This document shows positions 1-64,000 of a stretch of DNA of 64,000 bases, one piece after another. The stretch comes from Theocolax elegans. Taxonomy: Eukaryota; Arthropoda; Insecta; Hymenoptera; Cerocephalidae. The stretch is from positions 35,882,066 to 35,946,065 of the forward strand of contig CM047429.1 in assembly GCA_026168455.1 (NCBI GenBank), given 5' to 3'. The notes under the pieces are model-generated. The model was not told the origin of the DNA. It saw nothing but the letters and a program-made list of their open reading frames with translations, and searched no databases. Each line of letters begins with the position of its first letter. Position 1 is the first letter of the stretch. The translations under genes were made by a program, and so were the position numbers.

Positions 1-3000
1 TTCTTGACGTCTTTGCTCCTCGTCAATGTATTTCTTGACCAAGTCGCGTAGAGCATCCAGTCTTTTAAGACGATCTAGCCATACTTCGGGATTGTCCAGG
101 ATCTTAAATTCCTGTTTTTCCACTTCCCTGCGGAGACTCTTCACAGGTTGTGGATGACGCCCGAAGTTTAAGAACGCGGGTGAGACTTTGGTACTCGACT
201 GCATTGCCGTGTTTATTGCATGACGAAATTCGTGCAAGTGTGTGTCCCACCCACGATGATCCGAATCCACAAACGTCGCAATCATCGTTTTTAACGTTCT
301 ATTTGTTCTCTCCACTGGGTTGGCTTGTGGTCGGTAAGGAGGGGTTCTGACATGTTTTATGCCATACTCCTCCAGCATTCGCGACATGATGCCGTTGATG
401 AACTCCGTCCCATTATCCGTTATTAGGAAATCTGGCGTTTTCCAACGGAAGACTACGAGTTCCTCGAATGCTTTCGACACCGACTTACCGGTCGCCGTAC
501 GTAATGGTTTGAGCTCTATCCACCTTGTAAACAAGTCTTGAAATACTATGATGTATTTGTATTGACTTTTACTACGTGGAAGCTCCATTACGTCTGCTGC
601 CACAACAGCCCAGGGTCTCTCAATGTTACGTTTACCCATCAAGCCTTGAGGACCTGCTTGAGACGTCTTATAGCTCTGACAGATCAGACACTGTAAAACA
701 AATTGGCGGGTATCGTGGTAGATACCTGGCCAATAATAATCTCTCGCAACACGTTCGTAAGTCTTTTCGACTCCCATATGACCCATGGATGGGTGGAAAT
801 GAGAATCTACTAAGACTCGGTTCCTCTGCTCTAAGGGTAGAACAAGGCGCCAGCCTTCTTCTGGTTCTGTTACAGAGTCCAAGAGTTTATCACTTGTAAA
901 ACGATATAGCATATCATCCTCAATTTTCCACTCCGGAAATTTCTGAGGGCATGAGCGTACATCGTTTAACCTAGCAATATACCATGGGTCTGTAATTACT
1001 TCGAACGAGGCAATCTCTTCTTCGTCGGGGTCTGGGTTGACGGCACGAGAAAGCGCGTCCGGGACATAGTGCAAGGCTCCTTTCTTATGCACTATTTCAA
1101 AGTCCCATTGCTGCATTTCAAGTATCCATCGTGCCAACCTACCCGACGGCTCTCTGAGATTTTTGAGCCATTTGAGAGCACTATGGTCGGTCACAGCCGT
1201 GAATCGATAGGCCTCAATATATGGTCTCAATCTCTTAATAGCCCATATGAGGGCCAAGCATTCCTTTTCCGTTGTCATGTAATTGCGTTCAGCGCGATTT
1301 AATAATCGGCTGACGTAGACAATCGGATGCTCGAAACCCTCGTCGTCCAGTTGCGTCAACACCGCACCTATTGCTAAGTCACTAGCGTCACTTTGGACGG
1401 TAAATGGCTTAGAAAAGTCTGGACGGGCTAGTACAGGCGCTTCAGCTAACGCAACTCTAAGCTGACAGAACGCCTCCTCCTGCTCCTCGCCCCAATCCCA
1501 AGCCTGGTCTTTACGCAGCAACTTGGTAAGGGGAGCTTTAATGTCAGCTTCTCGATTGATGAATCGAGAGTACCAGCCTACCATCCCGAGAAAGGATCTC
1601 AGCTGTTTGACATTACGAGGAGTAGGGTAATTAAGGACTGGAGCGACTCGTTCCTCGTCAGGCCTCAAGCCGTCCGCGTCCAATTTGTACCCAAGGAACG
1701 TTACGCTGGAACAACAGAACTCACACTTCTCTCGATTCACTTCGAGTCCAGCGTCATTCAACGTCCTTAGTACGTATTCGAGCCATTTCAGATGGTCCTC
1801 AAAAGTTTCGGTAATGACGATCAAGTCGTCTAAATAACCAAACACATGAGGTTCCACCTTAGGCCCGAAAATTGCATCTATAAGCCGTGCAAAGGTCATA
1901 GGAGCATTCATGAGGCCAAAAGGCATTCTCGTGAACTGCCACAGCCCCGACCCTGGTACAGCAAATGCAGTATAATGCCGGCTCGCCTCGGCCATTAATA
2001 TTTGGAAGTACGCTTTCTTAAGATCAATTTTCGATATATACCTTGCATTATGCAGCTTATCCAATATGGTATCCATATTAGGAATTGGATAAGAATCACG
2101 TTTTGTGACTGCATTAAGGTCTCGAAAATCGATACAGAAGCGATAACTTCCTTCGTCCTTGCGGACGATGACCGGAGCAGCTGACCAATCACTCGCACTC
2201 GGTTCAATAATGCCCTTGTCAAACATCTTTTTGACCTCACTCTGGGCAAATTCGAGGACCTTGGGAGACATACGTCTTGGCTTATGACGAACCGGTCTTG
2301 CACCAGGATCAACCTCTATGTGGTGCTCCGTTAACGTCGTAAAGCCGTGGACGTCTCCCGAGGGCAAGAGTAGGCTTTCAACTAACTCTTTGACTTGTTT
2401 CCGCTGGTCGTCCTGTATCTCAATTATACCAGCACATTCAGCGGAAATCCTCGAATCGATGTCATGAGATGTATCTCTGACGAAGTGTCTCCAATCACTC
2501 TCGCCAATACGCCAAATAGCTTCGCCTAATTTGACTTCCATATTCCAATGTTGTAGAAAATCCATACCGAGAATGATGGAATGCTCAATATTCTCTACAA
2601 TTCTCAGTTGGATATTGCCATCAAGGCCTTCTACACAGAATAGGATGTCAATTAGGCCAAGGACTTTAAGAGCTGGTCCAGCCACACCTTTCACGATAAC
2701 CTTGACAGGTCTCCATTTAAACTTGTGCTGTTCGACAACATCTGATCGTACAAGAGAGACCATGGCGCCAGGATCGAAAAGTGCTTTAAAGTCCTTTCCA
2801 CCGAGTCGTACCAAAAAGAATAGCCGGTTATCCGATTGGATTCCAGCAATTATCTGATCGGTTTGACTATCGTCGTTAGGAGTCGATGCCGTGTGCGTCA
2901 TTTTAGACGTACTTGGTACGGCATCTGCCCCCCCCTGAACTGTACTTCTCGGCAACGAGCTTGTACGGTTCATGTTATGCACACCATCGACAACTACCTT

Positions 3001-3588
3001 CTCCACCAAGGGCTCGTTGTTGAGGACAATTTCCTTCTCCACCAAGGGCTTCTTGTCCTCATTACTAGGTGTGTCACAACGGGGTGACGATGAGCAACAA
3101 CCAAGGTCGTTCACTCCGATGGTGCTAAGCGGCTGAGATAACGATCTCTTTACGCTTTCTTCACCAATAATATCTCTGCTATCAGAGTATATTTGCCTTT
3201 GGAGTTCCTTAGACGAATCTTTAGCCTCACGCTTTTGTTGGTCTAATAAGGTTCCTTGTTCTGTTTTACCTTGCAAAGCTCGGGTGGGATTGACAGGTTG
3301 TGTTCTAAGAACTTTTCCATCTGTCGAATCCCCAGAACGTTTAGGATCCTTACACTCAGACTTACTTTCAACACCAACTTCGGTCTGAGAGGGAATTTGA
3401 TCTCCGTAAAGGACTTTATAGAAGTCAGCAAATGATTTGCTAGACTTCTCAAAGAGTTTAGAGGGTTCTCCAACCTTAAACTCTTGCCCTTGTAAACCAT
3501 GCGGTTTACTTACTGCAGTGCAGGGCGCCCGGGGCAGCTCGGGTGCCCTGCGTTCAGGTTTCCCACGTTTTGTAGGAACCTGACGCAG
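1..3588 (-). CDS. pol: Pol polyprotein (protease-RT-RNase H-integrase), partial
   Basis: An open frame runs from just below a stop at 3589-3591 to the window edge. It lies -1 relative to gag and would be translated by frameshifting at 3558-3564. A roughly 270-residue Ser/Glu-rich linker comes first. The protease motif near 2765-2785 reads FDPGA where retropepsins usually have DTG or DSG. RT has the YLDD box near 1830. RNase H (QSDAS near 1395, TDHSALKWL near 1185, DALSR near 1050) follows. Integrase has an HHCC zinc region around 670-810, catalytic Asp near 590 (AADVMEL), Asp near 415 (TDNGTEF) and Glu near 310 (VERTNRT). I checked most of the frame codon by codon and saw no stop. The C-terminal integrase region is missing only because the window ends. 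Confidence 0.93.
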   Translation of the reverse strand, partial: MRQVPTKRGKPERRAPELPRAPCTAVSKPHGLQGQEFKVGEPSKLFEKSSKSFADFYKVLYGDQIPSQTEVGVESKSECKDPKRSGDSTDGKVLRTQPVNPTRALQGKTEQGTLLDQQKREAKDSSKELQRQIYSDSRDIIGEESVKRSLSQPLSTIGVNDLGCCSSSPRCDTPSNEDKKPLVEKEIVLNNEPLVEKVVVDGVHNMNRTSSLPRSTVQGGADAVPSTSKMTHTASTPNDDSQTDQIIAGIQSDNRLFFLVRLGGKDFKALFDPGAMVSLVRSDVVEQHKFKWRPVKVIVKGVAGPALKVLGLIDILFCVEGLDGNIQLRIVENIEHSIILGMDFLQHWNMEVKLGEAIWRIGESDWRHFVRDTSHDIDSRISAECAGIIEIQDDQRKQVKELVESLLLPSGDVHGFTTLTEHHIEVDPGARPVRHKPRRMSPKVLEFAQSEVKKMFDKGIIEPSASDWSAAPVIVRKDEGSYRFCIDFRDLNAVTKRDSYPIPNMDTILDKLHNARYISKIDLKKAYFQILMAEASRHYTAFAVPGSGLWQFTRMPFGLMNAPMTFARLIDAIFGPKVEPHVFGYLDDLIVITETFEDHLKWLEYVLRTLNDAGLEVNREKCEFCCSSVTFLGYKLDADGLRPDEERVAPVLNYPTPRNVKQLRSFLGMVGWYSRFINREADIKAPLTKLLRKDQAWDWGEEQEEAFCQLRVALAEAPVLARPDFSKPFTVQSDASDLAIGAVLTQLDDEGFEHPIVYVSRLLNRAERNYMTTEKECLALIWAIKRLRPYIEAYRFTAVTDHSALKWLKNLREPSGRLARWILEMQQWDFEIVHKKGALHYVPDALSRAVNPDPDEEEIASFEVITDPWYIARLNDVRSCPQKFPEWKIEDDMLYRFTSDKLLDSVTEPEEGWRLVLPLEQRNRVLVDSHFHPSMGHMGVEKTYERVARDYYWPGIYHDTRQFVLQCLICQSYKTSQAGPQGLMGKRNIERPWAVVAADVMELPRSKSQYKYIIVFQDLFTRWIELKPLRTATGKSVSKAFEELVVFRWKTPDFLITDNGTEFINGIMSRMLEEYGIKHVRTPPYRPQANPVERTNRTLKTMIATFVDSDHRGWDTHLHEFRHAINTAMQSSTKVSPAFLNFGRHPQPVKSLRREVEKQEFKILDNPEVWLDRLKRLDALRDLVKKYIDEEQRRQE

Positions 3589-6197
3589 TTAGGACATGTT
3601 TGGAGTGTAACGCCACTAGTTCCACACAGCTGGCACTCCTTTGCTACCAATTCGGTAGAGCACTGCTCAGCGGAGTGCCCAATGTTTCCGCATCGGTAGC
3701 ATGTTCGGCTCGGGCAATCCGACGACCTATGACCGACTTTTTGGCATGTGAAACACACGCCGACAAAGTTGGTGCTCAGGTTCGTTGGATTTACTGCCGT
3801 CGCCTGTGGTTGCACATACCTCACCAGGTTTTGTGCCATTTGTGGGACAAAAACATTTTGCTGGGGCAGTTGAGAATTCGTCAAAACACGTCTTTCTCTC
3901 TTGCCCGAGCTCTGTTTTTGTTGCCCAGGTGACTGTTGAGAAACAGGCACGTACGATACGGATTTCGAATTGGGGGCACTCACTCCATTATTCGATTTGC
4001 CGTATCGTTTCTGAAAACTATTAGCGACGTTGGAAGTACCGTACACAGCGGCTGCTTCGTATTCGCTTGAAGAAGAGTTTGGCGAGTTTTTCGCACTTTT
4101 CTTGCTCTTCTTCTTAATAGTTTTCTTAGACGACTGTTTATCCGAATGAGAAGACTCATCCTTACTCTTTTCGGTAACAGTCGCCACTTTACCCGAAACT
4201 CGTGCTGCACCACTCTGTTTCGGAAAAGCTTCTGGTACGAGCTTCTCGCGTTTAACGTTGGAACTGGAAAATTTCGTGTCCCATGTTAAATGCTGCTCGT
4301 ACTCTTTACCGTAGCTTGTCAAATCAGAGAAATTCCTGATTTGTCGTACTGGTATGTACCTACGGTAATCTGGCCTCATCTGCGAGTAGGCCATCTTCAC
4401 CTGTTGTTCTAATGAGGGAGGGCATTTAAACTTATTCACGATCGCTCTGAAACAGTTCAAGAACGTCGTAGCCTTTTCTCCCTCATTTTGTGTTCTTGAT
4501 CGAAGTTCCATGAGTAAATCTTCGTCATTTATTATACGGCCATACTCATTTAGGAACTCGATTTCAAAATCACGCCAATCTCGAAGAGATGGCTGAACTG
4601 TTCTATACCAGAACAGTGCTGATTTTGAGAACACATTGGGCAGGGCACTGAACATCCTGCGATCTGAGAACTCGTTGTCATTTCTGAAGTCGTGCAAACG
4701 GTTCAGAAATTCTTCTGCGTCCTTTTTGGTCTCACCATCAAAGGACATGTTCCAGATACGCAGCTCTCGTGCGCACCCTGTCCGATCGTGCGTTCGGTTA
4801 TCGTCTTCACGATACCTTGGCCTGGCTTCGTAGGACTCTCTTTCCCGACGGTCGTCTCTATTATCCGTCCGGGAACTCCTACGCCTGCTGGTAGAAGGAT
4901 TCCTATTCTCTTGTCGGCCTTCAGCCGCCCTACGAGAATCGGATCTCCTACGAGCAGGTTCGCGATCAGACTGATACCCATCGGACGAATCCGTCTGAGT
5001 GCACTGATCGCAAGTGGCCACCGCACGTTTCTCTCGAGGCGTTTCTCTACGTCTGTCCGACCTCTCTCTGTGACCTTGCTCCGAAATTTCCGGCTGTGCT
5101 CGGTCGTCGAGTTTATGGTTGGACTGACGTTTATGAGTACGTCTCTCCGTACAGCTTTCACGACGTTCATCGTTGCTTGAGGCTCTACTCACAGAACGAT
5201 GGTATCGTGACTTTCCGTTTGGAGTCGTGTACTCACGCCTCTCTCTTCTATCTTGTCCTTCACAAGTCTTAGAAGAGGTCTGACGACGTCTCTGTTCAAA
5301 TCTCGGTTTTTCGTAAGATTGAACACTGACGTCATTAGGAAGGTCATATCCATTCCTATCATCAACAAATTGACGTTCGGTTGTATTAGCTTCAGGTTGC
5401 CTGTTGTCGTATTGTCTAGAGGTGTATCCTCGTGACGTACGACGGTCGGCTTCCGTCTGCGAACCCAAGTCAAAATGTTGTGTTGGCACTTCACTCTCTC
5501 TAGTGCCAAGATGTCCACTGTTTCTCTGCTCTTCAATTGGGAGGTAATGTGCGGGTGCATAAAAACCTCCGAGTTGAGCAGTCGTCACGGTCGTAACCGT
5601 CGACGTAGTGGTTGTGCACGAGGTTGCAGCCACCGAAACAGGAACATAAGGGATTGCAGTCGTGGTCATGTTAGCTGCCAGTACCTCACCAAACCGTTTA
5701 GGTATAGCACCTGTTGATGCCAACCTCGGGCTCTGTGCAGTACTCATTGGCGAGTTTCTAGACAGACCACTTGGTGACAGAGCTCCATCTTCTTCAGGGA
5801 TAGGTGCTCTGTCACTAGCAACCCTTTCGCGATCCGACATTTCGGACTCGCAGGAAACTTCCGTTCCTGATGGGACCACACTCCCTTTCCTGGAACGAGG
5901 TTTCCTAATTTCCCACAGTTCCTGACATACTAGAGGTTTATGTGCAGGCTCTGCCCTTACATTCTCATCGTATTCAGGGAACCATGGTATTTCCAGATTA
6001 ATGTCTACACATCTTATCCGGTGACGCAAAAGGCGTTCGCGGCACTCCGCCTCTTCGCCATTTGCGTTTAAACTTAGATGCTCCAATTGGGCATACACTG
6101 CCTCAATCGGAAGCTTCTTCGTTTCCCGACGAATATCCCTAGCTATGCGTGATTCACGCATAAGCTGGGCCATTCGGGCTTCATAGCTGCTGGCCAT
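3510..6197 (-). CDS. gag: Gag polyprotein with SAP-like N-terminus, Arg-rich linker and zinc knuckles
   Basis: The first in-frame ATG is at 6195-6197 (context AATAATGG), giving about 895 residues, long for a gypsy Gag. The frame is open a further 36 codons upstream without an ATG. Near the N-terminus a Leu-patterned segment (AVYAQLEHLSLNANGEEAE) resembles a SAP nucleic-acid-binding motif. A Ser/Thr-rich stretch and a strongly Arg/Ser/Glu-rich region (about residues 250-480) follow. A retrotransposon capsid-like domain (FDGETKKDAEEFLNRL onward) comes next. Two perfect CX2CX4HX4C knuckles begin CFTCQKVGH and CYRCGNIGH. A third Cys cluster (CQLCGTSGV...CPNC) has Val where His is expected and may be a four-Cys zinc site. 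Role: particle assembly and RNA packaging. The stop is TAA at 3510. Confidence 0.93.
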   Translation of the reverse strand: MASSYEARMAQLMRESRIARDIRRETKKLPIEAVYAQLEHLSLNANGEEAECRERLLRHRIRCVDINLEIPWFPEYDENVRAEPAHKPLVCQELWEIRKPRSRKGSVVPSGTEVSCESEMSDRERVASDRAPIPEEDGALSPSGLSRNSPMSTAQSPRLASTGAIPKRFGEVLAANMTTTAIPYVPVSVAATSCTTTTSTVTTVTTAQLGGFYAPAHYLPIEEQRNSGHLGTRESEVPTQHFDLGSQTEADRRTSRGYTSRQYDNRQPEANTTERQFVDDRNGYDLPNDVSVQSYEKPRFEQRRRQTSSKTCEGQDRRERREYTTPNGKSRYHRSVSRASSNDERRESCTERRTHKRQSNHKLDDRAQPEISEQGHRERSDRRRETPREKRAVATCDQCTQTDSSDGYQSDREPARRRSDSRRAAEGRQENRNPSTSRRRSSRTDNRDDRRERESYEARPRYREDDNRTHDRTGCARELRIWNMSFDGETKKDAEEFLNRLHDFRNDNEFSDRRMFSALPNVFSKSALFWYRTVQPSLRDWRDFEIEFLNEYGRIINDEDLLMELRSRTQNEGEKATTFLNCFRAIVNKFKCPPSLEQQVKMAYSQMRPDYRRYIPVRQIRNFSDLTSYGKEYEQHLTWDTKFSSSNVKREKLVPEAFPKQSGAARVSGKVATVTEKSKDESSHSDKQSSKKTIKKKSKKSAKNSPNSSSSEYEAAAVYGTSNVANSFQKRYGKSNNGVSAPNSKSVSYVPVSQQSPGQQKQSSGKRERRVLTNSQLPQQNVFVPQMAQNLVRYVQPQATAVNPTNLSTNFVGVCFTCQKVGHRSSDCPSRTCYRCGNIGHSAEQCSTELVAKECQLCGTSGVTLQTCPNCVRFLQNVGNLNAGHPSCPGRPALQ
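3520..3564 (-). promoter_or_regulatory. -1 ribosomal frameshift signal between gag and pol
   Basis: Read on the minus strand, the heptamer GGGAAAC (3558-3564) is phased G GGA AAC in the gag frame, the X XXY YYZ pattern for simultaneous -1 slippage. A 6-nt spacer (3552-3557) follows, then a GC-rich stem-loop (3520-3551): outer arms GCAGGGC/GCCCTGC, inner arms CCCG/CGGG, 8-nt loop. The gag stop is 7 nt further on at 3510-3512. The pol frame is closed upstream at 3589, so the shift must occur within a 77-nt window that contains this signal. Confidence 0.88.
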
Positions 6198-6314
6198 TAT
6201 TTTTTTGACCAGCAGCAGCCGACGTGTTACGTCGGGAGAAGTACTCTCAACCGGGATTTCAGATGAAATCCCTAGTGTCTCAAATACTTCGGAAGTATCC
6301 AATTTTCAATTGGA

Positions 6315-6349
6315 AATTATTTTATTGGACTCACCACAATAAAATAATT
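6315..6349. repeat. 13-bp perfect inverted repeat upstream of gag
   Basis: Arms AATTATTTTATTG (6315-6327) and its exact complement (6337-6349) surround a 9-nt loop. It is followed immediately by a 6-bp hairpin (TTACTC/GAGTAA, 6351-6367). It lies about 120 nt upstream of the gag ATG. Confidence 0.9.
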
Positions 6350-6425
6350 ATTACTCCCAACGAGTAAAAAAAAATTTGGTATCGGCTTAATTACAATAAA
6401 TTGTAAAAAATGCACCGACTAGTGT

Positions 6426-6524
6426 ACCAACAAAATTAATTCACTTAATTAAAAATCCAAAAGATTTTCTTTAAAAGGAATTTATTTCGTCCTTAGAAGG
6501 ACAAAATAATTAAATTTTGTTGGT
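6426..6524. repeat. Nested stem module 1 (12-bp closing stem)
   Basis: Closing arms ACCAACAAAATT (6426-6437) and AATTTTGTTGGT (6513-6524) are exact complements. They enclose a hairpin with arms TTATTT-C-GTCCTT and AAGGAC-A-AAATAA (6482-6509). A homologous inner hairpin recurs near 7170-7204 in module 3, with changed bases. Confidence 0.85.
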
Positions 6525-6703
6525 TAAAGTTGTGACAAATCACACACTTAACACTTGCACCAAATTAAAATTAATTATTTAACTTACTCACAAGTCTAAA
6601 TAATTAATGTTTATAATAGTGTCTTGTGACTCACACGCACCAAGACTCTATACAATTGCTTCTGCAAGCAAAAATAATTAATTATTAACAAAAAGAAATC
6701 CCT

Positions 6704-6842
6704 AAATTATTTCAATATCGTCGGTAATTTACCAGTAATGGTAAATTTAACGATTTCCCAAAATATCTCTCTCACCAGTTATAATCCAAAAGATTCCTCA
6801 CTGGCGAAAAGAATTTATTTTGTTATGGAAATTGAAATAATT
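6704..6842. repeat. Nested stem module 2 (12-bp closing stem)
   Basis: AATTATTTCAAT (6705-6716) pairs with ATTGAAATAATT (6831-6842). Inside is ATCGT/ACGAT (6717-6721/6750-6754) continuing to AATTTACC/GGTAAATT (6726-6733/6740-6747), then a CCAGT/ACTGG hairpin (about 6775-6804). Confidence 0.83.
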
Positions 6843-7091
6843 AAAGTTTCAATCTATTAATAAATACAGAACAACAGATTATAAAGGAAGAAAAGAAAAG
6901 AAAAAAAATTAAATTATTTATCTCACTAACGAGCCTAAATAATTAATTTTAAAATAAATATAAAAATAAATACAGTGTCTTGTGATTCACACACACCAAG
7001 ACACTATTTATTATTTTGCTTTTCCAAGCCCAAAACAACAATAAAAAATTTCCTTTATAATTTACACTACAATACAAACACAAATTTAATT

Positions 7092-7234
7092 AAATTATTT
7101 CAACGGTAGGTTTGCAACAAAATAATTATTTCACTAATTGTCGTCCCAAACGACAATTTTTAGCGAAATATATTTATTTTATCCTAAGAAGGACTAAATA
7201 AATAATTTATGTTGCTACCAAGTTGAAATAATTT
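7092..7234. repeat. Nested stem module 3 (13-bp closing stem)
   Basis: AAATTATTTCAAC (7092-7104) pairs with GTTGAAATAATTT (7222-7234), extended inward by GGTAG/CTACC and CAACA/TGTTG. It encloses AATTGTCGT/ACGACAATT (7136-7144/7150-7158) and a TCCT/AGGA hairpin near 7180-7196. The closing stem closely resembles module 2, so these are diverged copies of one unit. Confidence 0.83.
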
Positions 7235-7539
7235 ATATTTCCTTTTTTAATTAAATTGAACGAAAAGGAAATGAAAATTTAATTATTTAACTTGCCAACA
7301 AGTCTAAACAATTAAATTTATACACCGAATTAATTTACTCAAACACACCAAAAAAAATTATAACCAATTATTTAACTAACAAACAAGTCTAAATAATTGG
7401 CAAAAATGTGTGGAGATATAATTTAAACACACAAAAAAGAAAAAGAAATTTTTTTACATATATTAAAATTTCACAGCAAATAACGAATACGAAATATTAG
7501 GTTAAATGCCGATCATTAAAATACATGCAAAAAAAATTC

Positions 7540-7670
7540 AATTATTTAACTCACTCTCGAGTCTAAATAATTATATTTTACAACTCTCGTATCTTTGCGG
7601 AACGATCACACAAAGATACTTAACATTAATTGTTTAACTTGCAACAAGTCTAAACAATTAACACGAGTTA
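7540..7670. repeat. Three-way-junction-like hairpin module 4
   Basis: This holds hairpin B (7540-7572, loop-proximal pairs ACTC/GAGT), hairpin A (GTATCTTTG 7589-7597 / CAAAGATAC 7611-7619) and a second hairpin B (7626-7661, with a G-C pair where other copies have A-T). A short stem AACTC/GAGTT (7582-7586/7665-7669) encloses the last two. The module recurs 259 bp downstream. Confidence 0.82.
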
Positions 7671-7798
7671 TAAAAAAAAAATTTTCTCACACTCAAAAAT
7701 TTCAAAAATATATTACAAGTATCGTGAACAGTAATACTTAATAAATACAAAATATTAAATCAAGTAATCACTGTCAGATAATTGCAATAAAAATAATT

Positions 7799-7931
7799 TT
7801 AATTATTTTGCTCACACACGAGTTTAAATAATTAATATTACAACTATTGTAACTTGGCGGCTGATTCACACAAAGTTACTTAATGTTAATTATTTAACTT
7901 GCAAACAAGTCTAAATAATTAACAATAGTTG
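7799..7931. repeat. Three-way-junction-like hairpin module 5
   Basis: This is homologous to module 4 at an offset of exactly 259 bp. Hairpin B1 is 7799-7835. The closing stem is CAACTATT/AATAGTTG (7841-7848/7924-7931). Hairpin A is GTAACTT/AAGTTAC (7849-7855/7873-7879). Hairpin B2 is 7885-7923, with arms GTTAATTATTTA.. and ..TAAATAATTAAC. Stem sequences differ from module 4 while pairing is kept. Confidence 0.82.
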
Positions 7932-8040
7932 CAAAATATATTTTATATACACAAAGATTTATACATATATTATATAAATAAATAATAATAAATAATAATC
8001 GCAATTATTAAATTATAACTACCATATAATATATGTCAGG

Positions 8041-8904
8041 GAGGGGAGAAAGCAACAAAAATTTCGCTCTCGAACTAAAAAAAAAAACAACAATAATTGT
8101 TTAGCCGCGTCCCGTATAAAAGAAAATTAAAATTGTTAAAAAATTTTCTTAAAAGGGAGGAGGGGTGGGGCAACTACCTCTCCCGAAAGGATCTATTTGA
8201 AAACACTCTCACACCATAAATCTCAAATAAATCCCGCGCGGGAACGAATTTATTTTATTAAAGCAAAATAAAAATAATTCGCCGCAGTGGTTTCTATCGG
8301 CGAAACCAGCTGCGAAGACTTATACTCGCGAAGGGGCTAGGCGATCGCGCTATCTCTCTCACTCACACACCTATAGCCCGCCTAGCGCCTACTCCGATTC
8401 CCCGCGACTAGGGATTCTCTCTCTCACTCCCACTCGCGGGCGCAATCGGAGAGAGCCGATGAAGATCGGCTCTCGCAAAGTCTTTCCCGTTCGCTATTCG
8501 GGGGGGATTCTCGCTGCCCGCGATCCGCGGCGCAGGCTACTCTCTCCCTACTTTGCCGCTCCCATACAAGCTAAGCAAAGATCTCCCGTCAAGCTTGCGA
8601 TCGAGAGAGACCGATCTCGGTGAGATCGGGCGCTTCCGGCTAAACACGGTCGCGCGCGAACTCTCTCTCGATATACCGGTGTATACCTCTCCTCGGATAC
8701 CCGAGCAAGAGGGGGAATACTCCGGTATAGAGACGCGTCTCACACGCCGTCTCTCGCGCTCTCTCTCTCTCACTCTAACTCTTTAACTCACTCTCTCTCT
8801 CTCTCTCTCTTTACCCGCTCCGTTTCGCCGCGACACTGCTCACGCGCGAAAATATGGCCGACAAATTTTCTTTAATTTAAATCGGTGAGGACGAAACCGA
8901 ACGT
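8041..8904 (-). other. GC-rich, CT-repeat part of the Element 1 leader
   Basis: Composition switches abruptly from A/T-rich to G/C-rich with many CTCTCT runs. Strong inverted repeats continue: CGCAG..GGTTTC/GAAACC..CTGCG (8283-8314), GCTAGGCG/CGCCTAGC (8336-8343/8379-8386), GAGAGCCGAT/ATCGGCTCTC with a 4-nt loop (8451-8474) and CCGATCTC/GAGATCGG (8611-8629). ORFs in this stretch are low-complexity shadows. Confidence 0.75.
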
Positions 8905-8920
8905 CCTGTCACGGTCGCCA
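8905..8920 (-). other. Primer binding site of Element 1
   Basis: Read on the minus strand, TGGCGACCGTGACAGG begins 2 nt after the LTR terminus. A TGGCGACCGTGAC site matches, from memory, the tRNA-Arg-type PBS known in the mdg1/412 lineage of insect gypsy elements. Confidence 0.8.
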
Positions 8921-8922
8921 TT

Positions 8923-9950
8923 TGTGACGTGGTATTCGCGAACCCGGTATAATTAATTATTATTAATAATTAAAATTAACCGTTGGGCCGCGTTGCCCAA
9001 TACCGCGCACACAATTAATTTATTTATCCGAACTGCGGCTGTCGCCAGGAACGCGAGTTCGCTGGGACGTACGGTATGGAGGATTCGGGCGATCCTCCTT
9101 GCCTCGACACGATGTGTAAATTATTAAAATGTCGGCGGGAGCGGGGAGAATAAAAGAAAACACAGTTAATTAAAATAAAAATAGAAGAACATTTATTCTA
9201 CTTTGATTAACAATTGGCCATCCAGGCCTCGTGCCGCGACAATGTTCTTTCGCGCGGGCGGAAGTCCGGGAGTCAACCGGATCGAGATCCTCGCCTGCGG
9301 TTGACTCCTTCCTGAACTCCGCTATTCGGGTACCGGCGTACCCGAATACACTCCCGATGTACTCACACACATACACTCGGGGAAAGGGGGGAACGCGCGG
9401 TAATACAAGATGACTTACCGGGGTGCGCCCCGTGGATGGCCCAGCCGATCCTTGTCCCTGTGTCCTCCTGGGCAACGGAGGACGACGTCGGCTGCGGTGG
9501 TGGAAGGCGGCCCTGTGCCGCGGCGAGTGCCTCGCGAACCGCGTCCGCACTCACACAACACTTCCCGTCCTTGCTCACACTCACCACGTCACTCGCGGCT
9601 CACTCACGAGGATGTTCCGGGTAACCGATGGCTTTGTTGCGCCTCACGCGCCTTATTAGCCGTAAACACTATATTCGGCACCGGAAAGATGTTTTTCCGC
9701 CTCGATCGGCGGATCGGGACATACTGCTTAGGTAATCGCCTAATTTTCGAAAAAGGGATGAGAGTGGGGAACACACACACACTCGCGCTCTCATCCCTAC
9801 GTACCATTGCGCGCGTAATTGTACACTTCGATCGACGTAAACAAATGTCGTCGGTTGGCCTTGACATACCAAAGGCTCCGACGACTTACATTTAACAGAA
9901 TTTAAATACTTCGTTTGCCGCGAAAAGATTGTGTGACGATTTCCGTCACA
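8923..9950 (-). repeat. 5' LTR of Element 1 (1028 bp)
   Basis: The LTR begins TGTGACG and ends CGTCACA on the plus strand, a 7-bp terminal inverted repeat, with the PBS placed correctly at its left. The likely target-site copy is AGGT (9951-9954); its partner is outside the window. Small ORFs across the LTR look spurious. Confidence 0.88.
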
Positions 9951-10511
9951 AGGTGTATAGAGAGAAATTTGGATTTTATTCTACAGCATTCCAGTAATGT
10001 TAAGCTTTCCTCGTCTGTTAATTTATATCCAACATTTGTCTTTATTAGTAGAAGCATTTTATTTATTAAATCAAAATATCATTAATCGTGCTTTCGTAGA
10101 AACTGCTCAAGAACTATTAAAAAAATTTGAATTTATGCAGAAGTATATTATACGAAACATGCCATGACGTATAACATTCACCAATTTTTGTACTTATCGC
10201 AGAGTGTTCTTAATTGGGGATCATTATGGGCGCATACTGGTTATACTTTTGAAACCGGCAATGGTCGACTGTTACAAAAAATACATGCTGCAAAAGAAGT
10301 AATTCACCAAATATGCAGATCAATCAATGAGGTTCAAAGCGAATGTTTATTACGTCAACATATGACTATTAAATTATATTCATCATTTCATTCCTATATT
10401 AATCCTCTTGAAAATAAAAAATTTCAGAATTCATTACAAATTGTAGGTATAAGATATTGTCTACCGATTAAAGTTAGATTAATAAGTTACAATTATCGAG
10501 AGAAAGTGTAA
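9951..10511 (+). pseudogene. DUF4218-like transposon protein fragment, disrupted
   Basis: Two overlapping frames together resemble the DUF4218-type region of DNA-transposon proteins (CACTA-like and relatives). Frame 1, from about 9961 to a TGA at 10165, contains LSLLVEAFYLLNQN. Frame 2 (10164-10511, 115 residues) contains MTYNIHQFLYL and GSLWAHTGYTFETGNG, matching the family pattern 'TYNxHQLLHL ... GPLWxHSAFxFExxNG'. At least one frameshift and an in-frame TAG at 9958 show it is dead. The reading frame begins at the Element 1 LTR, so that retroelement seems to have landed in this gene; the N-terminal half should lie left of the window. Confidence 0.72.
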
Positions 10512-10859
10512 TATAAAAAAAATTTATATATGAATAATAAGTCGATCTGTCGGAGGCGAGGGAAGGAGGAAGAAAACACAATTCTTTCCTTTATTTTTTG
10601 TACAACGTTTCGTTGGCTTGGTCTGCCAACACCTTCAGGTGCCTTTATTCAAACACGACAATTATTTAAAAAATTTTCAAAATATAAATACATAAATAAC
10701 AAACAAGACATACACTATATTAAATATACCTTTTAAATTCGAATTAACGGTGAGTTAAAGAGTCGAATGAACAGTGTAAAATATTGAAAGATCTAACGTA
10801 TATATATATAAACGCGGGTACTACCACAGACATACGTACATAATAATACGTCAGATGTA
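10512..10859. other. A/T-rich intergenic sequence
   Basis: A 68-codon ORF (10530-10736) matches nothing I recognise and has skewed composition. A short (TA)n run lies near 10799. Nothing else is supported. Confidence 0.5.
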
Positions 10860-11204
10860 TCAGCACTTTAAATTTCTAAGAATAGAAAAGTAAGTACTAT
10901 TCAAAAACTTTATGCCATCTTTTGCATTGATGTTATTACTGTCACATTTTATATGAATCATTTCAGAAATTAGTCTTTTATTGTAATTCACTTCTACATC
11001 TAAAATTTTTGTATTATCCCAATTAAATTCATTGTTAGAGTTTTTTACGTGTTGATTTACAACCAAATCTGGATTATTGGTTTTCACATGTTCATTGATT
11101 CCGGTTTTTAAGGAACGTTTGGTTTCACCGTCATATGGAAGCTGAACAATTTTTACATGAGAATTTATAAACAACGTTTGTTTGAACTTATTTGTTGCTA
11201 GCAT
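10860..11204 (-). pseudogene. Penelope-like element C-terminal GIY-YIG endonuclease remnant
   Basis: This 114-codon ORF carries YDGETKRSLKTGINEH, then FNWDNTKILDVE, YNKRLISEMIHIK and NAKDGIKFLN. That follows the Penelope-like GIY-YIG domain (YxGxTxRxLxxRxxEH ... W.....I......R...E...I ... N....). The catalytic Arg is replaced by Gly in KTGINEH, and the normal YIG is YDG. The CxNC cysteines usually just upstream are readable only in another frame, implying a frameshift. RT sequence upstream is not recognisable. This is an old fragment. Confidence 0.75.
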
Positions 11205-11613
11205 ATTTAGTTTAGTTTACATAATTTTATTACCAAATTTAAATGTTTTCTAACTAACGGCAACACTTGAATATTGTAAGATAATAAAATGTTTGCTAAT
11301 TTATCAAAATTATCTAAATAAGGTAGAGAAACATAGGTTAAACGATTTACTTTTCTATCATTTTTTTGAAAATCTGATTTTTTCCTTTGTTATAAATAAT
11401 TTAATCTACTTTGTACATTTGCCTAATAAATGTAATAGGGTAATTATTACTAATCAGTAATTTATTTATAATTTTTAAATTTTTTGTGTAAAATTTTGTA
11501 TCTGCCAACAAACAAGCTCTATCAACAAGAATAAATCAATGTTTCTTTTTTGCTGCATTGGATAGTTGGAAAAATAATTAGTAAGTCTACCGAAATTGGA
11601 CGGTTTTTGGTAC
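11205..11613. other. A/T-rich sequence with no recognisable gene
   Basis: It lies between the Penelope-like remnant and the left LTR of the array. The last four bases before the LTR, GTAC (11610-11613), are the candidate left target-site duplication. The right-hand copy is outside the window. Confidence 0.5.
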
Positions 11614-12386
11614 TGTTACGTCCTAGGGTAGACGTAACATAGAAAAATTAAATAGACTGAATTTAAATTAAAAATAGAAGTTCCCCGTTTTAGTACGCGT
11701 ATAGCGTCAAGGATGGGTGGCAATTCTCCTCGGTATAGCACAGGTCATAGACCCTTCCGAAATTTACGTGCATGGGTAAGCCCGAGGTGCAACAATGAGT
11801 GAGGGCGAGAAAAGGAAAACAACCAACCTTATCGGGCGGGAGATCTACGGTTGACAGGTGGCTGCAACTGCTCGGCTGTCTTTCTCGCTCTCGTTGATCC
11901 TCGATACAGAGACTCCCTTACAATAGAAATGCGGTATAGACTAATTTGGATTTTAAAGGGAATAGGAAAAAGACTGGTGTTTGAAGGTTTAAAGATACTG
12001 CACAATGACTTTTGATATTCTTGCTTTATTTCGCGTTAAATTTTGGATACAGGATTTTACCTTACTTGAGAAAGGACTAAAGAGCAAGAGCGCACACCCC
12101 TGCGCGACATCCCTATTTATATCAAGGGTTTGGGGTGGAGTTTTGGTTCCTCTTGACCAAACAAATATTGTACATTTACTTAATTAATTTATTCTTTGTC
12201 ATGCGTGACCTAATTAAGTTATTGGCTAGAATTTTTCAAGGCGGTTCCTGTCTTTGACGAGGACATCCTACTTTACGTATTAAATGTGTGCGCACGTGTG
12301 TGCGTATGTGTGTGTGCATATGTGTGTGTATATGTGTGTGTATGTGTACGCGCCTGTGTGTACGTTGCGTCTATCATGACGCGACA
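11614..12386 (-). repeat. Left LTR of unit A (773 bp)
   Basis: Plus-strand ends are TGTTACG and GCGACA. The right end abuts a polypurine tract and the left end abuts GTAC. On the minus strand TATAAATA (12114-12121) fits an LTR core promoter. Unlike the other LTRs it has an extra 11-13 bp after CTAGGGTAG, giving a 9-bp inverted repeat TGTTACGTC/GACGTAACA (11614-11639). Confidence 0.88.
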
Positions 12387-12397
12387 CCTCTCCCCTT
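12387..12397 (-). other. Polypurine tract of unit A
   Basis: Minus-strand AAGGGGAGAGG immediately precedes the LTR start TGTCGCG. This is the expected plus-strand priming site. Identical tracts occur at 27684-27694 and 45827-45837. Confidence 0.82.
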
Positions 12398-12522
12398 AGA
12401 GAAGTTTAACGCCAGGCGTAAACGTCCACACGTTTGTTGTCTTGTTTGTTTTTTTTTGTTTGTTGTTTTTTTGTTTGTTGTTTTTTTTTTGTTTATTTGT
12501 TTGTTAATTTTTTTGTTTGTTT

Positions 12523-12553
<31 letters not shown>

Positions 12554-12772
12554 TTTTTCTTAAAAACTAGATATTACAATTATCGCTACATAAATTGGTA
12601 TATATATATATATTATTGTATTTTGTTTATAAATACATATATGCATATGAATATTTTTTTTTATTTTTCTTTCATTTGTGCATTTATTCTAGTAAATCTA
12701 AAAAGAAGAAGAAGGAGAGAAATGAGAATAAACATGAGGAAGGAAAAGATAAAGCAAAAAATCATGCATTTG
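12398..12772. other. 3' untranslated region of unit A
   Basis: Long T-rich tract (A-rich in the element's sense), GTTTGTTT and TATTTATT microsatellites, and (TA)n near 12600. No coding sequence. Confidence 0.6.
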
Positions 12773-13435
12773 TTAATACTCTTGTCCAGCTATCCTTTTT
12801 TGTCTTCTGAGGAGGTCGTATACTTCCTCCTTGCATGAGTCACAGACGTGGAGTGATAAGTCTCCGTATTCCCAGATGCAGCAACAATTCAATCCTTGGT
12901 ATCTGGGGATGTCGAATCGGCCAATGAATTCGCATCGCGGGCAATAATGCCGCGTGTTCTTCACCCTCAAACCGCATTCCACGCAACGAGCCGGTCGTTC
13001 GACTTCTTCCGTGCTGCCGTAATCTAAGAGGGATAATCCCTCTAGGTTTAGATCGCTGTCCCAATGGTTTGTTACTCCTGGCTCCAGTGATCCGTCCATT
13101 ACCTTTTCCAGAAAACTACGGTACTTCTGCCTGTGGTACCGTACCGTATTTGGATCCAAGTCATTGCAGATCCTCTCTTGTACATGTTGTGTATGCCACC
13201 ATTGGCTGGCTATTCTCTCATCAGCAGTGTATGCTGGGTAGTGGTGTCCGGCTATTCCTATCCGGGCACGAGTGGTTCGTCGTACTTGACCGTCTCTCAT
13301 TAGGTATACCCATAAAGAAAAATATTTTCTTAGAAACTGCCACAGGACTGTCGTTTTTCTTAAAGCACGTCGTTCCGTCATCCATCCCACTGACGAATCG
13401 AGTTCTATTTCCATATCCCAGTTGTCGTTGCTCAT
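12773..13435 (-). CDS. 220-aa zinc-cluster protein of unknown function
   Basis: Intact ORF from an ATG at 13433-13435. The N-terminal half is acidic then basic, with aromatic motifs (QWWHTQHVQERI, TVRYHRQKYRSFLEKV). The C-terminal third has CxxC pairs CVEC...CPRC and, after a Cys triplet, CDSC, suggesting two zinc sites of treble-clef or ribbon type. I do not recognise the family. It is the last gene before the 3' LTR, where complex retroviruses keep accessory genes, and has a TATA box at a promoter-like distance. Unit B carries a full-length copy with scattered substitutions, so the frame has survived in two diverged units while its neighbours broke. It could be a captured host or viral regulator. 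Confidence 0.8.
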   Translation of the reverse strand: MSNDNWDMEIELDSSVGWMTERRALRKTTVLWQFLRKYFSLWVYLMRDGQVRRTTRARIGIAGHHYPAYTADERIASQWWHTQHVQERICNDLDPNTVRYHRQKYRSFLEKVMDGSLEPGVTNHWDSDLNLEGLSLLDYGSTEEVERPARCVECGLRVKNTRHYCPRCEFIGRFDIPRYQGLNCCCIWEYGDLSLHVCDSCKEEVYDLLRRQKRIAGQEY

Positions 13436-13510
13436 CTTGGTGTGTGAGGGTTGACGTGTGGCCGTGTTGTTGCTACAAGTAAGAATAGATTGTCAAGCGT
13501 GAAACCCCCC

Positions 13511-13518
13511 TATTTATA
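13511..13518 (-). promoter_or_regulatory. Candidate internal TATA box for the 220-aa ORF
   Basis: Minus-strand TATAAATA, in the context CCTATAAATAGGGGGG, lies 75 nt upstream of the ATG. A start about 30 nt downstream would leave a leader of roughly 50 nt. The site and spacing are the same in unit B (30441-30448). The element's LTR promoter uses the same core. Confidence 0.55.
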
Positions 13519-13861
13519 GGCTGGTACTGTTGGATTTTATGTTTTCTCCACCCCCGTGACTTAATTATGATTCAGGGAAAGCCCTGGATTGGATAAAAAG
13601 AAATAGATAAAATCAAGGGTTTTTTTATAATCTACATCCTATTCATATACATATATTTACTTATTGCGCAAGTTCGAAAGTTATTATAATTTATTTATAA
13701 ACAAATATTTATATTTAAATGATAAGCGAGCATACTGTTTACATTATACATTTTATTATAATAAGTAATTGTTAATTATAAGTCATTTTTAAATGCCTTA
13801 AACATTGTTACTTGGTTCAGTTTTCTCGGATAAAACTGGCGTGTTCGGAGGTGGTTCTGGT

Positions 13862-15518
13862 TCATACGTCTTGGGTGGTGTTCACGGAGTTGCATATACG
13901 TGTTCTCGAGGTAAGAAATTCCATTGGGACGTACTCTACTTTGTCTTTTTTTGATTTCCTAATACATTTTTGGAAAATATATCGACATAGTATTAAGCAT
14001 CCGGCAAAAAGCATTAGTATAATAATCATTCCATGTAAGTAAGCATCAGTTATTTGATTTTCAATTTTAACATTAATAGTTTTATCCGGTTTTAAATCGC
14101 TCGGAAGGTTTTTTCCTGCTCCGATCAACTGCAATGGTGGTAAATAGTACGTGTCCTTTTCTCTCACCAGCAGCTCTGAAGCGTAGTAGATGTTATCGTG
14201 AACCTTAAAGTGGCAGCCCGCTGAGAGGGAAATCGTTCCTGTTTGTTGAAAAGTGTATGTCTCCTCGAATCCTGGACAAAATACATTTACGAGTGTAGGC
14301 TTTGCGACTGAGTAAACATAGTGTCTTGGATGAGCAGTTTTAATGATGTATAAGTTCTTGCCTTTCATAAAATTAATTTTACATGAACTAAAAGTTGCAT
14401 AGTCTTGTTCCAGTAATAATTTGCTTTCACACTCTCGTTGGAGATGCACAGGGTTTTCCCTTACGCATATATAATTCCTTTGTAATTTAATGCATCTCGA
14501 CAGCTGTGTTGTACTTAAAAAGGTGTGTTTTTCCCCGTTGGGAAGAGAGGCTTTAAAATCGTCCCTGGGTTGAATGTACGCTGCATTATGGATTAAATCC
14601 CCTTGTTGGAAAACTGGCACTGGAAGCATTTTGTACAAAGTGTGCGTTTCCTTTTCTACCATTGGCATTATTATTTGCATAATTATGTGATCTTTATAAA
14701 TTGTTAATTCTCTTGGAGCGAACTCGGCAATTATTTGTTCAATTTTTACCGGACTCTTGGTTTCGGATACTTTTTCTATCATTTTTAAAATAATTCTTAA
14801 ATTTCTTGTAGCGCCGGAAAACTTTGTTGTTGACAATAAACTTGTTATCGTGTTGGCTATATCCAAGTAACTATCCAAATTTTGTAATGCTAGATTGATT
14901 GTTTCCTCAACTCTTGATTTGTCAATATCTATTACTCCTATTTCTCCTTGTAGTATTTGTAATATTGCTTCCAGTTGCTTCATTTCTACAGACATTTTTT
15001 CTAGAGTTTGCATGATTTCATTATCTATGTACGCCTTTGCCGTACCTCTTCCTAAACATTGCTTCTCGAGAGTGATGTCTCATTTGCGTAATAATTGGTA
15101 CTATATCTAGTGATGAATTTTTTGTAAATGCGTTTTCGTCCCCCCCCTTATCTAAAACTTCGTCCCCTGACGAATATGAAGTCGCTGAAGTGATATAAGC
15201 GTCTCTTATTCTAGAGAGCTCGCGCATTTTTTCTTGTAATAAATAAATTCTGCTTATCGTTACCGCGTCCTTTAGCCTTGTATACGTGTCGGATTGTACA
15301 ATATCTTGTATTATTTTTGTAAAATTTTCTTGGATTCCAAAAACTTTCTGCGTGTCAATTGTAGTTATTATACACCATTCTTGTTTAATAAAGTCTATTT
15401 CTTGCAATCAATTAAAAATGATGCCGGGGTTATTTCGCTCTGTTACAATTGCCTTATTTTGAGTCGTCGCAATCACAACGTGAAACACGATGAAAAATGC
15501 GCACATAATCTTCTCCAT
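13862..15518 (-). pseudogene. env: Gypsy/baculovirus-F-type envelope gene, disrupted (unit A)
   Basis: The ATG at 15518 starts a hydrophobic signal-like segment (MEKIMCAFFIVFHVVIA). An in-frame TGA follows at 15408-15410, then the frame stays open to about 15060, where sequence continuity moves to another frame (13862-15013). The main body has the layout of insect gypsy Env and baculovirus F: a heptad-rich region, then LYKMLPVPVFQQGD, YIQPRDDF, spaced Cys residues (C..YICV, ECESKLL, CPGFEETY), a membrane anchor (MIIILMLFAGCLILC) and a basic tail. It would encode the membrane-fusion glycoprotein. The TGA and the frame change are present in all three units. Unit A alone also lost 31 bp near 13921, which alters the tail. 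Confidence 0.8.
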
Positions 15519-15725
15519 TTTGTCTGTAACATAATAATAAAAAACTTTATTATGTCCAACATATTGTTCCTTTATTTATGTGCGTTTGTATATATATATA
15601 TTTTTTTAACATATTTTTCCTATGCGTTCCAATTTATCGTATTATGTTAATTACACATATTTTTATGTTTCTCTGAGATTTATTTCAATACGCGCTTAAT
15701 ATCATCGGTATATGCATAATTTCTC
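15519..15725. other. Spacer between Env start and Cys-rich ORF
   Basis: A/T-rich with a short (TA)n run near 15590. This is the likely region for an env splice acceptor, but I cannot pick a site. Confidence 0.4.
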
Positions 15726-16214
15726 TCATTCAGCTTTATTTTCTTTTTTCACCTCTTGAATCTTTGGATATGTTGATTCCGCTCTACTGGTTGCTGTATG
15801 TTGGTCGATTCCGTTAGTGCTTCGTTTACATAATACTTTCGTGCTCTCTTCGAATAGAATACTATTTTGTTTATTTACTCGCGCTGGAGTCAAGAAATTC
15901 CATTTAAGTTGTTCTCGAGGTTGTAATTGCGATGTTATACATTCGTGTAGTCCGCCATTTACGCGCGTTAGTACATATCCATTGCATTTAACTTCTTGCT
16001 CGATAAGACAACTTTTGAAAGGAATTGGGAGTCCGCAACAAAAACATTTTAGATCAGTAAAAGTACAAATTAATTCGCGTATCGTTCGTGTAGCACTTAA
16101 TGAAAACCGAATTTTTTCTATGTGTGATAATTTTGTTGTATAACAATAATGACACAGGTATGTATTATGACAAAAATAGCAAAGTCGCTCCCAATTTCTT
16201 ACTAAAACTGACAT
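15726..16214 (-). CDS. 162-aa Cys-rich accessory ORF
   Basis: Intact in unit A from an ATG at 16212-16214. Cys pairs near the N-terminus (LCYFCHN, LCHYC) and about 32 residues on (KCFCCG), plus further Cys (KSCL, VKC, HEC), suggest two zinc sites. The C-terminal half is polar and Glu/Lys-rich. I do not recognise the family. It lies between the Gag-like ORF and env. In units B and C a nonsense change truncates it to 115 residues after PARVQK, with the Cys-rich half retained. Candidate roles (regulator, nucleic-acid-binding protein) are guesses. Confidence 0.7.
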   Translation of the reverse strand: MSVLVRNWERLCYFCHNTYLCHYCYTTKLSHIEKIRFSLSATRTIRELICTFTDLKCFCCGLPIPFKSCLIEQEVKCNGYVLTRVNGGLHECITSQLQPREQLKWNFLTPARVNKQNSILFEESTKVLCKRSTNGIDQHTATSRAESTYPKIQEVKKENKAE

Positions 16215-16283
16215 TTTTTTTTTATTAATATAGTATACTGTTTAAACTTATAGAATATTCCTATACTGTCTAAATATAGGTAT

Positions 16284-16334
<51 letters not shown>

Positions 16335-16695
16335 TAAATTCTTAATTAAAATTTTATATCGATAGGCAAACCACAAACAGTAGCAAGTAAATAAATAATG
16401 AACTATATATATATATATATATATATTACGTTCCTTTATTTTACGTAATATTAATTTTTAGTCCTAAGATTAATTGAGTCTTTTGTCCCTAAAGTACTTA
16501 GACAGATTTGCTAATAATATTTCATTAGTATTTATCGCAAAAGGTTACTATAATCTTGCGTAGGAAAGAACTGGATGCGGCAGAATTGGCCTGTAGCATG
16601 AAAGGTTTCGATTTTCCCATCGATCTACACCATCATCCATTCAATTCTGTATGGATAAAAAAAAATCGTTTATTTATTTTATGTATTTAAATTAA
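16215..16695. other. Spacer with long TA microsatellites; empty foldback site
   Basis: (TA)n runs at about 16283-16332 and 16406-16426. The second is the position where units B and C carry the 2.83-kb palindrome, so unit A represents the empty target. No gene seen. Confidence 0.7.
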
Positions 16696-17091
16696 TTACT
16701 GTAGAATAATCGAACATCGTTTTCTAAACATTCTCAAGTCATCTAAATGATATTGAATGTTGCGCGCATGACGAATTGCATGGTCCAGATTTGTGTAGAT
16801 TTCCGGTTTACAAATGTATCTTTTGACTTCCGGTCGAAGCCCCTTTAAAAATGCCCTAAGTGCTAAATTTTCGCGTTGTAGGCATGAATCGGTTATTTCC
16901 CTGCATTCTTCTTGTGCTATTTCTCCCAATGTTTTATAATTATGTAACATTCTTTCCATTCGTGCGCCGAATTGGAAAGTGCTTTCGTTTCGTTTTTGCG
17001 ATGCCCATGTAATTTGAATTCTCAAATTAATCAAAGCGCTCATAACATTATATCTTTGTACTTCTGCTAATGTATATATTTTTTTTTCCAT
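16696..17091 (-). CDS. Small Gag-like (capsid C-terminal-like) ORF
   Basis: The ATG at 17089-17091 gives about 131 residues (open 10 codons further without ATG). The segment SQKRNESTFQFGARMERML ... ALRAFLKGLRPEVKRYI ... NLDHAIRHARNIQYHL has the pattern of a Ty3/gypsy capsid: Gln-Lys-x-x-Glu-Ser region, 'FLxGLxPE', then a Leu/Ala-spaced helix. It lacks a zinc knuckle and is distinct in sequence from this element's own gag (compare FFIRGLHWVIKARM). It sits downstream of the glycoprotein gene. It could be a captured gag fragment or a truncated-Gag regulator. In units B and C a 1-nt deletion after the CREITDSC segment breaks it. Confidence 0.65.
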   Translation of the reverse strand: MEKKIYTLAEVQRYNVMSALINLRIQITWASQKRNESTFQFGARMERMLHNYKTLGEIAQEECREITDSCLQRENLALRAFLKGLRPEVKRYICKPEIYTNLDHAIRHARNIQYHLDDLRMFRKRCSIILQ

Positions 17092-17177
17092 TTTACAATT
17101 TTTTGATTTTATAAATGACACCTTTTATTTTTTTTTGTTTAAAAAAAAACTGCAGTTGAAATAGCAAAATTTACACG

Positions 17178-18692
17178 TTATCGAATTTGCGTTTTAAGGT
17201 GTTGTCTTAGTGCTTGGATTTCCGCTTGGGTGTAAATTCCGCTTTTTGCAAGTTCGGTTGGCTCTGTGTAATTCCAGTTATTTTTAGTAGTTGGTTTTAA
17301 AATGTCTGGTTTTACTTCCTTAGTTGTTCCTCTTGGTAAAATAGTAAACCAATCTTCCCCTAGTAAGAACATAGGAGGAATCAGAACACTGCAGGCAGCT
17401 TCGGTTCCATATTGTTTTAAAATATGTGTCCTTGGCGTCAAAAAATAATCTTTGCCGTCTTTGGTTACTGGTAACTCTTGGTAACATTTTGTAGTTTCTC
17501 TTCGTTGAACGTCAATTTGTAAGCACTTCATTAAGTGCACAACTTCTCCGGCTACCAAGCCCATGTAACCACTTTTTTTCATAATTTGATATGTAAAAAC
17601 GTCAGGTGCTGTTGCTGCAATGCTTAATGCATTTGATATAACTCTTCTTTCCAATTCGCATTTTTGCAAAATTAAATTGCTATTTAATGTTTTTAATTGT
17701 CCTTTAATATGTTTTTCTACGTAAACGAATTTAGAGTTTACGTATGCAAAAATGTCGAAATTTTCTATTGACGGATTTCTTACGGCTTGGAAGGTTTCTG
17801 TTATTGGTCCTTCTAGAAAAAATAATTTTGGGTGCTCTGTTCTAATTAATTCATACGAACACACCGGAATTTGTCCTAAAGTCGTAAAAGCAAAGGTTAT
17901 CTCGCTCGATTCCATTACATATACCGGATGTTGCTCATTGCCTTGTTCTACAACTTTATTAACATAACCCGCGTATAATTCTGAGTATTTACTGCGTTCG
18001 CATGCCTGTACTGGTAACCTATCCCAAAAGACGTACCCTGCTTCTACGTCAATACAATCATCTTGATTAAACTTACAGCGCGTACCGGATCGTAAAATGA
18101 CCTCGTTAGCATTTAAGTTTACCGGTGCATAGTAATCCCTTAAAGTAATGGTAACATAGCCCGTGACTATAGCATCGTCAAAAATACCATATGGATCCGC
18201 GTACATTCCTGCGTTACTACAATCTCCTGCTTGATCTACCTTTCCAACAAACGTCATTGGGTGGACAATCGATCCGTTCAGTTTTAAGTTACTTATTACT
18301 TCGTCTCGTACTCGGTGTTCGCGGTATACATGCATTCTATTACATTCTTCCCTAGAAATTTCATCAATAAACTGAACCTCCCCTCTGTTTTTGTCTTTTC
18401 TATGCGAAAACGCGCCGCAGTATGTTACCGATCTTTTTATTTCTACTTTATAAAGCTTTACATGAGTGCTTGAAAAATCATTTAATTGCAATAGTCGTAC
18501 ATAAATTTTTGTTGTATTTACTACTGGTTCAGGTATGTCGCATTCTCCTACGTGAATTAACGAAAATGTTGCTAAATTTGAGACGTGCTGCGAACAGTCG
18601 TACCCTATGATTGCGTTAATATAGATTTTCCTTGGTATAATAGTTGTGAGATAAATGATGGCCAATAGTGTTTTACAACTCATCTGCAACAT
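17178..18692 (-). pseudogene. Chuvirus-like glycoprotein gene, C-terminus lost (unit A)
   Basis: The ATG at 18690-18692 (after TTGCAG, a possible splice acceptor) opens a 504-codon ORF with a hydrophobic leader, then GYDCSQHVSNLATFSLIHVG. This N-terminal signature (YDC ... N-T/S ... L-x-x-V/D-G-x-C), with later Cys-rich segments (YCGAFSHRKD, GTRCKFNQDDCIDVEAGY), resembles glycoproteins of arthropod chuviruses (Jingchuvirales), known as endogenous copies in insects. Relative to units B and C about 0.6 kb is deleted, removing the membrane anchor and most of the cytoplasmic tail. The family call is from pattern memory; an alternative is another class of arthropod-virus glycoprotein. Confidence 0.7.
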
Positions 18693-20283
18693 TAAATAAG
18701 TTCATGAAAGCGTTCTTTTTTTATTTATTTATAGAACCGTTGCAAAAATGCTTAGTTTTATCTTTCCGTTTTTTTTTCTTAAATTATCAGAATCTATTGA
18801 GTGATTCTTTATTGATTTCCTTAGCATTTTTGCATTTGTGAAAATACATATCATTGTTAGAGTTTTGCTATATACATGGCTTATTATTTTTTTTATTTAC
18901 ATTCGTCATGCTCTTAAATTTAAATACCAACAAGCTTATTCGGTTTCAATATGCGATTTGCGTAAGCGATTTATGTGCACTATTTTATTTTTATTTCCAT
19001 TTATTTGAATTTTTACATTCCCATTGTCGGAAACGTCTAGAACTAAAAATGGACCCGAGTATTGATCGTCAAATTTCTTAGGTTTTGGCCCCTTTTGCAG
19101 CCATACGTAATCACCGATTTGTAGTGTTAAAACGTTTACCTTACGATCGTAGTATTTCTTGGCTCGAAGTTTTGCCTTTAAAAGGTTTTGTTGGGCTATG
19201 TTTTGTAGACTGTTTAGGCGCTTGACTATAGCATCGTCAAAAATACCATATGGATCCGCGTACATTCCTGCGTTACTACAATCTCCTGCTTGATCTACCT
19301 TTCCAACAAACGTCATTGGGTGGACAATCGATCCGTTCAGTTTTAAGTTACTTATTACTTCGTCTCGTACTCGGTGTTCGCGGTATACATGCATTCTATT
19401 ACATTCTTCCCTAGAAATTTCATCAATAAACTGAACCTCCCCTCTGTTTTTGTCTTTTCTATGCGAAAACGCGCCGCAGTATGTTACCGATCTTTTTATT
19501 TCTACTTTATAAAGCTTTACATGAGTGCTTGAAAAATCATTTAATTGCAATAGTCGTACATAAATTTTTGTTGTATTTACTACTGGTTCAGGTATGTCGC
19601 ATTCTCCTACGTGAATTAACGAAAATGTTGCTAAATTTGAGACGTGCTGCGAACAGTCGTACCCTATGATTGCGTTAATATAGATTTTCCTTGGTATAAT
19701 AGTTGTGAGATAAATGATGGCCAATAGTGTTTTACAACTCATCTGCAACATTAAATAAGTTCATGAAAGCGTTCTTTTTTTATTTATTTATAGAACCGTT
19801 GCAAAAATGCTTAGTTTTATCTTTCCGTTTTTTTTTCTTAAATTATCAGAATCTATTGAGTGATTCTTTATTGATTTCCTTAGCATTTTTGCATTTGTGA
19901 AAATACATATCATTGTTAGAGTTTTGCTATATACATGGCTTATTATTTTTTTTTATTTACATTCGTCATGCTCTTAAATTTAAATACCAACAAGCTTATT
20001 CGGTTTCAATATGCGATTTGTGTAAGCGATTTATGTGCACTATTTTATTTTTATTTCCATTTATTTGAATTTTTACATTCCCATTGTCGGAAACGTCTAG
20101 AACTAAAAATGGACCCGAGTATTGATCGTCAAATTTCTTAGGTTTTGGCCCCTTTTGCAGCCATACGTAATCACCGATTTGTAGTGTTAAAACGTTTACC
20201 TTACGATCGTAGTATTTCTTGGCTCGAAGTTTTGCCTTTAAAAGGTTTTGTTGGGCTATGTTTTGTAGACTGTTTAGGCGCTT
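18165..20283. repeat. Tandem direct duplication of about 1059 bp (pol 3' end + glycoprotein 5' end)
   Basis: 18165-19223 and 19224-20283 are near-identical (a C/T change near 18962/20022 and one extra T near 19949). TGACTA occurs at both outer boundaries and at the junction, the signature of microhomology-mediated duplication. Units B and C lack it. Confidence 0.9.
18936..19751 (-). pseudogene. Chimeric ORF: glycoprotein N-terminus fused to integrase C-terminus
   Basis: The duplication junction at 19223/19224 joins the first 176 codons of the glycoprotein (leader through YGIFDDAIV), in frame, to the last 95 codons of pol (KRLNSLQNIAQQ ... HINRLRKSHIETE). The 271-codon frame is intact. It is a rearrangement by-product carrying a secretion-signal-like leader. 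Flanks 18693-18935 and 19752-19995 are duplicated A/T-rich spacers without genes. Confidence 0.85.
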
Positions 20284-23200
20284 GACTAAATCTTCAAGAT
20301 AACCATCGTATGTAGGCGCCAGGTCTTCTGTTTCGACCGGTGCGTTCGAGGGTGTGCGTGCCAGTCGGCCGAACACGAGTTCAAACGGCGTATGCCATGT
20401 AGACTCACTAATTCCCGTGTTAAAATTAAAGGTAGCCAAATCCAGATAATCGTCCCAATCTGTTCGATTACTATGTACAAAAAATTTCAAGTATTCAATG
20501 AGACTTGAGTGCGATCGTTCAAGTCCACCGTTTGATTGTGGGTGGAACGCCGTGGTTTTAGTTTGTTTAATTCTAAATATTTTTGCTATTCTTTTCATTA
20601 ATTTACTCATGAAATTCGTACCTTGATCCGTAAGGATTATTCGAGGTGCGCCAAATATGCTTATGACTTTTCTTATTAAACCATTCGCTACATCCATGGC
20701 CGAAATTCGCGCCAAAGGTTCAGCTAATGCGAATTTAGTTAATAAGTCTTGGAAGGTTAAAATGTACTCGTTTCCCCGATTGGTTTTGCATAAGGGACCA
20801 ACAATATCCATACTTATTCGGTCCATAGCGTGCGTTCCCGAGTTTGTAATAACCATTGGAGCTCTAGTTTTAACCCTAACCAATTTTTTTAATTGGCAAT
20901 TCAAACATTTTCTTATAAAATCTTGTACCTCTATCTTTAAATTCTCCCAGTTATAATTTTGTTTAATACGGTTATAGGTTTTTGTGACACCTCTATGTCC
21001 TCCTATAGCCGAACAATGAGCTTCTTCTATAATCGGAATTCGATCGTCTAGTGTCGGATATCGTATTAGACCTAAACAAACAATTAATTTTACCGTACTT
21101 TGACTAAAAACTCCTTTTAGTTTTTCTAAAACTAATTCCCACTCTAAATTTTCAATTCTATCGGTTTTCGCTATACTTATTGATTTTATCTGCATTGTAT
21201 CTAAAGTTAAATACAGATTTTCGCATAATAAATTTAGGTTATTATCAATTCCACTTAGCCCGATTAACGATTCTGTTCGTATCGGTAATGCTATATGAAT
21301 TTTTGTATTTACATTTATCAAAACTGGTATTCCAACCTGCATTTCCTTGAATCTTGGTAATTTATTCTGTAGTTTTAATTGCGAAGCCCCATCGTCGCAT
21401 GGTTCTCCTGTTATAGTGACAAAATACATATAATTGTCCTTACGCATAAATAATTTTTCTCTGCATGTAATAATTACTTGTTTATCGTTAATTTGATTAA
21501 ATTGTTCTTCATAGATCGACGTCTCTTCGTTTATTTGATCAGGACTGAATTGCGGATCGTTTTCAAGTAATGATTCATTAACATGATCAAGATCTTCGTG
21601 TAAGCGTAATCGCGCATTTTCCGAGTGAACGAGGGGTTCCGGCTCGAAAGTTTCCACCTCCGTATCGTCGTGCGTTCCTTCTCCACGGTCCGGTGATTGT
21701 TCGTTCGCTCGCCTCTCGTTTTTTCTTCCCCTTTGCGGGCGTAGAGCCTCTATCGCGTCTAAATATCGCTGGCCTACCTGGCGACCCGCCTTCGCTCTCG
21801 TGGTCATACCCCGCGGTGGTTCAACTAGGCTAGACTCGGGCTCATCACCTGCCGCTATTGCCTTGCTTCTCGTCATAACTAGGACCTTGTCTATGGGGTT
21901 TCTAGACAGTGCGTCTGCTACATTTAAACGACCCGGTCTGTATTTAATTTCGAAATCGTACTCCGCGAGCATAAGACGCCATCGCGTAACTCGTGAGTTC
22001 GGGTCCTTATGCGTTTGTAACCATACCAGTGGTTTATGATCTGTTATAAGATAAATTTTTCGTCCAAATAAATACGGTCGGAAATGCTTAATGCAAAATA
22101 TTATTGCTAGTCCTTCTTTGTTAAACGTGTCCCAACGTTTTTCAACATCCGAAAGAACTCGAGAGACGTATGCAACGGGTTGATCTTTCCCTATCTCACC
22201 CTGACTTAAGACTCCAGCAATTGCATATCCCGAAGCGTCGGTCGTTAGATTGAAAGTAATTTCGAAATTTGGAAAAATTAATACCGGTTTTTCGCATAAA
22301 CTAATGCGTAATGTCTCAAATGCCTTTTCTGATTCTTCTGACCATTTAAATTGAATGTCATTTTTTAATAAATCCGTTAAAGGTTTTGCAATTTTTGAAA
22401 ATTGATAAATAAATCTTCTATAGTAGCCCGCTAAACCCAAAAATTGCTTGATATTTTTAGCATTTTGAGGGCGTGGAAATTTTCGTACAGTTTCAATTTT
22501 CCGCGAATCTGGTTTAATTCCTTCTGCACTAATAACATGACCTAAATATGTAACTGTTTTTTAAAAAAATTCACATTTCTCTGGTTGTAATTTTAAAACC
22601 GCTTTTCGCAATCTAAGAAATAAATTCTCTAATCTTTTAATATGCTCTTGTAGAGTCTCCGAATAACATATAATATCATCAATAAAGCAAAGAAGTTCTT
22701 TATTGATAAGTCCAGCGAGTGCAATTGAAAGTGCCCTTGAGAATGTAGCCGGCATTGTTCGTAGTCCAAAGCTTCCTCGATTAAAATGGTACAAATCTCC
22801 GTTTGTAACTAACGCGGTTTTGTGACGGTCTCGTTCGTCAATTTCTATTTGATGATACGAAGCCTTAAGATCAAAAGTTGAGAATTTTTTTGATCCGCCC
22901 AATTGGTCTATTATTTCAGTTATATTCGGTAGCGGAAATTGGTCGTCTAAAGTTTTCGCATTTAATTTGCGATAGTCGATCACCATTCTGTATTGCTTGC
23001 GTCCTTGTATGTCCTCTTTCTTAGGAACTAGAAAACAAGGGCTTGAGTACGATGAGGTAGATGGTTCGATAATGCCGTCTTTTAATAAGTCTTGCACTTG
23101 TCTTGCTATTTCTTGTTTATGTACCGGAGGTAATCGGTATTGTTTTGAAGTTATTGGTACATCATCCGTTGTTGGGATTGTTAGTTTTAAAATATGTGTT

Positions 23201-23931
23201 GCTGTTAATTTTTCACCCGGAAGGTAAAAGATGTCGCTATATTTCTCAATTAATTTTTCTATTTCTTCTCTTTCATCAACAGCCAAATAGTCAAGTCGTA
23301 GTAATGATTTTACCTTTTCCGCTCTCCCTTTTGGTATGACACATGCTAAGCGATAAACTTTATGACTACATTTTAGTTTCTTTCCGCCTTTTCCTTTTAA
23401 ATTAATTCTTAATTTAAGTAAACCCTCCAATGTATCTTTAATAACATTTTTATGAGATTCTCTCCCAAAGGCATGTAGTTTTACATAATTTCCTAATTTA
23501 TTTAGATTTCCTCTTAATTCCTTTGAGTTATTTGTTGAGTTGTCATGATACTTTATTCCCATTAGTAGATTACTTATTAACATTTCCATGTCTTGGTTAT
23601 TGTTCCACAGAATTCCATTATTCATTAAACCTTCCTCTAGAATTTTTTGTAACATGCGTGTCGAAATTAACAACCTTTCTTCATCGAATTCGTTTGCGTC
23701 TACATTTTCATTTTGTGCTAATGCCTTTTTATTTTTTGTATTATTATCGAGACCTTCCATATCTTTTCTCTTTATCTCAAAATTAGAATATTTTTCATTA
23801 CTTATTTCGTTCTCGTTTCTTGGATTTGGGTGCGCGCTTGATTTATTAGGCGCCTCATCACTCTCGAGTTCATTTAAGATTATTTTTTTTATTTGAGGAG
23901 TGCGTTTGCAATCTTTCTTTGTTAATTTCAT
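19996..23931 (-). pseudogene. pol: Pol (RT-RNase H-integrase), one nonsense codon (unit A)
   Basis: The ATG at 23929-23931 overlaps the end of the protease frame by 62 nt, in the +1 frame. An N-terminal charged region precedes RT: PSTSSYSSPCFLVPKK, the FIDDIICYS catalytic box, then FLGLAGYYRRF. RNase H has TTDASGYAIAGVL, TDHKPLVWL and VADALSR. Integrase has an HHCC region (HCSAIGGHRG...CLNCQ), then MDIVGPL, LTDQGTNF and GGLERSHS (D, D, E). The C-terminus is complete here, with a chromodomain-less tail (GDYVWLQKGPK). A single AAA-to-TAA change at 22561-22563 splits it after EKCEFF; the frame then resumes. Sequence style is that of the insect gypsy/17.6 group. Confidence 0.92.
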
Positions 23932-25375
23932 GATTTAAGTATTCTTCATCCTTCTCCCTTATTACTGGGTTCGACTTGGTATTTGTTTCTAATTTCTTAA
24001 TAATTTTAATTTCTTCACTTGTCTCTTCGTTTCCTTGTTCGATTAATTTACATACATTAGGCTTCCATACTGCCTTCGTACGTAAGACTCGATTTAGGCT
24101 TGGAATTTCATTTAGATTTCGATATTGAGTAACCTTTGAAATCGATTTTAGATTTTGAATTTGATTTTGAATTTCATTTGAATTTGAATTTTGATTTAGA
24201 ATATGATTTTGAATTTGATTTGAATTTGAATTTTGATTTAGAATTTGATTTTGAATTTCATTTGAATTTGAATTTTGATTTAGAATTTGATTTTGACTTT
24301 CATTTGAATTTGAATTTTGATTTAGAATTTGATTTTGAATTTCATTTGAATTTGAATTTTGATTTAGAATTTGATATTGAATTTCATTTAAACTTGCATT
24401 TTGATTTAGATTTCGATTTTGAATTGGAATTTGTTTTTGATTTCGTTTGGGATCTTGTATTTCCAATTTATTTTTACATTGAGATCGAATTTGAATATCT
24501 TTCTGATTTTTTAATTGATTTCGACTACCCGGTGGGTCCTGACTTTGAGATTTAATTAGGATTGACTCTTACTTACGCGATGGGCTTATATGTCCTCGAA
24601 TTCGCGTCTCTTCTACAAGATATACTTTCTCATTAATATGATCGACCTCTCGGGTCGACACCTCCCTCCGTTGAAAATTTTCATTAGCATAATTTGTTTT
24701 TCCTGTTTCCCCAAGCGAATTCCTTTTAGGTGGTTCTATTACCTGTGTGATATGTTTTACGACTTCCTCACCCTCTCTTGCATTGACACTCATAGGGTTA
24801 GCGGAAATTCCCTTACGCGTTCCCGTTCTCTCGTTCAATATACTGTTACGTTTTTCTATGACATTAATCGTCGGGTCTTCATACCTTTCGTTTGTTTCGA
24901 TCAATAATATGTTTTCTTCTACAAAAGGGATACAGACGTCTACAACTCTTAACATTCTTTTCGCATAATCAATTTTTGCACCTAATTGACAGAAAAAATC
25001 GCTTCCCAGTAAACCATCTTCGATTATAGCCACGTTGTCATTTATTATATGGAATTCGATGTCAAACTTTGGAAAATTGATGTCAACTTTGCCTAAAGTG
25101 TAAATACTTTCTTCCGTGATTCCTTTTAATTCTAATATTTCATTTTTATTAATATTTTCGTCTTTTGGTATGTTTCGTAATTTTAGTAAATTGGGACCTG
25201 CTCCTGAATCTAAAATAAGAGTTATTTCCTCGTTGCTTCTCGGATTTTTAAGTTTAATAATTGGCGACTTGCAATTTTTACTTAATCGAACATATCTTTT
25301 GATGATGTGGGTTCCTGTTTTTTGTAACTCGGGCGCCTCGTGTACTCGGTCTCTCGTCTCGCGCAGTATCGGCAT
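23870..25375 (-). pseudogene. pro: Protease plus Asn/Gln-rich segment, one nonsense codon (unit A)
   Basis: Frame overlaps the zinc-knuckle frame above it by about 90 nt in -1. Retropepsin motif ILDSGAGPNLL lies near 25180-25215 and GLLGSDFF near 25000. A low-complexity region of repeated IQNQILNQNSNSNE follows (about 24130-24440) and the frame ends at 23870, overlapping the pol ATG. A TAA at 24569 (CAA in unit C, after ISPSRK) interrupts unit A only. In unit C the same frame is whole. Confidence 0.85.
24136..24440 (-). repeat. 42-bp coding minisatellite (Asn/Gln-rich)
   Basis: About six imperfect 42-bp units encode a 14-residue repeat of the form NEIQNQILNQNSNS. Unit C has about two more repeats at 60422-60770. 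The opposite-strand ORF rich in Asp-Phe-Glu is a shadow. Confidence 0.88.
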
Positions 25376-25665
25376 ATCCTTCTTGTATTTGTATAATTTT
25401 GTTTTGGAAAGGTTGCATTTTGGCGACGAACATATTGATTTTCTTGCTGCTTAAATTCATTAGTCCGTTTTTCACCTGGCCATTGTTGCGGTCTGCGTGA
25501 CTCTCGAGACTCCGCCCAGTCATTCGTAGGCCGTCTTCCCCTGGCTTGGGGTTGTCTCATTTTTTCGAAATGCCAGCATTTCGGTGCCAGGTGGCCCTGT
25601 CTCCCGCAAAGTTGGCATTTATCGGTATATTTGGCTCGGCAAAATGGACTCTTTGTATAGGATTT
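25282..25665 (-). CDS. Nucleocapsid-like segment with CCHC zinc knuckle (unit A)
   Basis: The frame opens after a TAA at 25666-25668. It encodes a perfect knuckle CQLCGRQGHLAPKC (25576-25617), an Arg/Gln-rich linker and a second Cys pair CRYC with no usable His, then stops at 25282. It is -1 to the gag frame, and the protease frame is -1 to it. No ATG precedes the knuckle, so expression needs frameshifting from gag or this is an ancestral lesion. The same organisation occurs in unit C. Confidence 0.7.
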   Translation of the reverse strand, partial: KSYTKSPFCRAKYTDKCQLCGRQGHLAPKCWHFEKMRQPQARGRRPTNDWAESRESRRPQQWPGEKRTNEFKQQENQYVRRQNATFPKQNYTNTRRICRYCARRETEYTRRPSYKKQEPTSSKDMFD

Positions 25666-25736
25666 TTATTTTCTGTTATGACTTTAATTGTTTCATTTAA
25701 CTCTTCTACTTCATAGCATGCAAAGTCTCTTTCGAT

Positions 25737-26867
25737 TTATATAGCTTCAGCAGTAGCTTCATCCAATTTGCACACTTGCCCCATTCGTGCTTTTATTACC
25801 CAATGTAAACCGCGAATAAAAAATTTTACTAAATCATTTTCTAAAGATCGATTGAAATTATTAGTTAATCTTTTTTCTCTTCGAGCTGCTTCAGTGATTT
25901 CTTGACCGATGGATCTAACCCTGTTTGAAAAAACTACGACACTTTCCTCCCTTTTCTGTTTTACATTAGCTAATTCACCGTGTAATTGATGATAAGATTT
26001 CGCAGACCCAAAAATACTATCAAAAAAATTTGCAATTTCTTCAATCGATTCAAAACTTTTTTTTGCTGCACTCTTCAATGCTTCTCCATATAATCTCATT
26101 TTAATTAATTTCGCGAGGTCCGGTTCATATTGTTCATGTATTATGTTGCAAGCTTCCCTACATCCGTCAACAAATTGACTCAATGGAATATTTACCCCAT
26201 TATATTTTGGTATTAATTCAAGTGCGTCTTTTATAGAAAGGGGCCTCACGTGTCCTAAGGTTGAGTTTGTTAAATACGAATTTAATCTTGGCAATCTCTC
26301 CGATACTAAATTAATATTATTACAGTTATTTGGTAAAATTGGTGTGCTTGTAGTAAATCTGACATTATTATCTCGTTTAACAATTTCAGGTTTCATTGGT
26401 TGTTCTGATGTTTTTGCATTTTTAATTGTTGTATTTTCTGCCGAAAAATAGGTTGTGTTATCGTCTGTTAGTTCGGGTTTAAAACCTATCCCATTTACTT
26501 CTACTTTTGTTTTTGCTTCTAAGTTTCCGATAATATAATCGATTATTAATTTTGGATTTACTCTTTTTTCTATAAAATCGCCTAAAGCTTCAATTAGATA
26601 CTTATCTTCGCAAAATTTTATTATATCTTTTTTGTCTACGAATTCCTTTAACAAGTCAATTATTATAGGTATATTTTTATCGAGGCCTACCGCTTCATCT
26701 GACAAATGTATCCCGCTATCATGCCTATCTTTAACAAATTTTAACAAACTAGCTAAAGATTTGTCCGGATTTTCAACACAAAAATCTGGATTTATTTTAA
26801 GCGCCTGCTTAAGCAAAATTGAAGCCGCGTCTTTATTTCGAGAATTCTCTTTTTCATTGGTACCCAT
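25737..26867 (-). CDS. gag: Gag matrix-capsid region (unit A)
   Basis: First ATG at 26865-26867 gives about 376 residues; the frame is open upstream through the PBS into the LTR without an ATG. The C-terminal part is capsid-like: LELIPKYNGVNIPLSQF, QKREESVVVFSNRVRSI, FFIRGLHWVIKARM. The stop TAA (25737-25739) falls right after KLDEATAEAI; about 25 further codons in the same frame (IERDFACYEVEELN...) look coding, so the stop may be secondary. It is present in all three units. The leader between LTR and ATG is only 65 nt, unlike Element 1. Confidence 0.85.
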   Translation of the reverse strand: MGTNEKENSRNKDAASILLKQALKINPDFCVENPDKSLASLLKFVKDRHDSGIHLSDEAVGLDKNIPIIIDLLKEFVDKKDIIKFCEDKYLIEALGDFIEKRVNPKLIIDYIIGNLEAKTKVEVNGIGFKPELTDDNTTYFSAENTTIKNAKTSEQPMKPEIVKRDNNVRFTTSTPILPNNCNNINLVSERLPRLNSYLTNSTLGHVRPLSIKDALELIPKYNGVNIPLSQFVDGCREACNIIHEQYEPDLAKLIKMRLYGEALKSAAKKSFESIEEIANFFDSIFGSAKSYHQLHGELANVKQKREESVVVFSNRVRSIGQEITEAARREKRLTNNFNRSLENDLVKFFIRGLHWVIKARMGQVCKLDEATAEAI

Positions 26868-26917
26868 GATCTGTGCTAATAAGGAAGACAATTGCTCTAA
26901 TCCTTCTTTAATTTTTA

Positions 26918-26930
26918 GGACGAGCCCCCA
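26918..26930 (-). other. tRNA-Pro-type primer binding site (unit A)
   Basis: Minus-strand TGGGGGCTCGTCC begins 2 nt after the LTR end, matching the first 13 nt of the classic proline-tRNA PBS of mammalian gammaretroviruses. Insect env-bearing gypsy elements usually use Ser or other tRNAs. The copies at 45057-45069 and 63282-63294 are identical. Confidence 0.8.
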
Positions 26931-26932
26931 CT

Positions 26933-27683
26933 TGTTACTTCCTAGGGTAGAAAAATTAAATGGAGTGAATTTAAATTAAAAATAGAAATTCCCCGTTTTA
27001 GTACGCGTATAGCGTCAAGGATGGGTGGCAATTCTCCTCGGTATAGCACAGGTCATAGACCCTTCCGAAATTTACGTGCATGGGTAAGCCCGAGGTGCAA
27101 CAATGAGTGAAGGCGAGGAAAGGAAAACAACCAACCTTATCGGGCGGGAGATCTACGGTTGAACGGTGGCTGCAACTGCTCGGCTGTCTTTCTCGCTCTC
27201 GTTGATCCTCGATACAGAGACTCCCTTACAATAGAAATGCGGTATAGACTAATTGGGATTTTAAAGGGAATAGGAAAATGACTAGTGTTTGAAGGTTTAA
27301 AGATACTGAACAATGACTTTCGATTTCTTGCTTTATTTCGCGTTAAATTTTGGATACAGGAGTTTACCTTACTTGAGAAAAGACTAAAAAGCAAGAGCGC
27401 ACACCCCTGCGCGACATCCCTATTTATATCAAGGGTTTGGGGTGGAGTTTTGGTTCCTCTTGACCAATCAAATATTGTACATTTACTTAATTAATTTATT
27501 CTTTGTCATGCGTGACCTAATTAAGTTATTTGCTAGAATTTTTCAAGGCGGTTCCTGTCTTTGACGAGGACATCCTACTTTACGTATTAAATGTGTGCGC
27601 ACGTGTGTGCGTATGTGTGTGTGCGTATGTGTGTGTGTATGTGTAAGCGCATGTGTGTACGTTGCGTCTATCATGACGCGACA
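26933..27683 (-). repeat. LTR shared by units A and B (751 bp)
   Basis: It starts TGTTACTTCC and ends GCGACA. Its left neighbour is the PBS of unit A and its right neighbour the polypurine tract of unit B, so one LTR serves as 5' LTR of A and 3' LTR of B. The minus-strand TATA box is at 27421-27428. CA/GT microsatellite at 27594-27650. Confidence 0.9.
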
Positions 27684-27882
27684 CCTCTCCCCTTAGAGAA
27701 GTTTAACGCCAGGCGTAAACGTCCACACGTTTGTTGTCTTGTATTGTTATTTTGGTGGTTGTTTGTTTTCTTTTTTGTTTGTTGTTTTTTTTTGTTTGTT
27801 TATTATTATTATTATTTTTTTTTCTTAAAAACTAGATATTACAATTATCGCTACATAAATTGGTATATATATATATATATAT

Positions 27883-29488
27883 TGTCACGCTGCACTGGGG
27901 ATTAGGGTGCAGGTGATCGGGGAATAATAAAAATAAGGAATATATAAATACTTAATTTATTATCCGATGCGATATCTCTAAATTAATTACGGGTGCCTGT
28001 CTCGTCCGTTACGCGGGCTCAAGCTCGGCTGCGATCGGCTCAGGGGGGGGGGGGCGAATGTTGGAAGGCGAAATGCGGCTCACTGCTAATTGCACGGGTG
28101 CAAATTATAATTTAACTAACCCCGAATCGTTAGCTGAATCGGTGATACTCGTCCGCAACGAGTTTAATGTCGACCGACGGCGCGGCTGCGATACGCGATC
28201 GCGGGTCGAAAGCTGCTCGAAATAAAGAAAAGGGGGGAGAAGGGGGAAACGCGGTATCTCGCACACACACAGTACGGAAGCACGGGAATTGCACAAAAAC
28301 GGAATAAAGGAGGCACAAGAGTATCCCCCAACCTTTGCTGCGATGCTGCTCTCGCTTAATTTTCGCTAAATAAATTTGCACACTCGATCGCTACACACAC
28401 TGTGGTTCGCACACCGGATCGGACGTCGTGACGCTACGGCGATCGGAAGAGCTCTGCTCTCCTCGGCGTGGTCGACGCATTGCCCGTGTGCGCGCATGCG
28501 TTGCGACGGCCCACTTGCGGTGCGTACGCGGCGTTACTCGAGTGCGGCTTGAGTAACATGGCCGCGGCATCGTCTCGAAGTGTACACCTCGTCCGTTCCC
28601 GCAACAACAATGGTGCCGTTGACGACGACGTAGCTGCTTGCCAGGTAATTATAAATTCGTTCCTTATTGTTCGCCCGTCGGCTAATAATCTCGGTGGTTA
28701 CAGGGCTGCGGAAGGTGCATATCCGCGGCACGTCGGTACGGGCTCGTGTGTTGTTGCGGCCGATATCTCTTTCTCTCTCGCTCTTCTGGAGGCGCACGGC
28801 TTGACAGGTGCAACGGCGGGCTCAGATGCTTGGATGGACACACGGCAATATCCAGGTAAATATCCACTTGGAGGACAGTTTGCTGCTTTATTATTAATCT
28901 GTGTGTGTGTGTGTGTGAGCACTTATAATGCTCACCTAACCTCTTCACAAGTCCTCTCCTATACACACTTATTTAAGTAAGTGTGTGCTCCCATCTGCTC
29001 CCTTATAGTGAACGTTACTACATTAACTGGTGCTTACAGGTTCCCTGGATAATTGCTGGCCGACGGACTTCCTGGATTTATTGGCTTATTCTTCTGGCTC
29101 AGGCTTCCTTGGCTTGCTGGGTACGCTGTTACTGAACTGAGGATTTAGCAGCTTGCTACCATCCAACATTTCAGCATGCTGCTTCACTTGGCTGGCTCTT
29201 CGTCAAGGCTTATGTTTAGATTATTGGAAAAGTGATCTATGCTTCACTGAACTCCTTCTGTGTCCTGCTCGGCTGCTCCCCTGTGTACGCTTGTTAGTGG
29301 GCTCGGTGATTTGTTATAGTGTTAAGGATCTCGGCTATTGGGAGGGTGTTTTACCTTTTATTATAGACTCTTAGGGAAATTAGGGAAATATAGGTTCGGT
29401 TAGGCTTGTATATGTGTGTGTGTGTGCTCGTACAGGGAAAAGGTTTAGCTATTCGTCGCTGTTAATGACATGCATTATTTGCATTGTC

Positions 29489-29491
<3 letters not shown>
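27883..29491. mobile_element. Solo-LTR-like insertion (1609 bp), unit B
   Basis: Inserted in the (TA)n tract that is uninterrupted in unit A. Outer ends are TGTCACG and TTGTCACA, i.e. TG..CA, flanked by short TA-repeat sequence compatible with a 4-bp target duplication. The interior is GC-rich, with G and CA runs and no coding ORF I can support. The ends resemble Element 1's LTR (TGTGACG/CGTCACA), so it may be a solo LTR of a related family. No PBS or PPT is visible. Confidence 0.55.
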
Positions 29492-29543
<52 letters not shown>

Positions 29544-29702
29544 ATTTTGTTTATAAATACATATATGCATATGAATATATTTTTTTTATTTTTCTTTCAT
29601 TTTGTGCATTTATTCTAGTAAATCTATAAGAGGAAAAAGGAGAGAAATGAGAATAAACCTGAGGAAGGAAAAGCTAAAAGAAAGGAAAAAATCATGCATT
29701 TG

Positions 29703-30365
29703 TTAATACTCTTGTCCAGCTATCCTTCTTTGTCTTCTGAGAAGGTCGTATACTTCTTCCTTGCATGAGTCGCAGACGTGGAGTGATAAGTCTCCGTATT
29801 CCCAGATGCACCAACAATTCAATCCTTGGTATCTGGGGATGTCGAATCGGCCAATGAATTCGCATCGCGGGCAATAAAGCCGCGTGTTCTTCACCCTCAA
29901 ACCGCATTCCACGCAACGAGCCGGTCGTTCGACTTTTTCCGTGCTGCCGTAATCCAAGAGGGATAATCCCTCTAGGTTTAGATCGCTGTCCCAATGGTTT
30001 GTTACTCCTGGCTCCAGTAATCCGTCCAATACCTTTTCCAGAAAACTACGGTACTTCTGCCTGTGGTACCGTACCGTATTTGGATCCAAGTCATTGCAGA
30101 TCCTCTCTTGTACATGTTGTGTATTCCACCATTGGCTGGCTATTCTCTCATCAGCAGTGTATGCTGGGTAGTGGTGTCGGGCTATTCCTATCCGGGCACG
30201 AGTGGTTCGTCGTACTTGACCGTCTCTCATTAAGTATACACATAAAGAAAAATATTTTCTTAGAAACTGCCACAGGACTGTTGTTTTTCTTAAAGCACGT
30301 CGTTCCGTCATCCATCCCACTGACGAATCGAGTTCTATTTCCATATCCCAGTTGTCGTTGCTCAT
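29703..30365 (-). CDS. 220-aa zinc-cluster protein (unit B)
   Basis: Full-length homologue of 12773-13435 with about a dozen substitutions and no stops. All CxxC cysteines are kept, except that CCC becomes CWC. The TATA box at 30441-30448 keeps the 75-nt spacing. Retention of length in two diverged units is the main argument that it was functional. Confidence 0.8.
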   Translation of the reverse strand: MSNDNWDMEIELDSSVGWMTERRALRKTTVLWQFLRKYFSLCVYLMRDGQVRRTTRARIGIARHHYPAYTADERIASQWWNTQHVQERICNDLDPNTVRYHRQKYRSFLEKVLDGLLEPGVTNHWDSDLNLEGLSLLDYGSTEKVERPARCVECGLRVKNTRLYCPRCEFIGRFDIPRYQGLNCWCIWEYGDLSLHVCDSCKEEVYDLLRRQRRIAGQEY

Positions 30366-30729
30366 CTTGGTGTGTGAGGGTTAACGTGTGGCCGTGTTGT
30401 TGCTACAAGTAAGAATAGATTGTCAAGCGTGAAACCCCCCTATTTATAGGCTGGTACTGTTGGATTTTATGTTTTCTCCACCCCCGTGACTTAATTATGA
30501 TTCAGGGAAAGCCCTGGATTGGATAAAAAGAAATAGATAAAATCAAGGGTTTTTTTTATAATCTATATCCTATTCATATACATATATTTACTTATTGCGC
30601 AAGTTCGAAAGTTATTATAATTTATTTATAAACAAATATTTATATTTAAATGATAAGCGAGCATACTGTTTACATTATATATTTTTGTTATAATAAGTAA
30701 TTGTTAATTATAATTCATTTTTAAATGCC

Positions 30730-32484
30730 TTAAACATTGTTACTTGTTTCAGTTTTCTCGGATAAAACTGGCGTGTTCGGAGGTGGTTCTGGTTCATACG
30801 TCTTGGGTGGTGTTCTTGGAGTTGCATATACGTGTTCTCGAGGTAAGAAATTCCATTGTATTGTCGGATCAACTGGTCGCATTGGGACGTACTCTACTTT
30901 GTCTTTTCTTGATTTCCTAATACATTTTTGGAAAATATATCGACATAGTATTAAGCATCCGGCAAAAAGCATTAGTATAACCATTCCATGTAAGTAAGCA
31001 TCAGTTATTTGATTTTCAATTTTAACATTCATAGTTTTATCCGGTTTTAGATCGCTCGGAAGGTTTTTTCCTGCTCCGATCAACTGCAATGGTGGTAAAT
31101 AGTACGTGTCCTTTTCTCTCACCAGCAGCTCTGAAGCATAGTAGATGTTATCGTAAACCTTTAAGTGGCAGCCCGTTGAGAGGGAAATCGTTCCTGCTTG
31201 TTGAAAAGTGTATGTCTCCTCGAATCCTGGACAAAATACATTTACGAGTGTAGGCTTTGCGACTGAGTAAACATAGTGTCTTGGATGAGCAGTTTTAATG
31301 ATGTATAAGTTCTTGCCTTTCATAAAATTAATTCTACACGAACTAAAAGTTGCATAGTCTTGTTCCAGTAATAATTTGCTTTCACACTCTCGTTGGAGAT
31401 GCACAGGGTTTTCCCTTACGCATATATAATTCCTTTGTAATTTAATGCATCTCGACAGCTGTGTTGTACTTAAAAAGGTGTGTTTTTCCCCGTTGGGAAG
31501 AGAGGCTATAAAATCGTCCCTGGGTTGAATGTACGCTGCATTATGGATTAAATCCCCTTGTTGGAAAACTGGCACTGGGAGCATTTTGTACAAAGTGTGC
31601 GTTTCCTTTTCTACCATTGGCATTATTATTTGCATAATTATGTGATCTTTATAAATTGTTAATTCTCTTGGAGCGAACTCGGCAATTATCGCCGCATTTA
31701 TTTGTTCAATTTTTACCGGACTCTTGGTTTCGGATACTTTTTCTATCATTTTTAAAATAATTCTTAAATTTCTTGTAGCGCCGGAAAACTTTGTTGTTGA
31801 CAATAAACTTGTTATCGTGTTGGCTATATCCAAGTAACTATCCAAATTTTGTAATGCTAGATTGATTGTTTCCTCAACTCTTGATTTGTCAATATCTATT
31901 ACTCCTTTTTCTCCTTGTAGTATTTGTAATATTGCTTCCAGTTGCTTCATTTCTACAGACATTTTTTCTAGAGTTTGCATGATTTCATTATCTATGTACG
32001 CCTTTGCCGTACCTCTTCCTAAACATTGCTTCTCGAGAGTGATGTCTCATTTGCGTAATAATTGGTACTATATCTAGTGATGAATTTTTTGTAAATGCGT
32101 TTTCGTCCCCCCCTTATCTAAAACTTCGTCCCCTGACGAATATGAAGTCGCTGAAGTGATATAAGCGTCTCTTATTCTAGAGAGCTCGCGCATTTTTTCT
32201 TGTAATAAATAAATTCTGCTTATCGTTACCGCGTCCTTTAGCCTTGTATACGTGTCGGATTGTACAATATCTTGTATTATTTTTGTAAAATTTTCTTGGA
32301 TTCCAAAAACTTTCTGCGTGTCAATTGTAGTTATTATACACCATTCTTGTTTAATAAAGTCTATTTCTTGCAATCAATTAAAAATGATGCCGGGGTTATT
32401 TCGCTCTGTTACAATTGCCTTATTTTGAGTCGACGCAATCACAACGTGAAACACGATGAAAAATGCGCACATAATCTTCTCCAT
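30730..32484 (-). pseudogene. env: F-type envelope gene, disrupted (unit B)
   Basis: The best-preserved C-terminal part: 416 codons (30730-31980) including the anchor and a Pro-rich cytoplasmic tail (EPEPPPNTPVLSEK). Upstream the ATG at 32484, the TGA at 32374-32376 and the frame change near 32040 match unit A. Confidence 0.8.
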
Positions 32485-32830
32485 TTTGTCTGTAATATAA
32501 TAATAAAAAACTTTATTATGTCCAACATATTGTTCCTTTATTTATGTGCGTTTGTATATATATATTTTTTTAACATATTTTTCCTATGCGTTCCAATTTA
32601 TCGTATTATGTTAATTACACATATTTTTATGTTTCTCTGAGATTTATTTCAATACGCGCTTAATATCATCGGTATACGCATTATTTCTCTCATTCAGCTT
32701 CATTTTCTTTTTTCACCTCTTGAATCTTTGGATTTGTTGATTCCGCTCTACTGGTTTCTGTATGTTGGTCGATTCCTTTAGTGCTTCGTTTACATAATAC
32801 TTTCGTGCTCTCTTCGAATAGAATACTATT

Positions 32831-33178
32831 TTATTTTTGTACTCGCGCTGGAGTCAAGAAATTCCATTTAAGTTGTTCTCGAGGTTGTAATTGCGATGTT
32901 ATACATTCGTGTAGTCCGCCATTTACGCGCGTTAGTACATATCCATTGCATTTAACTTCTTGCTCGATAAGACAACTTTTGAAAGGAATTGGGAGTCCGC
33001 AACAAAAACATTTTAGATCAGTAAAAGTACAAATTAATTCGCGTATCGTTCGTGTAGCACTTAATGAAAACCGAATTTTTTCTATGTGTGATAATTTTGT
33101 CGTATAACAATAATGACACAGGTATGTATTATGACATAAATAGCAAAGTCGCTCCCAATTTCTTACTAAAACTGACAT
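32831..33178 (-). CDS. Cys-rich accessory ORF, truncated (unit B)
   Basis: Identical in layout to 15726-16214 but ends after 115 residues at a nonsense codon. The Cys-rich N-terminal two-thirds is intact. Confidence 0.6.
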   Translation of the reverse strand: MSVLVRNWERLCYLCHNTYLCHYCYTTKLSHIEKIRFSLSATRTIRELICTFTDLKCFCCGLPIPFKSCLIEQEVKCNGYVLTRVNGGLHECITSQLQPREQLKWNFLTPARVQK

Positions 33179-33325
33179 TTTTTTTTATTAATATAGTATA
33201 CTGTTTAAACTTATAGAATATTCCTATACTGTCTAAATATAGGTATTATGTATATATATATATATATATCTTTAATTCTTAATCAAAACAGTAGCAAGTA
33301 AATAAATGAAGAACTATATATATAT

Positions 33326-36153
33326 GGGTCATTCCAATACTTTTTTGTAAATCGGTCCGGGGGAGGTCAACCAATCGGGCTAAAAATTTAGTATGTTACT
33401 ATACTATAAAAAAAAGTAAGTGAGCCAAAATTGTAGCCTTCTAAATCAATTAAGGACGTAGGGATGCGATTTTAAACATTCAAAAATAGGCTATTTTTCA
33501 TCATTTTTTAACATTTTTCAAAGTAGCACCAAAATTCGAGTAATTAGTATTTTTGTATCCAGTCCACGGCAAAGTCTTCGTATTACTATAGACTTTTAAT
33601 CTAGCTATATAGAATACAATTATTTTGTGAACAAAAATTTTGACGCAGCTAAATATAAACACTTGTTTTTTCAAATTTTGCACATTTTCTAAATGCTACC
33701 AAATTAACAGTTTTTGATGTTTTTAAAAAAACCCAACGCGGTTAGATTTGTATTGATATAAGCTTTTTTTCTGTTCCAGGTTTACTACAAAAAGTTAATT
33801 TGGCTTAAAGTTATGCTTATTTAAATGTGACCTAAAATGCAAAAAAACACGTTTTTTGGTATTTTCTAATGCTTACAACGTCGGTCTACCTAAATTTTTT
33901 TTACCAAAATTTGGGTGAAACTCGGTTTTTGTAGGTAGAAAATGATCCCGTAGTTACTGTAATGGATATTTGACCTTGGTACACGTTTATTAGCGTTTGA
34001 AAATATTTTTTTTTGCATTCTTGCGCAAGCCTTATCGGATTACTGCAAGGTCTAAAATGTCTTGTATTTTGATTGTTATCACAGGTAACATCCATACTAT
34101 AGGTAACTTTTAAAACTAATAGGAATATAGTTTAAAGAAATTTTTATTTTTATTTTTTTATAACAATTTTTGGCCTGTTTTCGCTATTTTACTCGTTTAT
34201 GTACATTTATCATTACAATGCGTCGAAAAACTTGTCATTTGTACAATAGAAAAAGGGTTTGTGATTGCGTGACAAACATTTTGTGTATTTACGTTTTTTA
34301 AATTGGCACAACAGATTTTGGGATTTTTGTACAAAAACTGATTTTATGGAATTTTAAAAAGTGTCAAAGCTTAAACATATTACTGCAGGTCTAAAATAAA
34401 CCTCGTATTTTATAATATCATGTCAATATTACAGGTGACTTTCAAAATTAACACGGTATTATAGTTAAAAGAAATTTTTATTCTTTCTAACAATCAATTA
34501 ATCATAATTTTGTATCAAACATTATTTACTGATGTTTTCATAATTATTTATAACTTTTAAATTAAATAATATTTAAAGTATATTGTTTGTACGAATCTTT
34601 TATGGTACCTACTTTTAATCTAATACATAGAATTACACGCATTATTTATAACATTTCAAATAGATCGTTAAAAATAGATAAGTACTTGTCGATATGAAAA
34701 TCGGGCTGAAGAGAATAAGAAACGGAAACGGAATGCGATATCAGCCTGGATTAATTCAAGCCTCAATTATTAATTTTAACCTAAAGCTTATTTATTATTG
34801 TTTATTTGACATTTTTATATTAAGCACACCATCATGGGATACATATAATATTAATAATAATACAGAAGGCACGTGCTGAAAGATTCGTACAAACAATATA
34901 CTTTAAATATTATTTAATTTAAAAGTTATAAATAATTATGAAAACATCAGTAAATAATGCTTGATACAAAATTATGATTAATTGATTGTTAGAAAGAATA
35001 AAAATTTCTTTTAACTATAATACCGTGTTAATTTTGAAAGTCACCTGTAATATTGACATGATATTATAAAATACGAGGTTTATTTTAGACCTGCAGTAAT
35101 ATGTTTAAGCTTTGACACTTTTTAAAATTCCATAAAATCAGTTTTTGTACAAAAATCCCAAATCTGTTGTGCCAATTTAAAAAACGTAAATACAAAAATG
35201 TTTGTCACGCAATCACAAACCCTTTTTCTATTGTACAAATGACAAGTTTTTCGACGCATTGTAATGATAAATGTACATAAACGAGTAAAATAGCGAAAAC
35301 AGGCCAAAAATTGTTATAAAAAAATAAAAATAAAAATTTCTTTAAACTATATTCCTATTAGTTTTAAAAGTTACCTATAGTATGGATGTTACCTGTGATA
35401 ACAATCAAAATACAAGACATTTTAGACCTTGCAGTAATCCGATAAGACTTGCGCAAGAATGCAAAAAAAAATATTTTCAAACGTTAATAAACGTGTACCA
35501 AGGTCAAATATCCATTACAGTAACTACGGGATCATTTTCTACCTACAAAAACCGAGTTTCACCCAAATTTTGGTAAAAAAAAATTTAGGTAGACCGACGT
35601 TGTAAGCATTAGAAAATACCAAAAAACGTGTTTTTTTGCATTTCAGGTCACATTTAAATAAGCATAACTTTAAGCCAAATTAACATTTTGTAGTAAACCT
35701 GGAACAGAAAAAAAGCTTATATCAATACAAATCTAACCGCGTTGGGTTTTTTTTAAAAACATCAAAAACTGTTAATTTGGTAGCATTTAGAAAATGTGCA
35801 AAATTTGAAAAAACAAGTGTTTATATTTAGCTGCGTCAAAATTTTTGTTCACAAAATAATTGTATTCTATATAGCTAGATTAAAAGTCTATAGTAATACG
35901 AAGACTTTGCCGTGGACTGGATACAAAAATACTAATTTCTCGAATTTTGGTGCTACTTTGAAAAATGTTAAAAAATGATGAAAAATAGCCTATTTTTGAA
36001 TGTTTAAAATCGCATACCTACGTCCTTAATTGATTTAGAAGGCTACAATTTTGGCTCACTTACTTTTTTTTATAGTATAGTAACATACTAAATTTTTAGC
36101 CCGATTGGTTGACCTCCCCCGGACCGATTTACAAAAAAGTATTGGAATGACCC
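33326..36153. mobile_element. Foldback element with 1275-bp inverted arms (unit B)
   Basis: Terminal GGGTCATTCCAATAC and its complement bound two near-perfect arms (33326-34600 and 34879-36153) around a 278-bp unique centre. Flanks are (TA)n on both sides and the empty site is seen in unit A. Short ORFs of 60-64 codons recur in opposite orientation in both arms and are shadows of non-coding sequence. No transposase, so it is non-autonomous. Confidence 0.88.
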
Positions 36154-36429
36154 ATATATATATACGTTCCCTTATTTTACGTAATATTAATTTTTAGTCC
36201 TAAGATTAATTGAGTCTTTTGTCCCTAAAGTACTTAGACAGATTTGCTAATAATATTTCATTAGTATTTATCGCAAAAGGTTACTATAATCTTGCGTAGA
36301 AAAGAACTGGATTCGGCAGAATTGGCCTGTAGCATGAAAGGTTTCGATTTTCCCATCGATCTACACCATCGTCCATTCAATTCTGTATGGATAAAAAAAT
36401 CGATTATTTATGTTATGTATTTCAATTAA

Positions 36430-36823
36430 TTACTGTAGAATAATCGAACATCGTTTTCTAAACATTCTCAAGTCATCTAAATGATATTGAATGTTGCGCG
36501 CATGACGAATTGCATGGTCCAGATTTGTGTAGATTTCCGGTTTACAAATGTATCTTTTGACTTCCGGTCGAAGCCCCTTTAAAATGCCCTAATTGCTACA
36601 TTTTCGCGTGTAGGCATGAATCGGTTATTTCCCTGCATTCTTCTTGTGCTATTTCTCCCAATGTTTTATAATTATGTAACATTCTTTCCATTCGTGCGCC
36701 GAATTGGAAAGTGCTTTCGTTTCGTTTTTGCGATGCCCACGTAATTTGAATTCTCAAATTAATCAAAGCGCTCATAACATTATATCTTTGTACTTCTGCT
36801 AATGTATATATTTTTTTTTCCAT
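36430..36823 (-). pseudogene. Gag-like small ORF, broken (unit B)
   Basis: Same as 16696-17091 but with a 1-nt deletion shared with unit C and a further 1-nt loss near 36580 that is probably a sequence error. Confidence 0.6.
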
Positions 36824-36900
36824 TTTATAATTTTTTTTATTTTATAAATGACACCTTTTATTATTTTGTTTAAAAAAAAACTGCAGTTGAAATAGCAAAT

Positions 36901-38473
36901 TTACACATTATCGAATTTGCGTTTTCTGCGTGGCGGTAGAGAAGATATATCCGGTTCTATAAATATTTGCGGATATAGATTATTTTGAGCTCCGCAACTT
37001 ACTATTTTACCCCCTCCTGACTCATTGACTCTTACCACAGTGGGTTGTGCCGTGTAGGTGCTAGGTTCGGGCGGGGCGAATGGTACGTGCGAGTCCGAAA
37101 AATGTTCCGCTCGAGTGCCCGCTACTTCCGAAGGCGTAGCTTGTTCTTCCCTCTTTTTCCTTGCGTCACGCGTTGGTTTATCCCTTGCGACGTGCAGTAA
37201 TAATTAAGTGACTGAATTCCAAATTGCTCCTATAATATGAAGTGACCACCCATATAAACTATACAAAGCATAACCATGTAAAATGGTATCAACTAAAAAT
37301 TTTTATTAAACGCCCTATCATAAAAATGCCTATAATAGCTGCGCTAAATGATCCGAAAGTACATAATTGCCCCCAATTTTCATCCAAGTGTTATTGGCTA
37401 ATTCTGTCAACGCTTCTTCATCGAATAATCGGGTAATAGACATACCGTTTTTATCTACCTTTTGCCCGGTCATTCCTAATGCAATTGTGTTCAACATGGC
37501 TGGCCTTTCTACGGGAAACATAAGGTGTTGTCTTAGTGCTTGGATCTCCGCTTGGGTGTAAATTCCGCTTTTTGCAAGTTCGGTTGGCTCTGTGTAATTC
37601 CAGTTATTTTTAGTAGTTGGTTTTAAAATGTCTGGTTTTACTCCCTTAGTTGTTCCTCTTGGTAAAATAGTAAACCAATCTTCCCCTAGTAAGAACATAG
37701 GAGGAATCAGAACACTGCAGGCAGCTTCGGTCCCATATTGTTTTAAATATGTGTCCTTGGCGTCAAAAAATAATCTTTGCCGTCTTTGGTTACTGGTAAC
37801 TCTTGGTAACATTTTGTAGTTTCTCTTCGTTGAACGTCAATTTGTACGCACTTCATTAAGTGCACAACTTCTCCGGCTACCAAGCCCATGTAACCACTTT
37901 TTTTCATGATTTGATATGCAAAAACGTCAGGTGCTGTTGCTGCAATGCTTAATGCATTTGATATAACTCTTCTTTCCAATTCGCATTTTTGCAAAATTAA
38001 TTGCGATATAATGTTTTTTAATTGTCCTTTAATATGTTTTTCTACGTAAACGAATTTAGAGTTTACGTATGCAAAATGACGAGATTTTCTATTGACGGAT
38101 TTCTTACGGCTTGGAAGGTTTCTGTTATTGGTCCTTCTAGAAAAAATAATTTTGGGTGCTCTGTTCTAATTAATTCATACGAACACACCGGAATTCGTCC
38201 TAAAGTCGTAAAAGCAAAGGTTATCTCGCTCGATTCCATTACATATACCGGATGTTGCTCATTGCCTTGTTCTACAACTTTATTAACATAACCCGCGTAT
38301 AATTCTGAGTATTTACTGCGTTCGCATGCCTGTACTGGTAACCTATCCCAAAGGCGTACTCTGCTTCTACGTCAATACAATCATCTTGATTAAACTTACA
38401 GCGCGTACCGGATCGTAAAATAACCTCGTTCGCATTTAAGTTTACCGGTGCATAGCAATCCCTTAAAGTAATG
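36901..38473 (-). pseudogene. Chuvirus-like glycoprotein, N-terminus deleted (unit B)
   Basis: Starts abruptly at the pol junction near 38473, so the leader and about the first 185 codons are missing. A TAA at 37204-37206 separates the anchor region from an in-frame cytoplasmic tail that runs to 36901. Several indels (near 37740, 38070, 38350) are absent from unit C. Confidence 0.7.
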
Positions 38474-41400
38474 GCTCGACCGGTGCGTTCGAGGGTGTGC
38501 GTGCAGTCCGGCCGAACACGAGTTCAAACGGCGTATGCCATGTAGACTCACTAATTCCCGTGTTAAAATTAAAGGTAGCCAAATCCAGATAATCGTCCCA
38601 ATCTGTTCGATTACTATGTACAAAAAATTTCAAGTATTCAATGAGACTTGAGTGCGATCGTTCAAGTCCACCGTTTGATTGTGGGTGGAACGCCGTGGTT
38701 TTAGTTTGTTTAATTCTAAATATTTTTGCTATTCTTTTCATTAATTTACTCATGAAATTCGTACCTTGATCCGTAAGGATTATTCGAGGTGCGCCAAATA
38801 TGCTTATGACTTTTCTTATTAAACCATTCGCTACATCCATGGCCGAAATTCGCGCCAAAGGCTCAGCTAATGCGAATTTAGTTAATAAGTCTTGGAAGGT
38901 TAAAATGTACTCGTTTCCCCGATTGGTTTTGCATAAGGGACCAACAATATCCATACTTATTCGGTCCATAGCGTGCGTTCCCGAGTTTGTAATAACCATT
39001 GGAGCTCTAGTTTTAACCCTAACCAATTTTTTTTAATTGGCAATTCAAACATTTTCTTATAAAATCTTGTACCTCTATCTTTAAATTCTCCCAGTTATAA
39101 TTTTGTTTAATACGGTTATAGGTTTTTGTGACACCTCTATGTCCCCCTATAGCCGAACAATGAGCTTCTTCTATAATCGGAATTCGATCGTCTAGTGTCG
39201 GATATCGTATTAGACCTAAACAAACAAATAATTTTACCGTGCTTTGACTAAAAAACTCCTTTTAGTTTTTCTAAAACTAATTCCCACTCTAAATTTTCAA
39301 TTCTATCGGTTTTCGCTATACTTATTGATTTTATCTGCATTGTATCTAAAGTTAAATACAGATTTTCGCATAATAAATTTAGGTTATTATCAATTCCACT
39401 TAGCCCGATTAACGATTCTGTTCGTATCGGTAATGCTATATGAATTTTTGTATTTACATTTATCAAAACTGGTATTCCAACCTGCATTTCCTTGAATCTT
39501 GGTAATTTATTCTGTAGTTTTAATTGCGAAGCCCCATCGTCGCATGGTTCTCCTGTTATAGTGACAAAATACATATAATTGTCCTTACGCATAAATAATT
39601 TTTCTCTGCATGTAATAATTACTTGTTTATCGTTAATTTGATTAAATTGTTCTTCATAGATCGACGTCTCTTCGTTTATTTGATCAGGACTGAATTGCGG
39701 ATCGTTTTCAAGTAATGATTCATTAACATGATCAAGATCTTCGTGTAAGCGTAATCGCGCATTTTCCGAGTGAACGAGGGGTTCCGGCTCGAAAGTTTCC
39801 ACCTCCGTATCGTCGTGCGTTCCTTCTCCACGGTCCGGTGATTGTTCGTTCGCTCGCCTCTCGTTTTTTCTTCCCCTTTGCGGGCGTAGAGCCTCTATCG
39901 CGTCTAAATATCGCTGGCCTACCTGGCGACCCGCCTTCGCTCTCGTGGTCATACCCCGCGGTGGTTCAACTAGGCTAGACTCGGGCTCATCACCTGCCGC
40001 TATTGCCTTGCTTCTCGTCATAACTAGGACCTTGTCTATGGGGTTTCTAGACAGTGCGTCTGCTACATTTAAACGACCCGGTCTGTATTTAATTTCGAAA
40101 TCGTACTCCGCGAGCATAAGACGCCATCGCGTAACTCGTGAGTTCGGGTCCTTATGCGTTTGTAACCATACCAGTGGTTTATGATCTGTTATAAGATAAA
40201 TTTTTCGTCCAAATAAATACGGTCGGAAATGCTTAATGCAAAATATTATTGCTAGTCCTTCTTGTTAAACGTGTCCCAACGTTTTTCAACATCCGAAAGA
40301 ACTCGAGAGACGTATGCAACGGGTTGATCTTTCCCTATCTCACCCTGACTTAAGACTCCAGCAATTGCATATCCCGAAGCGTCGGTCGTAGATTGAAAGT
40401 AATTTCGAAATTTGGAAAAATTAATACCGGTTTTTCGCATAAACTAATGCGTAATGTCTCAAATGCCTTTTCTGTTTCTTCTGACCATTTAAATTGAACG
40501 TCCTTTTTTAATAAATCCGTTAAAGGTTTTGCAATTTTTGAAAATTGATAAATAAATCTTCTATAGTAGCCCGCTAAACCCAAAAATTGCTTGATATTTT
40601 TAGCATTTTGAGGGCGTGGAAATTTCGTACAGCTTCAATTTTCCGCGAATCTGGTTTAATTCCTTCTGCACTAATAACATGACCTAAATATGTAACTGTT
40701 TTTTTAAAAAATTCACATTTCTCTGGTTGTAATTTTAAAACCGCTTTTCGCAATCTAAGAAATAAATTCTCTAATCTTTTAATATGCTCTTGTAGAGTCT
40801 CCGAATAACATATAATATCATCAATAAAGCAAAGAAGTTCTTTATTGATAAGTCCAGCGAGTGCAATTGAAAGTGCTCTTGAGAATGTAGCCGGCATTGT
40901 TCGTAGTCCAAAGCTTCCTCGATTAAATGGTACAAATCTCCGTTTGTAACTAACGCGGTTTTGTGACGGTCTCGTTCGTCAATTTCTATTTGATGATACG
41001 AAGCCTTAAGATCAAAAGTTGAGAATTTTTTTGATCCGCCCAATTGGTCTATTATTTCAGTTATATTCGGTAGCGGAAATTGGTCGTCTAAAGTTTTCGC
41101 ATTTAATTTGCGATAGTCGATCACCATTCTGTATTGCTTGCGTCCTTGTATGTCCTCTTTCTTAGGAACTAGAAAACAAGGGCTTGAGTACGATGAGGTA
41201 GATGGTTCGATAATGCCGTCTTTTAATAAGTCTTGCACTTGTCTTGCTATTTCTTGTTTATGTACCGGAGGTAATCGGTATTGTTTTGAAGTTATTGGTA
41301 CATCATCCGTTGTTGGGATTGTTAGTTTAAAATATGTGTTGCTGTTAATTTTTCACCCGGAAGGTAAAGATGTCGCTATATTTCTCAATTAATTTTTCTA

Positions 41401-42068
41401 TTTCTTCTCTTTCATCAACAGCCAAATAGTCAAGTCGTAGTAATGATTTTACCTTTTCCGCTCTCCCTTTTGGTATGACACATGCTAAGCGATAAACTTA
41501 TGACTACATTTTAGTTTCTTTCCGCCTTTTCCTTTTAAATTAATTCTTAATTAAGTAAACCCTCCAATGTATCTTTAATAACATTTTATGAGATTCTCCT
41601 CCCAAAGGCATGTAGTTTTACATAATTTCCTAATTTATTTAGATTTCCTCTTAATTCCTTTGAGTTATTTGTTGAGTTTGTCATGATACTTTATTCCAAT
41701 TAGTAGATTACTTATTAACATTTCCATGTCTTGGTTATTGTTCCACAGAATTCCATTATTCATTAAACCTTCCTCTAGAATTTTTTGTAACATGCGTGTC
41801 GAAATTAACAACCTTTCTTCATCGAATTCGTTTGCGTCTACATTTTCATTTTGTGCTAATGCCTTTTATTTTTTGTATTATTATCGAGACCTTCCATATC
41901 TTTTCTCTTTATCTCAAAATTAGAATATTTTTCATTACTTATTTCGTTCTCGTTTCTTGGATTTGGGTGCGCGCTTGATTTATTAGGCGCCTCATCACTC
42001 TCGAGTTCATTTAAGATTATTTTTTTATTTGAGGAGTGCGTTTGCAATCTTTCTTTGTTAATTGTCAT
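38463..42068 (-). pseudogene. pol: Pol, multiple frameshifts (unit B)
   Basis: Collinear with the intact unit C ORF but broken by more than ten 1-nt indels, mostly in homopolymers (for example 39032, 39248, 40261, 40389, 40623, 40925). The C-terminal integrase tail is missing because of the 38473 deletion. Confidence 0.85.
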
Positions 42069-43830
42069 GATTTAAGTATTCTTCATCCTTCTCCCTTATT
42101 ACTGGGTTCGACTTGGTATTTGTTTCTAATTTCGTAATAATTTAATTCTTCTTCACTTGTCTCTTCGTTTCCTTGTTCGATTAAATTTACATACATTAGG
42201 CTTCCATACTGCCTTCGTACGTAAGACTCGATTTAGGCTTGGAATTCATTTAGATTTCGATATTGAGTAACCTTTGAAATCGATTTTAGATTTTGAATTT
42301 GATTTTGAATTTCATTGAATTTGAATTTTGATTTAGAATATGATTTGAATTTGATTTGAATTTGAATTTTGATTTAGAATTTGATTTTGAATTCATTTGA
42401 ATTTGAATTTTGATTTAGAATTTGAATTTTGACTTCATTTGAATTTGAATTTTGATTTAGAATTTGATTTTGAATTTCATTTGAATTTGAATTTTGATTT
42501 AGAATTTGATATTGAATTTCATTAAACTTGCATTTTGATTTAGATTTCGATTTGAATTGGAATTTGTTTTTGATTTCGTTTGGGATCTTGTATTTCCAAT
42601 TATTTTTTACATTGAGATCCGAATTTGAATATCTTTCTGATTTTTTAATTGATTTCGACTACCCGGTGGGTCCTGACTTTGAGATTAATTAGGATTGACT
42701 CTTACTTACGCGATGGGCTTATATGTCCTCGAATTCGCGTCTCTTCTACAAGATATACTTTCTCATTAATATGATCGACCTCTCGGGTCGACACCTCCCT
42801 CCGTTGAAAATTTTCATTAGCATAATTTGTTTTTCCTGTTCCCCAAGCGAATTCCTTTAGGTGGTTCTATTACCTGGGTGATATGTTTTACGACTTTCCT
42901 CACCCTCCTCTTGCATTGACACTCATAGGGTTAGCGGAAATTCCCTTACGCGTTCCCGTTCGCTCGTTCAATATACTGTTACGTTTTCTATGACATTAAT
43001 CGTCGGGTCTTCATACCTTTCGTTTGTTTCGATCAATAATATGTTTTCTTCTACAAAAGGGATACAGACGTCTACAACTCTTAACATTCTTTTCGCATAA
43101 TCAATTTTTGCACCTATTGACAGAAAAAATCGCTTCCCAGTAAACCATCTTCGATTATAGCCACGTTGTCATTTATTATATGGAATTCGATGTCAAACTT
43201 TGGAAAATTGATGTCAACTTTGCCTAAAGTGTAAATACTTTCTTCCGTGATTCCTTTTAATTCTAATATTCATTTTTATTAATATTTTCGTCTTTTGGTA
43301 TGTTTCGTAATTTTAGTAAATTGGGACCTGCTCCTGAATCTAAAATAAGAGTTATTTCCTCGTTGCTTCTCGGATTTTTTAAGTTTAATAATTGGCGACT
43401 TGCAATTTTTACTTAATCGAACATATCTTTTGATGATGTGGGTTCCTGTTTTTTGTAACTCGGGGCGCCTCGTGTACTCGGTCTCTCGTCTCGCGCAGTA
43501 TCGGCATATCCTTCTTGTATTTGTATAATTTTGTTTTGGAAAGGTTGCATTTTGGCGACGAACATATTGATTTTCCCTTGCTTGCTTAATTCATTAGTCC
43601 GTTTTTCACCTGGCCATTGTTGCGGTCTGCGTGACTCTCGAGACTCCGCCCAGTCATTCGTAGGCCGTCTTCCCCTGGCTTGGGGTTGTCTCATTTTTCG
43701 AAATGCCAGCATTTCGGTGCCAGGTGGCCCTGTCTCCCGCAAAGTTGGCATTTATCGGTATATTTGGGCTCGGCAAAATGGACTCTTTGTATAGGATTTT
43801 TATTTTCTGTTATGACTTTTAATTGTTTCA
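42061..43830 (-). pseudogene. Protease, NQ-repeat and zinc-knuckle segments, frameshifted (unit B)
   Basis: Contains the DSGA protease region (about 43320-43345), the 42-bp repeats (about 42290-42540) and the CCHC knuckle (about 43705-43750). It is interrupted by many homopolymer indels compared with unit C. Confidence 0.8.
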
Positions 43831-43871
43831 TTTAACTCTTCTACTTCATAGCATGCAAAGTCTCTTTCGAT

Positions 43872-45006
43872 TTATATAGCTTCAGCAGTAGCTTCATCCA
43901 ATTTGCAACACTTGCCCCATTCGTGCTTTTATTACCCAATGTAAACCGCGAATAAAAAATTTTACTAAATCATTTTCTAAAGATCGATTGAAATTATTAG
44001 TTAATCTTTTTTCCTCTTACTTCGAGCTGCTTCAGTGATTTCTTGACCGATGGATCTAACCCTGTTTGAAAAAACTACGACACTTTCCTCCCTTTTCTGT
44101 TTTACATTAGCTAATTCAACCGTGTAATTGATGATAAGATTTCGCAGACCCAAAAATACTATCAAAAAAATTTGCAATTTCTTCAATCGATTCAAAACTT
44201 TTTTTGCTGCACTCTTCAATGCTTCTCCATATAATCTCATTTTAATTAATTTCGCGAGGTCCGGTTCATATTGTTCATGTATTATGTTGCAAGCTTCCCT
44301 ACATCCGTCAACAAATTGACTCAATGGAATATTTACCCCATTATATTTTGGTATTAATTCAAGTGCGTCTTTTATAGAAAGGGGCCTCACGTGTCCTAAG
44401 GTTGAGTTTGTTAAATACGAATTTAATCTTGGCAATCTCTCCGATACTAAATTAAATTATTATACAGTTATTTGGGTAAAATTGGTGTGCTTGTAGTAAA
44501 TCTGACATTATTATCTCGTTTAACAATTTCAGGTTTCATTGGTTGTTCTGATGTTTTGCATTTTTAATTGGTTGTATTTTCTGCCGAAAATAGGTTGTGT
44601 TATCGTCTGTTAGTTCGGGTTAAAACCTATCCCATTTACTTCTACTTTTGTTTTTGCTTCTAAGTTTCCGATAATATAATCGATTATTAATTTTGGATTT
44701 ACTCTTTTTTCTATAAAATCGCCTAAAGCTTCAATTAGATACTTATCTTCGCAAAATTTTATTATATCTTTTTTGTCTACGAATTCTTTAACAAGTCAAT
44801 TATTATAGGTATATTTTTATCGAGGCCTACCGCTTCATCTGACAAATGTATCCCGCTATCATGCCTATCTTAACAAATTTTAACAAACTAGCTAAAGATT
44901 TGTCCGGATTTTCAACACAAAAATCTGGATTTATTTAAGCGCCTGCTTAAGCAAAATTGAAGCCGCGTCCTTTATTTCGAGAATTCTCTTTTTCATTGGT
45001 ACCCAT
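43872..45006 (-). pseudogene. gag: Gag, frameshifted (unit B)
   Basis: Same start ATG and shared TAA stop as units A and C. 1-nt and few-nt insertions or losses (near 43907, 44013, 44118, 44455, 44875) break the frame. Confidence 0.8.
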
Positions 45007-45071
45007 GATCTGTGCTAATAAGGAAGACAATTGCTCTAATCCTTCTTTAATTTTTAGGACGAGCCCCCACT

Positions 45072-45826
45072 TGTTACTTCCTAGGGTAGAAAAATTAAAT
45101 GGAGTGAATTTAAATTAAAAATAGAAATTCCCCGTTTTAGTACGCGTATAGCGTCAAGGATGGGTGGCAATTCTCCTCGGTATAGCACAGGTCATAGACC
45201 CTTCCGAAATTTACGTGCATGGGTAAGCCCGAGGTGCAACAATGCAGTGAAGGCGAGGAAAGGAAAACAACCAACCTTATCGGGCGGGAGATCTATCGGT
45301 TGAACGGTGGCTGCAACTGCTCGGCTGTCTTTCTCGCTCATCGTTGATCCTCGATACAGAGACTCCCTTACAATAGAAATGCGGTATAGACTAATTGGGA
45401 TTTTAAAGGGAATAGGAAAATGACTAGTGTTTGAAGGTTTAAAGATACTGAACAATGACTTTCGATTTCTTGCTTTATTTCGCGTTAAATTTTGGATACA
45501 GGAGTTTACCTTACTTGAGAAAAGACTAAAAAGCAAGAGCGCACACCCCTGCGCGACATCCCTATTTATATCAAGGGTTTGGGGTGGAGTTTTGGTTCCT
45601 CTTGACCAATCAAATATTGTACATTTACTTAATTAATTTATTCTTTGTCATGCGTGACCTAATTAAGTTATTTGCTTAGAATTTTTCAAGGCGGTTCCTG
45701 TCTTTGACGAGGACATCCTACTTTACGTATTAAATGTGTGCGCACGTGTGTGCGTATGTGTGTGTGCGTATGTGTGTGTGTATGTGTAAGCGCATGTGTG
45801 TACGTTGCGTCTATCATGACGCGACA
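45072..45826 (-). repeat. LTR shared by units B and C (755 bp)
   Basis: TGTTACTTCC to GCGACA, with PBS of B at 45057-45069 on its left and polypurine tract of C at 45827-45837 on its right. The minus-strand TATA box is at 45563-45570. A few extra bases against 26933-27683 look like sequence errors. Confidence 0.9.
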
Positions 45827-46020
45827 CCTCTCCCCTTAGAGAAGTTTAACGCCAGGCGTAAACGTCCACACGTTTGTTGTCTTGTATTGTTATTTTGGTG
45901 GTTGTTTGTTTTCTTTTTTGTTTGTTGTTTTTTTTGTTTGTTTATTATTATTATTATTTTTTTTCTTAAAAACTAGATATTACAATATCGCTACATAAAT
46001 TGGTATATATATATATATAT

Positions 46021-47626
46021 TGTCACGCTGCACTGGGGATTAGGGTGCAGGTGATCGGGGAATAATAAAAATAAGGAATATATAAAATACTTAATTTATT
46101 ATCCGATGCGATATCTCTAAATTAATTACGGGTGCCTGTCTCGTCCGTTACGCGGCTCAGCTCGGCTGCGATCGGCTCAGGGGGGGGGGGGCGAATGTTG
46201 GAAGGCGAAATGCGGCTCACTGCTAATTGCACGGGTGCAAATTATAATTTAACTACCCCGAATCGTTAGCTGAATCGGTGATACTCGTCCGCACGAGTTT
46301 AATTGTCGACCGACGGCGCGGCTGCGATACGCGATCGCGGGTCGAAAGCTGCTCGAAATAAAGAAAAGGGGGGGAGAAGGGGGAAACGCGGTATCTCGCA
46401 CACACACAGTACGGAAAGCACGGGAATTGCAACAAAAACGGAATAAAGGAGGCACAAGAGTATCCCCCAACCTTGCTGCGATGCTGCTCTCGCTTAATTT
46501 CGCTAAATAAATTTGCACACATCGATCGCTACACACACTGTGGTTCGCACACCGGATCGGACGTCGTGACGCTACGGCGATCGGAAGAGCTCTGCTCTCC
46601 TCGGCGTGGTCGACGCATTGCCCGTGTGCGTCGCATGCGTTGCGACGGCCCACTTGCGGTGCGTACGCGGCGTTACTCGAGTGCGGCTTGAGTAACATGG
46701 CCGCGGCATCGTCTCGAAGTGTACACCTCGTCCGTTCCCCGCAACAACAATGGTGCCGTTGACGACGACGTAGCTGCTTGCCAGGTATTATAAATTCGTT
46801 TCCTTATTGTTCGCCCGTCGGCTAATAATCTCGGTGGTTACAGGGCTGCGGAAGGTGCATATCCGCGGCACGTCGGTACGGGCTCGTGTGTTGTTGCGGC
46901 CGATATCTCTTCTCTCTCGCTCTTCTGGAGGCGCACGGCTTGACAGGTGCAACGGCGGGCTCAGATGCTTGGATGGACACACGGCAATATCCAGGTAAAT
47001 ATCCACTTGGAGGACAGTTTGCTGCGTTATTATTAATCTGTGTGTGTGTGTGTGTGAGCACTTATAATGCTCACCTAACCTCTTCACAAGTCCTCTCCTA
47101 TACACACTTATTAAGTAAGTGTGTGCTCCCATCTGCTCCCTTATAGTGAACGTTACTACATTACTGGTGCTGACAGGTTCCCTGGATAATTGCTGGCCGA
47201 CGGACTTCCTGGATTTATTGGCTTATTCTTCTGGCTCAGGCTTCCTTGGCTTGCTGGGTACGCTGTTACTGAACTGAGGATTTAGCAGCTTGCTACCATC
47301 CAACATTTCAGCATGCTGCTTCACTTGGCTGGCTCTTCGTCAAGGCTTATGTTTAGATTATTGGAAAAGTGATCTATGCTTCACTGACTCCTTCTGTGTC
47401 CTGCTCGGCTGCTCCCCTGTGTACGCTTGTTAGTGGGCTCGGTGATTTGTTATAGTGTTAAGGATCTCGGCTATTGGGAGGGGTGTTTTTAACCTTTATT
47501 ATAGACTCTTAGGGAAATTAGGGAAATATAGGTTCGGTTAGGCTTGTATATGTGTGTGTGTGTGCTCGTACAGGGAAAAGGTTTAGCTATTCGTCGCTGT
47601 TAATGACATGCATTATTTGCATTGTC

Positions 47627-47629
<3 letters not shown>
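46021..47629. mobile_element. Solo-LTR-like insertion, unit C copy
   Basis: Same ends, target and length as 27883-29491. The two copies differ mainly by 1-nt indels. Confidence 0.55.
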
Positions 47630-47679
<50 letters not shown>

Positions 47680-47838
47680 ATTTTGTTTATAAATACATAT
47701 ATGCATATGAATATATTTTTTTTATTTTTCTTTCATTTTGTGCATTTATTCTAGTAAATCTATAAGAGGAAAAAGGAGAGAAATGAGAATAAACCTGAGG
47801 AAGGAAAAGCTAAAAGAAAGGAAAAAATCATGCATTTG

Positions 47839-48501
47839 TTAATACTCTTGTCCAGCTATCCTTCTTTGTCTTCTGAGAAGGTCGTATACTTCTTCCTTGC
47901 ATGAGTCGCAGACGTGGAGTGATAAGTCTCCGTATTCCCAGATGCACCAACAATTCAATCCTTGGTATCTGGGGATGTCGAATCGGCCAATGAATTCGCA
48001 TCGCGGGCAATAAAGCCGCGTGTTCTTCACCTCAAACCGCATTCCACGCAACGAGCCGGTCGTTCGACTTTTTCCGTGCTGCCGTAATCCAAGAGGGATA
48101 ATCCCTCTAGGTTTAGATCGCTGTCCCAATGGTTTGTTACTCCTGGCTCCAGTAATCCGTCCAATACCTTTTCCAGAAAACTACGGTACTTCTGCCTGTG
48201 GTACCGTACCGTATTTGGATCCAAGTCATTGCAGATCCTCTCTTGTACATGTTGTGTATTCCACCATTGGCTGGCTATTCTCTCATCAGCAGTGTATGCT
48301 GGGTAGTGGGTGTCGGGCTATTCCTATCCGGGCACGAGTGGTTCGTCGTACTTGACCGTCTCTCATTAAGTATACACATAAAGAAAAATATTTTCTTAGA
48401 AACTGCCACAGGACTGTTGTTTTTCTTAAAGCACGTCGTTCCGTCATCCATCCCACTGACGAATCGAGTTCTATTTCCATATCCCAGTTGTCGTTGCTCA
48501 T
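47839..48501 (-). pseudogene. 220-aa zinc-cluster ORF, frameshifted (unit C)
   Basis: Homologous to 29703-30365. Single-base losses or gains near 48032 and 48310 split it into three frames. Both lie in the low-quality stretch, so the gene may really be intact. Confidence 0.7.
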
Positions 48502-48863
48502 CTTGGTGTGTGAGGGTTAACGTGTGGCCGTGTTGTTGCTACAAGTAAGAATAGATTGTCAAGCGTGAAACCCCCCTATTTATAGGCTGGTACTGTTGGA
48601 TTTTATGTTTTCTCCACCCCCGTGACTTAATTATGATTCAGGGAAAGCCCTGGATTGGATAAAAAGAAATAGATAAAATCAAGGGTTTTTTTTATAATCT
48701 ATATCCTATTCATATACATATATTTACTTATTGCGCAAGTTCGAAAGTTATTATAATTATTTATAAACAAATATTTATATTTAAATGATAAGCGAGCATA
48801 CTGTTTACATATATATTTTTGTTATAATAAGTAATTGTTAATTATAATTCATTTTTAAATGCC

Positions 48864-50619
48864 TTAAACATTGTTACTTGTTTCAGTTTTCTCGGATAAA
48901 ACTGGCGTGTTCGGAGGTGGGTTCTGGTTCATTACGTCTTGGGTGGTGTTCTTGGAGTTGCATATACGTGTTCTCGAGGTAAGAAATTCCATTGTATTGT
49001 CGGATCACCTGGTCGCATTGGGACGTACTCTACTTTGTCTTTTCTTGATTTCCTAATACATTTTTGGAAAATATATCGACATAGTATTAAGCATCCGGCA
49101 AAAAGCATTAGTATAACCATTCCATGTAAGTAAGCATCAGTTATTGATTTTCAATTTTAACATTCATAGTTTTATCCGGTTTTAGATCGCTCGGAAGGTT
49201 TTTTCCTGCTCCGATCAACTGCAATGGTGGTAAATAGTACGTGTCCTTTTCTCTCACCAGCAGCTCTGAAGCATAGTAGATGTTATCGTAAACCTTTAAG
49301 TGGCAGCCCGTTGAGAGGGAAATCGTTCCTGCTTGTTGAAAAGTGTATGTCTCCTCGAATCCTGGACAAAATACATTTACGAGTGTAGGCTTTGCGACTG
49401 AGTAAACATAGTGTCTTGGATGAGCAGTTTTAATGATGTATAAGTTCTTGCCTTTCATAAAATTAATTCTACACGAACTAAAAGTTGCATAGTCTTGTTC
49501 CAGTAATAATTTGCTTTCACACTCTCGTTGGAGATGCACAGGGTTTTCCCTTACGCATATATAATTCCTTTGTAATTTAATGCATCTCGACAGCTGTGTT
49601 GTACTTAAAAAGGTGTGTTTTTCCCCGTTGGGAAGAGAGGCTATAAAATCGTCCCTGGGTTGAATGTACGCTGCATTATGGATTAAATCCCCTTGTTGGA
49701 AAACTGGCACTGGGAGCATTTTGTACAAAGTGTGCGTTTCCTTTTCTACCATTGGCATTATTATTTGCATAATTATGTGATCTTTATAAATTGTTAATTC
49801 TCTTGGAGCGAACTCGGCAATTATCGCCGCATTTATTTGTTCAATTTTTACCGGACTCTTGGTTTCGGATACTTTTTCTATCATTTTTAAAATAATTCTT
49901 AAATTTCTTGTAGCGCCGGAAAACTTTGTTGTTGACAATAAACTTGTTATCGTGTTGGCTATATCCAAGTAACTATCCAAATTTTGTAATGCTAGATTGA
50001 TTGTTTCCTCAACTCTTGATTTGTCAATATCTATTACTCCTTTTTCTCCTTGTAGTATTTGTAATATTGCTTCCAGTTGCTTCATTTCTACAGACATTTT
50101 TTCTAGAGTTTGCATGATTTCATTATCTATGTACGCCTTTGCCGTACCTCTTCCTAAACATTGCTTCTCGAGAGTGATGTCTCATTTGCGTAATAATTGG
50201 TACTATATCTAGTGATGAATTTTTTGTAAATGCGTTTTCGTCCCCCCCTTATCTAAAACTTCGTCCCCTGACGAATATGAAGTCGCTGAAGTGATATAAG
50301 CGTCTCTTATTCTAGAGAGCTCGCGCATTTTTTCTTGTAATAAATAAATTCTGCTTATCGTTACCGCGTCCTTTAGCCTTGTATACGTGTCGGATTGTAC
50401 AATATCTTGTATTATTTTTGTAAAATTTTCTTGGATTCCAAAAACTTTCTGCGTGTCAATTGTAGTTATTATACACCATTCTTGTTTAATAAAGTCTATT
50501 TCTTGCAATCAATTAAAAATGATGCCGGGGTTATTTCGCTCTGTTACAATTGCCTTATTTTGAGTCGACGCAATCACAACGTGAAACACGATGAAAAATG
50601 CGCACATAATCTTCTCCAT
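48864..50619 (-). pseudogene. env: F-type envelope gene, disrupted (unit C)
   Basis: Same ATG (50619), TGA (50509-50511) and frame change as A and B. Additional 1-nt indels near 48920 and 49145 break the anchor and tail region, probably sequence errors. Confidence 0.78.
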
Positions 50620-50965
50620 TTTGTCTGTAATATAATAATAAAAAACTTTATTATGTCCAACATATTGTTCCTTTATTTATGTGCGTTTGTATATATATAT
50701 TTTTTTAACATATTTTTCCTATGCGTTCCAATTTATCGTATTATGTTAATTACACATATTTTTATGTTTCTCTGAGATTTATTTCAATACGCGCTTAATA
50801 TCATCGGTATACGCATTATTTCTCTCATTCAGCTTCATTTTCTTTTTTCACCTCTTGAATCTTTGGATTTGTTGATTCCGCTCTACTGGTTTCTGTATGT
50901 TGGTCGATTCCTTTAGTGCTTCGTTTACATAATACTTTCGTGCTCTCTTCGAATAGAATACTATT

Positions 50966-51313
50966 TTATTTTTGTACTCGCGCTGGAGTCAAGAAATTCC
51001 ATTTAAGTTGTTCTCGAGGTTGTAATTGCGATGTTATACATTCGTGTAGTCCGCCATTTACGCGCGTTAGTACATATCCATTGCATTTAACTTCTTGCTC
51101 GATAAGACAACTTTTGAAAGGAATTGGGAGTCCGCAACAAAAACATTTTAGATCAGTAAAAGTACAAATTAATTCGCGTATCGTTCGTGTAGCACTTAAT
51201 GAAAACCGAATTTTTTCTATGTGTGATAATTTTGTCGTATAACAATAATGACACAGGTATGTATTATGACATAAATAGCAAAGTCGCTCCCAATTTCTTA
51301 CTAAAACTGACAT
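50966..51313 (-). CDS. Cys-rich accessory ORF, truncated (unit C)
   Basis: Identical to the unit B copy, 115 residues. Confidence 0.6.
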   Translation of the reverse strand: MSVLVRNWERLCYLCHNTYLCHYCYTTKLSHIEKIRFSLSATRTIRELICTFTDLKCFCCGLPIPFKSCLIEQEVKCNGYVLTRVNGGLHECITSQLQPREQLKWNFLTPARVQK

Positions 51314-51459
51314 TTTTTTTATTAATATAGTATACTGTTTAAACTTATAGAATATTCCTATACTGTCTAAATATAGGTATTATGTATATATATATATATA
51401 TATCTTTAATTCTTAATCAAAACAGTAGCAAGTAAATAAATGAAGAACTATATATATAT

Positions 51460-54288
51460 GGGTCATTCCAATACTTTTTTGTAAATCGGTCCGGGGGAGG
51501 TCAACCAATCGGGCTAAAAATTTAGTATGTTACTATACTATAAAAAAAAGTAAGTGAGCCAAAATTGTAGCCTTCTAAATCAATTAAGGACGTAGGGATG
51601 CGATTTTAAACATTCAAAAATAGGCTATTTTTCATCATTTTTTAACATTTTTCAAAGTAGCACCAAAATTCGAGTAATTAGTATTTTTGTATCCAGTCCA
51701 CGGCAAAGTCTTCGTATTACTATAGACTTTTAATCTAGCTATATAGAATACAATTATTTTGTGAACAAAAATTTTGACGCAGCTAAATATAAACACTTGT
51801 TTTTTCAAATTTTGCACATTTTCTAAATGCTACCAAATTAACAGTTTTTGATGTTTTTAAAAAAACCCAACGCGGTTAGATTTGTATTGATATAAGCTTT
51901 TTTTCTGTTCCAGGTTTACTACAAAAAGTTAATTTGGCTTAAAGTTATGCTTATTTAAATGTGACCTGAAATGCAAAAAAACACGTTTTTTGGTATTTTC
52001 TAATGCTTACAACGTCGGTCTACCTAAATTTTTTTTTACCAAAATTTGGGTGAAACTCGGTTTTTGTAGGTAGAAAATGATCCCGTAGTTACTGTAATGG
52101 ATATTTGACCTTGGTACACGTTTATTAGCGTTTGAAAATATTTTTTTTTGCATTCTTGCGCAAGCCTTATCGGATTACTGCAAGGTCTAAAATGTCTTGT
52201 ATTTTGATTGTTATCACAGGTAACATCCATACTATAGGTAACTTTTAAAACTAATAGGAATATAGTTTAAAGAAATTTTTATTTTTATTTTTTTATAACA
52301 ATTTTTGGCCTGTTTTCGCTATTTTACTCGTTTATGTACATTTATCATTACAATGCGTCGAAAAACTTGTCATTTGTACAATAGAAAAAGGGTTTGTGAT
52401 TGCGTGACAAACATTTTGTGTATTTACGTTTTTTAAATTGGCACAACAGATTTTGGGATTTTTGTACAAAAACTGATTTTATGGAATTTTAAAAAGTGTC
52501 AAAGCTTAAACATATTACTGCAGGTCTAAAATAAACCTCGTATTTTATAATATCATGTCAATATTACAGGTGACTTTCAAAATTAACACGGTATTATAGT
52601 TAAAAGAAATTTTTATTCTTTCTAACAATCAATTAATCATAATTTTGTATCAAACATTATTTACTGATGTTTTCATAATTATTTATAACTTTTAAATTAA
52701 ATAATATTTAAAGTATATTGTTTGTACGAATCTTTTATGGTACCTACTTTTAATCTAATACATAGAATTACACGCATTATTTATAACATTTCAAATAGAT
52801 CGTTAAAAATAGATAAGTACTTGTCGATATGAAAATCGGGCTGAAGAGAATAAGAAACGGAAACGGAATGCGATATCAGCCTGGATTAATTCAAGCCTCA
52901 ATTATTAATTTTAACCTAAAGCTTATTTATTATTGTTTATTTGACATTTTTATATTAAGCACACCATCATGGGATACATATAATATTAATAATAATACAG
53001 AAGGCACGTGCTGAAAGATTCGTACAAACAATATACTTTAAATATTATTTAATTTAAAAGTTATAAATAATTATGAAAACATCAGTAAATAATGCTTGAT
53101 ACAAAATTATGATTAATTGATTGTTAGAAAGAATAAAAATTTCTTTTAACTATAATACCGTGTTAATTTTGAAAGTCACCTGTAATATTGACATGATATT
53201 ATAAAATACGAGGTTTATTTTAGACCTGCAGTAATATGTTTAAGCTTTGACACTTTTTAAAATTCCATAAAATCAGTTTTTGTACAAAAATCCCAAAATC
53301 TGTTGTGCCAATTTAAAAAACGTAAATACAAAAATGTTTGTCACGCAATCACAAACCCTTTTTCTATTGTACAAATGACAAGTTTTTCGACGCATTGTAA
53401 TGATAAATGTACATAAACGAGTAAAATAGCGAAAACAGGCCAAAAATTGTTATAAAAAAATAAAAATAAAAATTTCTTTAAACTATATTCCTATTAGTTT
53501 TAAAAGTTACCTATAGTATGGATGTTACCTGTGATAACAATCAAAATACAAGACATTTTAGACCTTGCAGTAATCCGATAAGACTTGCGCAAGAATGCAA
53601 AAAAAAATATTTTCAAACGTTAATAAACGTGTACCAAGGTCAAATATCCATTACAGTAACTACGGGATCATTTTCTACCTACAAAAACCGAGTTTCACCC
53701 AAATTTTGGTAAAAAAAAATTTAGGTAGACCGACGTTGTAAGCATTAGAAAATACCAAAAAACGTGTTTTTTTGCATTTCAGGTCACATTTAAATAAGCA
53801 TAACTTTAAGCCAAATTAACATTTTGTAGTAAACCTGGAACAGAAAAAAAGCTTATATCAATACAAATCTAACCGCGTTGGGTTTTTTTAAAAACATCAA
53901 AAACTGTTAATTTGGTAGCATTTAGAAAATGTGCAAAATTTGAAAAAACAAGTGTTTATATTTAGCTGCGTCAAAATTTTTGTTCACAAAATAATTGTAT
54001 TCTATATAGCTAGATTAAAAGTCTATAGTAATACGAAGACTTTGCCGTGGACTGGATACAAAAATACTAATTTCTCGAATTTTGGTGCTACTTTGAAAAA
54101 TGTTAAAAAATGATGAAAAATAGCCTATTTTTGAATGTTTAAAATCGCATACCTACGTCCTTAATTGATTTAGAAGGCTACAATTTTGGCTCACTTACTT
54201 TTTTTTATAGTATAGTAACATACTAAATTTTTAGCCCGATTGGTTGACCTCCCCCGGACCGATTTACAAAAAAGTATTGGAATGACCC
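51460..54288. mobile_element. Foldback element, unit C copy
   Basis: Same position, termini and arms (51460-52735 and 53013-54288) as 33326-36153, so it predates the B/C duplication. Confidence 0.88.
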
Positions 54289-54566
54289 ATATATATATTA
54301 CGTTCCCTTATTTTACGTAATATTAATTTTTAGTCCTAAGATTAATTGAGTCTTTTGTCCCTAAAGTACTTAGACAGATTTGCTAATAATATTTCATTAG
54401 TATTTATCGCAAAAGGTTACTATAATCTTGCGTAGAAAAGAACTGGATGCGGCAGAATTGGCCTGTAGCATGAAAGGTTTCGATTTTCCCATCGATCTAC
54501 ACCATCGTCCATTCAATTCTGTATGGATAAAAAAAATCGATTATTTATGTTATGTATTTCAATTAA

Positions 54567-54961
54567 TTACTGTAGAATAATCGAACATCGTTTTCTAAAC
54601 ATTCTCAAGTCATCTAAATGATATTGAATGTTGCGCGCATGACGAATTGCATGGTCCAGATTTGTGTAGATTTCCGGTTTACAAATGTATCTTTTGACTT
54701 CCGGTCGAAGCCCCTTTAAAAATGCCCTAATTGCTACATTTTCGCGTGTAGGCATGAATCGGTTATTTCCCTGCATTCTTCTTGTGCTATTTCTCCCAAT
54801 GTTTTATAATTATGTAACATTCTTTCCATTCGTGCGCCGAATTGGAAAGTGCTTTCGTTTCGTTTTTGCGATGCCCACGTAATTTGAATTCTCAAATTAA
54901 TCAAAGCGCTCATAACATTATATCTTTGTACTTCTGCTAATGTATATATTTTTTTTTCCAT
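54567..54961 (-). pseudogene. Gag-like small ORF, 1-nt deletion (unit C)
   Basis: N-terminal frame (from the ATG at 54961) ends after DSCLHAKM. The capsid-like tail (AIRAFLKGLRPEVKRY) continues in another frame. The same deletion occurs in B. Confidence 0.65.
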
Positions 54962-55040
54962 TTTATAATTTTTTTTTATTTTATAAATGACACCTTTTAT
55001 TATTTTGTTTAAAAAAAAACTGCAGTTGAAATAGCAAAAT

Positions 55041-56617
55041 TTACACATTATCGAATTTGCGTTTTCTGCGTGGCGGTAGAGAAGATATATCCGGTTCTAT
55101 AAATATTTGCGGATATAGATTATTTTGAGCTCCGCAACTTACTATTTTACCCCCTCCTGACTCATTGACTCTTACCACAGTGGGTTGTGCCGTGTAGGTG
55201 CTAGGTTCGGGCGGGGCGAATGGTACGTGCGAGTCCGAAAAATGTTCCGCTCGAGTGCCCGCTACTTCCGAAGGCGTAGCTTGTTCTTCCCTCTTTTTCC
55301 TTGCGTCACGCGTTGGTTTATCCCTTGCGACGTGCAGTAATAATTAAGTGACTGAATTCCAAATTGCTCCTATAATATGAAGTGACCACCCATATAAACT
55401 ATACAAAGCATAACCATGTAAAATGGTATCAACTAAAAATTTTATTAAACGCCCTATCATAAAAATGCCTATAATAGCTGCGCTAAATGATCCGAAAGTA
55501 CATAATTGCCCCCAAATTTTCATCCAAGTGTTATTGGCTAATTCTGTCAACGCTTCTTCATCGAATAATCGGGTAATAGACATACCGTTTTTATCTACCT
55601 TTTGCCCGGTCATTCCTAATGCAATTGTGTTCAACATGGCTGGCCTTTCTACGGGAAACATAAGGTGTTGTCTTAGTGCTTGGATCTCCGCTTGGGTGTA
55701 AATTCCGCTTTTTGCAAGTTCGGTTGGCTCTGTGTAATTCCAGTTATTTTTAGTAGTTGGTTTTAAAATGTCTGGTTTTACTCCCTTAGTTGTTCCTCTT
55801 GGTAAAATAGTAAACCAATCTTCCCCTAGTAAGAACATAGGAGGAATCAGAACACTGCAGGCAGCTTCGGTCCCATATTGTTTTAAAATATGTGTCCTTG
55901 GCGTCAAAAAATAATCTTTGCCGTCTTTGGTTACTGGTAACTCTTGGTAACATTTTGTAGTTTCTCTTCGTTGAACGTCAATTTGTACGCACTTCATTAA
56001 GTGCACAACTTCTCCGGCTACCAAGCCCATGTAACCACTTTTTTTCATGATTTGATATGCAAAAACGTCAGGTGCTGTTGCTGCAATGCTTAATGCATTT
56101 GATATAACTCTTCTTTCCAATTCGCATTTTTGCAAAATTAAATTGCGATATAATGTTTTTAATTGTCCTTTAATATGTTTTTCTACGTAAACGAATTTAG
56201 AGTTTACGTATGCAAAAATGACGAGATTTTCTATTGACGGATTTCTTACGGCTTGGAAGGTTTCTGTTATTGGTCCTTCTAGAAAAAATAATTTTGGGTG
56301 CTCTGTTCTAATTAATTCATACGAACACACCGGAATTCGTCCTAAAGTCGTAAAAGCAAAGGTTATCTCGCTCGATTCCATTACATATACCGGATGTTGC
56401 TCATTGCCTTGTTCTACAACTTTATTAACATAACCCGCGTATAATTCTGAGTATTTACTGCGTTCGCATGCCTGTACTGGTAACCTATCCCAAAAGGCGT
56501 ACTCTGCTTCTACGTCAATACAATCATCTTGATTAAACTTACAGCGCGTACCGGATCGTAAAATAACCTCGTTCGCATTTAAGTTTACCGGTGCATAGCA
56601 ATCCCTTAAAGTAATGG
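55041..56617 (-). pseudogene. Chuvirus-like glycoprotein, N-terminus deleted (unit C)
   Basis: Open from the deletion junction (about 56617) to a TAA at 55344, with Cys-rich ectodomain segments and a membrane anchor (AAIIGIFMIGRLIKFL). Beyond the TAA the same frame stays open for 99 codons, giving a Pro-rich tail ending PPRRKRKFDNV at 55041, so the TAA is probably a lesion. The first in-frame ATG is internal (56381). With the leader deleted it cannot make a secreted glycoprotein. Confidence 0.7.
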
Positions 56618-59600
56618 CTCGACCGGTGCGTTCGAGGGTGTGCGTGCCAGTCGGCCGAACACGAGTTCAAACGGCGTATGCCATGTAGACTCACTAATTC
56701 CCGTGTTAAAATTAAAGGTAGCCAAATCCAGATAATCGTCCCAATCTGTTCGATTACTATGTACAAAAAATTTCAAGTATTCAATGAGACTTGAGTGCGA
56801 TCGTTCAAGTCCACCGTTTGATTGTGGGTGGAACGCCGTGGTTTTAGTTTGTTTAATTCTAAATATTTTTGCTATTCTTTTCATTAATTTACTCATGAAA
56901 TTCGTACCTTGATCCGTAAGGATTATTCGAGGTGCGCCAAATATGCTTATGACTTTTCTTATTAAACCATTCGCTACATCCATGGCCGAAATTCGCGCCA
57001 AAGGCTCAGCTAATGCGAATTTAGTTAATAAGTCTTGGAAGGTTAAAATGTACTCGTTTCCCCGATTGGTTTTGCATAAGGGACCAACAATATCCATACT
57101 TATTCGGTCCATAGCGTGCGTTCCCGAGTTTGTAATAACCATTGGAGCTCTAGTTTTAACCCTAACCAATTTTTTTAATTGGCAATTCAAACATTTTCTT
57201 ATAAAATCTTGTACCTCTATCTTTAAATTCTCCCAGTTATAATTTTGTTTAATACGGTTATAGGTTTTTGTGACACCTCTATGTCCCCCTATAGCCGAAC
57301 AATGAGCTTCTTCTATAATCGGAATTCGATCGTCTAGTGTCGGATATCGTATTAGACCTAAACAAACAAATAATTTTACCGTGCTTTGACTAAAAACTCC
57401 TTTTAGTTTTTCTAAAACTAATTCCCACTCTAAATTTTCAATTCTATCGGTTTTCGCTATACTTATTGATTTTATCTGCATTGTATCTAAAGTTAAATAC
57501 AGATTTTCGCATAATAAATTTAGGTTATTATCAATTCCACTTAGCCCGATTAACGATTCTGTTCGTATCGGTAATGCTATATGAATTTTTGTATTTACAT
57601 TTATCAAAACTGGTATTCCAACCTGCATTTCCTTGAATCTTGGTAATTTATTCTGTAGTTTTAATTGCGAAGCCCCATCGTCGCATGGTTCTCCTGTTAT
57701 AGTGACAAAATACATATAATTGTCCTTACGCATAAATAATTTTTCTCTGCATGTAATAATTACTTGTTTATCGTTAATTTGATTAAATTGTTCTTCATAG
57801 ATCGACGTCTCTTCGTTTATTTGATCAGGACTGAATTGCGGATCGTTTTCAAGTAATGATTCATTAACATGATCAAGATCTTCGTGTAAGCGTAATCGCG
57901 CATTTTCCGAGTGAACGAGGGGTTCCGGCTCGAAAGTTTCCACCTCCGTATCGTCGTGCGTTCCTTCTCCACGGTCCGGTGATTGTTCGTTCGCTCGCCT
58001 CTCGTTTTTTCTTCCCCTTTGCGGGCGTAGAGCCTCTATCGCGTCTAAATATCGCTGGCCTACCTGGCGACCCGCCTTCGCTCTCGTGGTCATACCCCGC
58101 GGTGGTTCAACTAGGCTAGACTCGGGCTCATCACCTGCCGCTATTGCCTTGCTTCTCGTCATAACTAGGACCTTGTCTATGGGGTTTCTAGACAGTGCGT
58201 CTGCTACATTTAAACGACCCGGTCTGTATTTAATTTCGAAATCGTACTCCGCGAGCATAAGACGCCATCGCGTAACTCGTGAGTTCGGGTCCTTATGCGT
58301 TTGTAACCATACCAGTGGTTTATGATCTGTTATAAGATAAATTTTTCGTCCAAATAAATACGGTCGGAAATGCTTAATGCAAAATATTATTGCTAGTCCT
58401 TCTTTGTTAAACGTGTCCCAACGTTTTTCAACATCCGAAAGAACTCGAGAGACGTATGCAACGGGTTGATCTTTCCCTATCTCACCCTGACTTAAGACTC
58501 CAGCAATTGCATATCCCGAAGCGTCGGTCGTTAGATTGAAAGTAATTTCGAAATTTGGAAAAATTAATACCGGTTTTTCGCATAAACTAATGCGTAATGT
58601 CTCAAATGCCTTTTCTGTTTCTTCTGACCATTTAAATTGAACGTCCTTTTTTAATAAATCCGTTAAAGGTTTTGCAATTTTTGAAAATTGATAAATAAAT
58701 CTTCTATAGTAGCCCGCTAAACCCAAAAATTGCTTGATATTTTTAGCATTTTGAGGGCGTGGAAATTTTCGTACAGCTTCAATTTTCCGCGAATCTGGTT
58801 TAATTCCTTCTGCACTAATAACATGACCTAAATATGTAACTGTTTTTTTAAAAAATTCACATTTCTCTGGTTGTAATTTTAAAACCGCTTTTCGCAATCT
58901 AAGAAATAAATTCTCTAATCTTTTAATATGCTCTTGTAGAGTCTCCGAATAACATATAATATCATCAATAAAGCAAAGAAGTTCTTTATTGATAAGTCCA
59001 GCGAGTGCAATTGAAAGTGCTCTTGAGAATGTAGCCGGCATTGTTCGTAGTCCAAAGCTTCCTCGATTAAAATGGTACAAATCTCCGTTTGTAACTAACG
59101 CGGTTTTGTGACGGTCTCGTTCGTCAATTTCTATTTGATGATACGAAGCCTTAAGATCAAAAGTTGAGAATTTTTTTGATCCGCCCAATTGGTCTATTAT
59201 TTCAGTTATATTCGGTAGCGGAAATTGGTCGTCTAAAGTTTTCGCATTTAATTTGCGATAGTCGATCACCATTCTGTATTGCTTGCGTCCTTGTATGTCC
59301 TCTTTCTTAGGAACTAGAAAACAAGGGCTTGAGTACGATGAGGTAGATGGTTCGATAATGCCGTCTTTTAATAAGTCTTGCACTTGTCTTGCTATTTCTT
59401 CTTTATGTACCGGAGGTAATCGGTATTGTTTTGAAGTTATTGGTACATCATCCGTTGTTGGGATTGTTAGTTTTAAAATATGTGTTGCTGTTAATTTTTC
59501 ACCCGGAAGGTAAAAGATGTCGCTATATTTCTCAATTAATTTTTCTATTTCTTCTCTTTCATCAACAGCCAAATAGTCAAGTCGTAGTAATGATTTTACC

Positions 59601-60217
59601 TTTTCCGCTCTCCCTTTTGGTATGACACATGCTAAGCGATAAACTTTATGACTACATTTTAGTTTCTTTCCGCCTTTTCCTTTTAAATTAATTCTTAATT
59701 TAAGTAAACCCTCCAATGTATCTTTAATAACATTTTTATGAGATTCTCTCCCAAAGGCATGTAGTTTTACATAATTTCCTAATTTATTTAGATTTCCTCT
59801 TAATTCCTTTGAGTTATTTGTTGAGTTGTCATGATACTTTATTCCCATTAGTAGATTACTTATTAACATTTCCATGTCTTGGTTATTGTTCCACAGAATT
59901 CCATTATTCATTAAACCTTCCTCTAGAATTTTTTGTAACATGCGTGTCGAAATTAACAACCTTTCTTCATCGAATTCGTTTGCGTCTACATTTTCATTTT
60001 GTGCTAATGCCTTTTTATTTTTTGTATTATTATCGAGACCTTCCATATCTTTTCTCTTTATCTCAAAATTAGAATATTTTTCATTACTTATTTCGTTCTC
60101 GTTTCTTGGATTTGGGTGCGCGCTTGATTTATTAGGCGCCTCATCACTCTCGAGTTCATTTAAGATTATTTTTTTTATTTGAGGAGTGCGTTTGCAATCT
60201 TTCTTTGTTAATTTCAT
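56606..60217 (-). CDS. pol: Pol (RT-RNase H-integrase), C-terminal tail deleted (unit C)
   Basis: A single 1203-codon frame from an ATG at 60215-60217, which overlaps the protease frame by 62 nt in +1. All catalytic motifs described for unit A are present (FIDD; TDAS; HHCC; D-D-E in MDIVGPL, LTDQGTNF, GGLERSHS), with no nonsense codon. The deletion joining it to the glycoprotein gene replaces roughly the last 110 residues with VEPLL and a stop, removing the DNA-binding tail of integrase. The catalytic core looks complete; integration competence is doubtful. Confidence 0.92.
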   Translation of the reverse strand: MKLTKKDCKRTPQIKKIILNELESDEAPNKSSAHPNPRNENEISNEKYSNFEIKRKDMEGLDNNTKNKKALAQNENVDANEFDEERLLISTRMLQKILEEGLMNNGILWNNNQDMEMLISNLLMGIKYHDNSTNNSKELRGNLNKLGNYVKLHAFGRESHKNVIKDTLEGLLKLRINLKGKGGKKLKCSHKVYRLACVIPKGRAEKVKSLLRLDYLAVDEREEIEKLIEKYSDIFYLPGEKLTATHILKLTIPTTDDVPITSKQYRLPPVHKEEIARQVQDLLKDGIIEPSTSSYSSPCFLVPKKEDIQGRKQYRMVIDYRKLNAKTLDDQFPLPNITEIIDQLGGSKKFSTFDLKASYHQIEIDERDRHKTALVTNGDLYHFNRGSFGLRTMPATFSRALSIALAGLINKELLCFIDDIICYSETLQEHIKRLENLFLRLRKAVLKLQPEKCEFFKKTVTYLGHVISAEGIKPDSRKIEAVRKFPRPQNAKNIKQFLGLAGYYRRFIYQFSKIAKPLTDLLKKDVQFKWSEETEKAFETLRISLCEKPVLIFPNFEITFNLTTDASGYAIAGVLSQGEIGKDQPVAYVSRVLSDVEKRWDTFNKEGLAIIFCIKHFRPYLFGRKIYLITDHKPLVWLQTHKDPNSRVTRWRLMLAEYDFEIKYRPGRLNVADALSRNPIDKVLVMTRSKAIAAGDEPESSLVEPPRGMTTRAKAGRQVGQRYLDAIEALRPQRGRKNERRANEQSPDRGEGTHDDTEVETFEPEPLVHSENARLRLHEDLDHVNESLLENDPQFSPDQINEETSIYEEQFNQINDKQVIITCREKLFMRKDNYMYFVTITGEPCDDGASQLKLQNKLPRFKEMQVGIPVLINVNTKIHIALPIRTESLIGLSGIDNNLNLLCENLYLTLDTMQIKSISIAKTDRIENLEWELVLEKLKGVFSQSTVKLFVCLGLIRYPTLDDRIPIIEEAHCSAIGGHRGVTKTYNRIKQNYNWENLKIEVQDFIRKCLNCQLKKLVRVKTRAPMVITNSGTHAMDRISMDIVGPLCKTNRGNEYILTFQDLLTKFALAEPLARISAMDVANGLIRKVISIFGAPRIILTDQGTNFMSKLMKRIAKIFRIKQTKTTAFHPQSNGGLERSHSSLIEYLKFFVHSNRTDWDDYLDLATFNFNTGISESTWHTPFELVFGRLARTPSNAPVEPLL

Positions 60218-61739
60218 GATTTAAGTATTCTTCATCCTTCTCCCTTATTACTGGGTTCGACTTGGTATTTGTTTCTAATTTCTTAATAATTTTAATTTCT
60301 TCACTTGTCTCTTCGTTTCCTTGTTCGATTAATTTACATACATTAGGCTTCCATACTGCCTTCGTACGTAAGACTCGATTTAGGCTTGGAATTTCATTTA
60401 GATTTCGATATTGAGTAACCTTTGAAATCGATTTTAGATTTTGAATTTGATTTTGAATTTCATTTGAACTTGAATTTTGATTTAGAATTTGATTTTGAAT
60501 TCCATTTGAACTTGAATTATGATTTTGATTTTGAATTTCATTTGAATTTGAATTTTGATTTAGAATATGATTTTGAATTTGATTTGAATTTGAATTTTGA
60601 TTTAGAATTTGATTTTGAATTTCATTTGAATTTGAATTTTGATTTAGAATTTGATTTTGACTTTCATTTGAATTTGAATTTTGATTTAGAATTTGATTTT
60701 GAATTTCATTTGAATTTGAATTTTGATTTAGAATTTGATATTGAATTTCATTTAAACTTGCATTTTGATTTAGATTTCGATTTTGAATTGGAATTTGTTT
60801 TTGATTTCGTTTGGGATCTTGTATTTCCAATTTATTTTTACATTGAGATCGAATTTGAATATCTTTCTGATTTTTTAAATGATTTCGACTACCGGGTGGG
60901 TCCTGACTTTGAGATTTAATTAGGATTGACTCTTGCTTACGCGATGGGCTTATATGTCCTCGAATTCGCGTCTCTTCTACAAGATATACTTTCTCATTAA
61001 TATGATCGACCTCTCGGGTCGACACCTCCCTTCGTTGAAAATTTTCATTAGCATAATTTGTTTTTCCTGTTTCCCCAAACGAATTCCTTTTAGGTGGTTT
61101 TATTACCTGTGTGATATGTTTTACGACTTCCTCACCCTCTCTTGCATTGACACTCATAGGGTTAGCGGAAATTCCCTTACGCGTTCCCGTTCTCTCGTTC
61201 AATATACTGTTACGTTTTTCTATGACATTAATCGTCGGGTCTTCATACCTTTCCTTTGTTTCGATCAATAATATGTTTTCTTCTACAAAAGGGATACAGA
61301 CGTCTACAACTCTTAACATTCTTTTCGCATAATCAATTTTTGCACCTAATTGACAGAAAAAATCGCTTCCCAGTAAACCATCTTCGATTATAGCCACGTT
61401 GTCATTTATTATATGGAATTCGATATCAAACTTTGGAAAATTGATGTCAACTTTGCCTAAAGTGTAAATACTTTCTTCCGTGATTCCTTTTAATTCTAAT
61501 ATTTCATTTTTATTAATATTTTCGTCTTTTGGTATGTTTCGTAATTTTAGTAAATTGGGACCTGCTCCTGAATCTAAAATAAGAGTTATTTCCTCGTTGC
61601 TTCTCGGATTTTTAAGTTTAATAATTGGCGACTTGCAATTTTTACTTAATCGAACATATCTTTTGATGATGTGGGTTCCTGTTTTTTGTAACTCGGGCGC
61701 CTCGTGTACTCGGTCTCTCGTCTCGCGCAGTATCGGCAT
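60156..61739 (-). CDS. pro: Protease plus Asn/Gln-rich repeat segment (unit C)
   Basis: Uninterrupted 527-codon frame. Retropepsin motif ILDSGAGPNLL (about residue 55) and GLLGSDFF (about 120) are followed by a linker, then an Asn/Gln/Ser repeat region (about residues 320-440), then a Lys-rich end. The stop TGA at 60156 overlaps the pol start. It is longer than a usual gypsy protease because of the repeat insertion. It needs -1 frameshifting from the zinc-knuckle frame unless initiated at the internal ATG (61739). Confidence 0.85.
   Translation of the reverse strand: MPILRETRDRVHEAPELQKTGTHIIKRYVRLSKNCKSPIIKLKNPRSNEEITLILDSGAGPNLLKLRNIPKDENINKNEILELKGITEESIYTLGKVDINFPKFDIEFHIINDNVAIIEDGLLGSDFFCQLGAKIDYAKRMLRVVDVCIPFVEENILLIETKERYEDPTINVIEKRNSILNERTGTRKGISANPMSVNAREGEEVVKHITQVIKPPKRNSFGETGKTNYANENFQRREVSTREVDHINEKVYLVEETRIRGHISPSRKQESILIKSQSQDPPGSRNHLKNQKDIQIRSQCKNKLEIQDPKRNQKQIPIQNRNLNQNASLNEIQYQILNQNSNSNEIQNQILNQNSNSNESQNQILNQNSNSNEIQNQILNQNSNSNQIQNHILNQNSNSNEIQNQNHNSSSNGIQNQILNQNSSSNEIQNQIQNLKSISKVTQYRNLNEIPSLNRVLRTKAVWKPNVCKLIEQGNEETSEEIKIIKKLETNTKSNPVIREKDEEYLNHEINKERLQTHSSNKKNNLK
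60422..60770 (-). repeat. 42-bp coding minisatellite, expanded copy (unit C)
   Basis: About eight repeats of NEIQNQILNQNSNS type, two more than unit A. The extra ones carry variants (NHNSSSNGIQ). Confidence 0.88.
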
Positions 61740-62029
61740 ATCCTTCTTGTATTTGTATAATTTTGTTTTGGAAAGGTTGCATTTTGGCGACGAACATATT
61801 GATTTTCTTGCTGCTTAAATTCATTAGTCCGTTTTTCACCTGGCCATTGTTGCGGTCTGCGTGACTCTCGAGACTCCGCCCAGTCATTCGTAGGCCGTCT
61901 TCCCCTGGCTTGGGGTTGTCTCATTTTTTCTAAATGCCAGCATTTCGGTTCCAGGTGGCCCTGTCTCCCGCAAAGTTGGCATTTATCGGTATATTTGGCT
62001 CGGCAAAATGGACTCTTTGTATAGGATTT
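61646..62029 (-). CDS. Nucleocapsid-like segment with CCHC knuckle (unit C)
   Basis: Same frame layout as 25282-25665, with the knuckle near 61940-61981 and a stop at 61646. One substitution beside the knuckle relative to A. Confidence 0.7.
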   Translation of the reverse strand, partial: KSYTKSPFCRAKYTDKCQLCGRQGHLEPKCWHLEKMRQPQARGRRPTNDWAESRESRRPQQWPGEKRTNEFKQQENQYVRRQNATFPKQNYTNTRRICRYCARRETEYTRRPSYKKQEPTSSKDMFD

Positions 62030-62100
62030 TTATTTTCTGTTATGACTTTAATTGTTTCATTTAACTCATCTACTTCATAGCATGCAAAGTCTCTTTCGAT

Positions 62101-63231
62101 TTATATAGCTTCAGCAGTAGCTTCATCCAATTTACACACTTGCCCCATTCGTGCTTTTATTACCCAATGTAAACCGCGAATAAAAAATTTTACTAAATCA
62201 TTTTCTAAAGATCGATTGAAATTATTAGTTAATCTTTTTTCTCTTCGAGCTGCTTCAGTGATTTCTTGACCGATGGATCTAACCCTGTTTGAAAAAACTA
62301 CGACACTTTCCTCCCTTTTCTGTTTTACATTAGCTAATTCACCGTGTAATTGATGATAAGATTTCGCAGACCCAAAAATACTATCAAAAAAATTTGCAAT
62401 ATCTTCAATCGATTCAAAACTTTTTTTTGCTGCACTCTTCAATGCTTCTCCATATAATCTCATTTTAATTAATTTCGCGAGGTCCGGTTCATATTGTTCA
62501 TGTATTATGTTGCAAGCTTCCTTACATCCGTCAATAAATTGACTCAATGGAATATTTACCCCATTATATTTTGGTATTAATTCAAGTGCGTCTTTTATAG
62601 AAAGGGGCCTCACGTGTCCTAAGGTTGAGTTTGTTAAATACGAATTTAATCTTGGCAATCTCTCCGATACTAAATTAATATTATTACAGTTATTTGGTAA
62701 AATTGGTGTGCTTGTAGTAAATCTGACATTATTATCTCGTTTAACAATTTCAGGTTTTATTGGTTGTTCTGATGTTTTTGCATTTTTAATTGTTGTATTT
62801 TCTGCCGAAAAATAGGTTGTGTTATCGTCTGTTAGTTCGGGTTTAAAACCTATCCCATTTACTTTTACTTTTGTTTTTGCTTCTAAGTTTCCGATAATAT
62901 AATCGATTATTAATTTTGGATTTACTCTTTTTTCTATAAAATCGCCTAAAGCTTCAATTAGATACTTATCTTCGCAAAATTTTATTATATCTTTTTTGTC
63001 TACGAATTCCTTTAACAAGTCAATTATTATAGGTATATTTTTATCGAGGCCTACCGCTTCATCTGACAAATGTATCCCGCTATCATGCCTATCTTTAAAA
63101 AATTTTAACAAACTAGCTAAAGATTTGTCCGGATTTTCAACACAAAAATCTGGATTTATTTTAAGCGCCTGCTTAAGCAAAATTGAAGCCGCGTCTTTAT
63201 TTCGAGAATTCTCTTTTTCATTGGTACCCAT
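62101..63231 (-). CDS. gag: Gag matrix-capsid region (unit C)
   Basis: Intact from the ATG at 63229-63231 to the shared TAA at 62101. It differs from unit A by a handful of substitutions (for example KFVKDR to KFFKDR, FVDGCREA to FIDGCKEA). Same capsid-like motifs. Confidence 0.85.
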   Translation of the reverse strand: MGTNEKENSRNKDAASILLKQALKINPDFCVENPDKSLASLLKFFKDRHDSGIHLSDEAVGLDKNIPIIIDLLKEFVDKKDIIKFCEDKYLIEALGDFIEKRVNPKLIIDYIIGNLEAKTKVKVNGIGFKPELTDDNTTYFSAENTTIKNAKTSEQPIKPEIVKRDNNVRFTTSTPILPNNCNNINLVSERLPRLNSYLTNSTLGHVRPLSIKDALELIPKYNGVNIPLSQFIDGCKEACNIIHEQYEPDLAKLIKMRLYGEALKSAAKKSFESIEDIANFFDSIFGSAKSYHQLHGELANVKQKREESVVVFSNRVRSIGQEITEAARREKRLTNNFNRSLENDLVKFFIRGLHWVIKARMGQVCKLDEATAEAI

Positions 63232-63281
63232 GATCTGTGCTAATAAGGAAGACAATTGCTCTAATCCTTCTTTAATTTTTA

Positions 63282-63294
63282 GGACGAGCCCCCA
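63282..63294 (-). other. tRNA-Pro-type primer binding site (unit C)
   Basis: TGGGGGCTCGTCC on the minus strand, 2 nt from the LTR, as in units A and B. Confidence 0.8.
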
Positions 63295-63296
63295 CT

Positions 63297-64000
63297 TGTT
63301 ACGTCCTAGGGTAGAAAAATTAAATGGACTGAATTTAAATTAAAAATAGAAATTCCCCGTTTTAGTACGCGTATAGCGTCAAGGATGGGTGGCAATTCTC
63401 CTCGGTATAGCACAGGTCATAGACCCTTCCGAAATTTACGTGCATGGGTATGCCCGAGGTGCAACAATGAGTGAAGGCGAGGAAAGGAAAACAACCAACC
63501 TTATCGGGCGGGAGATCTACGGTTGACCGGTGGCTGCAACTGCTCGGCTGTCTTTCTCGCTATCGTTGATCCTCGATACAGAGACTCCCTTACAATAGAA
63601 ATGCGGTATAGACTAATTGGGATTTTAAAGGGAATAGGAAAATGACTAGTGTTTGAAGGTTTAAAGATACTGAACAATGACTTTCGATTTCTTGCTTTAT
63701 TTCGCGTTAAATTTTGGATACAGGAGTTTACCTTACTTGAGAAAAGACTAAAGAGCAAGAGCGCACACCCCTGTGCGACATCCCTATTTATATCAAGGGT
63801 TTAGGGTGAAGTTTTGGTTCCTCTTGACCAATCAAATATTGTACATTTACTTAATTAATTTATTCTTTGTCATGCGTGACCTAATTAAGTTATTGGCTAG
63901 AATTTTTCAAAGCGGTTCCTGTCTTTGACGAGGACATCCTACTTTACGTATTAAATGTGTGCGCACGTGTGTGCGTATGTGTGTGTGCGTATGTATGTGT
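63297..64000 (-). repeat. Right LTR of unit C, truncated by the window
   Basis: Begins TGTTACGTCCTAGGG, sharing the ACGT variant with the far-left LTR rather than ACTT of the two inner LTRs. The minus-strand TATA box is at 63785-63792. It runs off the window in the GT microsatellite, so whether the array continues is unknown. Confidence 0.88.

Follow-up and report, generated by a model that had tools for sequence, protein, structure and literature searches.

Two envelope-type genes within one Gypsy-type endogenous retrovirus family of Theocolax elegans

Results

The window, a 64,000-nt stretch of Theocolax elegans contig CM047429.1, contains three broken Gypsy-type units on the minus strand, which have LTRs in common and form an array with nested insertions. 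In each unit, a chuvirus-like glycoprotein gene (gp; Pfam PF24664) follows the integrase, and a baculovirus-F-type Env gene (F-env; PF12259) lies further 3', followed by one polypurine tract (PPT) and an LTR. The internal part of unit 1 spans 12773–26867 on the minus strand. The features of the array are as follows.

11614..12386, minus: LTR1, the 3' LTR of unit 1 (repeats, LTR ends)
12387..12397, minus: polypurine tract AAGGGGAGAGG, adjoining LTR1
12773..13435, minus: zinc-ribbon-like ORF, 220 aa (PF17032, E 0.0013, under its cut-off)
13801..15518, minus: F-env of unit 1, three pieces with two stops (PF12259, 2.1e-9)
15726..16214, minus: ORFx, a Cys-rich 162-aa frame (no family match)
16699..17091, minus: gag-like ORF, 131 aa, within the frame 16696–17121 (by eye resembling a capsid C-terminal domain)
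17196..18692, minus: gp gene of unit 1, residues 1–499 of 705, C-terminal anchor part deleted (PF24664)
19224..19751, minus: extra copy of gp residues 1–176, within a stretch of 1.06 kb duplicated inside unit 1 (repeats)
19996..22440, minus: RNase H and integrase (PF17917, PF17921, PF00665)
22561..23931, minus: reverse transcriptase (PF00078)
24569..25375, minus: protease, RVP (PF00077)
25737..26891, minus: gag (open reading frame, listed with a TTG start)
26918..26930, minus: primer binding site (PBS) TGGGGGCTCGTCC, 2 nt past the LTR end
26933..27683, minus: LTR2, both the 5' LTR of unit 1 and the 3' LTR of unit 2 (TGTCGCG...GTAACA ends, repeats)
30733..32484, minus: F-env of unit 2, four in-frame stops (PF12259 on 30730–31980)
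36904..38475, minus: gp of unit 2, residues 181–705, overlapping pieces with stops (sequence)
45072..45826, minus: LTR3, common to units 2 and 3 (repeats)
48867..50619, minus: F-env of unit 3, four stops, three pieces (PF12259 on 49141–50115)
55044..56615, minus: gp of unit 3, residues 182–705, one stop (PF24664 on 55344–56381, 6.9e-132)
56606..60217, minus: pol (RT-RNaseH-integrase), the long frame of unit 3 (Pfam)
63297..64000, minus: LTR4, the 5' LTR of unit 3, truncated at the edge of the window (repeats)

The PBS and PPT lie at the proper ends of the unit; the PBS, which we take to be tRNA-Pro-like, is identical in six of six dispersed 5' ends, and the PPT in six of six dispersed copies examined. 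TGT..ACA LTRs, a PBS, a PPT and 4-bp target-site duplications (TSDs; five of five copies) are all present as in Metaviridae (Gypsy), and the pol order PR-RT-RNaseH-IN is likewise that of this group. Judged by this domain order, the element appears to be a Gypsy element and not a member of another superfamily. The unit 3 copy of gag gives a weak PF03732 match (E 0.029), under the cut-off.

Neither of the two envelope-type matches is due to chance. The unit 1 frame at 17178–18692 matches PF24664 (Monjiviricetes_fusion) at 3e-163, and a 705-aa gp frame does so at E 9.3e-217 over profile positions 2–634 of 653, with a hydrophobic segment at residues 550–576 as its anchor; in units 2 and 3, the first ~180 residues are missing and stops are present. 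PF12259 (Baculo_F) matches lie at 13862–15013 (2.1e-9), 30730–31980 (1.5e-10) and 49141–50115 (8.9e-11), all above the curated cut-off, and a 585-aa F-env frame scores 43.3 bits against a cut-off of 24.1 (E 2.6e-11, profile 211–469 of 609). The F-env gene starts 5' of the ORF named in the first-pass annotation (reaching 15518 in unit 1) and, as that annotation had it, possesses its own signal-like start (hydrophobic residues 1–19) and anchor (hydrophobic residues 501–519), followed by a tail. All 20 copies have an acceptor-like site 5 nt upstream of where F-env starts. In the 12 copies with F-env open, no RxxR occurs near the expected cleavage region, a motif absence to be read with the provision that a cleavage site need not be furin-like. 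In the same copies, the published consensus for the fusion peptide is matched at no more than two of its six fixed positions anywhere, and a weakly hydrophobic fusion peptide would escape the 19-residue windows of our hydropathy scan.

That a single LTR element carries both envelope genes, as first proposed from the window, was borne out by dispersed copies, which sit on several contigs with differing flanks. Searches of the genome gave 193 F-env and 213 gp candidates. Substantial parts of both genes occur in identical order in 18 of 20 fetched copies, with similar spacing save for insertions and with one PPT-LTR after both. An F-env or zinc-ribbon-like ORF marker lies downstream within 20 kb in 36 of 40 gp-anchored copies (one in the window), and within 7.1 kb in 32. 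Five copies with both LTRs read measure 15,747–15,930 bp, show 0–2 mismatches over 762–773 positions between their LTRs and all have 4-bp TSDs. A single integrating unit contains both envelope genes, and copies of it inserted recently. The copy order, the downstream markers, the TSDs and the near-identical LTR pairs show that the pairing is no artefact of nesting.

Near-full gp (at least 677 aa) and F-env (at least 583 aa) frames are open together in four of the 20 fetched copies, so that the genome check for single copies with both genes open, suggested in the first-pass annotation, gave a positive answer, and its description of both genes as broken in every unit applies to the three window units and not to the family at large. 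A separate nested element, the alternative raised at the same time, was looked for and not found: a downstream marker accompanies 36 of 40 gp-anchored copies, and in copy L036 the stretch from gp to the LTR showed neither a match to the element's LTR nor an internal repeat nor any of four PBS-like patterns, a search that would not reveal remnants of another element's LTR. The same block has two purine runs, each followed by TG. Beyond this family, no gp/F-env pair within 15 kb was found among the best 68 of 1603 gp and the best 72 of 480 F-env matches; 40 matches of the family's own F-env gave two gp pairs in the same nearness search. A literature search of incomplete coverage found no published LTR element with two envelopes.

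Three further ORFs, unmentioned in the first-pass annotation, accompany the envelope genes. The gag-like ORF aligns to the element's own gag with a local score equalled by one of 500 shuffles; it gave no significant BLASTP result and no Pfam match at E<=1. The zinc-ribbon-like ORF has at least 156 genomic matches, with 150 of 237 candidates scored, and a GC content of 0.47, compared with 0.35–0.39 in the other four frames. Structure predictions for ORFx and the zinc-ribbon-like ORF were unusable (mean pLDDT 33.5 each), and PDB and PHROGs searches with all three small ORFs returned nothing convincing. A TATA-like box stands 83 nt upstream of the zinc-ribbon-like ORF in 19 of 19 copies with the start located, an observation of little weight because the copies belong to one family.

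We compared variants shared between copies with singletons. The integrase part has a pN/pS of 0.09 for shared and 1.02 for singleton variants (p 1.5e-4). In F-env, the corresponding values are 0.11 and 0.75, with 15:6 synonymous to nonsynonymous shared variants against 19:53 among singletons (Fisher p 2.7e-4); since its shared variants are mostly synonymous, unlike the singletons, F-env was under constraint while the family replicated, which suggests that it was kept for some use during the spread of the element. ORFx (0.09 versus 0.59, p 0.006; 12 synonymous and 4 nonsynonymous shared variants) and the zinc-ribbon-like ORF (0.12 versus 0.45, p 0.04) gave low shared values as well, and the gag-like ORF gave 0.38 versus 0.85 (p 0.41). 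For gp, the ratio is 0.18 versus 0.66, from only 10 shared variants and short of the 0.05 level (p=0.07), so that its constraint while the family replicated is partly supported, by evidence weaker than that for F-env.

Outside the genome, no homologue at E<=0.001 was found for F-env (6498 candidates; no donor found) or for the zinc-ribbon-like ORF (107 candidates), and viral contigs scanned with gp, F-env and pol yielded no confirmed relative. These missing homologues say little, because the collections seem poor in insects.

Discussion

Retroviruses and retrovirus-like elements normally have one env. Our overall explanation, to which we give somewhat better than even chances, is a dual-env Gypsy ERV family in which gp is the fusogen and the F-like protein an accessory envelope, the window array being a dead copy that multiplied locally. 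The element, about 15.8 kb long, is organised as LTR-PBS-gag-pol-chuvirus-like gp-gag-like ORF-ORFx-F-type env-zinc-ribbon-like ORF-PPT-LTR. Its LTR-driven genomic RNA would give Gag-Pol, and spliced messages, with the acceptor-like site before F-env as a candidate splice site, would give each downstream protein. The chuvirus-like gp would perform membrane fusion, and the F-like protein would be carried on the virion as an accessory Env with a part in attachment, tissue choice or interference, a role modelled on the F homologue beside GP64 in group I baculoviruses. GP64 is described as class III, and Ac23, one such residual F homologue, is reported to be a pathogenicity factor. A more specific reading, which we hold tentatively and at slightly less than even odds, has two envelopes of unrelated classes working together in a single particle: the chuvirus-type protein as class III fusogen, and the F-type protein as its class I partner, silenced for fusion. 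Three small genes would accompany them, all of these genes having been acquired after pol and having stayed in use into the very recent past; the zinc-ribbon-like one may be a regulator and have a promoter of its own.

Both proteins might instead be full fusogens that serve different cells or stages (for example, soma-to-germline versus between-host spread), making the element a two-tropism retrovirus. The four copies in which both near-full frames are open, the constraint on F-env and its retained signal-like start and anchor agree with such a role, which we nevertheless consider unlikely given that all 12 F-env-open copies have no furin-like site at the expected place and at most two of six fusion-peptide positions. 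The furin site and fusion peptide rank with the best-conserved motifs in Drosophila env-F (PMC12992720). Absence of the peptide is not rare, because six of seven Bombyx ERV envs also have no such fusion peptide (PMC6085415). A different possibility is that the F-env part is a fragment of some other element, trapped in an ancestor and carried without use. The gag-like ORF between the envelope genes looks as if a second element had partly joined (BLASTP not significant), and the GC content of the zinc-ribbon-like ORF and the two purine runs followed by TG inside the block point the same way; against this stand the synonymous excess among shared variants in F-env, ORFx and the zinc-ribbon-like ORF and the L036 block without element-LTR match, internal repeat or the four PBS-like patterns, and we regard an unused passenger as very improbable. 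An origin of the block by past fusion of two elements is possible. The tandem array or a faulty assembly might also have produced the pairing, the window being itself a three-unit array with nested insertions; this idea is refuted, and left next to no probability, by the copies elsewhere on several contigs, whose flanks differ and which show 4-bp TSDs.

The order in which the envelopes arrived can be approached through related families. The gp gene directly follows the integrase both here and in three related families of the same genome with 51–53% identical integrase. In the L001 sister family, checked with paired LTRs, no gene follows gp: the LTR comes about 52 nt on, and F-env is absent. 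In a second sister family, the sign of such an ending is a purine tract plus TGT start downstream of gp, and the third is known from a 5-kb stretch only. From the L001 ending we conclude that gp was probably the env already resident in the wider lineage and that F-env, with the three small ORFs, was added, a polarity that rests on the one sister family with paired LTRs. It seems that integrase and gp move as a pair and that F-env is what varies. The first-pass annotation had assumed the reverse, namely that a Gypsy element kept its resident F-type env and gained the chuvirus glycoprotein afterwards. Consistent with that order, the F-type env is the env of the Drosophila insect ERV clade (PMC12992720), and F-env-like copies number at least 72 in the genome (72 scored of 480 candidates); set against the integrase-gp adjacency in the three related families and the gp-LTR ending in L001, it appears distinctly unlikely.

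A recently moving family with envelopes of two fusogen classes may represent envelope turnover caught part-way, with the old envelope kept and a second added, and one can test in it whether the newcomer displaces, assists or protects the earlier envelope. A further suggestion is that Gypsy elements of arthropods can develop into complex retroviruses equipped with several accessory genes.

Among known systems, Anakin comprises mosquito BEL/Pao elements carrying a chuvirus glycoprotein (PMC7642597, available text), and the two are alike in that an LTR element took a chuvirus-type glycoprotein as env. They differ in that the accessible portion of that paper mentions no F-type second env, and in that the present element, by the order of its pol domains and its best Pfam domains, appears to be Gypsy rather than BEL/Pao. 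Gypsy elements with a class III (chuvirus-like) glycoprotein, described in the available part of PMC13172572 and represented here by the sister families, have the same integrase-gp order and related integrase and gp, whereas the sister family checked with paired LTRs has gp last before the LTR and no F-env. With the insect ERVs or errantiviruses bearing env-F (PMC12992720), the element shares a pol of Gypsy type and an F-type Env that has a signal-like start, an anchor and a tail; errantiviruses have the F-type env as third gene, with a furin site and fusion peptide, whereas here, the F-type homology notwithstanding, F-env is a second env, far downstream, with no furin site or recognisable fusion peptide. 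A functional parallel would be with group I baculoviruses, in which GP64, a class III fusogen, stands beside a retained F homologue that has no typical fusion peptide (PMC6085415); these are large DNA viruses, and we claim no common descent for the arrangement.

Organisation of the array

Three units of a single LTR element lie on the minus strand between 11.6 kb and the right end of the window, with LTRs in common:

11614-12386, minus strand, LTR1, ends TGTCGCG...GTAACA
26933-27683, minus strand, LTR2, ends TGTCGCG...GTAACA
45072-45826, minus strand, LTR3, ends TGTCGCG...GTAACA
from 63297 onward, minus strand, LTR4

A primer-binding site, TGGGGGCTCGTCC, which we take to be tRNA-Pro-like, adjoins the 5′ LTR, and the polypurine tract AAGGGGAGAGG precedes the 3′ LTR. 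In each unit the integrase is followed by a chuvirus-like glycoprotein gene (gp; Pfam PF24664; unit 1, 3e-163; unit 3, 6.9e-132) and, 3′ of gp, by a baculovirus-F-type env (F-env), whose matches to PF12259, at 2.1e-9 to 8.9e-11, exceed the curated cut-off. The first-pass annotation had described both env genes as broken in every unit, and this holds for all three units in the window.

Three further ORFs lie between or after the envelope genes: a gag-like frame of 131 aa, a Cys-rich frame of 162 aa (ORFx) and a zinc-ribbon-like frame of 220 aa (Zn), whose zinc-ribbon match falls below the Pfam cut-off. BLASTP of the 131-aa frame against the element's own gag was not significant, local alignment with that gag scored 50, equalled in 1 of 500 shuffles, and local alignment with two other targets gave nothing; the gag-like label is thus tentative. 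The GC content of the Zn ORF is 0.47, versus 0.35–0.39 in the other four frames, and a TATA-like box lies 83 nt upstream of it in all 19 copies with a located ORF start (oriented positions 7936-8019 in L036, a dispersed copy). It is possible that Zn has its own promoter or is a captured gene.

LTR2 and LTR3 show 0 mismatches over 750 aligned bases, with 4 gap columns; LTR1 differs from each of them at 21 of 749 bases, with 23 and 27 gap columns, respectively. Units 2 and 3 have in common two inserts that are absent from unit 1, one GC-rich and 1.6 kb long, the other an inverted repeat of 2.9 kb. Given the LTR2/LTR3 identity and the common inserts, units 2 and 3 are therefore probably a local duplication postdating both insertions, which may have proceeded by unequal recombination between the common LTRs.

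The 2.9 kb insert (33316-36169 and 51445-54298; units 2 and 3 only) is foldback-like and surrounded by AT repeats; its two arms, each of 1.29 kb, are 99% complementary and enclose a centre of 278 nt. The GC-rich insert (27886-29491 in unit 2, likewise in unit 3) has TGT...ACA ends, lies within an AT repeat and may be the solo LTR of a different element. Within pol, between protease and RT, there is a 42-bp minisatellite (24106-24425, 42248-42558 and 60392-60789; 7.6, 7.5 and 9.6 copies), which encodes an Asn-rich repeat in unit 1. Another Gypsy-type element occupies 1-6302 on the minus strand, with a long open gag of 930 aa containing CCHC knuckles and a long open pol of 1092 aa that continues beyond the window edge. 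The chuvirus-type and F-type retroelements make an insect or other arthropod the likely host.

Dispersed copies carry both envelope genes

We searched the genome (658 Mb in 1277 contigs) with F-env DNA, scoring the best 40 of 193 candidates, and retrieved a 10-kb stretch for each of 20 copies, drawn from the 39 matches outside the window (the best 22 less two). Substantial parts of both gp and F-env were present in 18 of these 20 copies, and the order integrase-gp-gag-like-ORFx-F-env-Zn-LTR was kept wherever the parts were present; some copies also contain insertions or internal duplications. In one exception, gp was reduced to 26 residues within the fetched stretch; in the other, which contains a large insertion, gp is missing from the 10 kb, but the gp-anchored list places one 6.5 kb upstream of its F-env. 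Open frames of at least 677 aa for gp were found in 6 of the 20 copies, of at least 583 aa for F-env in 12, and of both in 4 (full lengths, 705 aa and 585-586 aa).

In the gp-anchored search (best 40 of 213 candidates scored, one of them in the window), 36 of 40 copies were followed on the same strand by an F-env or Zn marker no more than 20 kb away (in 32 of them no more than 7.1 kb), and 4 had no marker among the matches listed; these counts rest on incomplete lists (40 F-env and 65 Zn places), and one counted marker is common to two gp genes on contig C1. There, at G000:C1:76592762-76610883, two successive gp genes precede one F-env, and in the dispersed copy L021 two Zn ORFs flank one partial LTR, both signs of further tandem copies.

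The 5′ ends were fetched for six copies and covered the whole 5′ LTR in five. Each of the five is bounded by a matching 4-bp target duplication (CTAC, TTAT, CTAC, TTGG and CCAT), and the flanks differ from copy to copy. Mismatches between the paired LTRs, over 762-773 bases, number 0, 1, 1, 2 and 2, with one additional gap column in one pair, and LTR-to-LTR lengths are 15,747 to 15,930 bp. The integrating unit therefore contains both envelopes, and the proposal of a dual-envelope LTR element made in the first-pass annotation is real rather than a quirk of the array: this family was active until recently.

Selection on the frames

Variants in the 20 copies were divided into those common to at least two copies, which arose during replication of the family, and those in a single copy, mostly post-insertion decay. 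We left out one copy in advanced decay and, for each gene, those copies with coverage of 90% or less.

Table. pN/pS of shared and single-copy variants. With related copies and six tests, the Fisher p values are guides only.
Integrase part (11 copies): shared 0.09, single 1.02, Fisher 1.5e-4
gp (16 copies; only 10 shared variants): shared 0.18, single 0.66, Fisher 0.07
Gag-like (19 copies): shared 0.38, single 0.85, Fisher 0.41
ORFx (19 copies): shared 0.09, single 0.59, Fisher 0.006
F-env (18 copies): shared 0.11, single 0.75, Fisher 2.7e-4
Zn (19 copies): shared 0.12, single 0.45, Fisher 0.04

F-env and ORFx were therefore constrained during replication of the family, as, less firmly, was Zn; gp points in the same direction as F-env.

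Order of acquisition

Other gp genes are many in this genome, and we scored the best 68 of 1603 candidates. PF24664 genes with long open frames are very numerous and fall into several families, so that retroelements with a chuvirus gp have radiated widely here. In three other families, eight stretches are 51-53% identical to the dual-envelope family in integrase and 42-49% in gp (pieces of at least 240 residues), and one shorter integrase piece is 52% identical. When post-gp DNA of one related family, L001, was searched against the genome, its LTR was found to start about 52 nt past the gp stop, leaving no room for F-env, with a paired LTR about 11.4-11.5 kb upstream in five copies. In a second family, L006, gp is likewise followed by a purine tract and then by a TGT that resembles an LTR start. 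The direction first suggested, in which a resident F-env was joined by a chuvirus glycoprotein, is thus probably reversed, since in L001 gp is followed by the LTR without F-env; the simplest reading of these sequences is that gp was the resident env, and F-env and its neighbours were added in the dual-envelope family.

No F-env match (best 72 of 480) lay within 15 kb of any of the best 68 gp matches, and no second dual-envelope family was seen among the matches listed; the dual-envelope family's own F-env list gave two gp pairs in the same search.

A possible division of labour

The F-type protein of one fetched copy is hydrophobic at its N-terminus (residues 1-19), carries an anchor at 501-519 followed by a 66-aa tail, and has no RxK/RR; a hydropathy scan, tuned to anchors, found no third hydrophobic segment. 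Across the 12 open F-env copies, RxxR occurs only at residue 238 or 239, plus 524 or 525 in some, and never around 140-176, where we judged cleavage to be expected. None of the 12 agrees at any place with more than 2 of the 6 fixed positions in the fusion-peptide consensus GxxxxxGxxxKxxxGxxDxxD (PMC6085415). The motifs best conserved in Drosophila env-F include the furin site and the fusion peptide (PMC12992720); on the other hand, 6 of 7 Bombyx ERV envs, like the F-type protein here, are described as without such a fusion peptide (PMC6085415). We propose that gp would carry out fusion and that the F-type protein would serve beside it as an accessory envelope. F-env may be made from a spliced message, which an acceptor-like stretch ending TTACAG, 5 nt ahead of its start in 20 of 20 copies, would suit.

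Comparison with known elements

Mosquito BEL/Pao elements (Anakin) carry a chuvirus glycoprotein as env (PMC7642597), a 2023 survey reports Gypsy fragments near chuvirus-type glycoproteins in Hymenoptera with no clear Gypsy capture (PMC10084718), type III fusion glycoproteins are mentioned in gypsy elements by a 2026 paper (PMC13172572), and the Lokiretrovirus Env resembles Mononegavirales glycoproteins (PMC9040795). Among the papers listed in our literature searches, no title or abstract opening described an LTR element with two different env genes. The family belongs with the env-bearing Gypsy elements, which are already known, and we could not find the combination of gp and F-env in print. 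For the proposed division of labour, the parallel would be group I baculoviruses, with GP64 plus a residual F homologue such as Ac23.
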